Shown here piece by piece: positions 1-40,357 of a stretch of 40,357 nt of DNA; position 1 is the stretch's first letter; each line of letters begins with the position of its first letter. Source of the stretch: a virus. Position numbers and translations under genes: made by a program. The stretch lies in the IMG/VR virus record IMGVR_UViG_3300024054_000179, positions 1 through 40,357 of that record, one strand, 5' to 3'. Under the pieces are notes generated by a model, which worked only from the letters and a program-made list of their open reading frames with translations, made no database searches and was not told the origin of the DNA.

Positions 1-268
1 TAAGAACATAATCATGAAGATGTTTATATTCTCCATTTATTTCTACAATCCTATGAGATAGATTACCTTGTATACTAATTCTTTTTTTCAACTTCTCAAA
101 AGCTTCTTCAAATTGTGCTTTGCATTCTTTAAAGGTTTGTAGTTTTGCTTGAAATATATCACAAAACCGAGTTCCATCTCCGCAATAATGAATATATTCT
201 GAATATGAACAATATATTTCTTTCCCGCATCCTTTCTCCAATTCTTTAATTTGTTTGTTTATATTCAT
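1..268 (-). CDS. Partial small Cys-containing protein, C-terminus outside window
   Basis: An open frame starts at the ATG at 268-266 and runs off the left edge without a stop, giving at least 89 residues. Its start overlaps the TGA of the upstream gene as ATGA (265-268), the coupling used throughout this genome. The N-terminal 45 residues carry four Cys (CGKEIYC, then YCGDG and RFC), which could bind a metal. The rest is a charged helical stretch. I do not recognise the family. The ATGA junction and codon use make it very likely to be a real gene. Confidence 0.7.
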   Translation of the reverse strand, partial: MNINKQIKELEKGCGKEIYCSYSEYIHYCGDGTRFCDIFQAKLQTFKECKAQFEEAFEKLKKRISIQGNLSHRIVEINGEYKHLHDYVL

Positions 269-1107
269 TTTTTCTTTGGGACATAGTATATATGGAATTT
301 TTTATCTTTTAAAATTCCAACTGGGTATAATCCCATTTCCCATAATTTAAGTAACTCCTTAAATGGATTTTTATCATAACCTTTTTCTTTCATTAAATCT
401 TTAACTAATTCAAATACAGAAGCCCGAGCAGAAGCCCGAGCAGAATCCCAAGCAGAATCCCAAGCAGAATCCCAAGCAGAATCCCTGACAGAAGCCCGAG
501 CAGAAGCCCGAGCAGAATCCCAAGCAGAATCCCAAGCAGAAGCCCAAGCAGAATCCCTGACAGAAGCCCAATCCTCTTTTTTATTTAGTGGATTTAATTG
601 TAGCTCTACTTGAAAATCAATCTTAAATGCTTTCAAAATAGAATCAACAACCAATTTTATTTTTAATTTGTTTGGTTCTTGCGGTTTGAACCATTCTATT
701 TTGTCTATTTCTTTAATTATTTTGATAACATCGTCTTTAGTTGGAATATCTTTCAAATCATTTTCTAATCTGGTCAAATCTAATGGTTTTTTATATTTCT
801 TTAATATTTCTTGTTCTTCCCCTTGTTTAATTTCTTTAACTAATCGCATTTCACTTGCTACAAACTTCGGTTCTAAATCATTTTCATCAGAAAAAATTAT
901 TTTACCTTTTGCCTCAATTTGAAACCATTTATGGCCATAGATAAAATTTAAAGATTGTTGGGGTGTCAGACAAGCATGAAAACCTTTTTCGCAAAGTTCA
1001 AGTTTATTTTTTGGCATAGAATACCATTTACCTATTTCCCATTTTTGATTTCCATTTTCAGAAGTCATATCATCTCTTATAAATTTAAAGCCGATTATTG
1101 TTTTCAT
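265..1107 (-). CDS. DUF7666-like protein with tetrapeptide repeats
   Basis: The 280-residue protein starts with the pattern MK-T-I-GFK, then a short linker and CEKGFHAC near residues 39-46. This resembles the DUF7666 N-terminal domain of many phage accessory proteins, whose function is unknown. Residues about 180-230 are a run of four-residue units of the form (D/A)-S-A-(W/R), encoded by a 12-bp DNA repeat. A non-repetitive C-terminal tail of about 50 residues follows. It overlaps its neighbours at both ends by ATGA and so belongs to the left-end operon. The repeat copy number is probably variable. The family assignment is from memory of the motif. Confidence 0.75.
   Translation of the reverse strand: MKTIIGFKFIRDDMTSENGNQKWEIGKWYSMPKNKLELCEKGFHACLTPQQSLNFIYGHKWFQIEAKGKIIFSDENDLEPKFVASEMRLVKEIKQGEEQEILKKYKKPLDLTRLENDLKDIPTKDDVIKIIKEIDKIEWFKPQEPNKLKIKLVVDSILKAFKIDFQVELQLNPLNKKEDWASVRDSAWASAWDSAWDSARASARASVRDSAWDSAWDSAWDSARASARASVFELVKDLMKEKGYDKNPFKELLKLWEMGLYPVGILKDKKFHIYYVPKKK
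419..568 (-). repeat. 12-bp tandem repeat inside the DUF7666-like gene
   Basis: Roughly a dozen in-frame units of 12 bp, reading on the plus strand like GCAGAATCCCAA or GCAGAAGCCCGA, with three punctuating variants of the form CCCTGACAGAA. The units alternate in blocks, so the array has a higher-order period of several units, as left by unequal exchange or replication slippage. Each unit encodes one (D/A)SA(W/R) tetrapeptide. Confidence 0.9.
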
Positions 1108-1376
1108 CTTGTTTTTATATTGAATTTATCTATTCTTTGGTATATTTCATACATGAATTCTCCTAATTGTGTAAGATAATATATATTTTTTCTTTTATCT
1201 GCTTGTTTTTTTATTTTAATAAATCCCTTGTCTATTAATTTTTTTAATTGTTTTGATAAATCGCCAAGACTGAAATTAACATTTTTATATAACTCTATTT
1301 GCGATTTTGGATATTTTAGGTTTAATATAATCTTTCTAACTTTGGGGTAATATAGAATATCTTTTTGGTTTTTCAT
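1104..1376 (-). CDS. Winged-helix DNA-binding protein, MarR/ArsR-like
   Basis: A 90-residue protein with the pattern of a small winged helix: helices around residues 10-35, a probable recognition helix at 37-50 (LSKQLKKLIDKGFI), then a basic wing (KKQADKRKNIYYLT) and a C-terminal helix. This matches single-domain archaeal and phage MarR/ArsR-type regulators. No metal-binding Cys are present. It probably binds DNA as a dimer and may regulate its own operon; the target is unknown. Its stop overlaps the start of the next gene as ATGA. Confidence 0.7.
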   Translation of the reverse strand: MKNQKDILYYPKVRKIILNLKYPKSQIELYKNVNFSLGDLSKQLKKLIDKGFIKIKKQADKRKNIYYLTQLGEFMYEIYQRIDKFNIKTR

Positions 1377-1390
1377 TTTTTAGTTTATTT

Positions 1391-1576
1391 TTATTTGTAT
1401 TTTTTATCTATCATTTTAATTATCTTTTCTAGGTGTTTGCATGGTTTTATTTTTTCTGTTTTCCATTTTTTTAGTCTTCTATAAATGAAATCTGGACAAA
1501 GACAAGAGAAATCTTTTATTTTTCTCTCTATCTCTATCCATTGTTCGTATTTTCCTACCTTATAGAATATTTTCAT
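1391..1576 (-). CDS. Small SWIM-type zinc-finger protein
   Basis: A 61-residue protein containing C-L-C at residues 29-31 and C-K-H near 46-48. This is the CxC...CxH signature of SWIM zinc fingers, preceded by the typical basic strand WIEIERKIKDFSC. Small proteins made of little more than a SWIM finger are common in archaea and their viruses and are thought to bind nucleic acid or partner proteins. The ATG overlaps the upstream stop as ATGA at 1573-1576. The specific role is unknown. Confidence 0.65.
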   Translation of the reverse strand: MKIFYKVGKYEQWIEIERKIKDFSCLCPDFIYRRLKKWKTEKIKPCKHLEKIIKMIDKKYK

Positions 1577-2037
1577 ATTATATCCTTTTCAGGTTTTTTT
1601 GTTTCTTGTTCTATTTTTTGATCTAATTCTTGCTTTATTCTTCTGAATTGATCGAGACATATGCGACATGCTTCTTTGAATATTTCTTGAAGACCTATTG
1701 AATTATGCACATCATTCATCTTTCCAGCATTATTCAATACCGCAATAGTCAATTCTGTTGCTCTTTGAAGGATATTACCAGAGTCCACATTCTTTCTTTC
1801 ATTTTCTCTGCTGTAAGATTCTGCAGTATTTGATTTTAGTATTTTCAAACTCTGCAGATTCTTGAAATCTCCGTTTTCTGTATAGAAAACTTCCACTTCA
1901 TCTCCAACCTTGCAATCTACTTCAGCTTTCATGAACTTGTTAGCGATCCATCCATTCTTCTCAGTTTGGATTCCTTTTTTATCTTTTCGGATAGATTTTA
2001 CTTTGTCTATCAGCTTTTTAAGTTCTTTCTCAGCCAT
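1573..2037 (-). CDS. OB-fold-like protein, candidate ssDNA-binding protein (paralogue 1)
   Basis: The 154-residue protein has an N-terminal beta-rich segment (about residues 14-68) with GWIANKF followed by KVGDEVEVFY, a layout seen in OB-fold domains. Residues 90-145 are helical, and the last 20 residues are charged. The next gene upstream has the same plan (G-W-x-N-x-F, then G-D), so the two look like diverged paralogues. A role in binding single-stranded DNA during viral replication or recombination is an inference from fold and pairing. It overlaps both neighbours by a few bases. Confidence 0.5.
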   Translation of the reverse strand: MAEKELKKLIDKVKSIRKDKKGIQTEKNGWIANKFMKAEVDCKVGDEVEVFYTENGDFKNLQSLKILKSNTAESYSRENERKNVDSGNILQRATELTIAVLNNAGKMNDVHNSIGLQEIFKEACRICLDQFRRIKQELDQKIEQETKKPEKDII

Positions 2038-2518
2038 TTTTTTCTCCCGAGGTGTCTTCGTTTGCCTCTTGTTTAGTTATGTACGATATTAGTTTATCAT
2101 ACATTGAATATATTTCTTTATCTCCCAATAAATTCCTTTTTATGCTTAAATCAACGCATGCATGCATAAGATTGTATTTTGCTGCAAGTAGATTCGTGCC
2201 ATCTACGAGAGGAATCGATTTAAATATTTCATTGTCTTTTTTTGTAACGGATTTATGCGTTTCTTGAATATTAATTATCTTCTTTACATTATAATAAGCA
2301 TTTCCATTTGATTCTGTGATCTCATACTCTAATTCTATTATATCTCCTTCTGTGCCTGGTGCAGTACCAAATCCATTCAACCAGATTCCATTAAGCTCAT
2401 TATCTAATCTTAACCCATATCTTTTTCCCTTGTCTGTTTCTTTCTGGCTTAAACGAGTTATTTCTCCTTTTATTTTGTTTAATTTTGCTTCTGGTTTAAA
2501 ATCATCTAAGTTGCTCAT
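2030..2518 (-). CDS. OB-fold-like protein, candidate ssDNA-binding protein (paralogue 2)
   Basis: A 162-residue protein. Residues 15-75 look like an OB fold: KGEITRLSQKET, then KRYGLRLDNE, GIWLNGFG, TEGDIIELEYEI and a last strand. A linker and a helical C-terminal half (about 100-150) follow, and the tail is acidic (EANEDTSGEKNG). Acidic tails after an OB fold are typical of viral and bacterial SSBs, where they recruit partners. Paralogue of the downstream gene. The start overlaps the upstream small gene's stop (GAATGAGC). The function is inferred. Confidence 0.5.
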   Translation of the reverse strand: MSNLDDFKPEAKLNKIKGEITRLSQKETDKGKRYGLRLDNELNGIWLNGFGTAPGTEGDIIELEYEITESNGNAYYNVKKIINIQETHKSVTKKDNEIFKSIPLVDGTNLLAAKYNLMHACVDLSIKRNLLGDKEIYSMYDKLISYITKQEANEDTSGEKNG

Positions 2519-2688
2519 TCTAAATCACCCCTTTCAATTAAATTCTCAAAAAAGTCAATTATTTTATTTGATATATCTCCTTCTATATGCCCATTTTTAA
2601 CAACCTTTTTTAATTCTTCTATCATTTCTTTCTCTTCTTTAGTTATCCACATTCTTTCAATCATCATTCCTTTGTGAGCATTAATCAT
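2515..2688 (-). CDS. Small helical hypothetical protein, 57 aa
   Basis: An open frame from the ATG at 2688 to the TGA at 2515-2517, which overlaps the next ATG. The protein begins MINAHKGMMIERMWITKEEK and is mostly helical and acidic after that. In-frame ATGs a few codons in (MMIERM) are alternative starts. It sits in a chain of tightly overlapping small genes, the main evidence that it is translated. Unknown function. Confidence 0.55.
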   Translation of the reverse strand: MINAHKGMMIERMWITKEEKEMIEELKKVVKNGHIEGDISNKIIDFFENLIERGDLE

Positions 2689-2806
2689 CTGTTATTACCT
2701 CTTCCTCATCTATCAACATTAAAGCATAAGCTTCCTTATGCTCATAGTCTTTTTCTCTGGCTTGTTCCAGAATAAAATCCTCTTGTTCAGAGGTTAATTT
2801 TTCCAT
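2681..2806 (-). CDS. Small acidic hypothetical protein, 41 aa
   Basis: An open frame from the ATG at 2806 to the TAA at 2681-2683, overlapping the next gene by 8 nt. The peptide (MEKLTSEQEDFILEQAREKD at its start) looks like a single amphipathic helix with an acidic tail. It is preceded by GGTGGAGGCAAT, a plausible ribosome site inside the upstream gene. Unknown function. Confidence 0.5.
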   Translation of the reverse strand: MEKLTSEQEDFILEQAREKDYEHKEAYALMLIDEEEVITDD

Positions 2807-2943
2807 ATTGCCTCCACCATTCTTTCTGCGAATGGTATGTTTAGTTTTCTGGCAGATTCATGGTTTCTATCCATGATCTCCTCTCTGATATGTTCTTCTG
2901 CCCATAGCATTTCTATTTGGGCTTCTTCGTCATATTCATTCAT
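2794..2943 (-). CDS. Small helical hypothetical protein, 49 aa
   Basis: An open frame from the ATG at 2943, whose ATGA overlaps the stop of the upstream gene, to the TAA at 2794-2796. The protein starts MNEYDEEAQIEMLWAEEHIR and is acidic and helical throughout, with a more basic end. It forms part of a run of four overlapping mini-genes between the OB-fold genes and the ncRNA region. Unknown function. Confidence 0.55.
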   Translation of the reverse strand: MNEYDEEAQIEMLWAEEHIREEIMDRNHESARKLNIPFAERMVEAIWKN

Positions 2944-3179
2944 CTTAATACCTCCCTTATTGCAGAATTTACTTGATCTTTAGTAAATTCTGGATGATCT
3001 GCAGATATTCTGTATTTAATTATTGTTCTATGCAATCTTACAGCAAGTTTCCCGGCTATAGGCATCTCTCGATTAGCTAATCCTACCGTGTGAAATAGGT
3101 TAAGCAAATCATTTGCTTGTTCTAAGTTAAGGTTTAGAACCACCCTCTGTTCTTTCCCAGCGTCTTTTTTGTTTTCCAT
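2940..3179 (-). CDS. Hypothetical protein, 79 aa
   Basis: The 79-residue protein has a beta strand (QRVVLNLNLEQANDLLNLF) followed by helices and an RLHRTIIKYRIS segment. The pattern, one strand then two helices, would suit a small regulator or a component of a replication complex, but I cannot assign it. It is the first gene after an intergenic segment with two inverted repeats and so may begin the left-end mini-gene operon. The ATG has no clear SD. Confidence 0.6.
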   Translation of the reverse strand: MENKKDAGKEQRVVLNLNLEQANDLLNLFHTVGLANREMPIAGKLAVRLHRTIIKYRISADHPEFTKDQVNSAIREVLR

Positions 3180-3215
3180 GTTTTTTTCCTGAAGGTTTTC
3201 GTGTTTGCCTTCATT

Positions 3216-3260
3216 ATTATTACGAATAATGCCTTTTTAAAACTTTCTATTTTGGAAAGT
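3216..3260 (-). promoter_or_regulatory. Two short inverted repeats upstream of the 79-aa gene
   Basis: A perfect 6-bp inverted repeat around a 3-nt spacer (ATTATT ACG AATAAT, 3216-3230) and a second 6-bp one (ACTTTC...GAAAGT, 3242-3260) lie together between two genes. On the minus strand GTTTTAAAAAG (about 3233-3243) between them could serve as a TATA element. They may be operator half-sites for one of the nearby winged-helix proteins or a weak terminator. Confidence 0.35.
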
Positions 3261-3278
3261 AATTTTATAGTGACACAA

Positions 3279-3422
3279 TTATTTTGTATTAACTTTTGAG
3301 TTACACAATTTATGTATATGATAATTTGGTCTGTTTGAATATCCGCATTTCTTGCAAAAAAAATAGATATCCTTATTAATTCTCGTGCTATTGCAGATTG
3401 GACACTTTTTTGGATTGCTCAT
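3279..3422 (-). CDS. Small zinc-ribbon protein, 47 aa
   Basis: An open frame from the ATG at 3422 to the TAA at 3279-3281. The protein carries CPIC at residues 7-10 and CKKCGY at 23-28, a clear four-Cys zinc ribbon with a 12-residue knuckle spacing, and a short basic tail. It overlaps the end of the upstream winged-helix gene by 35 nt in another frame and has no evident SD, so translation would rely on coupling. Such mini zinc ribbons are frequent in archaeal viruses. Function unknown. Confidence 0.55.
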   Translation of the reverse strand: MSNPKKCPICNSTRINKDIYFFCKKCGYSNRPNYHIHKLCNSKVNTK

Positions 3423-3600
3423 TTGATTGATATTCAAATTTATTTCCATTATCCTTTAATATTCCGGAAATAAGAAATCGATTTATTGCTTCTTTTCTAG
3501 CCATTTCACTTGCATAAAACATTTGAAAATCATAATAAGTTAAATATCCTTTTTGTTTTGCAATTTCAATTAATTTTTTCTGTTTTATTGTTAGTTCCAT
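3388..3600 (-). CDS. Small winged-helix-like protein, 70 aa
   Basis: A 70-residue protein reading like a short winged helix: helix 1 at 4-17, YLTYYDFQMFY at 19-29, a candidate recognition helix AREKAINRFLISGIL-type segment at about 34-48, then a short wing (KDNGNKFEYQ). Basic and probably DNA-binding. Its ATG lies only about 5 nt after the GC-rich structured region at 3605-4030, so that RNA could be its 5' leader or be co-transcribed with it. No SD precedes the ATG. Confidence 0.55.
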   Translation of the reverse strand: MELTIKQKKLIEIAKQKGYLTYYDFQMFYASEMARKEAINRFLISGILKDNGNKFEYQSNEQSKKVSNLQ

Positions 3601-3604
3601 TCTT

Positions 3605-4030
3605 ATCCATTACCCCAGACCCCTCACAAACCGATCTCAGCAGCGCACTCCCAACTCTGGATTTTGGCTGCAGAGGAAGGTTTCGCCGTGATTCTCGCAT
3701 AGGTCTTATGCCTTGTTTTCTGGGAAGATCCTCGCTTGTGAAAATCTTAACACATTAATTCTGGATAAATTGCCGTTTCGCTGTTGCTTATCGACTAGCA
3801 TATTCATGCCGCTTATTCCTCATGCCCCATGTTTGTCCTTAGTCGCCGTATCATTCGTGCTTGCATGTTACTAGCCACTCGCAGTCTGCCGTAGCTTTCC
3901 AGCGGTGTTTTTCGCATATCTCGAGAGTAGCATGGACCACAAGTCTTCTGCTCTTATTATCCCCAGGTGGGCCTCGCCTGATATATCGCATTACAGCTTA
4001 GCTTCGCCAAGTCCTGTACTTTGCACCCAG
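3605..4030 (-). ncRNA. Candidate large structured RNA, about 425 nt, family not recognised
   Basis: This stretch has no convincing gene on either strand and a base composition unlike everything around it: by hand count 3841-3900 has 32 G/C of 60 and 3961-4020 has 33 of 60, while nearby coding lines have about 14-18. In AT-rich genomes such islands usually mark structured RNAs. The minus strand has several local stems: GCATA/TATGC at 3695-3709, a GCAGC/GCTGC pair (about 3640-3672) enclosing CCA/TGG, CAGG/CCTG at 3963-3980, GCAT/ATGC around 3799-3810 and AAGAT/ATCTT around 3724-3747. A TATA-like box lies about 25 nt before its right edge and all genes run this way, so minus is the likely strand. 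I see no RNase P, SRP, tmRNA, rRNA or intron core motif. It resembles in size and setting the large ornate phage RNAs (GOLLD, ROOL), but I cannot match it. A long 5' leader of the 70-aa gene is the alternative. Confidence 0.65.
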
Positions 4031-4045
4031 AATTACATATATCTC

Positions 4046-4060
4046 TTATTTTTAAAAGTT
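4046..4060 (-). promoter_or_regulatory. TATA-like promoter for the structured RNA
   Basis: On the minus strand AACTTTTAAAAATAAG reads as an archaeal BRE/TATA-type element. Its centre is about 25 nt before the point near 4030 where base composition switches from AT-rich to GC-rich, the expected TATA-to-start distance in archaea. Confidence 0.5.
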
Positions 4061-4075
4061 TCTAAAATATGTTAT

Positions 4076-4116
4076 TATTAAAAAGTGACGCAGTCGTCGG
4101 ATTGGTTGGGCGTCAC
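4076..4116 (-). terminator. GC hairpin followed by T-tract
   Basis: The minus strand reads GTGACGC, an 18-nt loop, GCGTCAC, then TTTTT (7-bp perfect stem, 4085-4116, T-run at 4080-4084). This is the layout of an intrinsic terminator. It sits just upstream of the RNA promoter and would insulate it from transcription entering from the tail region. It could instead be the first stem of a longer RNA starting near 4150. Confidence 0.5.
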
Positions 4117-4171
4117 ACCAATGAAAAGAGAGTAATTGTTCAGTTCCAATCATTATTCATACACACATTAA

Positions 4172-4206
4172 CTATTTAAACTTTTCTAAAAAAATAAAAA
4201 AAATAA
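4172..4206 (-). terminator. T-rich terminator overlapping a TATA-like element
   Basis: Directly after the stop at 4220 the minus strand carries a long T-rich run (TTTATTTTTTTTATTTTTTT, about 4187-4206), the usual archaeal termination signal. It is followed by AAAGTTTAAATAG (4172-4184), a good TATA-like box that would start a transcript near 4150. The segment 4117-4171 has no gene. Confidence 0.45.
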
Positions 4207-4219
4207 ATTAATTGATTAT

Positions 4220-4711
4220 TTATGCGAGTGAATACTTTACATCGTCTACTTCATTATCTGTAATAACATATTCAGCATTTATATATGCCTTTTTGCTATT
4301 GCCAAATTTATCTTCGTAGTAAACTTTCAAGTTGAGTGTTACACTTGCATCTTTATCTTTTGCATCCCCAGAGAATGAGCTATCCTTAATTATAACTTTG
4401 CTGATATCTGTTTTCTCTTTAATAGAGATTCTATTATCAGTCATCCAGTTGAAAAGGTCTTTATAATCTCTTTCCTCTAAGTCTGCCTGAGCCAATGCTA
4501 TTGCACTTGATTCCCAGTTTTTATCTTTTAATACTTCGTTTTTCAATTCTGTAAGATCAGACTTAACTGCAGAATCATTATAAGGTGCCATTACTAAAAC
4601 TGGTTTGTCCACTTGATTTACAACAGATTTTGCTGGAATTATTGCATATCCTGCCAGGACACCTATAATTAAGCATGCAACCATCAACACACTTGCGACT
4701 ATTTTATCCAT
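4220..4711 (-). CDS. Membrane-anchored or secreted protein, 163 aa
   Basis: The protein begins with a short positive N-terminus and a hydrophobic segment at about residues 4-25 (IVASVLMVACLIIGVLAGYA), followed by a soluble domain. No lipobox Cys is placed for cleavage, so a signal anchor or uncleaved signal peptide is likely. The rest alternates helix (40-105) with beta strands (SVTLNLKVYYEDKFG, AYINAEYVI). It is the last gene of the late region, after the holin-like gene, and has GGAGG 4-5 nt before ATG. A role in lysis, virion egress or the host envelope is possible; no catalytic motif is visible. Confidence 0.6.
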   Translation of the reverse strand: MDKIVASVLMVACLIIGVLAGYAIIPAKSVVNQVDKPVLVMAPYNDSAVKSDLTELKNEVLKDKNWESSAIALAQADLEERDYKDLFNWMTDNRISIKEKTDISKVIIKDSSFSGDAKDKDASVTLNLKVYYEDKFGNSKKAYINAEYVITDNEVDDVKYSLA

Positions 4712-4732
4712 GTTTCCTCCATTTTTATTTAG

Positions 4733-4942
4733 TTATTTTGAGTTATCTACAATGAATTTCCTTATAGTGTTTGCGATAATTGAGAATACTGCAACCACAA
4801 TTGGAGTCCATTGACCAAGTTCTACATTTCCTATAGTTTCAGTTCCATAAGTCAATAAAGCCCCTAAAATAGCTATTATTGCTCCTGTTCCTATCTTCTT
4901 TAGGTCTGTAGAATTCAGTTCGAATCTTTGTGAATTCGCCAT
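4733..4942 (-). CDS. Holin-like small membrane protein
   Basis: A 69-residue protein with a polar N-terminus (MANSQRFELNSTDLKKIG), a hydrophobic segment at 18-33 (TGAIIAILGALLTYGT), a short loop, and a second at about 45-60 (TPIVVAVFSIIANTI), ending in RKF. Two-helix proteins of this kind with a DLKKIG-G-A start occur in phages and archaeal viruses and are annotated as holins or holin-like. The position at the end of the late region fits. ATG lies directly after a TATATATTT sequence; no SD. Confidence 0.6.
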   Translation of the reverse strand: MANSQRFELNSTDLKKIGTGAIIAILGALLTYGTETIGNVELGQWTPIVVAVFSIIANTIRKFIVDNSK

Positions 4943-4966
4943 AAATATATATAATTTTGATGTTTT

Positions 4967-4990
4967 TAAAGATTGCTATATTAAATATAT
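4967..4990 (-). promoter_or_regulatory. TATA-like element between fibre module and holin-like gene
   Basis: On the minus strand TATATATTTAATATAG follows the TGA of the gene ending at 4992 and lies about 40 nt before the holin-like ATG at 4942. It is a weaker relative of the 19-nt motif repeated in the virion region. Confidence 0.4.
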
Positions 4991-4991
4991 A

Positions 4992-5321
4992 TCATACTGA
5001 AGTAACTACTGCTGCAGGAGCATCTCCTCCACCTATATTATATTCTCCAGTAATTGTTCCATTAAAGTAAGGATAAGCTATTGGCATCATTTGATCTCCA
5101 GGAGTTGTATCTAATGCCCAAACATCTCCTCCCATTTCAGTATGTCCATAAAATAAGCATTTTATATCATTTGTATAAACTGGTGAACCATTGTAAGCAT
5201 TACCACTTTGATAATAACTTCCTATATATCCTGCAGTTCCTGCGTTTGATACAACATAGTCGTACGTTGGTCCAATAGCTCCTGATGGAATTATAGAAGA
5301 TGCTATTAATGCTATGTTCAT
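4992..5321 (-). CDS. Tail/fibre-associated protein, 109 aa
   Basis: I place the start at the ATG at 5321, which overlaps the TGA of the upstream gene as ATGA; a longer frame would need a TTG start inside that gene. The protein is rich in Gly, Ala, Tyr and Thr with no charged helices, typical of virion beta-structures, and contains one Cys and a GHTEMGGDVWALDTTPGD segment. Its place at the end of the fibre module suggests a fibre tip, chaperone or host-contact protein. No family recognised. Confidence 0.6.
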   Translation of the reverse strand: MNIALIASSIIPSGAIGPTYDYVVSNAGTAGYIGSYYQSGNAYNGSPVYTNDIKCLFYGHTEMGGDVWALDTTPGDQMMPIAYPYFNGTITGEYNIGGGDAPAAVVTSV

Positions 5322-5674
5322 GTTGTAGTATCGCCCATTAACAACCAAGTATCAGTTGCAGTTTTTAGCAAACATGCAGAACTAAATTGTGAATTTAATT
5401 TATTTTTATTTCCTGCACAATTTAACGTAACTCCTGCTAATCCTGAAACAATAACCTGTCCTGCTCCGCTTTGATACATTAGAACTTGACACCCTACTGG
5501 AAATGCAACACTTCCATTAATTGGAATTCCTAACACCATACTTCCAGCATTATTTAATGAAATAAACTTATTATCATCTCCAAGGACTAATGTGTACATT
5601 GAACCTGTTTGAGGATTTTCAGTTAAAGCTGTTGACCAGTTTCCAAATCCGCTTGATATACTTATATTTGTCAT
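5318..5674 (-). CDS. Tail fibre-type protein, 118 aa
   Basis: The whole 118-residue protein matches the pattern of phage fibre C-terminal domains: TLVLGDDNKFISLNNAG, then IPINGSVAFPVGCQVLMYQSG, GQVIVSGLAGVTLN and finally a KNKLNSQFSSACLLKTATDTWLL-type strand. In phages this beta-fold unit is usually at the end of larger fibres and mediates trimerisation or receptor contact; here it is a separate gene. The start overlaps the upstream stop as ATGA. Confidence 0.7.
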   Translation of the reverse strand: MTNISISSGFGNWSTALTENPQTGSMYTLVLGDDNKFISLNNAGSMVLGIPINGSVAFPVGCQVLMYQSGAGQVIVSGLAGVTLNCAGNKNKLNSQFSSACLLKTATDTWLLMGDTTT

Positions 5675-5874
5675 TCTTCTATTACCTCATTTATTTTAAC
5701 TGGATAATTTTCATTAAATCTATCAATTATCTTTTGTTTGGCTGTTTCATATCCTTGAGTTAAATCTTCTGAATAATTAATTTGCGTTACTCCATTATTC
5801 CATATATTTACATAAATAATTAACTGATTGTTTTCTACTATTTCATTGACATATTCTATTTTATCGCATTCCAT
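5671..5874 (-). CDS. Small acidic hypothetical protein, 67 aa
   Basis: A 67-residue acidic protein with a beta N-terminal half (KIEYVNEIVENNQLIIYVNIW) and a helical C-terminal half ending EVIEE. Its ATG overlaps the stop of the large fibre gene as TAATG and its own stop overlaps the next start as ATGA, so it is translated with the fibre genes. It could be a fibre assembly chaperone (inference from position and size). Confidence 0.55.
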   Translation of the reverse strand: MECDKIEYVNEIVENNQLIIYVNIWNNGVTQINYSEDLTQGYETAKQKIIDRFNENYPVKINEVIEE

Positions 5875-8156
5875 TAGTATAACCTCGTTGCAGTTATATT
5901 TGCTTCAACTGCATCTAAACTTCCAGCACTTGGTACTACACTTACATCTCCCCAAATTTCTAAAACATCATTTGAATTTGATGTTGTATAAAAAACTGCA
6001 GGCAATTGAATAACAGCATAAGTTTGTGTAATTGTTGTCACTATTCCTGTAATTGATTGTGTTGATGAATTTGTTACATCTGCAGCAGTATTATTTGTTC
6101 TCCTTAGTTTTAGAGTCACTGTTCTATTTGCAGCAAAAGTCGCAGCATTATAGTCTAATCTTGCTTTGGCATTAATCAACCATGTTCCTGGAGCAGTGAT
6201 AGTTAGTGATGGATCTGTTGTTCCGAAATCTAATTTTGCCGAAGTATTTGTTAGTTGGTATGCTGTTCCTGCAGCATAAACCGATAAATTTCTTGTTCTA
6301 TTTATATTTTTCATTTGAGTTAATCCTGCTGCTGTTGCTGTCCCAGCAAAAATATTAGTACTCCTATCATGAACATAAGTTCCCTGATTTTGATCATAAT
6401 TTTCTAAATCAGGATCACACATTATACCAATTCTATTAAGAGATGAGCTGTTTGTCCATGTGGTTGGAGTTGTACCTGTTGCAATAAATTCATTTCCAGT
6501 TACATTAGTGCCACCAACATTTGTAAAATCATCTCCAGCAACAAAACTATTAATTAAGTATCTTTTGCCAACTGTTAATGTTCCAGAAGTTTGATTAGTC
6601 ATGTTTCCCCATTGGTCAGCAAATAAACTGCCAACTTCTCTCATTCCACAAACTTCAGCTTGTGAAAGTGCCCTATTAAATAATTTAACAGAATAAATTC
6701 TGTCATTAAATAATTGTGTTGAAGATCTTGTTCCTATAATAACATTAGTAGAAGTAATTGAACCAGCCCAAGTTGGGTCAGTCCCACCAGTTGCTTCAGT
6801 AGTTGTCTGCAAAACTCCATTAATATAAACATTCATTGTTGAACTTGCTGTACTTCTGACAAACACGACATTAATAATTTTCCCCCCATAATTTGATATT
6901 ATACTATTTACTGTTGCTTCTCTATTATGGCTTGTCCCTCCTACATTGTATATAGCAACTACAAGATTACCACTTGTAGATATATAGACTCCAAAAGCAG
7001 ATGCAACATTCCATACAGAACTAGATGAACTCAACCCAAATAATCCTATAGTTGATGTTGGATTTGCTGTTGGAACGCGAAATGTACATGACATGCTAAT
7101 ATCACTTGTGGCAACATTTTGACTCATTGTATGATATATCCTTGTACTTGCTGTTGTTCCATCAAAATGTATACATCCAGAACCAGATTTATTATTAATT
7201 AATGAATTTGTGCCAGAACCATCTATAGTTATATCTTTATTATATGTTCCCTGTCCTAAATCTTCAAATGTTTGAAATCCATCGAGTGTAATTGTGCCTA
7301 AAGAAGTTCCATTAACTAAGGTGCAATTCCGTAATTGAGCACCACCAGCAGACACATTTCTAATATCATAAGTTGCCCCATTTAAAACACAATTCTCAAG
7401 ATAAATAAAAGCATCTCCATTAGTAACATAAGCAGCATTATTTGTTGTTCCTCCAGAAACTGTACTTCTTGAATTAAAAACATACATGAAATTATCTTGA
7501 GCGGAGGTATTATCAGTTGAATAATAACCATAAATAGTTGTCCCAGCTGTAATAGTAACATCCGCATTATAAACATTTAATGTTGTTGTTGCTTCAGCAG
7601 TAGAATTGTTTCTATGCATAATTCCATAATTTGCACTACCCGCTCCAGACATAACAATAACTACATCTCTAACTTGTCCTCCAGCATCATCATATAAAAT
7701 AGCATTACCTGTTCCACCACTATTATTCGTTGTAATCTTTACATTAGTAATCATTACATTTGTAAAAACAGAACCACCTGAACCATTTACATTTATAGCT
7801 CTCATAGTGCCAGAAGTGCTTGTATTTGAAATGGAAAGATTGGAAATTCTTACATTATCAGATGATATGTCAAATACATTTTTTGTATCTGTAGAACAAG
7901 TGATTGTTGTTTGCCCAACACCTTGACCTACTATATTTATCGCCTGTGCTATATCAATATCATCAGTGATGGTGTAAGTTCCTGCTGCAAGAATAAGTGT
8001 ATCTCCAGCAGTAGCGTTAGCGACATAAGTTTCAATATTTCCATTAATTGGAACATAAATAATATTCCCTTGTGTTAAATCAACCCCTCCAGCAGTATCT
8101 ACTACAACATTATTTTTAAAATTTGGCAAATAGAATTCTTTAGTTATAGCGGCCAT
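5874..8156 (-). CDS. Large tail fibre/spike: pectate-lyase-like helix plus LamG-like lectin domain
   Basis: A 760-residue protein, the largest in the window. Residues about 30-290 are a Ser/Thr/Asn-rich right-handed beta-helix (pectin-lyase-like), starting GNIETYVANATAGDTLILAAG, a usual entry to phage tailspike helices. Residues about 320-500 resemble a LamG/concanavalin-like lectin fold (SISCTFR-type strands, FGVYIS, MNVYINGVLQ, DRIYSVKLFNRALSQAEV). The end, about 610-760, looks like a jelly-roll beta domain. This domain order points to a receptor-binding fibre that recognises or cleaves surface glycans; no catalytic residues can be assigned by eye. Both ends overlap neighbours by TAATG. Confidence 0.8.
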   Translation of the reverse strand: MAAITKEFYLPNFKNNVVVDTAGGVDLTQGNIIYVPINGNIETYVANATAGDTLILAAGTYTITDDIDIAQAINIVGQGVGQTTITCSTDTKNVFDISSDNVRISNLSISNTSTSGTMRAINVNGSGGSVFTNVMITNVKITTNNSGGTGNAILYDDAGGQVRDVVIVMSGAGSANYGIMHRNNSTAEATTTLNVYNADVTITAGTTIYGYYSTDNTSAQDNFMYVFNSRSTVSGGTTNNAAYVTNGDAFIYLENCVLNGATYDIRNVSAGGAQLRNCTLVNGTSLGTITLDGFQTFEDLGQGTYNKDITIDGSGTNSLINNKSGSGCIHFDGTTASTRIYHTMSQNVATSDISMSCTFRVPTANPTSTIGLFGLSSSSSVWNVASAFGVYISTSGNLVVAIYNVGGTSHNREATVNSIISNYGGKIINVVFVRSTASSTMNVYINGVLQTTTEATGGTDPTWAGSITSTNVIIGTRSSTQLFNDRIYSVKLFNRALSQAEVCGMREVGSLFADQWGNMTNQTSGTLTVGKRYLINSFVAGDDFTNVGGTNVTGNEFIATGTTPTTWTNSSSLNRIGIMCDPDLENYDQNQGTYVHDRSTNIFAGTATAAGLTQMKNINRTRNLSVYAAGTAYQLTNTSAKLDFGTTDPSLTITAPGTWLINAKARLDYNAATFAANRTVTLKLRRTNNTAADVTNSSTQSITGIVTTITQTYAVIQLPAVFYTTSNSNDVLEIWGDVSVVPSAGSLDAVEANITATRLY

Positions 8157-8626
8157 TAGCTCAATCTTATAAGCTGAAACGCAGGAGTTGTCGCTCCCGA
8201 TGCTTGAATGCTTATGCTCCCCGTTTTTAAATCTAAAGATATACTATCAAATACATCAAGATAAGCTGTTCCTGAATTGGCAACATTTACTGCTACTGTT
8301 GGATTATAATATAAAGGTGTGCTACCTAAATTGTCAATTAAAACAGAATTTGATTGTGCTGAAAACGCATACCAGCTTGCTGGACTTCCTGCTGTTGTTC
8401 TAATACATTGCCATCCTCCAAATGATGGATTAACCCATATTTGACTTCCTGTTATTGTTGCTCTATTATCAGAGGATTGATCTTTTAATTCAACTGCACC
8501 AATTTCTATATCAACAGATCCTACGTTTAATTCTCCTATAATTCTTACTGCTGTTGATCCAGGTGATAATTCTACGAATTTGGCATATTCTGCATCCCTT
8601 AAACCGTAACTTCCTGCAAATGTCAT
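8156..8626 (-). CDS. Tail/baseplate structural protein, 156 aa
   Basis: A beta-rich protein (MTFAGSYGLRDAEYAKFVELS, then VRIIGELNVGSVDIE and a C-terminal domain ending in SLDLKTGSISIQAS). The middle part (VELKDQSSDNRATI) is typical of structural proteins just before a phage tail fibre, and it may join the fibre to the tail. It has no SD but is preceded by a TATA-like motif and a short GC-rich leader, so it probably opens the fibre transcript. Confidence 0.6.
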   Translation of the reverse strand: MTFAGSYGLRDAEYAKFVELSPGSTAVRIIGELNVGSVDIEIGAVELKDQSSDNRATITGSQIWVNPSFGGWQCIRTTAGSPASWYAFSAQSNSVLIDNLGSTPLYYNPTVAVNVANSGTAYLDVFDSISLDLKTGSISIQASGATTPAFQLIRLS

Positions 8627-8639
8627 GCTTTTTGATTTG

Positions 8640-8690
8640 TGTATTTAACGTGTCGGTGATTCAGCCCACACAACACATTTATTTAATTGT
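8640..8690 (-). promoter_or_regulatory. GC-rich 5' leader of the fibre operon
   Basis: Between the TATA-like box at 8708-8726 and the ATG at 8626 lies a short stretch, roughly 8648-8678, with unusually high G/C content. On the minus strand it can form GTG..GG/CC..CAC pairing (about 8656-8677). It could be a leader hairpin; evidence is slight. Confidence 0.3.
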
Positions 8691-8707
8691 TTTATTGTTT
8701 AAATATA

Positions 8708-8726
8708 TTGATTTTGGTTATATATA
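8708..8726 (-). promoter_or_regulatory. Repeated TATA-type promoter motif, copy 1
   Basis: Minus strand TATATATAACCAAAATCAA, directly after the stop of the 73-aa membrane gene and about 80 nt before the next ATG. It is one of five copies of the consensus TATATATAAYNAARATCAA in the virion region. Confidence 0.6.
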
Positions 8727-8948
8727 TTAATGAGTTAAAAAATAAACACTTAATCCAACAACAATACTTGATAAAAGACTAATTAACATTGTTAATCCAT
8801 ATGGAATTTTGTTTGATTGATGATTGAATAATTCTATATTTTGATCTTTGATTTCTTTGAGTGAATTTTTTACATCATTAATATTTTCTTTAATATCAAT
8901 AATCATTTGCCTGCTTTCTCTTCCGAATGAACATCCATCCTTTATCAT
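8727..8948 (-). CDS. XhlA-like membrane protein, coiled coil plus one TM
   Basis: I place the start at the ATG at 8948, overlapping the upstream TGA as ATGA (the longer frame would use TTG). The 73-residue protein has an N-terminal coiled coil (IDIKENINDVKNSLKEIKDQ, about residues 15-36) and one C-terminal membrane segment (LTMLISLLSSIVVGLSVYFL, about 51-70). This is the layout of haemolysin XhlA-type proteins, which help holin or lysis functions in some phages. Its place between tail genes is typical. The lysis role is inferred. Confidence 0.55.
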   Translation of the reverse strand: MIKDGCSFGRESRQMIIDIKENINDVKNSLKEIKDQNIELFNHQSNKIPYGLTMLISLLSSIVVGLSVYFLTH

Positions 8949-9466
8949 GTTACTGTTGCCGTTTTTACAAGCCAATTAAAATAAGTTGATCCTGTTGAAG
9001 AAGATACTCCTTGAAATTTAATAACATAAGATCCAACACTACTTATTATATTGCTTACTCCATAAGATGTATCTGTTGCTACTCCTCCTTCATAGTAATG
9101 ATGAATTGAATGATTTATATAGGGATATGGACTTCCAACATAAAATTTTGAATCCATTATAAAGTTATTTGATGCTGTACCCAAATTAGAATTTAAACTT
9201 AATCCATCATTTGTTATATTTCCAGAAATCAAAGAAATACCACCGCAAGAATTTCCTGTAGATTTTCCTAAAAATATATACTCTATAATAGATGGACCAG
9301 TTGTTACAATAATTGTACTTCCAACATCTTGTGGATTTGTTCCACTAGTGATCCAAGTATCTACACCAGAACAATAAACATAAAGAGATTTATTAAATTT
9401 GTTTACTTCACTTGCATATATTGGATCATTTCCTGTTTTTGGGAATACTCCTTCATTGGTTGGCAT
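8945..9466 (-). CDS. Tail/baseplate protein, 173 aa
   Basis: A beta-rich protein beginning MPTNEGVFPKTGNDPIYASE, a start common in phage baseplate or fibre-proximal proteins that thread near the tail tip. Many Ser, Gly and Tyr and few charged residues follow. GGAGAG lies 5-6 nt before ATG. A TATA-like box is present 45-60 nt upstream, so it may start a transcript. No precise family. Confidence 0.55.
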   Translation of the reverse strand: MPTNEGVFPKTGNDPIYASEVNKFNKSLYVYCSGVDTWITSGTNPQDVGSTIIVTTGPSIIEYIFLGKSTGNSCGGISLISGNITNDGLSLNSNLGTASNNFIMDSKFYVGSPYPYINHSIHHYYEGGVATDTSYGVSNIISSVGSYVIKFQGVSSSTGSTYFNWLVKTATVT

Positions 9467-9509
9467 TTTTTCTCTCCATATTAAATATAAATATATTAGT
9501 TTTTATTTA

Positions 9510-9528
9510 TTGATCTTAATTATATATA
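9510..9528 (-). promoter_or_regulatory. Repeated TATA-type promoter motif, copy 2
   Basis: Minus strand TATATATAATTAAGATCAA, directly after the TAA of the gene ending at 9530 and about 45 nt before the ATG at 9466. Slightly diverged copy of the consensus. Confidence 0.55.
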
Positions 9529-9529
9529 T

Positions 9530-9904
9530 TTAAATTACTTGTATTGCTGATTCAAATCTTAATTCTATTGTTCCATCGCATACAATGCTTCCATTTAATT
9601 GATTAATATCATATACACTTCCTGTATTTTTTGTGCCAGATGCAAATAATCCAAATTGCATTAAAGATAAACCGCTTGCCTGAACTGAATTTATATCCCC
9701 TGTAAATGTTACAACTTTTGGAGTTGTAAAGTCTGGATTTCCAGTTATTAAAAATCTGCTAAACTCGCTTCCAGTTAATGTTTCAGTATTTGCATTTATT
9801 GTTTCACTCCCTGCACCAACAGCAAAATATTGTATATGTTTGTTGGTCAAATCACTTCCAATCATAATTGAAACAATATTTTTTGCATAGTTTGTGAATA
9901 CCAT
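9530..9904 (-). CDS. Tail/baseplate protein, 124 aa
   Basis: The 124-residue protein (MVFTNYAKNIVSIMIGSDLT at its start) contains HIQYFAVGAG, FSRFLI, KVVTFTGDINS and LSLMQFGLFASG. This pattern of strands and FxxG turns is seen in small baseplate wedge or distal tail proteins of siphophages. It directly follows the hub-like gene, with a TAATG overlap, so it is probably part of the tail tip. Assignment from context and composition. Confidence 0.55.
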   Translation of the reverse strand: MVFTNYAKNIVSIMIGSDLTNKHIQYFAVGAGSETINANTETLTGSEFSRFLITGNPDFTTPKVVTFTGDINSVQASGLSLMQFGLFASGTKNTGSVYDINQLNGSIVCDGTIELRFESAIQVI

Positions 9905-11457
9905 TAATAATAACCTCCCGAATAATTTAGATTAAATGGACCAAATGCACTTCCTACTGGAGATCCAGATAATTTTCCTTGACTAGTTCCACTTGCTAAA
10001 TGAAAAGGATTAATTGGAGGAATAAACCCCGTACTATAAATATGATATGCGCTTCCAGTTACAGAACTTGTATAAGCATTCCATCTGCTTCCAACAATCA
10101 TCATGCTTCCTGTTGATGTTATCAACCTACTAAGGATATCAGAATCTTGAAGGTTCTGTGTTTCTAATAATGTTAATCTTCTATTTATTTCTTTGATTTT
10201 ATCTGTTATGTCTAAAAACTTTTTATTAATAATTAAATTTAAAACATTTTCTGATTGTACGGAATTTTTGTCAAGTCTATAATTAACTTCTAATATTGAT
10301 AATGTATCTGTTAATCCAAAATGATCAAGTTGAATATCTATAGTTTGTCCTGGCAATATAGAATACCATCCTTTCAAAATGCATTCTACTCTATTAAATG
10401 GATTTACGTCATTTAACTTCTGTTTTAATATATCTAGTGCAGTTTGAGGATCTTTTATTGTACTATCTTGTATTTTAAGATTTTTTGGTCCATATAATGC
10501 TATTGAATTATCGTCTTGACCATATTTAACTATAGGCAAATCTCTATAATAATTAACAATCACACTTCCTCCACTTGCAGGAAAGTTTGGAAAATCTCCA
10601 CCAGAATAAAATAAAATTTGTCTATCATCAAATGATACACCGTAATCTTGTCCACTTGTAGGAATTAAAGTCATACCTTCAACTGCTCCTTTAAGTATAT
10701 TCCCAAGATAAGTGACTGTTGTATTGTGTGGCTTATATGTCAATGTTATTGCACTTCCACCTAAAGGACTTCCCATTGTGAATTGTTCTGCTGGTACTTC
10801 TGATAAATATCTATCTCCATAAACCCATATCTTATTAGCCATTCCCTGCCTGGATTTGTCATAATCAATTTTAATTAAATTTGAATTATTTAATGTAATT
10901 CCTGAACTGGATGTATCTGCTTGCTCAAAGTGCAAGTCCTTATTTACATCGACATAAAAAATAAATCCTGCTAGATCTGCTAATTGTTTTAATGCATCAA
11001 AAATTGGAGTATGATTAAATCCTATTCTTTTTAATGTTTTTCCTGTATTTTGCACATTCGTTGTTGTTATATCAGGAACATTGTTATTTGTTAAGATATT
11101 TTTAACAATGTCTGATATTTCTGTTTCAGAGAATACAATTGGCTCTACTGTGATATCCATTAATCTGACGGTATAATCTCTACCAGATAATTCAACTGTT
11201 TGTTCTGTTTCTTCTCCACTAAATACAATTTTTTCTAGTATTCCTTTAAATATTATTGTTGTTGCTTCTGCATCTTTATCTGCGTATATAATTACTTCTT
11301 GTCCAACAGAAAAATCAGATTTATGCCTTCCATAAGGAGAATCAAATATTGCATTAAATGAACTCGATGCATTTGCTTCATCCATAGTTTTGCTAATAAT
11401 TAGATTTTGATAATCAGAGAATTCTGTCCCATTCACAGTCATTTTTGTCTTAATCAT
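9904..11457 (-). CDS. Baseplate hub protein, gpD/gp27-like
   Basis: A 517-residue protein. The first 220 residues follow the late-control gpD/gp27 hub pattern: MTVNGTEF, SFNAIFDSP, FSVGQEVIIYAD, IFKGILEKI, TVELSGRDYTVRLMD, then TEISDIVKNIL and FDALKQLADLAGFIFYVDVNKDLHFE. These domains form the ring that closes the tail tube above the receptor-binding parts. Residues 330-420 look like another beta domain, then a helix (NRRLTLLETQNLQ) and a Gly/Ser-rich tail. It couples by ATGA to the tape measure gene upstream and by TAATG to the next tail gene. Confidence 0.75.
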   Translation of the reverse strand: MIKTKMTVNGTEFSDYQNLIISKTMDEANASSSFNAIFDSPYGRHKSDFSVGQEVIIYADKDAEATTIIFKGILEKIVFSGEETEQTVELSGRDYTVRLMDITVEPIVFSETEISDIVKNILTNNNVPDITTTNVQNTGKTLKRIGFNHTPIFDALKQLADLAGFIFYVDVNKDLHFEQADTSSSGITLNNSNLIKIDYDKSRQGMANKIWVYGDRYLSEVPAEQFTMGSPLGGSAITLTYKPHNTTVTYLGNILKGAVEGMTLIPTSGQDYGVSFDDRQILFYSGGDFPNFPASGGSVIVNYYRDLPIVKYGQDDNSIALYGPKNLKIQDSTIKDPQTALDILKQKLNDVNPFNRVECILKGWYSILPGQTIDIQLDHFGLTDTLSILEVNYRLDKNSVQSENVLNLIINKKFLDITDKIKEINRRLTLLETQNLQDSDILSRLITSTGSMMIVGSRWNAYTSSVTGSAYHIYSTGFIPPINPFHLASGTSQGKLSGSPVGSAFGPFNLNYSGGYY

Positions 11458-12611
11458 AGTGATAATTTGTTATTTAATTCATTTGATAAGGATCTGCTTA
11501 TTTGTGTTGCACTTATTCCTTGTATTGTTCCAATATTATTAATTACTGTGAATTTTGGAGCTGTGGGTATTATCGGAATATATGATGGCGCCCTTTCCAT
11601 ACCTTTGGGAGTATAACCTGATTGAGTAACTCTTCCTCCATATTGACCCGACCCAGTTAGATATTGAAATGATTTTAGTTTTTGTTCTTGAATCATTAGA
11701 TCATAAAATGCTTTTTCTGTTTCATCTGCCTTTTTTCTTAATTCTTCTAAATTTGCAATTCTTGTTTGTATAGCTGCAACATATGAGGGTGTTTCTGGAG
11801 TTAACATTCCCAATACAGTAATTAATCCAACGATTGCAGCAACTGTTCCTCCTGTTGCCAATAATCCTCCCACTCCAACTGCTGTAGTCAAGGATGTAAA
11901 CATAGAAGTTAATCCTCCAGTTCCACCGATCGCTGTTGCTAATGATCCCAAATTTCCAGCAACACTTATTGCTTGTACCCCCATATCAACCATAGCCCAT
12001 TTAGCATCTCCTTGAGCTTTTTCTAATCCTCTTGTTGCTCGATCTACGTTATTAGTGGCAATAATTAATGCATCTTGTTTGTCTTTTAGTTCTTTTGCCT
12101 TATCTGTACTTAGTTGTTGTGCATCTGCCAAGTCAAGTGCGGCTTCTTTTGCTCTTATTTGAGCATCTTGATAATTTTTTAATTTTTCTCCAGTAAATGT
12201 TATTCCTTGCTCTAATCTGTTAGTATAAAATCTTAAATCTTCTTGTGCGCGCGTATTGGCTATTGTTGCTTTTTCTAATGTTAAACTGTCCCTTGCATGA
12301 TTTTTCTCTACATCACTTAAATCCTGTTGTGCCTGCTTTAATCTAAGTGTTGCGTTTTCAAGTCTATCCTGCGCATTTTCAAGATTTCTTGTTGCTCTTT
12401 CATTTGTTTCAAATATGTTGTGTATTCCTTGTGCTACCTGACCAAGATTAAGCATTGCTCCTTGAACTTTTTTAAATGAATCTCCAAGAGAAACATTTGC
12501 TTTTTCAGAATTCTTTGCTGTTGTTTGTATTTGCTTCTCTATATTTTTTAATGTTTGACTTGCTTCATCAACTGCTTTTATTAAAATCTCTATTCTTTCA
12601 TCTTCTGCCAT
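11454..12611 (-). CDS. Tail tape measure protein
   Basis: A 385-residue protein beginning IEILIKAVDEASQTLKNIEKQ, the standard start of phage tape measures. Residues 15-205 are a long coiled coil rich in Ala, Gln, Asp and Lys. Residues about 208-272 are hydrophobic (GVQAISVAG, GGLLATGGTVAAIVGLITVLG), as in membrane-inserting regions of tape measures. A short helical piece and a Pro-rich tail follow. Tape measures set tail length at about 1.5 angstrom per residue, so a short siphovirus tail of about 60 nm is predicted. It overlaps the frameshift extension of the chaperone gene by 14 nt. Confidence 0.8.
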   Translation of the reverse strand: MAEDERIEILIKAVDEASQTLKNIEKQIQTTAKNSEKANVSLGDSFKKVQGAMLNLGQVAQGIHNIFETNERATRNLENAQDRLENATLRLKQAQQDLSDVEKNHARDSLTLEKATIANTRAQEDLRFYTNRLEQGITFTGEKLKNYQDAQIRAKEAALDLADAQQLSTDKAKELKDKQDALIIATNNVDRATRGLEKAQGDAKWAMVDMGVQAISVAGNLGSLATAIGGTGGLTSMFTSLTTAVGVGGLLATGGTVAAIVGLITVLGMLTPETPSYVAAIQTRIANLEELRKKADETEKAFYDLMIQEQKLKSFQYLTGSGQYGGRVTQSGYTPKGMERAPSYIPIIPTAPKFTVINNIGTIQGISATQISRSLSNELNNKLSL

Positions 12612-12765
12612 ATTGTTTTTTTCTGTCTTTATTCATTTTGTTTATGTATAAACAGATTAATTGGACTTCATAGAGTGTGAGACTATCAACATAGTCTTTT
12701 TGCCAGCCGAAGTATTCGCATATTTTAAGGCGAGTTTCTTCTCCTTTACTTAGCTGGCATCCTAA
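12598..12765 (-). CDS. Frameshift extension of the tail assembly chaperone (T domain, GT-type)
   Basis: A 55-codon frame from the Leu codon at 12765-12763 to the TGA at 12600-12598. It has no ATG near its start (the only in-frame ATG is near its C-terminus) and no TTG or GTG; a TAA in this frame lies just four codons before the slip site. The encoded peptide, beginning LGCQLSKGEETRLKICEYFG and continuing with a YVDSLTLYEVQ segment, has normal protein character. It can only be made by a -1 ribosomal frameshift from the 70-aa gene, as in the lambda G/GT system, giving a fusion of about 125 aa that would recruit the tape measure to the tail tube. Confidence 0.8.
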   Translation of the reverse strand, partial: LGCQLSKGEETRLKICEYFGWQKDYVDSLTLYEVQLICLYINKMNKDRKKQYGRR

Positions 12766-12771
12766 AAACCA
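12701..12771 (-). promoter_or_regulatory. Programmed -1 frameshift signal: slip site plus stem
   Basis: On the minus strand T GGT TTT TAG (12771-12762) places a Phe codon able to slip from TTT to TTT just before the zero-frame stop. Five nt later starts TGCCAGC (12759-12753), perfectly complementary to GCTGGCA (12707-12701) across a 45-nt loop. A 5-nt spacer and a GC-rich 7-bp stem are typical of stimulators of -1 frameshifting. The P-site codon GGT would re-pair less well (TGG), so this may be a one-tRNA slip helped by the stop codon. Confidence 0.75.
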
Positions 12772-12974
12772 TTTAATTGATTAATCTCTTTTATAATGGA
12801 TAATCTTTCCTTTACAGTTAGTTTAAAATAATCTGCATCATTTAGTCCTGTACTCAAAATAACTTGTTTCTTTATTGCTTCTTTTTTGTCATCCCAATTA
12901 ATGTCATCAAGTTCTATTGCTAGAAGTTCTCTTATTTTAAACTTTCTTCCATTTACATCTATTTCTTTTTCCAT
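12762..12974 (-). CDS. Tail assembly chaperone, short (G-type) form
   Basis: I place the start at the ATG at 12974, 5 nt after a GGAGG; a longer frame would use a TTG that overlaps this ribosome site. The 70-residue product starts MEKEIDVNGRKFKIRELLAI and has the VNGRKFKIREL-type beta entry and helical remainder of siphophage tail assembly chaperones. It lies between the tail tube and tape measure genes, the fixed position of this family. Its zero-frame TAG is part of the frameshift site. Confidence 0.75.
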   Translation of the reverse strand: MEKEIDVNGRKFKIRELLAIELDDINWDDKKEAIKKQVILSTGLNDADYFKLTVKERLSIIKEINQLNGF

Positions 12975-12987
12975 TTTTTCCTCCAAT

Positions 12988-13473
12988 TTAGTTATTTTTT
13001 AGTCGCGGTTTATGTATTCTTACATGTTCTGCACGACTCATTATTTGTAAATTTTTTAAATCGTTATTTTTCCAATTTTTATCTATATGGTGGATTATTT
13101 CTTTACGATTTAATTTTCTTCCTATTTGTCCTTCCATTATCTCTCTTGCTTGCTTATGATACCACATCCAACCACCAACCCAACAAGGACTCTCTATTCC
13201 TTTTGTATGTTCTCTTGTTGATTGGGCTTTACTTATTGCTTCGCAAGTCTTTTTATCTCTCTTTTTGCCTAACCAATATCTTGTTGGATTAGCAAGTTTC
13301 TTTTCTCTTACTTGTTGATTAAGTTCTTCGCAAGTTTGATTTGGATGAACAAATCGTTTACAAACAAGACACCTTTCAATCTTCGGTTGAAGACCAAGCA
13401 TATGTCTTTGCCTGATTGTTTCTGCAATCTTCTTTTTATGTTCCTCTGTTAAAGGAATTCCTTTTTGCGCCAT
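12988..13473 (-). CDS. HNH homing-type endonuclease with NUMOD3 motifs
   Basis: The 161-residue protein begins MAQKGIPLTEEHKKKIAETI, a NUMOD3 DNA-binding motif, with a second copy around LGKKRDKKTCEAISKAQ. The C-terminal part has the HNH core: IIHHIDKNWKNNDLKNLQIM then EHVRIHK. An ATG six codons earlier is possible, but the TATA-like box at 13504-13520 favours this start. The CLVCKRF...C piece may be a zinc knuckle. It is a free-standing homing endonuclease between the tail tube and chaperone genes with its own promoter, typical of a mobile gene that spreads by cutting DNA of related viruses. Confidence 0.8.
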   Translation of the reverse strand: MAQKGIPLTEEHKKKIAETIRQRHMLGLQPKIERCLVCKRFVHPNQTCEELNQQVREKKLANPTRYWLGKKRDKKTCEAISKAQSTREHTKGIESPCWVGGWMWYHKQAREIMEGQIGRKLNRKEIIHHIDKNWKNNDLKNLQIMSRAEHVRIHKPRLKNN

Positions 13474-13503
13474 AAAAATAGTAAGGCACATACCTTAATA
13501 AAT

Positions 13504-13520
13504 CTTTATATAGTATAAAT
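13504..13520 (-). promoter_or_regulatory. TATA-like promoter of the HNH gene
   Basis: Minus strand ATTTATACTATATAAAG follows the tail tube gene region's end and lies about 35 nt before the ATG at 13473, which has no SD. This agrees with an archaeal promoter giving a very short leader. Confidence 0.55.
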
Positions 13521-13524
13521 ATTA

Positions 13525-14526
13525 CTACCAATAGCAATATTTCTGAACGTTATCAAACGCACTTCCTATCAAAATAGGGCAACTCATTTCAAGAGTAGAT
13601 TCTGTTACTCCTTCTACTTCGCTTGGAGCATCCATAGAAGTTATCCTGCATCCGCTTAAGAAGAATATTGTATGTTGGCTTCCTGTTGCAGTAACATCTG
13701 CATTCATATCGAATGTAGTGTCAAACTGCGCATTATTTTTGTATAATCCATTATACAATAAACTGCTTGTTGGAGCATCTAAGTCTAATGTTACAGTCAT
13801 TTTGTTTTCCCTATTCTTAAAGAAAGGAACACTTATATCTCTTGATCCATTTAAGTAATGTGGTGCTTCAAGATTCTGATTAATCTCAAGTATTACTTCT
13901 TTTGCTGTTGTGATTGAAGTTCCACTCATTGTCAGACTGCAGTTATTCCATAGGTATGGTGTTGTAGTGCTGACTGTTGTTGAGCTTGCTGTTCCAGAAG
14001 TAAAATTTAAAGTTTGTCCGATATAATCTATATCTATTCTAACTTTTTCACTTTGAGTTGCAGTAATTTTAGTCGAATCAGTTATGCATCCATTTATTGT
14101 TCTAATAAATGTATTATTTGCTCCTGTTGATGTTTTACTATCTTCTATAGTAAAACTTGTTGGTGGGTTTAAAGTACCGCTCGTAAAAGGAGATTGCCTC
14201 ACATCGTTGTTTATTTGTGTTGCAAGATGTGTGTATTTGTTTGTTGTACCACCATCAACTACGCTTCCTATCGATAAAAATGGGAGTCTCATATCTTGAG
14301 GAGCGTATGTTAATGTTCCTTTTATATCTCTTGGTCCAGGTATCATTTGAGAAAAACTTCTTGTACTTGCTCCAACAAAACGTGTTTCCATTTTATTTTC
14401 AGCATCGTCAAGAGTATTATTTTCAACTAATCCTATCCAAAGCCCAGCAGTTCCACTTGCAGTAGCATAAGTTCCAGATTCACAGAACATTATTACCTTA
14501 TTTTGATCATTTACAAATCTCGTCAT
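13525..14526 (-). CDS. Major tail tube protein
   Basis: A 333-residue beta-rich protein with few Cys, preceded by GGAGG 6 nt before ATG. The order of the tail genes (terminator-like gene upstream, chaperone downstream) and composition fit a tail tube protein. The start has MTRFVNDQNKVIMFCESGTY, followed by WIGLVENNTLDDAENKMETR, a pattern I associate with long tail tube proteins of archaeal and bacterial siphoviruses, then PGPRDIKGTLTY and, near the C-terminus, TVTLDLDAPTSSLLYNG. Tubes stack as hexamer rings around the tape measure. Confidence 0.7.
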   Translation of the reverse strand: MTRFVNDQNKVIMFCESGTYATASGTAGLWIGLVENNTLDDAENKMETRFVGASTRSFSQMIPGPRDIKGTLTYAPQDMRLPFLSIGSVVDGGTTNKYTHLATQINNDVRQSPFTSGTLNPPTSFTIEDSKTSTGANNTFIRTINGCITDSTKITATQSEKVRIDIDYIGQTLNFTSGTASSTTVSTTTPYLWNNCSLTMSGTSITTAKEVILEINQNLEAPHYLNGSRDISVPFFKNRENKMTVTLDLDAPTSSLLYNGLYKNNAQFDTTFDMNADVTATGSQHTIFFLSGCRITSMDAPSEVEGVTESTLEMSCPILIGSAFDNVQKYCYW

Positions 14527-14539
14527 TTTTTACCTCCTT

Positions 14540-14983
14540 TCATAGATTATAAAAGTTATATTTAATTTGAAGTATTCTTGATTTTATTCCACCATCTCCT
14601 TCTTCATCTATTTCTATTCCACTTAATATATCAAAATTATGAAAATCATTTGCTACACTTCCTGTTGATGCAGTAAACTGGATATTTGTCAACCTGCTCA
14701 TTACTTGATTAAATAATGTATCTTTTTCTTTTTCATTTCTGGCCCATATTCTTATTTCTATTGTTATTGTTATGTCTTGAAGTGTAGTTTGCATACCTGA
14801 TCTTGGAGCTTTTAGATTTGTGCATTTAATTGTAATTACTGGATATTTGACATTTCTTTGAGGATAACTAGTCATTATAAAACCTATTCCATTTGTTCTA
14901 TTCAATGGATCTGTTATATTTGCGCTTAAATCATTCTTTAGAAAATAGAGTATATCTCTTAGTAGTGTATCTTTTGATGCCAT
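14540..14983 (-). CDS. Tail terminator-like protein
   Basis: A 147-residue alpha/beta protein: an N-terminal helix (ASKDTLLRDILYFLKNDLS), an IGFIMTSYPQRNVKYPVITIKC strand pair, then TLQDITITIEIRIWARN and a helix NEKEKDTLFNQVMSRL. This is the fold pattern of tail terminator or DUF3168-like proteins, which cap the tail tube and join it to the head. It lies between the gp10-like gene and the tail tube gene, as expected. The ATG has no strong SD but follows a TATA-type motif. Confidence 0.65.
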   Translation of the reverse strand: MASKDTLLRDILYFLKNDLSANITDPLNRTNGIGFIMTSYPQRNVKYPVITIKCTNLKAPRSGMQTTLQDITITIEIRIWARNEKEKDTLFNQVMSRLTNIQFTASTGSVANDFHNFDILSGIEIDEEGDGGIKSRILQIKYNFYNL

Positions 14984-15050
14984 GTTTCTCGCTTGAAATT
15001 TGTCTTATCGCTTTAAGACTTAATTAGTCAATAATCTAAATTTAAATAAC

Positions 15051-15069
15051 TTGATTTTGGTTATATATA
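15051..15069 (-). promoter_or_regulatory. Repeated TATA-type promoter motif, copy 3
   Basis: Minus strand TATATATAACCAAAATCAA, identical over 19 nt to copy 1, directly after the TAA of the gp10-like gene and about 70-85 nt before the ATG at 14983. It would start the tail transcript. Confidence 0.6.
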
Positions 15070-15435
15070 TTATTTAAACCTTACATTTGCTTTCATTATT
15101 TCCTTGACTTGTGATTTTTCTTTATTTGCAGTATTCCTGAAGTGTGGTCTTGATGCCATTTTGCTTGTTCCATATTCTATGAATTTTGCATATTCCAACT
15201 CGCTGAATACTTTTGCTTCATTTTCTCCTGTACTTTCAAAATCTACTGAATTGACAAATCTTCCTGTATCAACGGCAACAGGAGCATTTATTCCTCTTGC
15301 TATGCTTTCTTTGACTTGATTATGCATATAAAGAGTTGCTTGTTTCACAGATTCAGGTATTTTTTCTTTCATTTGTTTCTGTTTATTTTCCATAAATTTC
15401 TTAAACTTACTGATATCCATTTCAATAGAAACCAT
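15070..15435 (-). CDS. HK97 gp10-like head-tail/neck protein
   Basis: The 121-residue protein has the family's signature near its C-terminus: ELEYAKFIEYGTSKMASRPH followed by FRNTANKEKSQ. It also has VAVDTGRFVNSVDFES at about 60-76 and a helical start (FKKFMENKQKQMKEKI). gp10-like proteins are the neck or tail-completion component of HK97-type siphoviruses. It lies between connector genes and the tail terminator-like gene, the canonical order. Confidence 0.85.
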   Translation of the reverse strand: MVSIEMDISKFKKFMENKQKQMKEKIPESVKQATLYMHNQVKESIARGINAPVAVDTGRFVNSVDFESTGENEAKVFSELEYAKFIEYGTSKMASRPHFRNTANKEKSQVKEIMKANVRFK

Positions 15436-15436
15436 T

Positions 15437-15862
15437 TTATTCTCCCAACAGCGATCCAGTTGTTATTCTTCTTATGTATGCTTTTTTGTGAGTTGGTGTT
15501 CCTTCAACTGTATAATCATCTGTACCTTCAGGAATCATTGTATAATTTTCTCCAGTTGGACTTCCGATCTGTATTTTGATCATATATGTTGATCCAGTTA
15601 ATATAATGCTTCCAGGAATAAATAATTTTGAATCATTATAAATTAATTTCCCCTGCTCAAGAAGATTGCTGTCTATTGAACCTCTTGATAGTTCTAAAGA
15701 TTGAGGAATTCCACTTGTCCATAAATCGGTACCCGATTGTGTCAATGTTACTTCATCATCCCATACACTTCCTATTGTAGGAGTAAAATATCTAATCTTA
15801 ATTGGTTGTGATGCTTTGTCTAACAGCCTATTGAACCCTTTAATAAATCGTGTATCATACAT
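15437..15862 (-). CDS. Head-tail adaptor/closure protein
   Basis: The 141-residue protein is mainly beta (KIRYFTPTIGSVWDDEVTL, ILTGSTYMIKIQIGS, YTMIPEGTDDYTVEG) with a short helical start (MYDTRFIKGFNRLLDKASQP). Position, size and beta content match the stopper or head-closure protein between the connector and gp10-like gene. It overlaps neither neighbour but is separated by a single base on each side. Not a sure family match. Confidence 0.6.
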   Translation of the reverse strand: MYDTRFIKGFNRLLDKASQPIKIRYFTPTIGSVWDDEVTLTQSGTDLWTSGIPQSLELSRGSIDSNLLEQGKLIYNDSKLFIPGSIILTGSTYMIKIQIGSPTGENYTMIPEGTDDYTVEGTPTHKKAYIRRITTGSLLGE

Positions 15863-15863
15863 T

Positions 15864-16232
15864 TTAAAATGAAAGGCTTCTAGCCCAATTTATTTTTCTT
15901 CCTATTCCTTTTAACTTCATTTCTCCTAAAAGTCTGTATTGTTCTGCACTTAATTGTGCGCCTGCATCATTTATTGATAACTCTCCTATACTCAATGTTC
16001 CGCCGTCACCATTTGCGTTTTTTAAATCAATTAAATCTGCTTTTGCGAAATCTAAGATTGGCGGTATATATTTATCATCAATTCCGTTAGCATCAATTGT
16101 ATAACCTACCCAATTAGCAACATGTTGCCTGGCGTAATCTACTATTTCAATCATATTCCCAGAAAGTCCAGCAGGTAAGCTTACAAAATTTTCATTTAGA
16201 AATAAGGCTAGACTTCCAGTTGTGGTTGTCAT
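15864..16232 (-). CDS. Head-tail connector (gp6-like)
   Basis: A 122-residue, mostly helical protein (IVDYARQHVANWVGYTIDA, KYIPPILDFAKADLIDLKNA, LSAEQYRLLGEMKLKGIGRK) with SD GGAGG four to five nt before ATG. The helical bundle composition and place after the major capsid region fit the gp6-like connector ring that binds under the portal. The role is inferred from position and helical pattern. Confidence 0.6.
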   Translation of the reverse strand: MTTTTGSLALFLNENFVSLPAGLSGNMIEIVDYARQHVANWVGYTIDANGIDDKYIPPILDFAKADLIDLKNANGDGGTLSIGELSINDAGAQLSAEQYRLLGEMKLKGIGRKINWARSLSF

Positions 16233-16240
16233 TTAGCCTC

Positions 16241-16483
16241 CTATACTAATACTCTCCAAGTGCTTCCGCCAGCAGACACATTTGTTCCAACAGCAATATA
16301 TACTTCTCCTGTTGATATATCATATGCCAATCCGCTGACTTTTGTGGAAGTTACTTTTGCATTTGGATTTCCTTGAACTACATATAAATCTGGGACTATA
16401 TTATAAGTTCCAGACGCATAAGTATATGAGTTCATTCCTTTAATGCATCCAAGTACTGTACTTCCTGTGGTTAAAACTGCCAT
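16241..16483 (-). CDS. Small capsid-region protein, 80 aa
   Basis: An 80-residue all-beta protein (MAVLTTGSTVLGCIKGMNSY start, VPDLYVVQGN, GLAYDISTGEVYIAVG, STWRVLV end). It is Gly, Thr and Val rich, neutral and small, like head decoration or completion proteins. SD GGAG lies 5-6 nt before ATG. It follows the hairpins after the major capsid gene and a TATA-like box, so it may be expressed separately. Confidence 0.5.
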   Translation of the reverse strand: MAVLTTGSTVLGCIKGMNSYTYASGTYNIVPDLYVVQGNPNAKVTSTKVSGLAYDISTGEVYIAVGTNVSAGGSTWRVLV

Positions 16484-16518
16484 ATTTTCTCCTTGATTTA
16501 ATTGATTATGAAATAGGG

Positions 16519-16532
16519 ATTTATATTAAGGT
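16519..16532 (-). promoter_or_regulatory. TATA-like element before the 80-aa gene
   Basis: Minus strand CCTTAATATAAATC lies about 43 nt upstream of the ATG at 16483 and just after two hairpins that follow the capsid gene. It is a plausible TATA element. Confidence 0.4.
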
Positions 16533-16536
16533 CCTC

Positions 16537-16576
16537 ATATATTATTTGATTAATATATGGTGTTCAACTTAACACC
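16537..16576 (-). terminator. Two adjacent hairpins after the major capsid gene
   Basis: Minus strand GGTGTT AAGTTG AACACC (16576-16559) abuts a perfect 8-bp inverted repeat ATATATTA ATCAAA TAATATAT (16558-16537). Both lie 12-50 nt after the capsid stop. Either may slow exonucleases, protect capsid mRNA or end part of the transcripts. There is no long T-run after them. Confidence 0.5.
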
Positions 16577-16588
16577 CTACTTTTACTC

Positions 16589-17458
16589 TTACGAGGTTGT
16601 AATTCTTGATACTGCGGTTGATTTAAGTAGCTTTACATCAATTCTCATAGTTATTGCTGCACCTTCCAAATCGAATGTTGGAAGTTTGAAGTTTTCTACT
16701 GTAATGTCCCTCTTAATAGCAATACCATATGCCTGTGTTCTATCAAAAACATAAGCATATTTAGCATTTGCTGCGGCTGGAACTACCGTAGTAGAACCAG
16801 AGAATTTTGCAACATTCATTCCATAGATTACTCCTGCAAAGCCTCTATCCATCATTTCTCTATTTCCGAATTTATTTGCTTCAACAAAAACATCAATATT
16901 CCTTAAATCGTTTAAGAATTCAGGTCCTATTAACATATCTGTAGCTTTAAAATCGACATTTGGGCCTTCAACATTGTACATAGCTTCTGTTATATTAGCT
17001 ATTGTAGCTGATGCTCCACCAGCAACTGTTGAATTAGCACCATCAAGAGCAGTCAGGATTAGTTTTGTTTCGTTTTCAGCAAGTCTTACACCTGCTGTTC
17101 TTATGTTCCTTTGCAGAACATCGAATTGAGCGTCCTCCATCATTTCTCTTGTGATTCTAATTGCAACACCATATTTAACTGGTGTGAAGGTTACTGAACT
17201 GAAGTCTAATGCATCCAATGGAATTTCTGCTGCTTCGCCAACTTCTCTAACAATCATAGTATTTGGTGTTTCAAGATTTACACTAAATGAACTACCTTGA
17301 ATTTGATTTGGTCCCCATACTTCAGCAGCCATTTCTCTAGGCACTAAAGCTTTCTGAACTGCTTCAATCAAAGTAGGCATAATTAGCTTAGGAATTAATA
17401 ATGTTCCAGCGGTTCCATCCTCTGTTCCAATATATTCCTGTATTTTCTTGAATGCCAT
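16589..17458 (-). CDS. Major capsid protein, HK97 fold
   Basis: The 289-residue protein has the pattern of HK97-type capsid proteins: IPKLIMPTLIEAVQKALVPR (N-arm/spine region), TMIVREVGEAAEIP, FTPVKYGVAIRITREMMEDAQFD, then LRNIRTAGVRLAENETKLIL-like helices and a P-loop/A-domain region ending AYGIAIKRDITVENF. The ITREMMED segment is the typical spine helix. It is shorter than HK97 gp5 and has no N-terminal delta domain; scaffolding is probably supplied by the nested scaffold gene. TAATG overlap with the cement gene upstream. Confidence 0.85.
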   Translation of the reverse strand: MAFKKIQEYIGTEDGTAGTLLIPKLIMPTLIEAVQKALVPREMAAEVWGPNQIQGSSFSVNLETPNTMIVREVGEAAEIPLDALDFSSVTFTPVKYGVAIRITREMMEDAQFDVLQRNIRTAGVRLAENETKLILTALDGANSTVAGGASATIANITEAMYNVEGPNVDFKATDMLIGPEFLNDLRNIDVFVEANKFGNREMMDRGFAGVIYGMNVAKFSGSTTVVPAAANAKYAYVFDRTQAYGIAIKRDITVENFKLPTFDLEGAAITMRIDVKLLKSTAVSRITTS

Positions 17459-17910
17459 TATACATTAAGTGAGACAAGTGTATATAGAGCTGTTCCTGAT
17501 GCAGATGCAATTTGCGCTCGTCCTATTGGTGTTCCTGTCAATGCATAGTTTGGTGAACCTACGTGACCATATAAAGCTACACATTGTGTTGTTCCAGATA
17601 CTGGAATAACTAAGTTTCCACCGCTTACGACTCCGCCGCATCTTACAATATAAGATCCTCTTGTTGCTACTGTGACATTAGCCCCAGAAGCAGCATTATG
17701 CAGAGCTATACCATTGCAAGTATCTGAGTTTGCAAGTAGATCTACAACAATATCACTTGTTGCGAATGTATCTGCTCCAGATCCTATACCATTTGCTGCA
17801 CCGCTTACTACAACCAAATTACCTCCAGATATCGTTGTCCTAGCCTTTCCTGTAAAAGTTCTAGGAGAATCGCCGTCAAATACACAGACAGCACCCAATG
17901 GATTTGTCAT
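17458..17910 (-). CDS. Capsid cement/decoration protein, DUF2190-like
   Basis: A 150-residue beta protein. The pattern DGDSPRTFTGKARTTISGGN, then DIVVDLLANSDTCNGIALHNAAS and GSYIVRCGGVVSGG resembles the DUF2190 family of decoration proteins that sit between capsomers. It lies between the prohead protease and the capsid gene, as usual for this family. Overlaps upstream by TGATG and downstream by TAATG. Confidence 0.7.
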   Translation of the reverse strand: MTNPLGAVCVFDGDSPRTFTGKARTTISGGNLVVVSGAANGIGSGADTFATSDIVVDLLANSDTCNGIALHNAASGANVTVATRGSYIVRCGGVVSGGNLVIPVSGTTQCVALYGHVGSPNYALTGTPIGRAQIASASGTALYTLVSLNV

Positions 17911-18101
17911 CAGTATTTGTTCTGGATAAGTGAAAATGAATTATAGTCGGATACAATTCTATAAGGCAAAGTTTCTTCTTCTACTTTTACTTCTGCTTTA
18001 GATTCAACTTTAGAAGCTTTCATTTCTGCAAGCTCTTTTCCTAAAGATTCAATCTTTTCAAGAAGTAATTTAGTATCAACCTGTTCGGTTGTTTCACTCA
18101 T
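17910..18101 (-). CDS. Nested scaffold protein, internal in-frame start
   Basis: In frame with the protease, the ATG at 18101-18099 (Met225 of the long form) is preceded by GGAGG with a 7-nt spacer, a better ribosome site than that of the protease itself. The product is 63 residues (MSETTEQVDTKLLLEKIESL start), mostly one coiled coil with a Lys/Glu-rich stretch and a C-terminal segment ending LIQNKY. It has the same plan as the lambda C/Nu3 pair, where the scaffold is made from the 3' part of the protease gene. It would co-assemble with the capsid protein through its C-terminus and be degraded by the protease. Confidence 0.7.
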   Translation of the reverse strand: MSETTEQVDTKLLLEKIESLGKELAEMKASKVESKAEVKVEEETLPYRIVSDYNSFSLIQNKY

Positions 18102-18773
18102 CTGATTACCTCCTTTCAGTTTATCTGTTGATTTATTTGAATTTGATTCTTCGCATTCTTCCATATGCTTTTTCATTTCTTCTTTCTTAATCATCTTTCC
18201 ACAATTTTCACATTTAATCATCTCTTGCTTTTCTTCTTTACTTACTTTCACATCGTTACTTGCATCTGTAACTTCTGTAACTTTTTGTTCCGTTGGGAGT
18301 GCGGTTTTTGTTGATTGATATGCTTCTTTGAGTGCAATTGTGAATGTTGCATTTGAATCTGCTGGGACTGCAACAAGACTTAGTTCTTTAAATTCTAATC
18401 CTCGAGGTATAAGATGTCCTTCTCCATCTTCTTCTACTGATTTAACCACAGCTCCAACACTAACAGAATTAAGGCGTCCGTCTTTAATCATTTGTTTGCA
18501 TAATTCATCCATAACTTTTGCTTTGAATGGAATTCTATTAAATGTTTCATCAAATGAGCTGTTAATAACTCTGCCTTTTATATTTTCTACTTTATTTTCG
18601 TGATCTACTAAAAGTGGAACTCCCATCAATGTTCCTGCTGCATTCTTTAGTTCTTCTGCTATAAATTTATGATTATTAGAAGTAATTGTTTCATTAATTG
18701 CTATTCCTTGAATTATAAAATCAGTACATTCACCCAGGCTTTCTGTAATAGGAATAGAATATTTTAAGTCCAT
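17910..18773 (-). CDS. Prohead protease with C-terminal zinc-finger and scaffold region
   Basis: Residues about 15-150 have the HK97/U35-type prohead protease pattern: IIQGIAINETITSNNHKF, GTLMGVPLLVDHEN with the likely catalytic His58, LNSVSVGAVV with candidate Ser103/Ser105, and LEFKELSLVAVPADSNA. A linker follows (160-185), then an unusual zinc-finger-like motif with Cys188, Cys191, His203 and Cys207, then a coiled coil (residues about 225-260) that serves as scaffold. A strong internal ribosome site and ATG at residue 225 would give this scaffold part alone. No SD precedes the main ATG but a TATA-type motif lies 30-50 nt upstream. Confidence 0.8.
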   Translation of the reverse strand: MDLKYSIPITESLGECTDFIIQGIAINETITSNNHKFIAEELKNAAGTLMGVPLLVDHENKVENIKGRVINSSFDETFNRIPFKAKVMDELCKQMIKDGRLNSVSVGAVVKSVEEDGEGHLIPRGLEFKELSLVAVPADSNATFTIALKEAYQSTKTALPTEQKVTEVTDASNDVKVSKEEKQEMIKCENCGKMIKKEEMKKHMEECEESNSNKSTDKLKGGNQMSETTEQVDTKLLLEKIESLGKELAEMKASKVESKAEVKVEEETLPYRIVSDYNSFSLIQNKY

Positions 18774-18804
18774 AAAAGTTATATAAATAATTTATTTAAA
18801 TATA

Positions 18805-18823
18805 TTGATTTTTATTATATATA
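18805..18823 (-). promoter_or_regulatory. Repeated TATA-type promoter motif, copy 4
   Basis: Minus strand TATATATAATAAAAATCAA, directly after the TAA at 18826-18824 and about 32-50 nt before the protease ATG. It would start the protease, cement and capsid transcript. Confidence 0.6.
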
Positions 18824-19138
18824 TTAAAACTTTTTGTATCTTTTTATTATTCTTCTTCTATGTGTTGCAAGATTTGTTCCAATTACTGATAGATTTGGAA
18901 GTTTTGCATTTCCTTCGATCTGAGCATCTGTTCCCTGTAGCTCATTTTCTCTAGATGCAAATTGCATTTGGCTTCTTGAACTTACTATTGCTGATCCTGT
19001 CCAATCTTCCCAATTTCCTATAAGAGGTACATCTTCTTTGGCTATTGCATCATCTCCTTGAAGATCATATGTAATGTCACAACTATGCTTATCTGCAACT
19101 ACTCTTTGCCTTGTAATTGGATCAATAAATACGACCAT
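18824..19138 (-). CDS. Hypothetical head-region protein, 104 aa
   Basis: A 104-residue protein (MVVFIDPITRQRVVADKHSC start) with a DITYDLQGDD turn, LIGNWEDWTG and a strongly basic end (THRRRIIKRYKK). A basic tail suggests nucleic acid or capsid contact. It lies between the fibre-like gene and the protease. GGAG touches the ATG directly with no spacer, an unusual arrangement, so translation may be weak or coupled to the short upstream reading frame. Confidence 0.6.
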   Translation of the reverse strand: MVVFIDPITRQRVVADKHSCDITYDLQGDDAIAKEDVPLIGNWEDWTGSAIVSSRSQMQFASRENELQGTDAQIEGNAKLPNLSVIGTNLATHRRRIIKRYKKF

Positions 19139-19220
19139 CTCCTTTATTCTTTTGTTTTAATTCCAATAAATTTTCTAGAATATAAATCATTAAATAAGCC
19201 TCCTGCATTACTACTTCCAT
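19122..19220 (-). CDS. Very short possible gene, 32 aa
   Basis: An open frame from the ATG at 19220 to the TGA at 19122-19124, overlapping the next gene's start by 17 nt. It codes for a helical peptide (EAYLMIYILENLLELKQKNK). An internal AGGAGG, eight nt before Met11, could start a 22-aa version. It may be a leader peptide that couples translation to the 104-aa gene, or chance. Low confidence. Confidence 0.3.
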   Translation of the reverse strand: MEVVMQEAYLMIYILENLLELKQKNKGDGRIY

Positions 19221-19275
19221 TTTATCTTTTCCCTTCTGAAAGAAGTATCTACTAGTCTGATCGTCAAAATAAAGA

Positions 19276-19292
19276 TTTTTATATATTTTTTT
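19276..19292 (-). promoter_or_regulatory. TATA-like element after the 559-aa gene
   Basis: Minus strand AAAAAAATATATAAAAA (19292-19276) lies directly after the stop of the 559-aa gene and about 60 nt before the 32-aa frame. It resembles a TATA box but not the 19-nt repeated motif. Confidence 0.4.
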
Positions 19293-19294
19293 AA

Positions 19295-20974
19295 TCATTC
19301 GTATATCACCGTTATATCAAAACTTCCTATTTGTCCTAGTGTCAATCCATTATTAAATGTTGCTCCTTGACCATAATTCATACTTGATGGAGAAGATATT
19401 TTTGATGCGTCAAATACTGCAATTAATGCTCCTGATGCAGATACATTATCATAAATATTTAATGTTGCTCCTCCCGCCCCCGCACTATTAAAGTTCAATT
19501 GTTGCAATACGCCTGGACCATATTTTAATATATAATTTCCACTTCCTGCATTATGATAATATGTTGGTGCTGATTGCAATGGTCCTAATCTGCTTATTGT
19601 AGCAACTCTAACATTTATATCAGATGCAGTACTTCCATTATTAATATTATGATTTTCTATCCTTATTGGAAGATTCATTGTTGTTGACCATGTTGTATCA
19701 CTAGCAGAATATGTATGAATTGTATCATCTCCAATAACATACCATACTTTGGAATTTGTCCAATATATTTCATATGTTTTTACTTGACTTCCAATTGAAT
19801 ATGTATCTCCTAAAATTCCATTGAAACTTCCAGTATTTATGACTGTTTCACTTCCTCCCTTTAATAATCCAACACCAAAAGATACCCCGCTTAATTGAAA
19901 AAATGCCCCGTCGCTTCCATTAAATGCTCCCCATCTTTTTTGGTTATTCGATACTGCTGTATCTGGAATTCTTATAACACTTCTAAATCTATTTGATGAT
20001 GCCCCAAGATATCTTGCTGTTCTTATTGATTGAATTGTTGCTTTTGAATTGGCTAAACTCCCTGCAGATAAAACTATTTGTGCATTTGATTGATTATTTG
20101 ATGCTCCGCTTATTGTTGTACTTGTCCAAAAATTAGGATCTATTGTAGTTCCATTAAATGTTGCTCCAACTAATCTATATGGAGTTACGCTTCTTATTTC
20201 TCCTGTGGGAGTATTTTCAGCTCCGAATCCATATGAATCTTCTATACCTTTAATTCCGACTTTTAAATTTCCATTTTCATCTAAACTTCTTGGCAATGCT
20301 TCAACTATTGGACATAGAACTGTCTGTAATCTAAAATATGAAGTAGAACCAGTTGTATCCTGATTATTTACTCTAACTCTAACATAACTATTTATTGCCT
20401 GAACTGTTAATCCAAAATTACCTAAACTTTTATAATAATTATAGGAATCAGATAAATCCCAATTACTTCCATCTGGTGATTGTTCTACAAATATCTTGCA
20501 ATTTCTATCTGTTTTTAAGCTCACTTGAATTGCATTAACTCCAAGTGTAGAAGTTGCTGATCCAACAAATGATCCTCCTGCTATCAATATTCCAGATGAA
20601 CTATTATTATTATCTTGGGTGGCATTCTGTTGTATAGTGTACAATGATGGAAAATTTGATACAACTGTACTACCGTTATAATTTGCTACATTTATGCTTC
20701 CCGTTGCATATATACTTCCAGCAACTGTACTTGTTCCAGATGTAATCCATGGATTTGTTGATTGAAAAACACTACCAATAAAATTCCCACTTGATACATA
20801 CATTGTTCCTGATTGAACATATATCGAATCTACATTTGCGCTTACACTTCCAATAATTATATTTCCGCTTACGGCAACTGTAGGCAACCCTGAAATAACT
20901 GCATCAACATATAATCTTCCGTTTGTATCTACTATTGCCCCTGGGCTTCCCATGGGATATCCAGTAATCTGCAT
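19295..20974 (-). CDS. Fibre-like virion protein, 559 aa
   Basis: A 559-residue beta-rich protein. It starts MQITGYPMGSPGAIVDTNGR followed by LYVDAVISGLPTVAVSGNIIIG, a modular Ser/Gly-rich strand repeat (residues about 30-110). Residues about 265-460 resemble a lectin-like sandwich (DPNFWTSTTISG, FFQLSGVSFGVGLL, YEIYWTNSKVWYVIGDD). The last 90 residues look like a separate beta domain. It lies between the portal and protease, where a head fibre or neck whisker gene can occur, away from the main tail fibres. SD GGAGG lies 5 nt before ATG. Receptor or capsid-surface binding is inferred. Confidence 0.65.
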   Translation of the reverse strand: MQITGYPMGSPGAIVDTNGRLYVDAVISGLPTVAVSGNIIIGSVSANVDSIYVQSGTMYVSSGNFIGSVFQSTNPWITSGTSTVAGSIYATGSINVANYNGSTVVSNFPSLYTIQQNATQDNNNSSSGILIAGGSFVGSATSTLGVNAIQVSLKTDRNCKIFVEQSPDGSNWDLSDSYNYYKSLGNFGLTVQAINSYVRVRVNNQDTTGSTSYFRLQTVLCPIVEALPRSLDENGNLKVGIKGIEDSYGFGAENTPTGEIRSVTPYRLVGATFNGTTIDPNFWTSTTISGASNNQSNAQIVLSAGSLANSKATIQSIRTARYLGASSNRFRSVIRIPDTAVSNNQKRWGAFNGSDGAFFQLSGVSFGVGLLKGGSETVINTGSFNGILGDTYSIGSQVKTYEIYWTNSKVWYVIGDDTIHTYSASDTTWSTTMNLPIRIENHNINNGSTASDINVRVATISRLGPLQSAPTYYHNAGSGNYILKYGPGVLQQLNFNSAGAGGATLNIYDNVSASGALIAVFDASKISSPSSMNYGQGATFNNGLTLGQIGSFDITVIYE

Positions 20975-21133
20975 TTATTCCTCCAAGAGAATTTTCTCTT
21001 TTAATTGTCTTACTTTTTCAGAAACTTTTATTACACAATTTCCACATAGCCACATTCCATTGATTAATGAAATCGCTCTGTTTCCGCATCTTTCAAAATT
21101 GTGGCATTTTGGCACGTTTAATAATTCGCTCAT
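20975..21133 (-). CDS. Small zinc-ribbon protein, 52 aa
   Basis: I place the start at the ATG at 21133, whose ATGA overlaps the stop of the portal gene; a longer frame would use TTG. The protein has CHNFERC near residues 10-16 and WLCGNC near 28-33, a four-Cys ribbon, then a helix (SEKVRQLKEKILLEE). Its place within the head genes suggests a packaging or head assembly role, but I do not recognise it. Confidence 0.65.
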   Translation of the reverse strand: MSELLNVPKCHNFERCGNRAISLINGMWLCGNCVIKVSEKVRQLKEKILLEE

Positions 21134-23208
21134 ATTACGCTCAACCAAGTGCATCTGCAATTTATATGTTTTGGAATCAATCCATAACTTTCATTTAATT
21201 TATAGACTTTTCCATTCTCGCTGTCGCATAAATCACAAGTTCTATCTGATAATGCTGATAGCCATCTTACTTCCTCAATATCATTTTCTTTGTAAGTATC
21301 TAAAAGTCCAAGATTAGCAAGTCTTATTGTTTCTGTTCTACTTATCATTACTGGTCTCTCTTCTTTTGGAATAATCCCCCCATCTTCTTTTATTCTATCT
21401 TTAAGTTTTAAACTATCTTTTATATCGTTTTCTATATCTCTCATAGATTTATTTTTCTTAAATCCATTCTTTAATATTGTCCTCAATTTTTCTATTTGTT
21501 CATTTGATAATAATCCATTTTCAACATCTGCTTCTGTTATGGCCTTTAAATCATTAAATTCATCTATTTTTAATCTACTTAAAATATTTAATAGATAATC
21601 AGAATAGTTAAATCCTGAAATTTCCTGCAAGTTTGAGAATTCTTGTATAGTCATTTCTTCAAATGGCTTTATTTTATTTATTTCTTCTGAACATTTGCAT
21701 ACTTCTGCTTCATCCTTAAATTTACTTATTTGAGCAAGTCTATCTTCAGCTTCTTTTTTAGATTTATAGCATCCAAAGTTTTTTCCTGTTTGATGAGAAA
21801 ATACACACCATTCATCACCAATTTTTTTAATAAATTCCGTTATCTTATGTTGACATATATCATTTTTTTCTATATTAACATTTTTTTCTGTTTCTGTTAA
21901 TATAGGTGTTTCCAAAGTTACACTTTTATTTTCTTCGATGTGTTCTTCTTGTTTCTCTTTTGCATTTGGTTTTGCTCCAGGTACTTCTGGTTGTTCTATT
22001 TGTGCTTCTTGTTCTTTTTCTGAATCTATCATAATTTGATCTATATTTTCAAAATTAAGAAGTCTTGCTATTTCTTCCTGTATTTTTAATTTCATTGCAT
22101 TTGATAAATACATATTCTGCATTAGCATATTTAATTGAGATATTCTATTGTTTATTTCTTCCTCGCTTGGAAGATTCCATATAAATTCTATTTTTTCATC
22201 TAACTTATTTTCTCTCAATAATGGTCTGAATATCTGTTGCTCTATTATTGTTTCAATTTCTTCCTGCCAACTGGCAATCTTTCTTTGGAATGTTTCAAGT
22301 TGCACTTTTGCTATTCCTTCATTCAATTGGCCAGATCCCATCATAACTTCAGGAACTTCAAATCCTGCAACTAACATTCTGAAATTATGCATTAAATTAT
22401 CTGTTATATTCTTGCCTATTTCACCAAAGTCGAGTACATTCATTTTGACATTTCCATCAGTTACCCATTCAGTTCTATTTGTCATATATACTAAACTATT
22501 TTTGATAGAATCTACTGCATTTGAATCTGTATTTTCTCCCTCTATTCCAACTTGAACGTGTATAGGAGCTCCCGCTTTCCTTGTGATCATCTTTTGATAA
22601 TCTGCCTCATTCAGTATTGTATTTTCTATTACTCTTTCATTTGGCATTATTAATCCCCAACCATATGCCTCTCCTGGACTTGCATTAATCTTAAGATGAC
22701 ATATTTCATGTGATTTAAATGGTATTAATTTTCTTGATGTTATAGTAAATCTTTTTGGATTCAGAATAAATTGATTATATCCTTCTATTGTTCCTTTGTT
22801 GTTTCTTTGTACATACATATAATTTGCATTTAAAGCTCTAACTTTCTGATTTTTTAAATCAATTTCCATAAATCCATTGCCTTTCTTCAATGCTTCCCTT
22901 ATCCATTCTCTAAGAATTACTGTCAGATTTGATTCATGAATAAATGATTTAATTAATGCTAACGAGTTTTTATTCTTTGCTTTTATAGAAAATTCTCCAA
23001 CAATGTTATCTACGATCTTATTTATAAAAGCGGAAACAATTCCAACTGTTTTATATACCTTTTCTGCATCTTCAAAATTGAAGGGGTGCTTTTCTCCAAG
23101 TTCATTTGGCCATTTTTCAATATCGTTTTCTACTTGCGATTTAAATTCTTCTTTAAAGTATAATGACTTATCTTTTTCAGAAACGGCCATATATGGTGTT
23201 ATTTTCAT
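21130..23208 (-). CDS. Portal protein fused to MuF-like head morphogenesis domain
   Basis: The first 400 or so of 692 residues are portal-like: YKTVGIVSAFINKIVDNIVG, LREWIREALKKGNGFMEIDL, VRALNANYMYVQRNNKG, CHLKINASPGEAYGWGL, and the AGFEVPEVMMGSGQLN stretch typical of portal clip/stem regions. A charged linker (about 400-455) precedes a short unit with WCVFSHQTGKNFGCYKSKKE, a piece also seen in other phage head proteins. The C-terminal 150 residues are the MuF/SPP1 gp7-like domain, with SRTETIRLANLGLL and a Cys/His set at about Cys658, Cys661, His681, Cys684 and Cys686. Portal and MuF are usually separate genes; here one reading frame. Confidence 0.8.
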   Translation of the reverse strand: MKITPYMAVSEKDKSLYFKEEFKSQVENDIEKWPNELGEKHPFNFEDAEKVYKTVGIVSAFINKIVDNIVGEFSIKAKNKNSLALIKSFIHESNLTVILREWIREALKKGNGFMEIDLKNQKVRALNANYMYVQRNNKGTIEGYNQFILNPKRFTITSRKLIPFKSHEICHLKINASPGEAYGWGLIMPNERVIENTILNEADYQKMITRKAGAPIHVQVGIEGENTDSNAVDSIKNSLVYMTNRTEWVTDGNVKMNVLDFGEIGKNITDNLMHNFRMLVAGFEVPEVMMGSGQLNEGIAKVQLETFQRKIASWQEEIETIIEQQIFRPLLRENKLDEKIEFIWNLPSEEEINNRISQLNMLMQNMYLSNAMKLKIQEEIARLLNFENIDQIMIDSEKEQEAQIEQPEVPGAKPNAKEKQEEHIEENKSVTLETPILTETEKNVNIEKNDICQHKITEFIKKIGDEWCVFSHQTGKNFGCYKSKKEAEDRLAQISKFKDEAEVCKCSEEINKIKPFEEMTIQEFSNLQEISGFNYSDYLLNILSRLKIDEFNDLKAITEADVENGLLSNEQIEKLRTILKNGFKKNKSMRDIENDIKDSLKLKDRIKEDGGIIPKEERPVMISRTETIRLANLGLLDTYKENDIEEVRWLSALSDRTCDLCDSENGKVYKLNESYGLIPKHINCRCTWLSVI

Positions 23209-23239
23209 TAATAATCAAGATTTTTGCAATTTAAATTAA

Positions 23240-23258
23240 TTGATTTTAATTATATATA
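23240..23258 (-). promoter_or_regulatory. Repeated TATA-type promoter motif, copy 5
   Basis: Minus strand TATATATAATTAAAATCAA, immediately after the terminase stop and about 32-50 nt before the portal ATG, which has no SD. It would start the head transcript. Confidence 0.6.
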
Positions 23259-23260
23259 TT

Positions 23261-24640
23261 TTAAACTGAAATATATGGCTTCAATGGTTTCTTTAGAATA
23301 AAATACATTCGCATCATTATTGCATCTCCAAAATCTGAAGATCTTCCTATTAATTCTTTTATATTTTCTTTTGGCGTTACTTGAAGCGGTTGATCTTTGT
23401 CTGCATTATGATTCTTTATCTGCTCTAAGTCTCCGATAATTAATTCTTTATGTTTTGGATCTATTTCTTTATAGATACTTATTTTTCCACTATTAACCAT
23501 CTCAGAAAGATAAAAATAGCATTGTGATTTAAGGTTTTTGTAGTTTGCTATATCCTTATGATTAAGCCTTTCAAGAGCCTTAGAATTGTTCACAAATCCT
23601 TTTATCCCCTTCATTTCGTCAACTATGCCACCACCTATGCCATCTTCATCAACTACTATATTTGATCGGGGTATTCCCTCTTTGCTGGCTAACCATTCTA
23701 AGAAGGTCCTTGTTTCTTTTAGACTTTTGTTCTGAAATACTGACAATTTAATAATATGAAAATGTTGCCATAATATAATAACTGTTTTATCTTCTCCGAA
23801 TCTAGCCACATCACACGTTATGTATTTTTGTTCTTTTGGAGTTTCTATATAATTATTTGTGAACATATCTAATATTTTATCATAATCAAATAATTTTGTG
23901 GGATCTTCATCATATTCCCAGTTTCCAAAAAGCAATCTTTCTTTTGAATTTTTGTCTAATTTGTGAAGATTTTCTATATAATGTTTAGATATAAATGGAT
24001 TGTCCGTGACTAATGCGTGCACAAATTTCCTATGTTTTAATAAATTTCCTTCTTTTTCTGCTTTATAAAATTCTTGATATAAAAAGTTTTTTGTAGGATT
24101 TGTTGCAGTCAATAATTTTGGGATCAATCCAAATTCATCAAGTCTATATCTTATTCTTGACATTACAATTAAATAGGCCTTATGGCTTACCTGGCTTGCT
24201 TCATCTATAAATGCTCCAGTATATTCAGTACTTCCAAGTTCATCGAACTCAGGATCACTCGGATATAAAAATAAATCCTTCAGATATATTTCACTTCCAT
24301 TGAACCATGTAACTATTCCACTCATAGAATTATATTTAAAATCTATTCCATTTTTTAATCCATAAATAGAACATAATCTAAAAAAAGTTAATAATGTACT
24401 CTCTTTTAATGTTTTAAGTATGGCCCTGCCCATTAGCCATCTGCTTCCTTGATATTTCAAGCATGATAAAATAAGCCAAAGACATCCAAGTACAGATTTT
24501 CCTCCACCCGCGCCACCTCCATATAAAACTTCTGTTGTTTCATTGTCTTGGAGTATCATTAGAGCTTGCTTCTGCTTTTTGCTCAGCTGTACTTGGCACT
24601 TCAATAAGTTCAAATCTATATCCTCTAATATTGTGTTCAT
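23261..24640 (-). CDS. terL: Terminase large subunit
   Basis: A 459-residue ATPase-nuclease that packages viral DNA into the prohead through the portal. Walker A is GGGAGGGKS at 41-49 and Walker B is GAFIDEAS at 142-149; TATNPTKN (178-185) is the coupling motif. The nuclease half has CDVARFGEDKT (Asp277), NIVVDEDGIGGG (Asp331/Asp333) and SSDFGDA (Asp436/Asp439), the RNase H-like acidic cluster. LSKKQKQALMIL (19-30) is the adenine-binding Q-motif region and supports the first ATG. The gene overlaps the small-subunit gene by 101 nt. Confidence 0.92.
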   Translation of the reverse strand: MNTILEDIDLNLLKCQVQLSKKQKQALMILQDNETTEVLYGGGAGGGKSVLGCLWLILSCLKYQGSRWLMGRAILKTLKESTLLTFFRLCSIYGLKNGIDFKYNSMSGIVTWFNGSEIYLKDLFLYPSDPEFDELGSTEYTGAFIDEASQVSHKAYLIVMSRIRYRLDEFGLIPKLLTATNPTKNFLYQEFYKAEKEGNLLKHRKFVHALVTDNPFISKHYIENLHKLDKNSKERLLFGNWEYDEDPTKLFDYDKILDMFTNNYIETPKEQKYITCDVARFGEDKTVIILWQHFHIIKLSVFQNKSLKETRTFLEWLASKEGIPRSNIVVDEDGIGGGIVDEMKGIKGFVNNSKALERLNHKDIANYKNLKSQCYFYLSEMVNSGKISIYKEIDPKHKELIIGDLEQIKNHNADKDQPLQVTPKENIKELIGRSSDFGDAIMMRMYFILKKPLKPYISV

Positions 24641-25010
24641 GTTTATCTGCTATTTTTTCTTTATATCCCCAATTTTCTAATTCTTCCCTATAAGATTTTT
24701 GAGCTTTAATTAATAGATCTATTGCCTGTATTTTTATTTTAGGATCTTGATTTGTTGCAGCAATTAAAGCTTCATTAACTATTCTATCTCCAATTACATT
24801 CATTTGTATTTTTATTTCTTTTATATCTTTTGGCCTGTAATGCCCTTTAATCCAATTTAAATCTTTAAATATAGTCCTAGTACTTACTTCAAATTGTTTG
24901 GCCAATAATTTTGTGTCTATATTCCAAAGTCCAACTTTTTTGATTAATTCGAGTATTTTGTTTCTTCTTTCTAAAACTTCTTTTGTGAATATTTTATGAA
25001 TTTCTTCCAT
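24540..25010 (-). CDS. terS: Terminase small subunit-like DNA-binding protein
   Basis: A 156-residue protein with an N-terminal HTH (KVGLWNIDTKLLAKQFEVST then RTIFKDLNWIK, about residues 25-58), a helical middle (DRIVNEALIAATNQDPKIKI, QAIDLLIKAQKSYRE) that would form the oligomerisation domain, and a polar tail. It lies directly before the large subunit, as small terminases do; they recognise the packaging site. Its last 33 codons overlap the start of terL in another frame. Confidence 0.75.
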   Translation of the reverse strand: MEEIHKIFTKEVLERRNKILELIKKVGLWNIDTKLLAKQFEVSTRTIFKDLNWIKGHYRPKDIKEIKIQMNVIGDRIVNEALIAATNQDPKIKIQAIDLLIKAQKSYREELENWGYKEKIADKHEHNIRGYRFELIEVPSTAEQKAEASSNDTPRQ

Positions 25011-25013
25011 AAA

Positions 25014-25751
25014 TTATGTATTTATCTTAATTGCTTTTTGTTTAGTTAAGTCTTCCCATCTTTTAATTGCTACTTCGACATATCTTGGATCTAATTCCAT
25101 GGCATAACATCTTCGATTAGTATTTTCACATGCTATTAGACTTGTTCCTGAACCAAGGAATAGATCTAATACAATATCATTTTCATCTGAACTATTTATT
25201 ATGCATTTTTGTACAAGTGCGACAGGTTTACATGTAGGATGTGTATATTTGCCTGTGGGTCGTCTTTTTATGAACCAGCAGTCTGTTTGCCCCCTATTTC
25301 CTCTAAATTTCTTTTCAGGATAATAAAAATAAAGCATTGGTTCGTATTGACTATGATAATCTCTAGCTAAAATGCTGAATCCATTCTTTATCCACATAAT
25401 AAAAGTTGGTCTATATCCCAAGTTTTTCATGCACCAGGGATATATTAATTCAATTTGATTAGTTCCACAACACATATAAACTGCTCCTTTGACTATTCCA
25501 GTATGAATTAAATTTAAGAGTGTTAAAATTTGAAAGTTTATATCATTCATGATTCCTCCAAGTTTATGCATACTTCTTCCGCCTTTTCTCCTAGATTCTG
25601 GAATATAATTAATTGAATAAGGCGGATCTGTCCATATCATGTCTGCTTTCTGTCCATCTAATAATTTATTTACATCTGTTAATTTTAAACTATTTCCGCA
25701 CATTAATACATGTTTCCCAAGTATGAATTTATTTCCTTCTTTTATATCCAT
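25014..25751 (-). CDS. DNA amino-methyltransferase (N4-cytosine/N6-adenine type)
   Basis: The 245-residue enzyme has WTDPPYSIN at 40-48 (catalytic motif IV) and DLFLGSGTSLIACENTNRR near residues 195-213 (motif I, SAM binding). The order IV before I is that of the beta class. DPPY usually marks N6-adenine activity, but N4-cytosine is possible. The body also carries the RRPTGKYTHPTCKPVALVQ segment common in such enzymes. It is one of three tandem genes; no restriction endonuclease partner is next to it, so host-defence evasion is the likely role. Confidence 0.85.
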   Translation of the reverse strand: MDIKEGNKFILGKHVLMCGNSLKLTDVNKLLDGQKADMIWTDPPYSINYIPESRRKGGRSMHKLGGIMNDINFQILTLLNLIHTGIVKGAVYMCCGTNQIELIYPWCMKNLGYRPTFIMWIKNGFSILARDYHSQYEPMLYFYYPEKKFRGNRGQTDCWFIKRRPTGKYTHPTCKPVALVQKCIINSSDENDIVLDLFLGSGTSLIACENTNRRCYAMELDPRYVEVAIKRWEDLTKQKAIKINT

Positions 25752-26398
25752 GGATTTTGAAGCCTCCTATTTGTAATATCTACATATTTTTGAATTATAT
25801 CACATCCAATGAAATTTCTTTTAGTCATTTGAGCGGCTAAGGCGGTTGTTCCGCTACCCATAAATGGGTCTAGTACGATATCTCCTTCTTTTGAGTGATT
25901 TTCTATTAAATGTTTGACAACTTCAAGAGACTTTTGTGTTGGATGGATTTTCTTATCCTTTTTGAAATTTCTTTGTGGTCGAGATTTTTCTATAACTGTC
26001 CAATTATCTATCCATAACTTATTTTTTGTATCAAAATGAAAATTACCAGGGTTTTTAACAAACCACAAAATCGGTTCGTGATGTCCATTATAAGACCTTT
26101 TTCTTTGTATTCCTCCATTACGGTAATACCATATTAGCTCTTGCCAGAAAATTAATCCTGCCTTTCTTAATCTTTGTTCAACTTCAAGTCGGTTTTGTTT
26201 TCCACAGAATACTAAAAGAGAGGCATCATCCGCCATAACTCTGCTAATTTCATCACACCAAACTAAAGGAACCTTTTTATCCCACTCTTTTATCCCTACC
26301 CCATATGGTGGGTCTGTTAAGCATAAATCTGCAAATTTATCTGGCAATTGTTTTAAAAATTGCAATGCATCCATACAATAAACTTTATTAATTTCCAT
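25742..26398 (-). CDS. DNA amino-methyltransferase, second copy
   Basis: A 218-residue enzyme with LCLTDPPYGVGIKEWDK (motif IV, 29-32), HPTQKSLEVVKHLIENHS (target/motif X region) and DPFMGSGTTALAAQ (motif I). Beta-class order. It overlaps the next methyltransferase gene by 10 nt and the upstream one by 11 nt, so the three are translated together. Its sequence differs clearly from the neighbour, so each probably recognises a different DNA site. Confidence 0.85.
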   Translation of the reverse strand: MEINKVYCMDALQFLKQLPDKFADLCLTDPPYGVGIKEWDKKVPLVWCDEISRVMADDASLLVFCGKQNRLEVEQRLRKAGLIFWQELIWYYRNGGIQRKRSYNGHHEPILWFVKNPGNFHFDTKNKLWIDNWTVIEKSRPQRNFKKDKKIHPTQKSLEVVKHLIENHSKEGDIVLDPFMGSGTTALAAQMTKRNFIGCDIIQKYVDITNRRLQNPWI

Positions 26399-27695
26399 GT
26401 ATAATCTCCATTTTTGTATTTGGTTTATACATTAAAAATCTCTCAATTGATAAACTAATGTAATCTGGATCTATATCTATTCCATAGTATTTTCTATTTA
26501 ATTGATCACTTGCGATCATACTTGATCCTGATCCATGAAAGCAATCCAATACATTCTCATTTTCAAATGTGAAGAATCTTATGCAATTAAAAGGCAAATC
26601 TATGGGAAATGGCGCTGGATGATCTCCGCTTAATGTTGTTTCTGTCATCATTTCCCATACATTTCCTGCGAATTTATTCAATAATATGTTTGGTATCTGT
26701 TCTTTTCTTAATTTTTCTGAATCCCCATATTTATAAGTTATCATCTGATTAATTAATTCTGGCTGTTCTTCATTTGCATAAATTTGTATTATTTCTGTTT
26801 GTACTTTTGGAACATAATATCTTGGAAATGGATTTCTTGTTGTTATTGTTCCCCTGGCTGAACCGCTTGGTTTTTTCCAATAAATATTCCTAAAAAAAGT
26901 ATATCCCAATTCTTCAAATATCTGATCATATTTTGCTGGCATATTAATTGGCCCCCATTCTCTTCCAATATTATTGCATATGTATCTGCCTTTTTTCATG
27001 AATTGCTGACCATTCTCAAATACTTGCTTAATCATTTTAAGGTAATCATTTAATGGTTGTTTATCTTGATATTTACCATATGAAATATCAAGATTATATG
27101 GTGGACTAGTAATAATCAAATCTATCTTGTTATCTCCTATTAGTTTCTGCCATGTTTCTATTTTAGATGAATCCCCGCATATAATTGTATGATTATCTAA
27201 TTTAATTATATCCCCTTCTTGAATTCCATATTTATTCTTTCCTGTATATTCATCTTCAACACTAACAGCAAACATATCTTCTTTGTCTCTTTCTTTTAAT
27301 CCCAATAAATAATTAATTTCTTCAGTACTGAATCCTGTTGATCCTAGTAGGTCTTCATTTTTCTCATCTATATCCATTAATAAGTCTATAAGTTTATCTT
27401 CATCAAATTGACCAGATATTTTATTCATTGCGATATTAAGTGCTTTTTCTTGCTCTATTGATAATTCTTTATAAATAACATCTAATTTTTTCCAGTTTAA
27501 TTCTTTTGCTACTTTTAGCATTTGATGACCGCTTATTAAATTTCCAGAATTCTTGTTTATAATTAATGGTCTAAGTTGACCATGTTCTTTAATACTCTTT
27601 TTTAAATTATTAAAATCTTTTTCACTTATCTTTCTTGGATTATAATCTGCCTCTTTGACTGATTCAATGTCAATCTGTTCATATTCCATGATCAC
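26388..27695 (-). CDS. ParB-like domain fused to DNA methyltransferase
   Basis: The 435-residue protein starts with a ParB/Sulfiredoxin-type N-terminal domain: IDIESVKEADYNPRKISEKD, the GQLRPLIINKNSG strand and LISGHQMLKVAKELNW (about residues 8-95). The methyltransferase part has GDSSKIE, IITSPPYNLDISYG (motif IV, SPPY 197-200, more usual for N4-cytosine) and CFHGSGSSMIASDQ (motif I, about 390-404). ParB-methyltransferase fusions are common in phages; the ParB-like part is thought to act on CTP/ATP or DNA. The first codon is GTG overlapping the upstream stop (GTGA); an ATG two codons on is an alternative start at 27689. Confidence 0.85.
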   Translation of the reverse strand: MIMEYEQIDIESVKEADYNPRKISEKDFNNLKKSIKEHGQLRPLIINKNSGNLISGHQMLKVAKELNWKKLDVIYKELSIEQEKALNIAMNKISGQFDEDKLIDLLMDIDEKNEDLLGSTGFSTEEINYLLGLKERDKEDMFAVSVEDEYTGKNKYGIQEGDIIKLDNHTIICGDSSKIETWQKLIGDNKIDLIITSPPYNLDISYGKYQDKQPLNDYLKMIKQVFENGQQFMKKGRYICNNIGREWGPINMPAKYDQIFEELGYTFFRNIYWKKPSGSARGTITTRNPFPRYYVPKVQTEIIQIYANEEQPELINQMITYKYGDSEKLRKEQIPNILLNKFAGNVWEMMTETTLSGDHPAPFPIDLPFNCIRFFTFENENVLDCFHGSGSSMIASDQLNRKYYGIDIDPDYISLSIERFLMYKPNTKMEIIHGN

Positions 27696-28189
27696 TTTTT
27701 CTTTGTTACTTCTTCAAGTTCTTTTAGCTTTTCTCTAGCTCGCCTAATTGCACTTGGCTTATCTTCCATTACAGAATATGTATTTGAATATCCCTTGAAT
27801 TTATATATTGTAGTCTTGAACTTTATATCTAATCCAGGATGCTTTTTAGTCTCATATTCATCACTTACTTCTTTTTCATCTATTATTTCAAAGTTGTTTA
27901 AGTCTGAATATTTTGTCCAGTTTATTTTGAATGGTTTTATTTCTTCTGGTTTAAGATATCCATTCTTCCTTACATTCTTTTTAACTTCATCTTCCCAGTA
28001 ATCCTTAAAATCATCTCTTGCGGCTTTATCACAAAATGGAACGCCATTAGATATACATATTTGCATCTTTTTTCCTAATTCTTCATTAAATTTTTCTATT
28101 TCTGTTTTTTCCCTTCTTGAGGGATTTACAATAGGGATAAAATCTTTTTTTTCTGATTCTGTGGGTGTTCTAATTATTCCGTCTTCCAT
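27692..28189 (-). CDS. Hypothetical protein, 165 aa
   Basis: A 165-residue charged protein with no recognised domain. The start is MEDGIIRTPTESEKKDFIPI; a helical part runs at about 25-75 and a beta part at about 85-140 (FEIIDEKEVSDEYETKKH, IKFKTTIYKFKG). It ends in a basic helix (AIRRAREKLKELEEVTKKK). SD GGAGG lies 5 nt before ATG. It overlaps the methyltransferase by GTGA and probably shares its transcript. Function unknown. Confidence 0.6.
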   Translation of the reverse strand: MEDGIIRTPTESEKKDFIPIVNPSRREKTEIEKFNEELGKKMQICISNGVPFCDKAARDDFKDYWEDEVKKNVRKNGYLKPEEIKPFKINWTKYSDLNNFEIIDEKEVSDEYETKKHPGLDIKFKTTIYKFKGYSNTYSVMEDKPSAIRRAREKLKELEEVTKKK

Positions 28190-28198
28190 GCTACCTCC

Positions 28199-28516
28199 TT
28201 AGCCAACTCCTGTAGGCATATCACTATTTTCTTTCATCTCTACGCCCTCATTAAGTTGATTATTTAATTCTTTAATTATATCTTCTTTTAGTTTTATCTC
28301 TGCATTATATCCTACTATAGAGTTTTCTATTTCTAAATCTTCTTTTTCACGATTAAATGGTCTTACTTTATCTTCATATGCTCTTTTTTTAATTAAAAAT
28401 TCTTTATGTAATTGCATTATTTCTAATGAATTATTTAAATTAATTAATTGTTCTTTATTTTTTTCTATACCTTTCAAAGTTAATTCTTTTTCAGTTTCTG
28501 TTAATTGTCTTTTCAT
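28199..28516 (-). CDS. Coiled-coil hypothetical protein, 105 aa
   Basis: A 105-residue protein that is almost entirely charged helices with heptad character (ELTLKGIEKNKEQLINLNNS, KLKEDIIKELNNQ). Such proteins can be structural or regulatory; no motif identifies this one. It lies between two small genes in the accessory cluster before the terminase/methyltransferase region. Confidence 0.55.
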   Translation of the reverse strand: MKRQLTETEKELTLKGIEKNKEQLINLNNSLEIMQLHKEFLIKKRAYEDKVRPFNREKEDLEIENSIVGYNAEIKLKEDIIKELNNQLNEGVEMKENSDMPTGVG

Positions 28517-28521
28517 TTTAT

Positions 28522-28692
28522 TTAATTTTCAAGATATTTTGGATTTATTTGCTGAATTTGTTCATCTATAATTTGTCTGCAGAATTGATCTGGTTTAAAT
28601 TCTGGATAATCATTAAAAAATTCTATTTGTCTGAATTTAAAACCGATAGATCTTTGAACTATTTTATCTTTTGGATTTATATGTTTTCCCAT
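28522..28692 (-). CDS. Ribbon-helix-helix-like small protein, 56 aa
   Basis: I place the start at the ATG at 28692, one nt after the stop of the upstream gene; a longer frame would use TTG. The protein has an N-terminal strand (KIVQRSIGFKFRQIEFF) followed by two helices (KPDQFCRQIIDEQIQQI). This resembles the ribbon-helix-helix fold of small DNA-binding repressors. It could regulate the nearby promoters. Confidence 0.5.
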   Translation of the reverse strand: MGKHINPKDKIVQRSIGFKFRQIEFFNDYPEFKPDQFCRQIIDEQIQQINPKYLEN

Positions 28693-28693
28693 T

Positions 28694-28885
28694 TTATTCT
28701 TTTGCTGCAATTATTCCTAATTCTATTAAAATAGAAATTAGCACCCATTTAATCTGCCATAATGCAATTGTTGATTCTTGTATTGCTGAAATTGGTTCAA
28801 ATCGATTAAATCCAAATAATGCATATAAAAAAATTATGAATGAAGCTCCATGAGCAATTCTTTTGATTATATGTTTGATATCCAT
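28694..28885 (-). CDS. Small membrane protein, 63 aa, two TM segments
   Basis: A 63-residue protein with a hydrophobic segment at about 13-27 (GASFIIFLYALFGF) and another at about 43-60 (WQIKWVLISILIELGIIAA). Two-helix membrane proteins are candidates for holins or membrane remodelling. A TATA-like box 25 nt upstream of the ATG implies a leaderless transcript. Function unknown. Confidence 0.55.
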   Translation of the reverse strand: MDIKHIIKRIAHGASFIIFLYALFGFNRFEPISAIQESTIALWQIKWVLISILIELGIIAAKE

Positions 28886-28905
28886 AATTAATTAATTAAT
28901 TGCTT

Positions 28906-28915
28906 GTTTATAAAC
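28906..28915 (-). promoter_or_regulatory. TATA-like promoter of the 63-aa membrane gene
   Basis: GTTTATAAAC, a perfect palindrome, with its centre about 25 nt before the ATG at 28885. This is the archaeal TATA-to-start distance, so transcription would begin at or near the start codon. Confidence 0.6.
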
Positions 28916-28950
28916 TTTGTGTTTTTATGATACTACTTTAAAATAGAAAA

Positions 28951-28960
28951 GTTTATAAAG
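28951..28960 (-). promoter_or_regulatory. Second TATA-like element
   Basis: Minus strand CTTTATAAAC, almost the same as the 28906-28915 element, 45 nt further upstream and just after the C5-methyltransferase stop. The two may be a pair of promoters for the same gene. Confidence 0.45.
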
Positions 28961-28970
28961 AATACATACT

Positions 28971-29624
28971 TTATTTATTTGATTGTGTGCAAGGGGACGC
29001 CCGTATCGCACACTCTAGTATATGTTTTCCTATTTGAGGCAATACACAATTTCTCAGAACTTGCCTTTTATTTTTTAATTTTAAATTTAAATTATTCAAT
29101 CCGTGTAAATCTATTAACTCTGGTATTTGCGCTTCTCGTATAATAGCTTTTCGTTGAGAATCTCTACTAGCTTTTCTATTCATTGTTCCTATTTGATAAT
29201 CTACTTTAATCGAATCAATTTTAAAATTTGACCAAAAACAATGCCTTCCAATTCGCTGGGGTTCGATTAATGGTTTGTAATATGGTTTAACATTTTCAAC
29301 TACCCATTTTCCTTTAAAAAAATGCTTTAAAAAAATTATTTCTTCATATAATTTCATGTCTGGGTATCTGAATATTCCTTGTCCTTTTAAAAAATGATTG
29401 CAACCAGAATGACTTTGACATGGAGGACTGCTCCATATAAAATCATAATTTTTAAAATATTTTAATAAAAATTCATGTGCATCCATGATAAATACATTAT
29501 CTTTTGGAAATAAGTTTTTATACACATATGCTATTTCTGGATTTAATTCTACTGCATCAATTTGATGATCTTCCCATAACTTTCTATTTCCCCCTATTCC
29601 AGCATAAAGATTTAATATTTTCAT
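28971..29624 (-). CDS. C5-cytosine DNA methyltransferase-like, short
   Basis: A 217-residue protein with LNLYAGIGGNRK (motif I, about 4-15), AVELNPE (motif II), SSPPCQSHSGC (motif IV with the catalytic Cys69) and VVENVKPYY (motif VI, 108-116). That is the order of C5-cytosine enzymes. It is much shorter than usual (over 300 residues), so the target-recognition part is small or missing, as in some phage enzymes. The ATG overlaps the stop of the upstream glycosyltransferase gene (ATGA). Confidence 0.75.
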   Translation of the reverse strand: MKILNLYAGIGGNRKLWEDHQIDAVELNPEIAYVYKNLFPKDNVFIMDAHEFLLKYFKNYDFIWSSPPCQSHSGCNHFLKGQGIFRYPDMKLYEEIIFLKHFFKGKWVVENVKPYYKPLIEPQRIGRHCFWSNFKIDSIKVDYQIGTMNRKASRDSQRKAIIREAQIPELIDLHGLNNLNLKLKNKRQVLRNCVLPQIGKHILECAIRASPCTQSNK

Positions 29625-30742
29625 ATTAATTTTAATATTTCTTGTGCTGTTTTATCCCAACTCATTTCTTTTGCTTTAGAGATACATTGTTCCCTTAAAT
29701 TCCTCAAATTCCCATTATAAGCCTCTCTGAGCGACTTTTTTAGTGCATCTATATCTGGGATTGCCCAATTTATTCCTTCATATTGCACTTCGTGTTTTAC
29801 TTCTGCTAGGGTATACGGAATTAAGCAACCTATTGCATATTCTGCTTGACCTCCGAAGTCTGTTGTTATTATTGGCAATCCACAACTCATTGCTTCTATG
29901 CATGGCAAATTAAATGCCTCTGCTCTGGTTGGACTTATGAATACATCTCCTTTATTATAGAAATTAATCATTTCATTGTATTGATAATTATTTAGATCTA
30001 TCAAAAATTCTGGAAGATTTTCTTTTTTGTCTGTAATTTGTTTGATTAAATTATCTATATCAGGAATTCCATAAGCAGAATTAATCTTAACAATCATGCG
30101 TACATTATCTTTGTCTGTAAATTCTTCTAAATATGCTTTAATTCCATATTGTATTCCACCTCTATCTTCTAAATTTCTAAGTCCTTTATTCATAAGAAAT
30201 GTAAATTTATCTTTTTTTGTTTCTTTTGGATAAAATAAATTTGAATCTACTCCATGTGGGATTATTATAATTTTATCCCACATTAGAATTCCTCTATAAT
30301 GCCATAATCCAGAATTAAAAATTGTAGTCCCAAGTTCATTTTTATCAAATTGGTCTAATTTTTTATGATATTGAAATAGAGTATTTAATAATGCTTGTTC
30401 TGTATGTTTACTTGGAACAATAATTTTATGTATATTTGGATTTAAGCATTCTTTAATAAAACTTTCTGGTATTCTATCTCCTTCCCATACTAAATAAGTA
30501 ATATTCTTCTTAGCATATGCATTTATTCTCCAGAATATTGGATGTGTAATAATCAAATTGACTTCATAATCTTCCTTCCTTTTGATCATTTCAAGTTCTT
30601 GATCATTTACTTCTCTTAACCAATTTGGATGAAGATTAGTTGTTATTTTGCATGGTATTAATTTGTTTAAAGCATTTACTAATTGTCTAAAATGAATATC
30701 ATATCCTGATTGTCCAAACAATGATCCTATACAATTTATCAT
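29621..30742 (-). CDS. Glycosyltransferase, GT4/GT-B type
   Basis: A 373-residue GT-B enzyme. The start (MINCIGSLFGQSGYDIHFRQ then LVNALNKLIP) is an acceptor-side Rossmann domain. The donor side has PHGVDSNLFYP near 185-195 and VFISPTRAEAFNLPCIEAMS, followed by GLPIITTDFGG, the signature that binds the nucleotide-sugar. This is the GT4 family pattern. Donor and acceptor are unknown. Coupled by ATGA to the gene on each side. Confidence 0.85.
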   Translation of the reverse strand: MINCIGSLFGQSGYDIHFRQLVNALNKLIPCKITTNLHPNWLREVNDQELEMIKRKEDYEVNLIITHPIFWRINAYAKKNITYLVWEGDRIPESFIKECLNPNIHKIIVPSKHTEQALLNTLFQYHKKLDQFDKNELGTTIFNSGLWHYRGILMWDKIIIIPHGVDSNLFYPKETKKDKFTFLMNKGLRNLEDRGGIQYGIKAYLEEFTDKDNVRMIVKINSAYGIPDIDNLIKQITDKKENLPEFLIDLNNYQYNEMINFYNKGDVFISPTRAEAFNLPCIEAMSCGLPIITTDFGGQAEYAIGCLIPYTLAEVKHEVQYEGINWAIPDIDALKKSLREAYNGNLRNLREQCISKAKEMSWDKTAQEILKLI

Positions 30743-31611
30743 TTTTTAACAAGATTATTCTCCTTCTGCAATTCCAATTTATCTGGCATATTTTCATGAG
30801 TAAATAATTTATTTAATTCTTCTTTATTTTCTTTTGTGAATTCTTCGAGTATTTGTTGATTGAATGGTACAAGATTCATTGTTGGTCTTTCTCCACCAGA
30901 TGGACAAATTAAATGATAATTAATTGCTCCAGTGTCACATCCAATTTTAAATCCTGCCATAAGCACCCTATAACTAAATATTTGTTCTTCACGGAATCCA
31001 TTCTTACTTAGTCTTGTTGGAAGATAATTCGCCTTTTTATGTATCTCGCTTTTATATAAGCAACATGATCTGAAATGATGTGCTGGGATTATAACACTTT
31101 CTGTGTATTCTTGTCCGCAGTCATCTGCATTCATTATATAGTTTCCTTCTTCATCAAGTATAACTCTATTTGCTATTCCTTTTAAAAACTTTGATTCTCT
31201 TATAAAAGTTGGAGTTATCATTGGAACTGTGACTCCTGTGGCCATATCATATCCTTGTTCTATAACATTAATTAATCTACTTAAATAATCTGGTTGAAGT
31301 ATCGTGTCGTCATCTAATCTGCATAGGTATTTATAATCGTTTATAGACATTGCCCAGTTAACTATTTCCTGCCTGGCTTTTGTTACTCCAAGATTAAAAT
31401 CTGTTCTTTTAATAAATACTTTGTGGTCTTCCATTTTTAATCTATTTATCATACAATTAAAGAAATGATAGTTAAACAGTGAGTTCCCAGAACAATCATC
31501 TAAAATAAATATATCAAATTTTTTATAATCTGAAGTTCTTAAACTTTGAAGCAATAAACTTATTTCTGTGGGTCTATCAAGTACGTTTATGAGTATTGCT
31601 GTTTCATTCAT
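30739..31611 (-). CDS. Glycosyltransferase, GT2/GT-A type
   Basis: I place the start at the ATG at 31611, 8 nt overlap with the upstream gene; a start 15 codons earlier (31656) would overlap more. The 290-residue enzyme has AILINVLDRPTEISLLLQSL, IFILDDCSGNS and LCRLDDDTILQPDYLSRLI (Asp100-Asp102, the DxD-type metal site). GT-A enzymes transfer a sugar from a nucleotide donor. It belongs to the glycan cassette. Confidence 0.85.
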   Translation of the reverse strand: MNETAILINVLDRPTEISLLLQSLRTSDYKKFDIFILDDCSGNSLFNYHFFNCMINRLKMEDHKVFIKRTDFNLGVTKARQEIVNWAMSINDYKYLCRLDDDTILQPDYLSRLINVIEQGYDMATGVTVPMITPTFIRESKFLKGIANRVILDEEGNYIMNADDCGQEYTESVIIPAHHFRSCCLYKSEIHKKANYLPTRLSKNGFREEQIFSYRVLMAGFKIGCDTGAINYHLICPSGGERPTMNLVPFNQQILEEFTKENKEELNKLFTHENMPDKLELQKENNLVKK

Positions 31612-32281
31612 CTTTAAATTCTCCGAGTTTCCATTTTTTTCTGAATAATTTTGCATGTTCTTTTTTTAGTTCTTCTGATTGATTAAAATGTTCTGTTTTT
31701 CTATGGTGTTCTACCCAGAAATCTGTCATATATAATCTTAATCCATCTTTATAAATTCGGTATGAATAATCAATGTCATCTCCGCATCCTGGAGAAAAAT
31801 TTTCGTCAAATAATCCTATTTTATTTATTGTTGATCTAGGAATAAATGTACTCCAAGTTCCTGCCCAAAATAATCCATTTATATAATCTGGTCCACTAAT
31901 CCCCCCAGCATTTAATGTTACAACTATTCCGCAATCTTTTTCTTTACTCGCTTTCACTAATTCTGCAAGCCAATCTCTTTCAAATAATCTAGGTACAATT
32001 ATGTCATCCTGCATTAAATAGACGTCTAAATCTTCCGCCATTTGTATTCCATAGTTTATTGCTTTTACTAATCCTTCTTTTTTTGTATGATAAACAATTA
32101 TATCTTTATTTGTATCTGCATAAAAATCGCATACTTCTGCTGTTCCATCTGTGCTTTCTGATTCTATTAAAATAAGTTTAAATGGATATTGTGTTCTATT
32201 TATTAATGCGTCTATTGCTATCTGAATGTATTTTCCAGAATTATGACAAGGCAATATAATTGCTACTGGTTTTTCTATCAT
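31604..32281 (-). CDS. Glycosyltransferase, GT2/GT-A type, 225 aa
   Basis: The 225-residue enzyme begins VAIILPCHNSGKYIQIAID and LILIESESTDGTAEV, with VYLMQDDIIVPRLF (Asp92-Asp93, metal site) and an ending with SPGCGDDIDYSYRIYKDG, the usual acceptor-side motif. Overlaps both neighbours; ATGA with the radical SAM gene upstream. Confidence 0.85.
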   Translation of the reverse strand: MIEKPVAIILPCHNSGKYIQIAIDALINRTQYPFKLILIESESTDGTAEVCDFYADTNKDIIVYHTKKEGLVKAINYGIQMAEDLDVYLMQDDIIVPRLFERDWLAELVKASKEKDCGIVVTLNAGGISGPDYINGLFWAGTWSTFIPRSTINKIGLFDENFSPGCGDDIDYSYRIYKDGLRLYMTDFWVEHHRKTEHFNQSEELKKEHAKLFRKKWKLGEFKDE

Positions 32282-33381
32282 ACTAAAAATCTCTCCATTT
32301 TATCTTGAATAAATACTTTTTCGAAGAATTGATTTGGCATTTCTAATGTACATCTATCACAATTTTTCTTAAAATTTATTTTTTTAACCTTCTTAAAATG
32401 ATCTTTACTTCCCCAATATTTTATTACTTTTTCAGGATTGGGATAATGGTCGCATAAATATGCCCATGGATTTCCTCTTGAATCGGTGCACATATATACT
32501 TTTCCATCTGCACACCATGTTGTTGTCAACATTGTTGCTCTGCATTTTTTAAAATCGTGTTTTTTTGAAAAATCTGAATTAAATTTATGAGTAACTCCAA
32601 AAACTTTAAAATTATCACAATCAAGTTCTTTTTGAGCTCTATTTATTTGCTGTTTTATCATTTCTATCTGACCCATATCAAAATGATAATCTATATTAAT
32701 TGCTGGTCTGAATTGGAATGTATTGCATCCTATTTCTTTTGCTAATTTTGCGGCTTGATATATTGTTTGATAATTTTCTTCGTCCAATAAGAATTTAAAT
32801 CCAATGTTACATTTTGATTTCATTTTTTCCTTTGTTTTTACTAATCCCCTAATATTATTTATAACTGTATTAAATTGGCATTTTGGCACTCCTTTGACTG
32901 CTGAGTATGTCTCTTCGTTTCCAGCATCAATGCTAAATCCAACCCATTTGCATGTTTTTATTACAATATTCCATTTCCTTTCATTATTCACTAAAAATCC
33001 ATTACTTACAAATCCTATATCTATTCCTTGTTTATGAGAATCCAACAAATGATCAAAACAATAAGGATGCATTGTTGGCTCTCCACCACCTCCAACACAT
33101 TCTGCTTTAATTCCCCATCTTTTCCATAATTTTGGTAATTTTTTTATATGAAATGAATTAAGTTCTGAGTTGTCGTTTCTGAATATTTCACTTGTTTTAT
33201 CTGCTCTTTTTCTTCCCCCAAACATGCAAAATCTGCATTTATAGTTGCATTTATTTGTCATATCAAAATTAACAACTATTGGGTTCAATGGTTTTCCTTT
33301 TAATATTGCTTCATAATGCGCAGAATGTACTAAGCTTTTCATACTATTAAAAGGATTTATTGAATCTGACCACTCGCTCAT
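32278..33381 (-). CDS. Radical SAM protein, SPASM-like
   Basis: A 367-residue protein with CNYKCRFC at residues 45-52 (the CxxxCxxC [4Fe-4S] motif), CVGGGEPTMHP (the GGE motif that binds SAM), a FVSNGF strand and a late Cys cluster (CADGKVYMCTDSRG, then CDRC at 341-344), as in SPASM/twitch domains that hold extra Fe-S clusters. Such enzymes modify peptides, sugars or cofactors by radical chemistry. A viral copy between glycosyltransferases suggests sugar or glycoprotein modification; the substrate cannot be told from the sequence. Confidence 0.85.
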   Translation of the reverse strand: MSEWSDSINPFNSMKSLVHSAHYEAILKGKPLNPIVVNFDMTNKCNYKCRFCMFGGRKRADKTSEIFRNDNSELNSFHIKKLPKLWKRWGIKAECVGGGGEPTMHPYCFDHLLDSHKQGIDIGFVSNGFLVNNERKWNIVIKTCKWVGFSIDAGNEETYSAVKGVPKCQFNTVINNIRGLVKTKEKMKSKCNIGFKFLLDEENYQTIYQAAKLAKEIGCNTFQFRPAINIDYHFDMGQIEMIKQQINRAQKELDCDNFKVFGVTHKFNSDFSKKHDFKKCRATMLTTTWCADGKVYMCTDSRGNPWAYLCDHYPNPEKVIKYWGSKDHFKKVKKINFKKNCDRCTLEMPNQFFEKVFIQDKMERFLV

Positions 33382-34007
33382 TTTACTACTTCCAAAATAA
33401 ATTTAATTTCTCTTTCTTCATTAAATAATTCTCTTTTAATTATATTGAAGAATGCTCCTCTGGTTTGTTTTAATTCATTTTGAACACTTCTATGCTCTGG
33501 TCTCCATCTATCAAAATATGAATAACTAATCTGCCTTAAATGGTCTGGTTGAATTGATGCAAACACATTATGTCCATTAGGGCATATTATTGTTATTGTT
33601 CCTTTATTTTTTGTTACTCTCCACATTTCATATATAAAAAGAAATATATCTTTTACATGTTCAATTACATGACTTGTGTATATTTCATCAAATTTATCTG
33701 AATCAAAAGGCAATCCTTCATCTATATTTCTTATTATATCGGGGTATGTCTTTTCATCATAATCCAAATTAATAAAATCTATTTTTGGTCTGAATCCGCT
33801 ACCTATATTTAATTTAATTTTATCTGATTTATAGTATTTTCTTAATTCTTTATGAAATCTTGCTGATAAATCTGAATTTGTTTCCATCATTCTCATTAGT
33901 TCATCATTTGCCAATATTTCATTCTTTTCTTGATTAAAATCTATTTCATTATTTTCAAATATAAATTTTACCATAGTTTTTCTATTATTCTTCCATTTAT
34001 TATACAT
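33378..34007 (-). CDS. SAM-dependent methyltransferase, type 11
   Basis: The 209-residue protein has LNIGSGFRPKIDFINLD (motif I, about 66-82), GLPFDSDKFDEIYTSHVIEH and VTKNKGTITIICPNGHN, the class I fold of small-molecule or sugar methyltransferases. The C-terminal part is short. Start choice: the first ATG follows GGAGG by only 3 nt, and an ATG at 33974 is an alternative. It lies among glycosyltransferases and probably methylates a sugar or glycan. Confidence 0.75.
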   Translation of the reverse strand: MYNKWKNNRKTMVKFIFENNEIDFNQEKNEILANDELMRMMETNSDLSARFHKELRKYYKSDKIKLNIGSGFRPKIDFINLDYDEKTYPDIIRNIDEGLPFDSDKFDEIYTSHVIEHVKDIFLFIYEMWRVTKNKGTITIICPNGHNVFASIQPDHLRQISYSYFDRWRPEHRSVQNELKQTRGAFFNIIKRELFNEEREIKFILEVVK

Positions 34008-34060
34008 TTTCCTCCTTGAGGAAATGTTAATATTCTTTTACAGATTTTACATTTAACCAT
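33968..34060 (-). CDS. Very short Cys-containing frame, 30 aa
   Basis: An open frame from the ATG at 34060 to the TAA at 33968, whose stop overlaps the alternative methyltransferase start at 33974. The peptide starts MVKCKICKRILTFPQGGKC, a CxxC plus Cys pattern. It fills the gap between two enzymes. It may be a mini zinc-binding protein or chance. Confidence 0.35.
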   Translation of the reverse strand: MVKCKICKRILTFPQGGKCIINGRIIEKLW

Positions 34061-34073
34061 AATTGTTGATGTA

Positions 34074-35396
34074 TCATTTGTTATTTGATTGTTGTTGCAT
34101 TTGCATTTTACGATTATAAATACCATTCTTTAAATATCCTATTAATATTTGCTGGTTAAATAACCAATCTTTAGGAGCCTCCCTTATTTCAAATTCATGA
34201 TCATTAAACTTTTTTATCCATTCTTCTTTTGTCTTAAATTGTTTATGCGTATTATCTGCTTCAAGATTTGGATCTCCAATAAATGGAATGCTAAATATAA
34301 ATATACAATCCTCTTTTATATTTTCTAATGCAAGTTCTAATTCTTCATTATTTAAATGTTCAAGTACATCTATACATAATACCATATCTGGTTGTTTTTT
34401 TGTGTTTGTATTTATTATATTTCCGTGAATTAAATCTACTTTAAATGGATTAAACATTATTGCATATTTGCTTATTTCAATTCCTGAATATATTGCATTT
34501 GCGAATTTTGCTGCAACCCCATATGGTCCTAATCCCGCACCATATTCAAGAATGTATGGATTATAATCTATTGGCATTGCTAACTCTTTTTTAATATAAT
34601 CTACCCATTGCTTCATCATAATAAAATGTTTAACTTCTAAGTAACGCCCTTGAAAATAGAATTCATCTTTATCTATTCCAAATTCATTTAAAATAATTGA
34701 TGGGATTTCTATGGGATTAATTTCTGATTTTGGATATTTTCCAAATAAATGAGAATAATACCAATTTTTTAGATATTCTGGAGTATGCATATTTGATTTT
34801 TTCATATGGTTTTCATATCTTTTTTTTAATTCCCACATATTTGGAGCATATGCTATATGCCATATTGTTGTACAATCTGTGAATGCACTTACTTTTTTAG
34901 TATCATTATTTTGCAATACTGGATGCTCAACTTCTGGATATGATCTGGCTTCGCTTATTTTGAATAATCTATTTAATACATAATGTTCTTTTTGGGTTGC
35001 ATCTTCATGTCCGAGATCACCAATGAAATGCCTCATTTTAACTGAATATAAATTTGGTATTGCTTTTTGAATAAATTCTTTTATTTTATCTATATCTTCA
35101 ACTACTTCATCTGCATCAATACATAATGCCCAGTCATTTGGATGAAATTCTTTAAGATAATTTAAATAAAAATTTCTTTGTTTTCCATTCATTGCTTTAT
35201 CTTCTTGATTATAATCATTTTTTATTATTATAACCTCTCTATCTTTTCTGGTATTTTCAATTACTATATCTTGTGACTTGTCTTTACTTCCTCCATCACA
35301 GAATACTACGGCATCTGCATCTTTAATACTTTTAATATTCATTTTTATAAATCTTTCACAATCCTGCCCCATTATAACTACAATTAATTTTTCCAT
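34074..35396 (-). CDS. Glycosyltransferase-methyltransferase fusion
   Basis: A 440-residue protein in two halves. Residues 1-240 are a GT2/GT-A glycosyltransferase: IVVIMGQDCERFIKMNIKSI, VVFCDGGSKDKSQDIV and ALCIDADEVVED (DxD at 94-96). Residues 270-430 are a class I methyltransferase: YILEYGAGLGPYG (motif I, 281-293), MVLCIDVLEHLNNEE and FIFSIPFIGDPN. The two activities could add a sugar and methylate it. The C-terminus ends in a Gln/Asn tail. TGATG overlap with the downstream gene's side. Confidence 0.8.
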   Translation of the reverse strand: MEKLIVVIMGQDCERFIKMNIKSIKDADAVVFCDGGSKDKSQDIVIENTRKDREVIIIKNDYNQEDKAMNGKQRNFYLNYLKEFHPNDWALCIDADEVVEDIDKIKEFIQKAIPNLYSVKMRHFIGDLGHEDATQKEHYVLNRLFKISEARSYPEVEHPVLQNNDTKKVSAFTDCTTIWHIAYAPNMWELKKRYENHMKKSNMHTPEYLKNWYYSHLFGKYPKSEINPIEIPSIILNEFGIDKDEFYFQGRYLEVKHFIMMKQWVDYIKKELAMPIDYNPYILEYGAGLGPYGVAAKFANAIYSGIEISKYAIMFNPFKVDLIHGNIINTNTKKQPDMVLCIDVLEHLNNEELELALENIKEDCIFIFSIPFIGDPNLEADNTHKQFKTKEEWIKKFNDHEFEIREAPKDWLFNQQILIGYLKNGIYNRKMQMQQQSNNK

Positions 35397-35608
35397 CAGT
35401 TAAAAAAGAAATATTGTATTTGCCTCCTGCAGTTTAATTCATCCATTGGAAGTCTTTTTGAGCAATATTTGCTGTCTAATGCACAAGTTCCAACTATAAT
35501 TTGATTATATCTTTTAGGATTTCTGATATATCCACATATTGCGTCCGTTCCATAGGTATTTTGTAGCCTTATATCTTCATTCATTGTTACATCAACCAAT
35601 TTCTTCAT
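35396..35608 (-). CDS. Small Cys-containing protein, 70 aa
   Basis: A 70-residue protein with Cys at about 25, 42, 49 and 60 (ICGYIRN, GTCALDSKYCSKR, LNCRRQ), possibly a metal site. A second Met at residue 9 is an alternative start. Overlaps the nuclease gene upstream by 17 nt and the fusion enzyme by TGATG, so translated with the cassette. Unknown family. Confidence 0.5.
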   Translation of the reverse strand: MKKLVDVTMNEDIRLQNTYGTDAICGYIRNPKRYNQIIVGTCALDSKYCSKRLPMDELNCRRQIQYFFFN

Positions 35609-36050
35609 TTAATTTAAATTCTTCATATTTAATCTCTTTTTTATTCTTGCTTGCAATAACTATAGGTATCTTTAAATTTATTTTTATCCATTTGCATTTT
35701 TCTCTTTCTTCTGGTGTAAGATAACCATTAATCTTGCATTCTACTAATCGAATATCAAAAATTGGAGTAATATTCATATTCCATTTTCCTTTAGGAAGAC
35801 ATTGTATTCCATATCCATTTGTCTTAAATTTTATGCATAAAAAGTCTGGAAATCCTCCAGAATTCATAATTAAACTTTTTGTAAATGGATTAAACTTTGG
35901 CTTTGAATTTATCAATTTTTTATTAATTAAATCAATATTTTTATCCCATCTTATAACTATCCATCCTTTTTTTTCAAGGTCTTCTCTAATTTTGCGCTCA
36001 AATTCTTTCCCTTTTTGCCTATTTTTTCTTCCTTTTGTCTTATTGTCCAT
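35592..36050 (-). CDS. PD-(D/E)XK nuclease-like protein
   Basis: A 152-residue protein with a basic start (KTKGRKNRQKGKEFERKIRE, helix with Glu17/Glu20), GGFPDFLCIKF (Asp69) and RLVECKINGYLTPEEREKCK (Glu104-x-Lys106). The set Glu...Asp...ExK is the active site of the PD-(D/E)XK fold, and the helix order is that of Holliday-junction resolvase/VRR-like nucleases. It may cut branched DNA or invading DNA. Located within the sugar-enzyme cassette. Confidence 0.75.
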   Translation of the reverse strand: MDNKTKGRKNRQKGKEFERKIREDLEKKGWIVIRWDKNIDLINKKLINSKPKFNPFTKSLIMNSGGFPDFLCIKFKTNGYGIQCLPKGKWNMNITPIFDIRLVECKINGYLTPEEREKCKWIKINLKIPIVIASKNKKEIKYEEFKLNEEIG

Positions 36051-36237
36051 CTGTTATTTCCTTTAATCTGCTTTCAACATATTGCCTATTAAACATCCAA
36101 TAAAGGTCTTTTATTTTTACTGGGGTATATGATCTACATATTTTATTTCTTTCATTTGATTTACAATGATTGCAATCTCCATGATCTTTTGATGCAATTA
36201 ATTCTGGATTGAATTGATATATGCATATTATTTCCAT
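36040..36237 (-). CDS. Small Cys-rich protein, 65 aa
   Basis: The 65-residue protein has Cys at about 5, 22, 25 and 34 with a GDCNHCKSNERNKICRSYTP centre, a likely Cys3-4 metal site. Its ends overlap both neighbours (11 nt with the nuclease gene, 10 nt with the radical SAM gene). Could be a nucleic-acid or partner-binding zinc knuckle. Unknown family. Confidence 0.5.
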   Translation of the reverse strand: MEIICIYQFNPELIASKDHGDCNHCKSNERNKICRSYTPVKIKDLYWMFNRQYVESRLKEITDGQ

Positions 36238-37418
36238 AGTTCTCTTGCTTTAGTTACTAATTCCTCAATTTTGCTTAATTTTAATTTTTCTGTTTCTACA
36301 ACAGGTTTGGCATTCTTCCCTGCTTGAAGATAATTTCTCCAATTATTATCTACAATTTTTAATCCAAATCTTTCTGGATTTCTGAATATTGGTGTACCAG
36401 GGAATGGCATTAAATAATAGAAATCTGCTGTTGTAAGTCCAACATCTCTTAACCTTTTTGAGAAATCTATGGTTTGCATTGCAGTTTGTTCTGTCTCTCC
36501 TGGCAGTCCAATTATGAAAAATCCCTTGGTCTTTATTCCTCTTCTATATGCTTCCCTAACTGCAATATAATTATCTAATGTTGTCATTCCTTTTCTTGAA
36601 TTTAATAAAATGTCATCGTTTCCTGATTCTATCCCCATGCTTAACCATTCGCATCCAGAATCTGCTAATTCATCCAATTTTGCAGGATTAAGTAAATTAG
36701 CTCTTGTTGTTACTCTAAATGGCATATTTAATCCACTTAAAACTGATCTCATTCTTTCCATATTCATTGTGAATACATCATCAAGAAAATAAACTGATTC
36801 AAATCCTGCCCTATCTATTTGCTCAAATTGATTAAATATGTCATCAAGAGTATTATATCTGACTTGATGTTCCATATTTCCACAAAATGAACATGAATAT
36901 GGACATCCTCTACTTGTTATCATTGTTGCTTGTTTTTTTCCTATCCCATATTTTCTTAAGTCAATAAATCTAAAATCTAATGGTGGTATTGTTGCAAGAT
37001 TAACTCTACTTGCCTTAATAATCCCGTCCTGGTCTAATGCTTCAATCATTGCATCTTCTCCTTCTCCTTGGACTACTGCATCAAAATAATCTGTCAATGT
37101 TTCTGGCATGAATGTTGCATGATATCCCCCAGCTATAAGTCTTGCTTCAGTTTCTTCTAAGTTTTCTGCTAAGTCAACAGCACGATCATACATACAACTT
37201 GTATAAGCAGATATCCCTATAGCTCGTGGTCTTTCACGATATGCTTGCTGTATTACTTCTTCTCTACCTTGATGGTTTAAATCAAAAACTTTTGGCTTGA
37301 ATCCGTGTTTCCTTAAATTTCCTGCTATACTAATTAACCCTATAGGTACTCTATCTCCTGCATGCTCAAGTATTCCTTCTTCACTTGGGTTAATTAAATA
37401 AATAATGTTTTTTTCCAT
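36228..37418 (-). CDS. B12-binding radical SAM protein
   Basis: The 396-residue protein begins with a cobalamin-binding-type Rossmann domain (GLISIAGNLRKHGFKPKVFD, RAIGISAYTSC, LIAGGYHATFMPE, residues 20-110) and then a radical SAM domain with SRGCPYSCSFCGN (Cys172, Cys176, Cys179). GESVYFLDD-type and KTKGFFIIGLPGETEQTAM segments are typical of this superfamily. The usual cobalamin DxHxxG motif is not visible, as in many family members. Enzymes of this class methylate or rearrange carbon frameworks of lipids, tetrapyrroles, antibiotics or sugars. A viral copy is unusual. It overlaps the glycosyltransferase by 25 nt. Confidence 0.85.
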   Translation of the reverse strand: MEKNIIYLINPSEEGILEHAGDRVPIGLISIAGNLRKHGFKPKVFDLNHQGREEVIQQAYRERPRAIGISAYTSCMYDRAVDLAENLEETEARLIAGGYHATFMPETLTDYFDAVVQGEGEDAMIEALDQDGIIKASRVNLATIPPLDFRFIDLRKYGIGKKQATMITSRGCPYSCSFCGNMEHQVRYNTLDDIFNQFEQIDRAGFESVYFLDDVFTMNMERMRSVLSGLNMPFRVTTRANLLNPAKLDELADSGCEWLSMGIESGNDDILLNSRKGMTTLDNYIAVREAYRRGIKTKGFFIIGLPGETEQTAMQTIDFSKRLRDVGLTTADFYYLMPFPGTPIFRNPERFGLKIVDNNWRNYLQAGKNAKPVVETEKLKLSKIEELVTKARELWK

Positions 37419-38620
37419 TTTTCATATACTTTTCCAAAATCATATTCTCTTTCAACTGCAATTCTTCCATTTTTACCTAATTCTTTTATTGTATTTTGAT
37501 TTAAGTAAAGTTTTATAATTTTTTCTGCTCCATCAGTGATAGAACAACATCCTCTTTCAACTTCCCAACTTCCCATAATAGTTCCATTAATAGATTTTAT
37601 GTCTGCTTCTTGCAAGTTTATATCATTCCAATTAATTGTTTCTACCCCACTTAAGTCTATTCCTATTCCAGATTGATTATCTTTCACTAATTCCTGGCAA
37701 GTTGTATAATCTGTCATAAGCACTGGAACTTCACAACTCATTGCTTCTATTATGGGTATTCCAAATCCTTCCCCGCTTGTTGTCAATAGAAAAACGTCCA
37801 TTAAATTATATATTTCATTCATTTTATTCCAATCAAATCCTTTATGTGCTTGCATTCCAGAGAATATTACTCTATTTTCAAGTCCGTATTTTTGAATTAC
37901 ACTAGCCATATTAAATGATTGTGCGGCATCATTGGGGTCCAAATGAAGAAATAGAACAGCATGGGGTATTTTTTCTTTTATTATTCTCATTATTTTGAAT
38001 GTTCTATCAAGAAATTTTCTTGGTTGATTTCTTGCAACTACTCCAATCACAAATTTATCATTAAATCCCCATCTTGCTCTTAATTCATTTCTTTCCTTAT
38101 CAGGTAACCTAAAAAATCTTTTTTTATCTATTCCGTGAGGTATATAATCTGCCTTTATCTGATAATAATCAAATACCTGTTTTTGTCCAAATTTGGACAT
38201 CGCGACAGGACAATCTACTTTTTTTAGTATGTTTTCACATCCTTTTGGCATTCCACCACCACCATCTGATGGGAACCAAAAATAAGTTTTTGCTGGGCTT
38301 AAATCTAATTCTAATAACCATGGATAAAGCATGAATGTATCGAGCAAAATAATTAATATATCACTCTTTGTTTCTTTCAAATGCTGGCTTAATTGATTTC
38401 TAAAATAATCTTGTCCGTATGCACTTCCGTATATTTTTGCTTTTATTTTTGTTCCATCTGTTAGTTCTATACCATTCATTGTTGCTCCAATATATGCATT
38501 TGCCAGATAATGAATCTCATGCCCGTCATTTTCAAGGTGTTGAATAAGTTGTATTGCTTGATTTCTATATCCTGTTGGGATGAATGGAGCATCTGATAAA
38601 ACTGTTATTATCTTTTTCAT
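37394..38620 (-). CDS. Glycosyltransferase, GT4/GT-B type, 408 aa
   Basis: The 408-residue enzyme begins KKIITVLSDAPFIPTGYRNQ (acceptor-side domain), then YIPHGIDKKRFFRLPDKERN, VIGVVARNQPRKFLDR and, on the donor side, TSGEGFGIPIIEAMSCEVPV, the nucleotide-sugar signature of GT4 enzymes. It is the first gene of the cassette transcript side and overlaps the upstream 68-aa gene by ATGA. Donor and acceptor unknown. Confidence 0.85.
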   Translation of the reverse strand: MKKIITVLSDAPFIPTGYRNQAIQLIQHLENDGHEIHYLANAYIGATMNGIELTDGTKIKAKIYGSAYGQDYFRNQLSQHLKETKSDILIILLDTFMLYPWLLELDLSPAKTYFWFPSDGGGGMPKGCENILKKVDCPVAMSKFGQKQVFDYYQIKADYIPHGIDKKRFFRLPDKERNELRARWGFNDKFVIGVVARNQPRKFLDRTFKIMRIIKEKIPHAVLFLHLDPNDAAQSFNMASVIQKYGLENRVIFSGMQAHKGFDWNKMNEIYNLMDVFLLTTSGEGFGIPIIEAMSCEVPVLMTDYTTCQELVKDNQSGIGIDLSGVETINWNDINLQEADIKSINGTIMGSWEVERGCCSITDGAEKIIKLYLNQNTIKELGKNGRIAVEREYDFGKVYEKWKKTLFI

Positions 38621-38823
38621 ATTTTTGCGTCTTCAAATTTATAATCTTTTAATTCTTTTGTTGTAATTATCGAATTTCCTCCAGAAGTATATATAATAGA
38701 ACATCCTGATTTTTCAACATCAAATTCAATTCCTTTAAAAAAAATAGCTATCTCATTTGGTACTGTTAAACCATATACTATTTGTTTTTTACAAGACATC
38801 ACCTTTCTTAATTTTAATCTCAT
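38617..38823 (-). CDS. Small hypothetical protein, 68 aa
   Basis: A 68-residue beta-rich protein (KKQIVYGLTVPNEIAIFFKG, CSIIYTSGGNSIITTKEL) with two Cys. A TATA-like box 24 nt before the ATG implies a leaderless transcript that would also carry the downstream glycosyltransferase. It looks like a small fold of unknown function, possibly the first gene of the large cassette. Confidence 0.55.
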   Translation of the reverse strand: MRLKLRKVMSCKKQIVYGLTVPNEIAIFFKGIEFDVEKSGCSIIYTSGGNSIITTKELKDYKFEDAKI

Positions 38824-38840
38824 TTAAGTTTTAATAAAAG

Positions 38841-38852
38841 TATATATATAAA
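38841..38852 (-). promoter_or_regulatory. TATA-like promoter at the start of the cassette
   Basis: Minus strand TTTATATATATA lies with its centre about 24 nt before the ATG at 38823, which has no SD. This is the spacing expected for a leaderless archaeal transcript. Confidence 0.6.
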
Positions 38853-38864
38853 TCTTTTGATTAA

Positions 38865-39137
38865 TTAATTAAATACACTATCTATTTGTTGTAACGATTT
38901 AGTGATAATTCTTTTACATTCTATTAATTGATTTAACTTTGATTGTATTTTTTTATTTTTTGGAATAAATATTGATTTAATTAATCCTTGCTTTTCATAT
39001 CTTTTTAATTGGTTTATGATTTTTCTTTTTTCGAATTCTAATTTTAAAAATATTTTTTTCCAGTTTAATTCATTAACTCTAATTGACATTATTTCTGGTT
39101 TTTTATGCATAATGATTGCTTTAATTATTATTTCCAT
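38865..39137 (-). CDS. Small basic hypothetical protein, 90 aa
   Basis: A very basic 90-residue protein with helices at about 23-55 (ELNWKKIFLKLEFEKRKIIN, QLKRYEKQGLIKS) that recall a winged-helix recognition region, then a turn (IFIPKNKKIQ) and a last helix. It may bind nucleic acid. It starts within the HNH gene's 3' end by 10 nt overlap. Confidence 0.5.
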   Translation of the reverse strand: MEIIIKAIIMHKKPEIMSIRVNELNWKKIFLKLEFEKRKIINQLKRYEKQGLIKSIFIPKNKKIQSKLNQLIECKRIITKSLQQIDSVFN

Positions 39138-39334
39138 TCTTTATAATGAATTAATTTAGAACATGCTGAACATATTACCTTTAGATTTCTAAAATTATCT
39201 GATCCTCCATGGCATTTTCTATTAATGTGATGAATCCATAAAGTTCCAGTTATAGTTTCGTGTTTATGGCAATTTTCACATTTAAAATCAACAAATTCTC
39301 TAAGCAATTTTTTCTTTTTTTCAGTTAATTTCAT
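39128..39334 (-). CDS. Small HNH nuclease, 68 aa
   Basis: A 68-residue HNH protein with CENCHK (Cys19, Cys22), WIHHINRKCHGGSDNFRNLK (His35-His36 and Asn47/Asn50) and VICSACSK (Cys55, Cys58). That is a complete HNH core with structural zinc Cys pairs. Stand-alone HNH proteins of this size occur in phages and may aid packaging or act as homing nucleases; here it lies far from the terminase, so the role is open. Confidence 0.75.
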   Translation of the reverse strand: MKLTEKKKKLLREFVDFKCENCHKHETITGTLWIHHINRKCHGGSDNFRNLKVICSACSKLIHYKEWK

Positions 39335-39420
39335 TATCCCATTGCCTCTGCTTTTATTTTATCGATTATTTCTTTTTCCAATTCATCAAAAGCTTGTTCT
39401 AATTCTTTATCTTCTATCAT
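39334..39420 (-). CDS. Short frame matching a lost C-terminus of the Cys-repeat gene
   Basis: An open frame of 28 codons from the ATG at 39420 to the TAA at 39334-39336. It starts inside the end of the Cys-repeat gene in another frame; its first residues (EDKEL) match the residues after NDR in the upstream copy at 39765-40268. A missing GA relative to that copy explains the shift. It may now be translated alone by overlap, or be the dead tail of the gene. Confidence 0.4.
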   Translation of the reverse strand: MIEDKELEQAFDELEKEIIDKIKAEAMG

Positions 39421-39763
39421 TTTTTAGTTCCTCCATTTTCTTCTCGTATTCTTCTTTAGTTACTTCTATATTGCAGATATAATAACCTGTTTTTTTATTG
39501 TGTAAGTTCCTGCAATAAGAGCAATTAGAGCAATTGAAGCAATAAGAGCAATAAGAGCAATCAGAGCAATAAAAGCAATAAGAGCAATCAGAGCAATCAG
39601 AGCAATTGAAGCAATCAGTGCAATAAGAGCAATCAGAGCAATTGAAGCAATCAGAGCAATTGAAGCAATTAGAGCAGTAATTTTTTGGAGCTAAATCATC
39701 AGTCCATTTATAATTAAATAACTCTTGCTTGCTCATCTTCAAGATTTCTTCTTTAGTTTTCAT
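39407..39763 (-). CDS. Cys-triplet repeat protein B
   Basis: The 118-residue protein begins MKTKEEILKMSKQELFNYKW, then has Cys at every third residue from about 30 to 84 (units CSD, CSY, CFN), a linker and the end NDRR. The tripeptide period resembles a metal-binding, collagen-like or extended repeat; no characterised family comes to mind. The DNA repeat uses TGC codons throughout. Compared with copy A, the frame is cut after NDR by a 2-nt difference. It has its own start right after the upstream stop, with a 41-bp direct repeat around it. Confidence 0.75.
   Translation of the reverse strand: MKTKEEILKMSKQELFNYKWTDDLAPKNYCSNCFNCSDCFNCSDCSYCTDCFNCSDCSDCSYCFYCSDCSYCSYCFNCSNCSYCRNLHNKKTGYYICNIEVTKEEYEKKMEELKNDRR
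39512..39680 (-). repeat. 9-bp-type coding repeat of gene B
   Basis: A run of triplet-of-codons units, plus strand GCAATCAGA or GCAATAAGA, encoding C-S/F-D/Y/N. The near-identity of units points to recent expansion by slippage or unequal exchange. Confidence 0.85.
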
Positions 39764-39784
39764 GCTAATCTACCCGCTTGTTTT
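39744..39784. repeat. 41-bp direct repeat, copy 1
   Basis: A perfect 41-bp direct repeat shared with 40249-40289, spanning the end of one Cys-repeat gene (coding NKRVD, stop) and the start of the next (MKTKEEI). The copies lie 505 bp apart, the length of one gene unit, so the genes arose by tandem duplication and could be lost or gained by recombination. Confidence 0.9.
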
Positions 39785-40268
39785 CATTCTCCAATTCTTT
39801 AAGTTTATCCCTAGCTAACTTCTCAAGAGCTTCTTGGATAACAATATTGTCCTTAGATTGCATGATTAACTGCTCTGCTTCTTTCAGGACATTGCCCCAT
39901 ATCTGCTCTGCTCTACTCGTTGCGATCTTCAATCCTAATTCTTTATCTTCTCTATCATTTTTCAACTCCTCCATTTTCCTCTCATATTCTTCTCTAGTTA
40001 ATTTAATATTGCAGATACAATAACTTTCTCTTCTTAGATTTCTACAGCAATAACAATTAAAACAATAAAAACAACCATCACAATCAAAACAACCATCACA
40101 ATTTGAACAATTAAAACAATCAGAACAATCATTACAATTATGGCAATGAGCACAATTTGAACAATTATAACAATCAGAACAATCATCTTCTTCATCAAAA
40201 TCGTCATTCCATTTATAAGCAAATAATTCTTTTTTATTCATCCTTAAAATTTCTTCTTTAGTTTTCAT
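39765..40268 (-). CDS. Cys-triplet repeat protein A
   Basis: The 167-residue protein begins MKTKEEILRMNKKELFAYKW, then an acidic DDFDEEDDC start and Cys at every third residue from 30 to 75 (CSD, CYN, CDG, CFY units), ending CCRNL. A helical C-terminal part follows (EEYERKMEELKNDREDKELG, then SRAEQIWGNVLKEAEQLIM and a KLARDKLKELENENKRVD-type end). This seems to be the intact form. The repeat is written mostly with TGT codons, unlike copy B. Function unknown; metal binding or virion surface roles are possible. Confidence 0.75.
   Translation of the reverse strand: MKTKEEILRMNKKELFAYKWNDDFDEEDDCSDCYNCSNCAHCHNCNDCSDCFNCSNCDGCFDCDGCFYCFNCYCCRNLRRESYCICNIKLTREEYERKMEELKNDREDKELGLKIATSRAEQIWGNVLKEAEQLIMQSKDNIVIQEALEKLARDKLKELENENKRVD
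40030..40190 (-). repeat. 9-bp-type coding repeat of gene A
   Basis: Same kind of repeat as in gene B but with TGT Cys codons and more varied units (plus strand ACAATCAGA, ACAACCATC), so it is older or has expanded separately. Confidence 0.8.
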
Positions 40269-40289
40269 GCTAATCTACCCGCTTGTTTT
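40249..40289. repeat. 41-bp direct repeat, copy 2
   Basis: Second copy of the 41-bp repeat described at 39744-39784, here at the junction of the edge gene and Cys-repeat gene A. Confidence 0.9.
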
Positions 40290-40357
40290 TGTTTAGATTA
40301 TTCATCAAATGAGATTTTATATCATTTATGACAAGTTTATCAAACATTTCTGCTCTT
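40270..40357 (-). CDS. Partial C-terminus of a third Cys-repeat paralogue
   Basis: A frame open at the right edge and ending at the TAG at 40272-40270. The last 28 residues (RAEMFDKLVINDIKSHLMNN, then LNKNKRVD) share RAE and the final NKRVD with protein A, and the same junction sequence follows. So a third tandem copy lies just outside the window. Confidence 0.75.
   Translation of the reverse strand, partial: RAEMFDKLVINDIKSHLMNNLNKNKRVD

Follow-up and report, generated by a model that had tools for sequence, protein, structure and literature searches.

The window, that is, the whole stretch of DNA that was analysed (40,357 nt), is a single 40.4-kb contig from an IMG/VR virus record, and every gene in it lies on the minus strand. 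Read along that strand, the locus considered here consists of a 163-aa gene, U-rich tracts past its end, an upstream promoter, a hairpin followed by five T residues, a second promoter, a GC-rich island and a 70-aa ORF (Table 1). The 163-aa gene and the 70-aa ORF are 619 nt apart, which is by far the longest gap in the contig and its sole intergenic region of more than about 265 nt. All other intergenic DNA has a GC content of 25.6%.

Table 1. Features at the junction and elsewhere in the window, with counterparts in related loci.
Feature	Sequence	Positions	Strand	Basis or remark
163-aa membrane-anchored protein, last late gene	window	4220-4711	-	homologues mark the same junction in relatives
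Upstream promoter, TAGAAAAG-TTTAAAT	window	4174-4188	-	conserved in sequence and place in relative G006
Possible small RNA, ~80 nt	window	4080-4162	-	between upstream promoter and hairpin terminator
Terminator-like hairpin GTGACGC/GCGTCAC (4116-4085) with T5 (4084-4080)	window	4080-4116	-	sequence
Archaeal BRE/TATA-type promoter, TAGAAAC-TTTTAAAA	window	4050-4064	-	TATA-type box TTTTAAAA at 4057-4050
GC-rich noncoding island, proposed ~430-nt RNA	window	3603-4030	-	GC outlier, no ORF or 3-periodicity, change point, no Rfam match
70-aa ORF, winged-helix-like	window	3388-3600	-	weak Pfam Sigma70_r1_1 match, E=3.5e-4, below cut-off
U8 tract, possible archaeal terminator of the RNA-ORF70 transcript	window	3356-3363	-	just past the 70-aa stop
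Promoter of the 79-aa gene	window	3235-3249	-	same class as the island promoter
Leader hairpin of the 79-aa gene family	window	3180-3213	-	
Leader hairpin of the 79-aa gene family	L101	12163-12198		
Leader hairpin of the 79-aa gene family	L102	12267-12308		
Second promoter class, AATCAANNNATTTAWA	window	8698, 15041, 18795, 23230, 38847	-	before late and other genes
Two cysteine-rich repeat proteins	window	39407-40268	-	
Homologue of the cysteine-rich proteins	L104 (G006)	12380-12706		
tRNA with intron	L101 (G013)	10029-10140		directly after the late 163-aa gene
Methyltransferase-like and SDR-like pair	L101 (G013)	10154-11459		in the slot
Methyltransferase-like and SDR-like pair	L102 (G005)	10055-11304		in the slot
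Fourth candidate stretch	L108 (G001)	1793-2260		weakly GC-rich

Many genes of this virus start about 25 nt directly past TATA boxes, others are preceded by GGAGG-type ribosome sites, and most are leaderless or short-leadered. In the phage collection searched, the major capsid protein matched no viruses other than haloarchaeal tailed ones, and the best matches of the portal were all haloarchaeal viruses. The terminase alone was closest to Bacteroidetes phages and to loci in bacterial genome bins, a pattern compatible with exchange. Terminase relatives in bacterial genomes had first hinted at a bacterial host, which is overruled by the promoters, the capsid matches and the intron-bearing tRNA of the relative G013. 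Because of the same three lines of evidence, an archaeal host is preferred, and we conclude from the sequence that this is an archaeal head-tailed virus of unassigned group.

The composition of the island is exceptional. Over positions 3607-4032 the GC content is 48.6%, close to the roughly 48% given in the sequence-only reading, and this is the highest value of any 426-nt window in the contig (next best elsewhere 43.2%, median 31%). Across 100 first-order Markov genomes the top 426-nt window had 40.8% GC, below the island. The tRNAs of these viruses are also GC-rich (42-49%). Where a genome is AT-rich, GC-rich intergenic DNA is an established sign of structured RNA (PMC6429828). The island is like the candidates described there in being a long GC-rich intergenic region of an AT-rich genome, but differs from them in that it is known from a single sequence and comes without a comparative structural model. 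The earlier statement that it holds no gene was borne out. All frames are interrupted. Most shuffles contain an open stretch longer than the 60 codons that are the maximum here, and seven viral genes have period-3 signals of 2.3-11.4, against 0.56 for the island. Coding in any frame is ruled out by these ORF and period-3 tests, which also found the corresponding stretches of three relatives to be noncoding.

The signals around the island resemble those of a separate transcription unit. The upstream promoter reads TAGAAAAG-TTTAAATA, and the stretch around it is identical to G006 at 70 of 94 bases. The hairpin and T-run that had been noticed just before the island are present as described, and they would act as a terminator-like element separating the RNA from upstream transcription. 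A TATA-like box had been placed about 25 nt before the start of the island. The GC change point that fits best on the minus strand indeed lies near 4030, 27 nt past the first base of the TATA box, with a wide 2-log-unit interval of 18-80 nt. In G013 the GC rise begins 30 nt after a TATA box, and in both viruses this is where an archaeal transcript would be expected to start. The predicted 5' end of the proposed RNA therefore lies near 4030, and the 3' boundary of the GC-rich island lies at 3603-3612. The ATG of the 70-aa ORF follows directly, at 3600, 2-11 nt past the end of the island. No separate TATA box was seen between the two, nor was a terminator or a U-tract of at least five residues found there; the first such tract downstream of the predicted RNA start is the U8 tract. 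Because no U-tract of this length separates them, the island and the 70-aa ORF probably belong to a single primary transcript, about 670 nt long if it is not processed. Apart from this transcript, the upstream promoter and the hairpin terminator may delimit a small RNA of their own. The loop of the terminator holds CCAATC, which is complementary to an upstream GATTGG and could form a pseudoknot or a switch.

Folding and family searches gave mostly negative results. The sequence-only reading had listed several local stems, a claim that did not hold up: the minimum free energy of the island is no better than that of dinucleotide shuffles on either strand (z -0.5 and -1.1; on repetition +0.3 and -0.7), and no direct or inverted repeats were found within it. 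Folding energy is a weak test for a single RNA, so the absence of an excess neither proves nor excludes structure. The lack of a match to known RNA families was confirmed by an Rfam scan, which returned nothing for the island even at E<10 and no match for the stretches of G006 and G013. RNase P RNA was ruled out (no RF00373 match, also when searched directly), as was a tRNA, even with introns allowed, and introns were rejected as the identity of the island. Archaeal RNase P RNA, SRP RNA and tRNA resemble it in GC content only, with no Rfam match at E<10. The virus-encoded VIPR vrRNAs are defined by YNNGG tandem repeats (PMC13142463) and were likewise rejected, as the window has no run of three or more tandem GGYNN repeats. 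Nucleotide searches for homologues came back empty. Blastn against phages and plasmids gave one 26-nt chance match, no homologue was found in 44 whole related viral records or among all related loci retrieved, and an exact 16-mer scan of IMG/VR hit 18 contigs in which alignments end at 20 nt, as expected by chance. When the flanking proteins were used as bait for further loci, the 70-aa protein yielded none and the 163-aa protein two.

The same junction can be followed in relatives gathered by terminase-based searches. G006, G005, G013 and G001 are 42-45 kb long and broadly syntenic with the window virus, and in these four, as in more distant relatives, the junction can be recognised by a homologue of the 163-aa gene. 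In G006 the homologue is followed by a promoter and a short hairpin stretch, then by a second promoter that precedes a GC-rich noncoding stretch of 376 nt and a gene. Another short GC-rich stretch, which lies before the TATA box, blurs the GC rise there. In G013 the order is an intron tRNA, two protein genes, a promoter, a 420-nt noncoding stretch and a 54-aa ORF; the tRNA has a 40-nt intron in its anticodon loop, and its anticodon is probably CAT. G005 carries two protein genes, tRNA-Thr and tRNA-Met, and a leader of about 100 nt before a winged-helix gene related to the 70-aa one. A tRNA-Met occupies the slot in L174 and L178, so that tRNAs are found there in G005, G013, L174 and L178, and other relatives have protein genes. 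Because relatives hold tRNAs or protein genes at this place, the junction slot is, judged from gene content, a cargo (accessory) site between the late operon and the early module. The methyltransferase-like and SDR-like pairs in the slots of G013 and G005 are 56% identical each; SDR relatives are found in very different viral contigs, one of them 219 kb long. A search for the slot through the SDR gene gave other architectures and no further RNA stretch.

When ORF-free gaps of at least 300 nt were ranked by GC deviation across 173 related loci (1.82 Mb, some overlapping, with duplicates removed from the ranking), the three strongest outliers were those of the window, G006 and G013, all at this slot. 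The stretch of G001 is a fourth candidate, weakly GC-rich (5 points above its locus) and without a clear promoter. No sequence similarity was detected among the four stretches, the best pair (G013/G001, p 0.035) being driven by the AT-rich promoter part. Folding energy was significantly better than that of shuffles for the G013 stretch (z -3.6), but not for those of G006 (z -1.0) and G001. The three outlying gaps are best read as putative noncoding RNAs with their own promoters that diverge fast or were acquired independently.

Tentatively, and with somewhat less than even confidence, we favour the interpretation that the island is the gene of a noncoding RNA of about 430 nt that has its own promoter, is insulated, sits in a cargo slot and gives a folded, trans-acting product. 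The RNA would be expressed on the minus strand from the BRE/TATA promoter, and the upstream terminator would insulate it from late transcription. The RNA itself would be the product, most likely a folded molecule with a trans-acting role in the infected cell like that supposed for the phage RNAs GOLLD and ROOL. The 70-aa regulator would ride along on its primary transcript. The extreme GC content, its rise after the TATA box, the noncoding character, the recurrence at the slot, the separate promoter of the next gene in G006, the folding of the G013 stretch and the tRNAs in relatives support this interpretation; the lack of excess folding energy, of a homologue and of a terminator before the 70-aa ATG counts against it, as do the dissimilar sequences of the G006 and G013 stretches, the blurred GC rise in G006 and the weakness of the G001 candidate. 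The earlier proposal of a large viral RNA without a known family thus stands in part: a unit resembling a noncoding RNA gene lies at the late/early junction of an archaeal virus, but its folding does not exceed chance. The most economical account is a noncoding RNA cargo gene, the slots of relatives carrying RNAs that are unrelated or have diverged beyond recognition.

The main rival, named in the sequence-only reading as well and possible but less probable, is that the island is a long 5' leader, a cis-regulatory RNA that would fold on the nascent mRNA and regulate how the 70-aa winged-helix-like gene, an early regulator, is translated or elongated. The island ends immediately before the ATG, with neither a TATA box in between nor a U-tract of at least five residues before U8. 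The related winged-helix gene of G005 sits behind the same promoter class, and its leader is GC-rich; a small ORF also directly follows the stretch of G013. However, a leader of 430 nt would be very long, and the genes of this virus mostly have short leaders or none. The gene that comes after the G006 stretch bears no relation to the 70-aa gene and has a leaderless promoter with a TATA box of its own, so that the stretch is not needed there as a leader. A leader and a noncoding RNA gene may both be true at once.

It is unlikely that the island is merely a piece of foreign or decayed DNA of higher GC content that entered a permissive slot and has no RNA function. Slot contents that differ in every relative, the missing homologue and folding at chance level would fit such an origin, but no frame shows a trace of a protein, the edges of the GC-rich stretch fall at a promoter and at a start codon, and two relatives have a stretch of this kind preceded by a promoter. 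That the island serves as a DNA element, for example a replication origin or a packaging site, is suggested by the module-boundary position and the high GC but is very improbable, as it is free of direct and inverted repeats, relatives fill the same place with protein genes or tRNAs, and an origin need not begin at a transcription start.

As a noncoding RNA gene, the island would work somewhat like GOLLD and ROOL, to judge by analogy, without being a member of either. ROOL (Rumen-Originating, Ornate, Large) is a large noncoding viral RNA that has no known function and often lies near tRNAs, and GOLLD is a large tRNA-associated viral RNA that sometimes has tRNAs in its variable part (PMC12286853). 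What the island has in common with both is its size class, its viral setting, an association with tRNAs and an unknown function (PMC12286853); as with ROOL, it lies in a viral contig with tRNAs in the same slot of relatives, though the window itself has none. GOLLD is often longer than 800 nt and has a conserved 3' domain, whereas the island measures about 430 nt and contains no tRNA. Unlike ROOL, it belongs to an archaeal host, is about 430 nt long, has no sequence or structural homology to that family and is known from one sequence without a covariation-supported structure. It is not filed with GOLLD or ROOL because it fails their covariance models, both at the gathering score and at E<10.

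The published accounts considered place GOLLD and ROOL in bacteria and their phages only. With low confidence it may be suggested that archaeal head-tailed viruses keep a dedicated late/early cargo slot where tRNAs and large orphan noncoding RNAs that evolve fast replace one another, a counterpart of GOLLD and ROOL with the window, G006 and G013 as three examples. If true, RNA cargo exchanged with tRNAs in archaeal viruses would make large RNAs a general viral tool across domains. The slot downstream of the 163-aa late gene is a simple place to collect more examples.

Several other elements were noticed. In three viruses, genes of the 79-aa family are preceded by a short leader hairpin, with stems GAAGG/CCTTC, GCAGG/CCTGC and GCAAG/CTTGC around a conserved AAACAC loop, so that the stem changes are compensatory. 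It sits behind a promoter of the TAGAAANNTTTTAAA class and is followed by a G-rich stretch like a ribosome site. The second promoter class, AATCAANNNATTTAWA, has five exact occurrences and eight with one mismatch, and no shuffle reached eight; it is distinct from the TAGAAANNTTTTAAA class found at the proposed RNA and at the 79-aa gene. Finally, two neighbouring proteins of the window consist mostly of short cysteine-rich repeats (NCSDCFNCSDC-like), and they have a homologue in G006.

Follow-up and report, generated by a model that had tools for sequence, protein, structure and literature searches.

Viral cassettes that combine glycosyltransferases (GTs) with radical SAM (rSAM) enzymes are already known from pelagimyophages and from the spring-water podovirus ctQWt234 (MW202801). 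In the available passages on the pelagimyophages, the host-recognition cluster contains GTs within a hypervariable region, and relatives differ by their rSAM cassettes (PMC7029224). The cassette of ctQWt234, with the order rSAM-GT-PhyH-MTase-NodB-GT, lies in the capsid-tail interval, and its rSAM enzyme is 27% identical to its counterpart in the sequence analysed here; a cassette adjoining capsid genes is also found in phiPsal1. The mycobacteriophages Che8, Corndog and Myrna are described, in excerpts from Freeman et al. (2023), as encoding GTs for which the capsid or tail is the likely substrate, and glycosylation of both capsid and tail tube by mycobacteriophage GTs is reported in the excerpt available from PMC12363180. 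Here, we describe a locus that we read, with a probability of roughly 55%, as a virus-owned, serotype-like glycan locus making a chain with a rare deoxy- or methyl-sugar, most likely on the virion proteins of the virus itself, with modules that are swapped.

The window, that is, the whole stretch of 40,357 nucleotides that was analysed, is a near-complete, circularly permuted tailed-virus genome of which a small part is possibly missing. The cassette occupies positions 28971-38620 on a single strand of this genome and is listed here together with its neighbours.

38617-38823, minus strand: small conserved ORF, 68 aa; homologues in 25/51 sequences, usually just 5' of GT4a
37394-38620, minus strand: GT4a, GT4 glycosyltransferase, 408 aa; Pfam 2.7e-20; first backbone gene
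36228-37418, minus strand: B12-binding rSAM enzyme, 396 aa; Pfam 4.5e-18 (B12-binding) and 2.5e-23 (radical SAM)
36040-36237, minus strand: small ORF, 65 aa; from the ORF list
35592-36050, minus strand: PDDEXK-like nuclease ORF, 152 aa; motif recognised by visual inspection
35396-35608, minus strand: small ORF, 70 aa; from the ORF list
34074-35396, minus strand: GT2-methyltransferase (GT2-MTase) fusion, 440 aa; second backbone gene; weak single Pfam matches, 4e-5 to 6e-4
33378-34007, minus strand: type-11 SAM methyltransferase, 209 aa; Methyltransf_11 4.4e-7; variable module
32278-33381, minus strand: SPASM-like rSAM enzyme, 367 aa; Pfam 1.2e-16; variable module
31604-32281, minus strand: GT2c glycosyltransferase, 225 aa; Pfam 5.3e-19; backbone
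30739-31656, minus strand: GT2d glycosyltransferase, 305 aa; Pfam 6.1e-12; backbone
29621-30742, minus strand: GT4b glycosyltransferase, 373 aa; Pfam Glycos_transf_1 2.2e-13; last backbone gene
28971-29624, minus strand: compact C5-cytosine DNA methyltransferase, 217 aa; Pfam 7.3e-8
27692-28516, minus strand: two conserved small genes, 165 and 105 aa, in the GT4b-terminase interval; in 22/51 and 20/51 sequences
23261-24640, minus strand: terminase large subunit (TerL), syntenic anchor 3' of the cassette

The original prediction of two GT4, two GT2 and one GT2-methyltransferase fusion, accompanied by a B12-type rSAM enzyme, a second rSAM enzyme and a type-11 methyltransferase, was borne out by Pfam, and PHROGs concurred for the GTs. 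It had left out the C5-cytosine DNA methyltransferase with which the range begins, as well as three small ORFs that break up the enzyme set. It had also described all genes as coupled by overlaps; ten overlaps are indeed present (4, 4, 53, 4, 4, 1, 17, 11, 10 and 25 bp, from 28971 upward), but a gap of 66 bp separates the GT2-MTase fusion from the type-11 methyltransferase (34008-34073). A 422-aa homologue of the fusion has a clear methyltransferase domain (Methyltransf_23, 1.2e-8). Glycogen synthase and sucrose synthase were rejected as names for the GT4s, since the scores were far under the respective cut-offs. The PDDEXK-like ORF, for which Pfam and PHROGs gave no match, has relatives at two other loci (L003 and L159) and inside the cassette of a third (L161), and is probably a mobile passenger outside the pathway.

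The order GT4a, GT2-MTase, GT2c, GT2d, GT4b and terminase was conserved as a colinear series across dozens of IMG/VR contigs, as well as in a virus binned with a genome of the Nanoarchaeota phylum. Relatives of GT4a were found at 34 IMG/VR loci (40-66% identity) and those of GT2d at 25. Gene order was assessed in 51 sequences (49 IMG/VR contigs, one DPANN-binned contig and the window), a set which consists of the contigs fetched by GT4a or GT2d plus L062, L063, L098, contig 11 of G196 and the window, omits the other terminase-fetched loci, and includes many fragments. Proteins were clustered by BLASTP thresholds, which distant members can escape; GT4a and GT4b were assigned by the higher bit score against the two genes of the window, and the truncated GT4b proteins of one cluster (c31) were included in the GT4b count. 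Colinear same-strand pairs amounted to 30/31 for GT4a and GT2-MTase, 23/23 for GT2-MTase and GT2c, 27/27 for GT2-MTase and GT2d, 22/22 for GT2c and GT2d, 32/32 for GT2d and GT4b, and 17/17 for GT4b and TerL. All five exceptions to the gene order came from one contig that is cut within the cassette, as expected for a circular genome. Since the identical order recurs in independent contigs, the cassette goes beyond chance. The families of GT2-MTase, GT4b and GT2c were present in 36/51, 33/51 and 28/51 sequences, respectively; as contigs were retrieved via GT4a, GT2d or TerL, these and the other presence counts are conditioned on retrieval, whereas the order is not.

Inside the conserved ends of the cassette sits a swappable module, which in the window comprises the type-11 methyltransferase (family in 9/51 sequences) and the SPASM-like rSAM enzyme. 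One alternative module found elsewhere contains E1/transketolase halves, a cupin and a GDP-mannose dehydratase/epimerase, another a class-V aminotransferase, a UDP-sugar dehydrogenase, a cytidylyltransferase and a GT2-FkbM form, and 89 further non-backbone cassette proteins include 28 NAD epimerase/dehydratases and 6 cytidylyltransferases. These modules are exchanged among the viruses: differing modules occur in viruses whose TerL proteins are 66-72% identical, and two contigs whose TerL proteins are only 53% identical share a 4.2-kb GT block at 98.7% identity.

The B12 rSAM enzyme, whose family was present in 17/51 sequences, contains a B12-binding domain and an rSAM core according to Pfam, with predicted cobalamin binding and, by alignment, a CX3CX2C motif at 172-179. 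Its structure model (pLDDT 90.9) best matched the fold of the sugar-acting radical SAM 1,2-diol dehydratase AprD4 (6fd2; Z 33.9, rmsd 2.7, 380 aligned residues), yet at 23% identity, followed by the peptide methylase MgmA (Z 31.1), and it scored below the NCBIfam AprD4 family cut-off (64.2 vs 500 bits). Based on this model, the enzyme is predicted to be a sugar deoxygenase or C-methylase. A match in a phage collection was found in Streptomyces phage SF3, in a different gene context.

The second rSAM enzyme had been called SPASM-type, a loose label: it has the rSAM core (CX3CX2C, with C45, C49 and C52 invariant in 12/12 aligned proteins) but lacks the C-terminal SPASM signature of seven cysteines, as only C280, C298, C341 and C344 are invariant in the C-terminal part of the 12 proteins, making seven invariant cysteines overall. 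Its best fold matches were tied between DesII (Z 25.0, 344 residues), BlsE (Z 24.4), a sugar-acting enzyme, and SkfB (Z 24.2), a RiPP maturase that acts on a peptide, so that a sugar reading is not forced. DesII, a TDP-4-amino-4,6-dideoxyglucose deaminase, acts on a sugar according to the available part of PMC11434129; it shares the fold of the SPASM-like enzyme, yet only 11% identity, and the NCBIfam DesII score was below the cut-off (30.1 vs 450 bits). Two other identities were rejected, namely prokaryotic viperin (pVip; 69.9 bits, NCBIfam cut-off 180) and a tungsten-enzyme maturase (best NCBIfam score, 78.8 bits; cut-off 380). The modelled fold is consistent with a predicted action on a sugar or sugar nucleotide. 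IMG/VR scans with either of the two rSAM sequences alone, or with the portal protein, returned zero matches, and alignments were required. The presence of two rSAM enzymes in one viral cassette, called unusual in the original prediction, turned out not to be so in this lineage: at least two were found in 6/51 sequences, many of which are fragments, and rSAM cassettes are present in published viruses too, as far as excerpts from PMC7029224 and PMC9723712 cover them.

The synteny with capsid and terminase genes and the recurrence in IMG/VR contigs counter the concern that the cassette is flanking host DNA. Members of the GT4a family were found in 1 of 371 cellular genomes of the Nanoarchaeota phylum, there on a viral contig, and in 0 of 379 of the Patescibacteria phylum; a host chromosome flank was rejected on these three grounds. 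The host is probably a DPANN archaeon of the Nanoarchaeota phylum and the virus an archaeal-type tailed virus, an assignment made indirectly, from contigs binned into metagenome-assembled genomes. The major capsid protein (MCP) profile matched 4/371 Nanoarchaeota-phylum genomes (three of the four matches being weak) vs 0/379 Patescibacteria, with two of the matches on contigs whose lengths reach at least 75 and 224 kb. Among the genes of the related DPANN-binned virus is one for an archaeal-type PCNA (8.3e-11). TerL is also about 50% identical to relatives in Flavobacteriia phages. When window positions 5800-25700 were compared as DNA, spacer-style, with the 371 genomes of the Nanoarchaeota phylum, 191 of these showed matches, nearly all of them weak and chance-like; the search also picked up the terminase region of the L013 genome (G007) and, in G196, two genuine viral loci, and over this range it yielded no CRISPR link for the virus.

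The GTs are encoded by the virus itself, as established by Pfam and synteny. We propose that the five soluble enzymes GT4a, GT2-MTase, GT2c, GT2d and GT4b would work in the host cytoplasm, where they would assemble a short oligosaccharide and methylate it, and that the exchangeable genes among them would supply or edit activated sugars. Here, the type-11 methyltransferase and the two rSAM enzymes would form the sugar-editing set, in which the rSAM enzymes would most likely produce a rare sugar by removing or changing a substituent of the ring, through DesII/AprD4-like deoxygenation or through C-methylation. Capsid or tail proteins of the virus itself would be the most likely carriers of the glycan, whose type on the particle would shift upon module swapping. 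The cassette proteins are read as cytoplasmic because none reaches the hydropathy of membrane ORFs (maximum 1.57, for GT4a, vs 1.76-2.57 in four membrane-type ORFs tested). N-X-S/T sequons in 12 structural or tail proteins were not enriched over 1000 shuffles, a result that bears on N-linked attachment only.

Out of the three uses put forward in the original prediction, sugar chemistry with glycosylation of the virion or the host surface fits best, and DNA hypermodification fits poorly. The host-surface variant, which ranks second to virion glycosylation, states that the GTs extend or modify an S-layer, lipid or envelope glycan of the host and thereby block superinfection or aid release, as in O-antigen conversion. 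The host surface would be an equally possible target of the backbone GTs, the cassette modules are akin to O-antigen sugar pathways, and GT/rSAM or O-antigen gene sets of pelagimyophages and methanogen viruses are presented as host-surface modifiers in the available parts of PMC7029224 and PMC9723712. We nevertheless consider this variant rather unlikely, if a serious contender, given that Pfam revealed no flippase, polymerase, ligase or polyprenyl-phosphate transferase in the cassette, that its GTs are without a strong membrane segment, and that it lies near the late module, on the same strand as the terminase and capsid genes.

The other two alternatives are much less probable. Glycosylation genes might merely neighbour rSAM enzymes engaged in peptide, cofactor or viperin-like nucleotide chemistry, as the tie with SkfB and the best NCBIfam scores of the SPASM-like enzyme (tungsten-enzyme maturase and pVip, both below cut-off) would allow; this is improbable, since in 10 of 12 sequences the gene of the SPASM-like enzyme precedes GT2c or the GT2-FkbM form either directly or with a single small ORF intervening, and since sugar-nucleotide genes replace it in sister viruses. 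Least probable, and very unlikely, is that DNA bases receive the sugar, after their methylation or oxidation, for evasion of restriction. The C5-cytosine methyltransferase abuts GT4b, three N4/N6 methyltransferases lie downstream, and DNA glycosylation by viral GTs is known in other phages according to passages of PMC7029224, but the claim found no positive support, with no Pfam match to a TET/JBP protein or nucleotide hydroxymethylase among 31 window proteins (30 plus one small ORF). Moreover, the C5-methyltransferase family occurs in only 3/51 sequences, against a nearly constant GT backbone; it is a sporadic passenger. Five GTs plus epimerase/transketolase modules would also be more than a base-linked sugar needs.

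Within the preferred reading of a virion glycan locus, a more specific scenario is tentative, with odds slightly short of even: the fixed line of five GTs would accept one or another sugar-nucleotide module at a set position, some of these modules using rSAM deoxygenation, and recombination would give near-identical capsids of tailed viruses of ultra-small archaea different rare-sugar coats. A quarter of a 40-kb genome spent on a glycan would imply strong selection on surface sugars. The fixed backbone with its swappable modules would be a natural experiment, with the same acceptor enzymes and different sugars, in which donor chemistry, GT specificity and the contribution of virion glycans to host range become testable module by module, and the two rSAM enzymes are candidates for new sugar-modifying catalysts. 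In the literature searched, very little is published on viruses of DPANN archaea, and we found neither a description of this locus nor one joining DPANN, virus, glycosyltransferase and radical SAM. Unlike the window, the mycobacteriophages, which infect actinobacteria, carry a few GTs and, in the excerpts available, no five-GT backbone with swappable sugar-nucleotide/rSAM modules. The pelagimyophages are SAR11 myophages with the cassette in the tail-fibre region, for which the passages of PMC7029224 give no conserved GT order, and ctQWt234, in which tblastn matched no further window protein, differs from the window in gene order and partner genes.

The cassette belongs to the virus. Within the window, which is a 40,357-bp virus record from IMG/VR, the minus strand carries both the cassette and the annotated late genes, and every enzyme named in the original prediction was confirmed by Pfam. 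From right to left, the genome is laid out as follows:

Right end of the window, before the cassette: small early ORFs
38620 to 28971, minus strand: cassette
Between cassette and DNA N-methyltransferases: small conserved ORFs
27695-25014, minus strand: DNA N-methyltransferases
25010-23261, minus strand: terminase small (named by position) and large subunits
23208-21130, minus strand: portal-MuF fusion
18773-17910, minus strand: head protease
17458-16589, minus strand: major capsid protein (MCP)
After the MCP: tail tube, tape measure, baseplate hub and fibre-like proteins

A sister virus of 43,448 bp, with large terminase subunit (TerL) and MCP 67% and 66% identical to those of the window, has the same capsid/tail order and cassette position, and carries orthologues of GT4a (47%), GT2-MTase (49%), GT2c (39%), GT2d (54%) and GT4b (46%). 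Its B12 radical SAM enzyme (rSAM) is a 27% relative, and its middle genes encode E1/transketolase halves, a cupin, a GDP-mannose-dehydratase-like epimerase, another epimerase and an SDR. A more distant virus was found on two contigs binned in G196, a genome whose phylum also includes a named Nanoarchaeota MAG. It shares MCP (48%), portal (31%), GT4a (55%), GT2-MTase (43%), GT2d (47%) and GT4b (39%) with the window and has a SPASM-like rSAM (31%) alongside an epimerase and further GTs; its cassette showed no B12 rSAM.

The window genome is near complete. In four compared contigs (L164, L168, L172 and L173), homologues of left-end genes (w2030, w1573, w1391) lie upstream of those of right-end genes (w39128, w38865, w38617), just before GT4a, which is the order expected of a circularly permuted window genome; a 43,354-bp sister contig whose cut falls within the cassette also fits such a genome. 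The region 25014-27695 between cassette and terminase comprises three tandem DNA N4/N6 methyltransferases, of which one is a fusion with a ParB N-terminal domain, and a similar methyltransferase precedes the terminase in contigs L003, L004 and L063. The packaging module is mosaic, with the terminase (23261-24640) about 50% identical to Flavobacteriia phages and the portal-MuF fusion (21130-23208) weakly similar to haloarchaeal virus portals. Paralogous Cys-rich proteins with repeated CxxC units and nearly identical leaders are encoded at 39407-39763 and 39765-40268 (homologue at L161:5826-6092), and a DUF7666 protein with a run of SAWDSA-like units at 265-1107.

Alignment scans of IMG/VR gave 34 loci with GT4a and 25 loci with GT2d as query. 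The ORFs of 51 sequences were clustered for family counts and gene order, yielding GT4a in 35, GT2-MTase in 36, GT2c in 28, GT2d in 35 and GT4b in 33. All comparable backbone pairs were in conserved order, exceptions being confined to one contig cut within the cassette. Counts for the other families were 17 (B12 rSAM), 12 (SPASM-like rSAM), 9 (type-11 MTase), 8 and 10 (transketolase halves), 25 (epimerases), 8 (class-V aminotransferase) and 7 (UDP-sugar dehydrogenase).

The modules differ between viruses with TerL 66-72% identical. Outside the backbone and the larger named clusters, 89 further cassette proteins (at least 90 aa, on contigs with locus references) included 28 NAD epimerase/dehydratase and 6 cytidylyltransferase proteins, among the first 25 of 66 Pfam families. 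A 4.2-kb block with GT2d and GT4b is 98.7% identical between L197 (9562-13700) and L195 (5210-9397), two contigs with TerL 53% identical; this single case could reflect recent cassette exchange or chimeric assembly, both coming from one sampling project. A PDDEXK-like nuclease ORF inside the cassette (35592-36050), with relatives in the L161 cassette, L003 and L159, looks as if it were a mobile passenger. An IscB-like RRXRR/HNH protein lies within a sister virus cassette at L197:8053-9555; the RRXRR match (Pfam, 1.1e-66 among cassette proteins) was placed on this ORF from its sequence. In L166:16203-18756 and similar sister cassettes, a PaaK-like ligase, recognised by eye and lacking a Pfam match, occurs together with a HAD phosphatase and a class-V aminotransferase, possibly as an amino-compound decoration module.

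Both window rSAMs probably carry out radical chemistry on a sugar. The model of the B12 rSAM (pLDDT 90.9) is closest in fold to AprD4 (Z 33.9, rmsd 2.7, 380 residues), followed by MgmA (Z 31.1) and CysS (Z 30.9), and AprD4 is also its best PDB sequence match (1.1e-16). AprD4 is a radical SAM 1,2-diol dehydratase with a crystal structure containing the aminoglycoside precursor paromamine. For the SPASM-like rSAM (pLDDT 80.2), DesII (Z 25.0), BlsE (24.4) and SkfB (24.2) were tied; DesII is described in a passage of PMC11434129 as deaminating a TDP-sugar. Since both enzymes score well under the cut-offs of the NCBIfam AprD4 and DesII models, they are not classed as either. In 10 of the 12 sequences that carry it, the SPASM-like rSAM gene precedes GT2c or a GT2-FkbM form and is separated from it by no more than one small ORF.

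With regard to the purpose of the glycan, we favour virion decoration, because the GTs are soluble, no lipid-carrier, flippase or ligase genes were seen within the cassette, the site is beside packaging and capsid genes, and part of PMC12363180 provides a precedent for virion glycosylation in mycobacteriophages. A change of the host surface is kept as a serious rival, since passages of PMC7029224 and PMC9723712 interpret similar gene sets in this way; DNA is a weak candidate for the target. No enrichment of sequons was found, which argues against N-linked sugars attached via a host oligosaccharyltransferase, but not against direct glycosylation in the cytoplasm.

For the virus group, a host among DPANN archaea is likely; for this particular virus it is a candidate. 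Within the genome collection, the closest terminase (58%) comes from a Nanoarchaeota MAG, where its neighbours, read by eye, are archaeal chromosomal genes, and the sliding clamp of the G196 virus is nearest to archaeal PCNA (8.3e-11). Among 371 genomes of the Nanoarchaeota phylum, the MCP profile had four matches: a strong one in G196, which itself contributed an MCP row to the profile, and three weak ones (2.2e-19 to 1.6e-18), two of these on contigs at least 75 and at least 224 kb long; none of 379 Patescibacteria-phylum genomes was matched. G196 was also the sole genome matched by GT4a, being itself the source of one row of the query. Terminases about 50% identical were found in Flavobacteriia phages and on Bacteroidota genome contigs as well.

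In the literature searched, we found no description of DPANN-associated tailed viruses that combine a fixed backbone of five GTs with an exchangeable slot for sugar-nucleotide genes. Viral cassettes of GTs, MTases and rSAMs as such are already known, including from the sections of PMC7029224 and PMC9723712 that deal with them.
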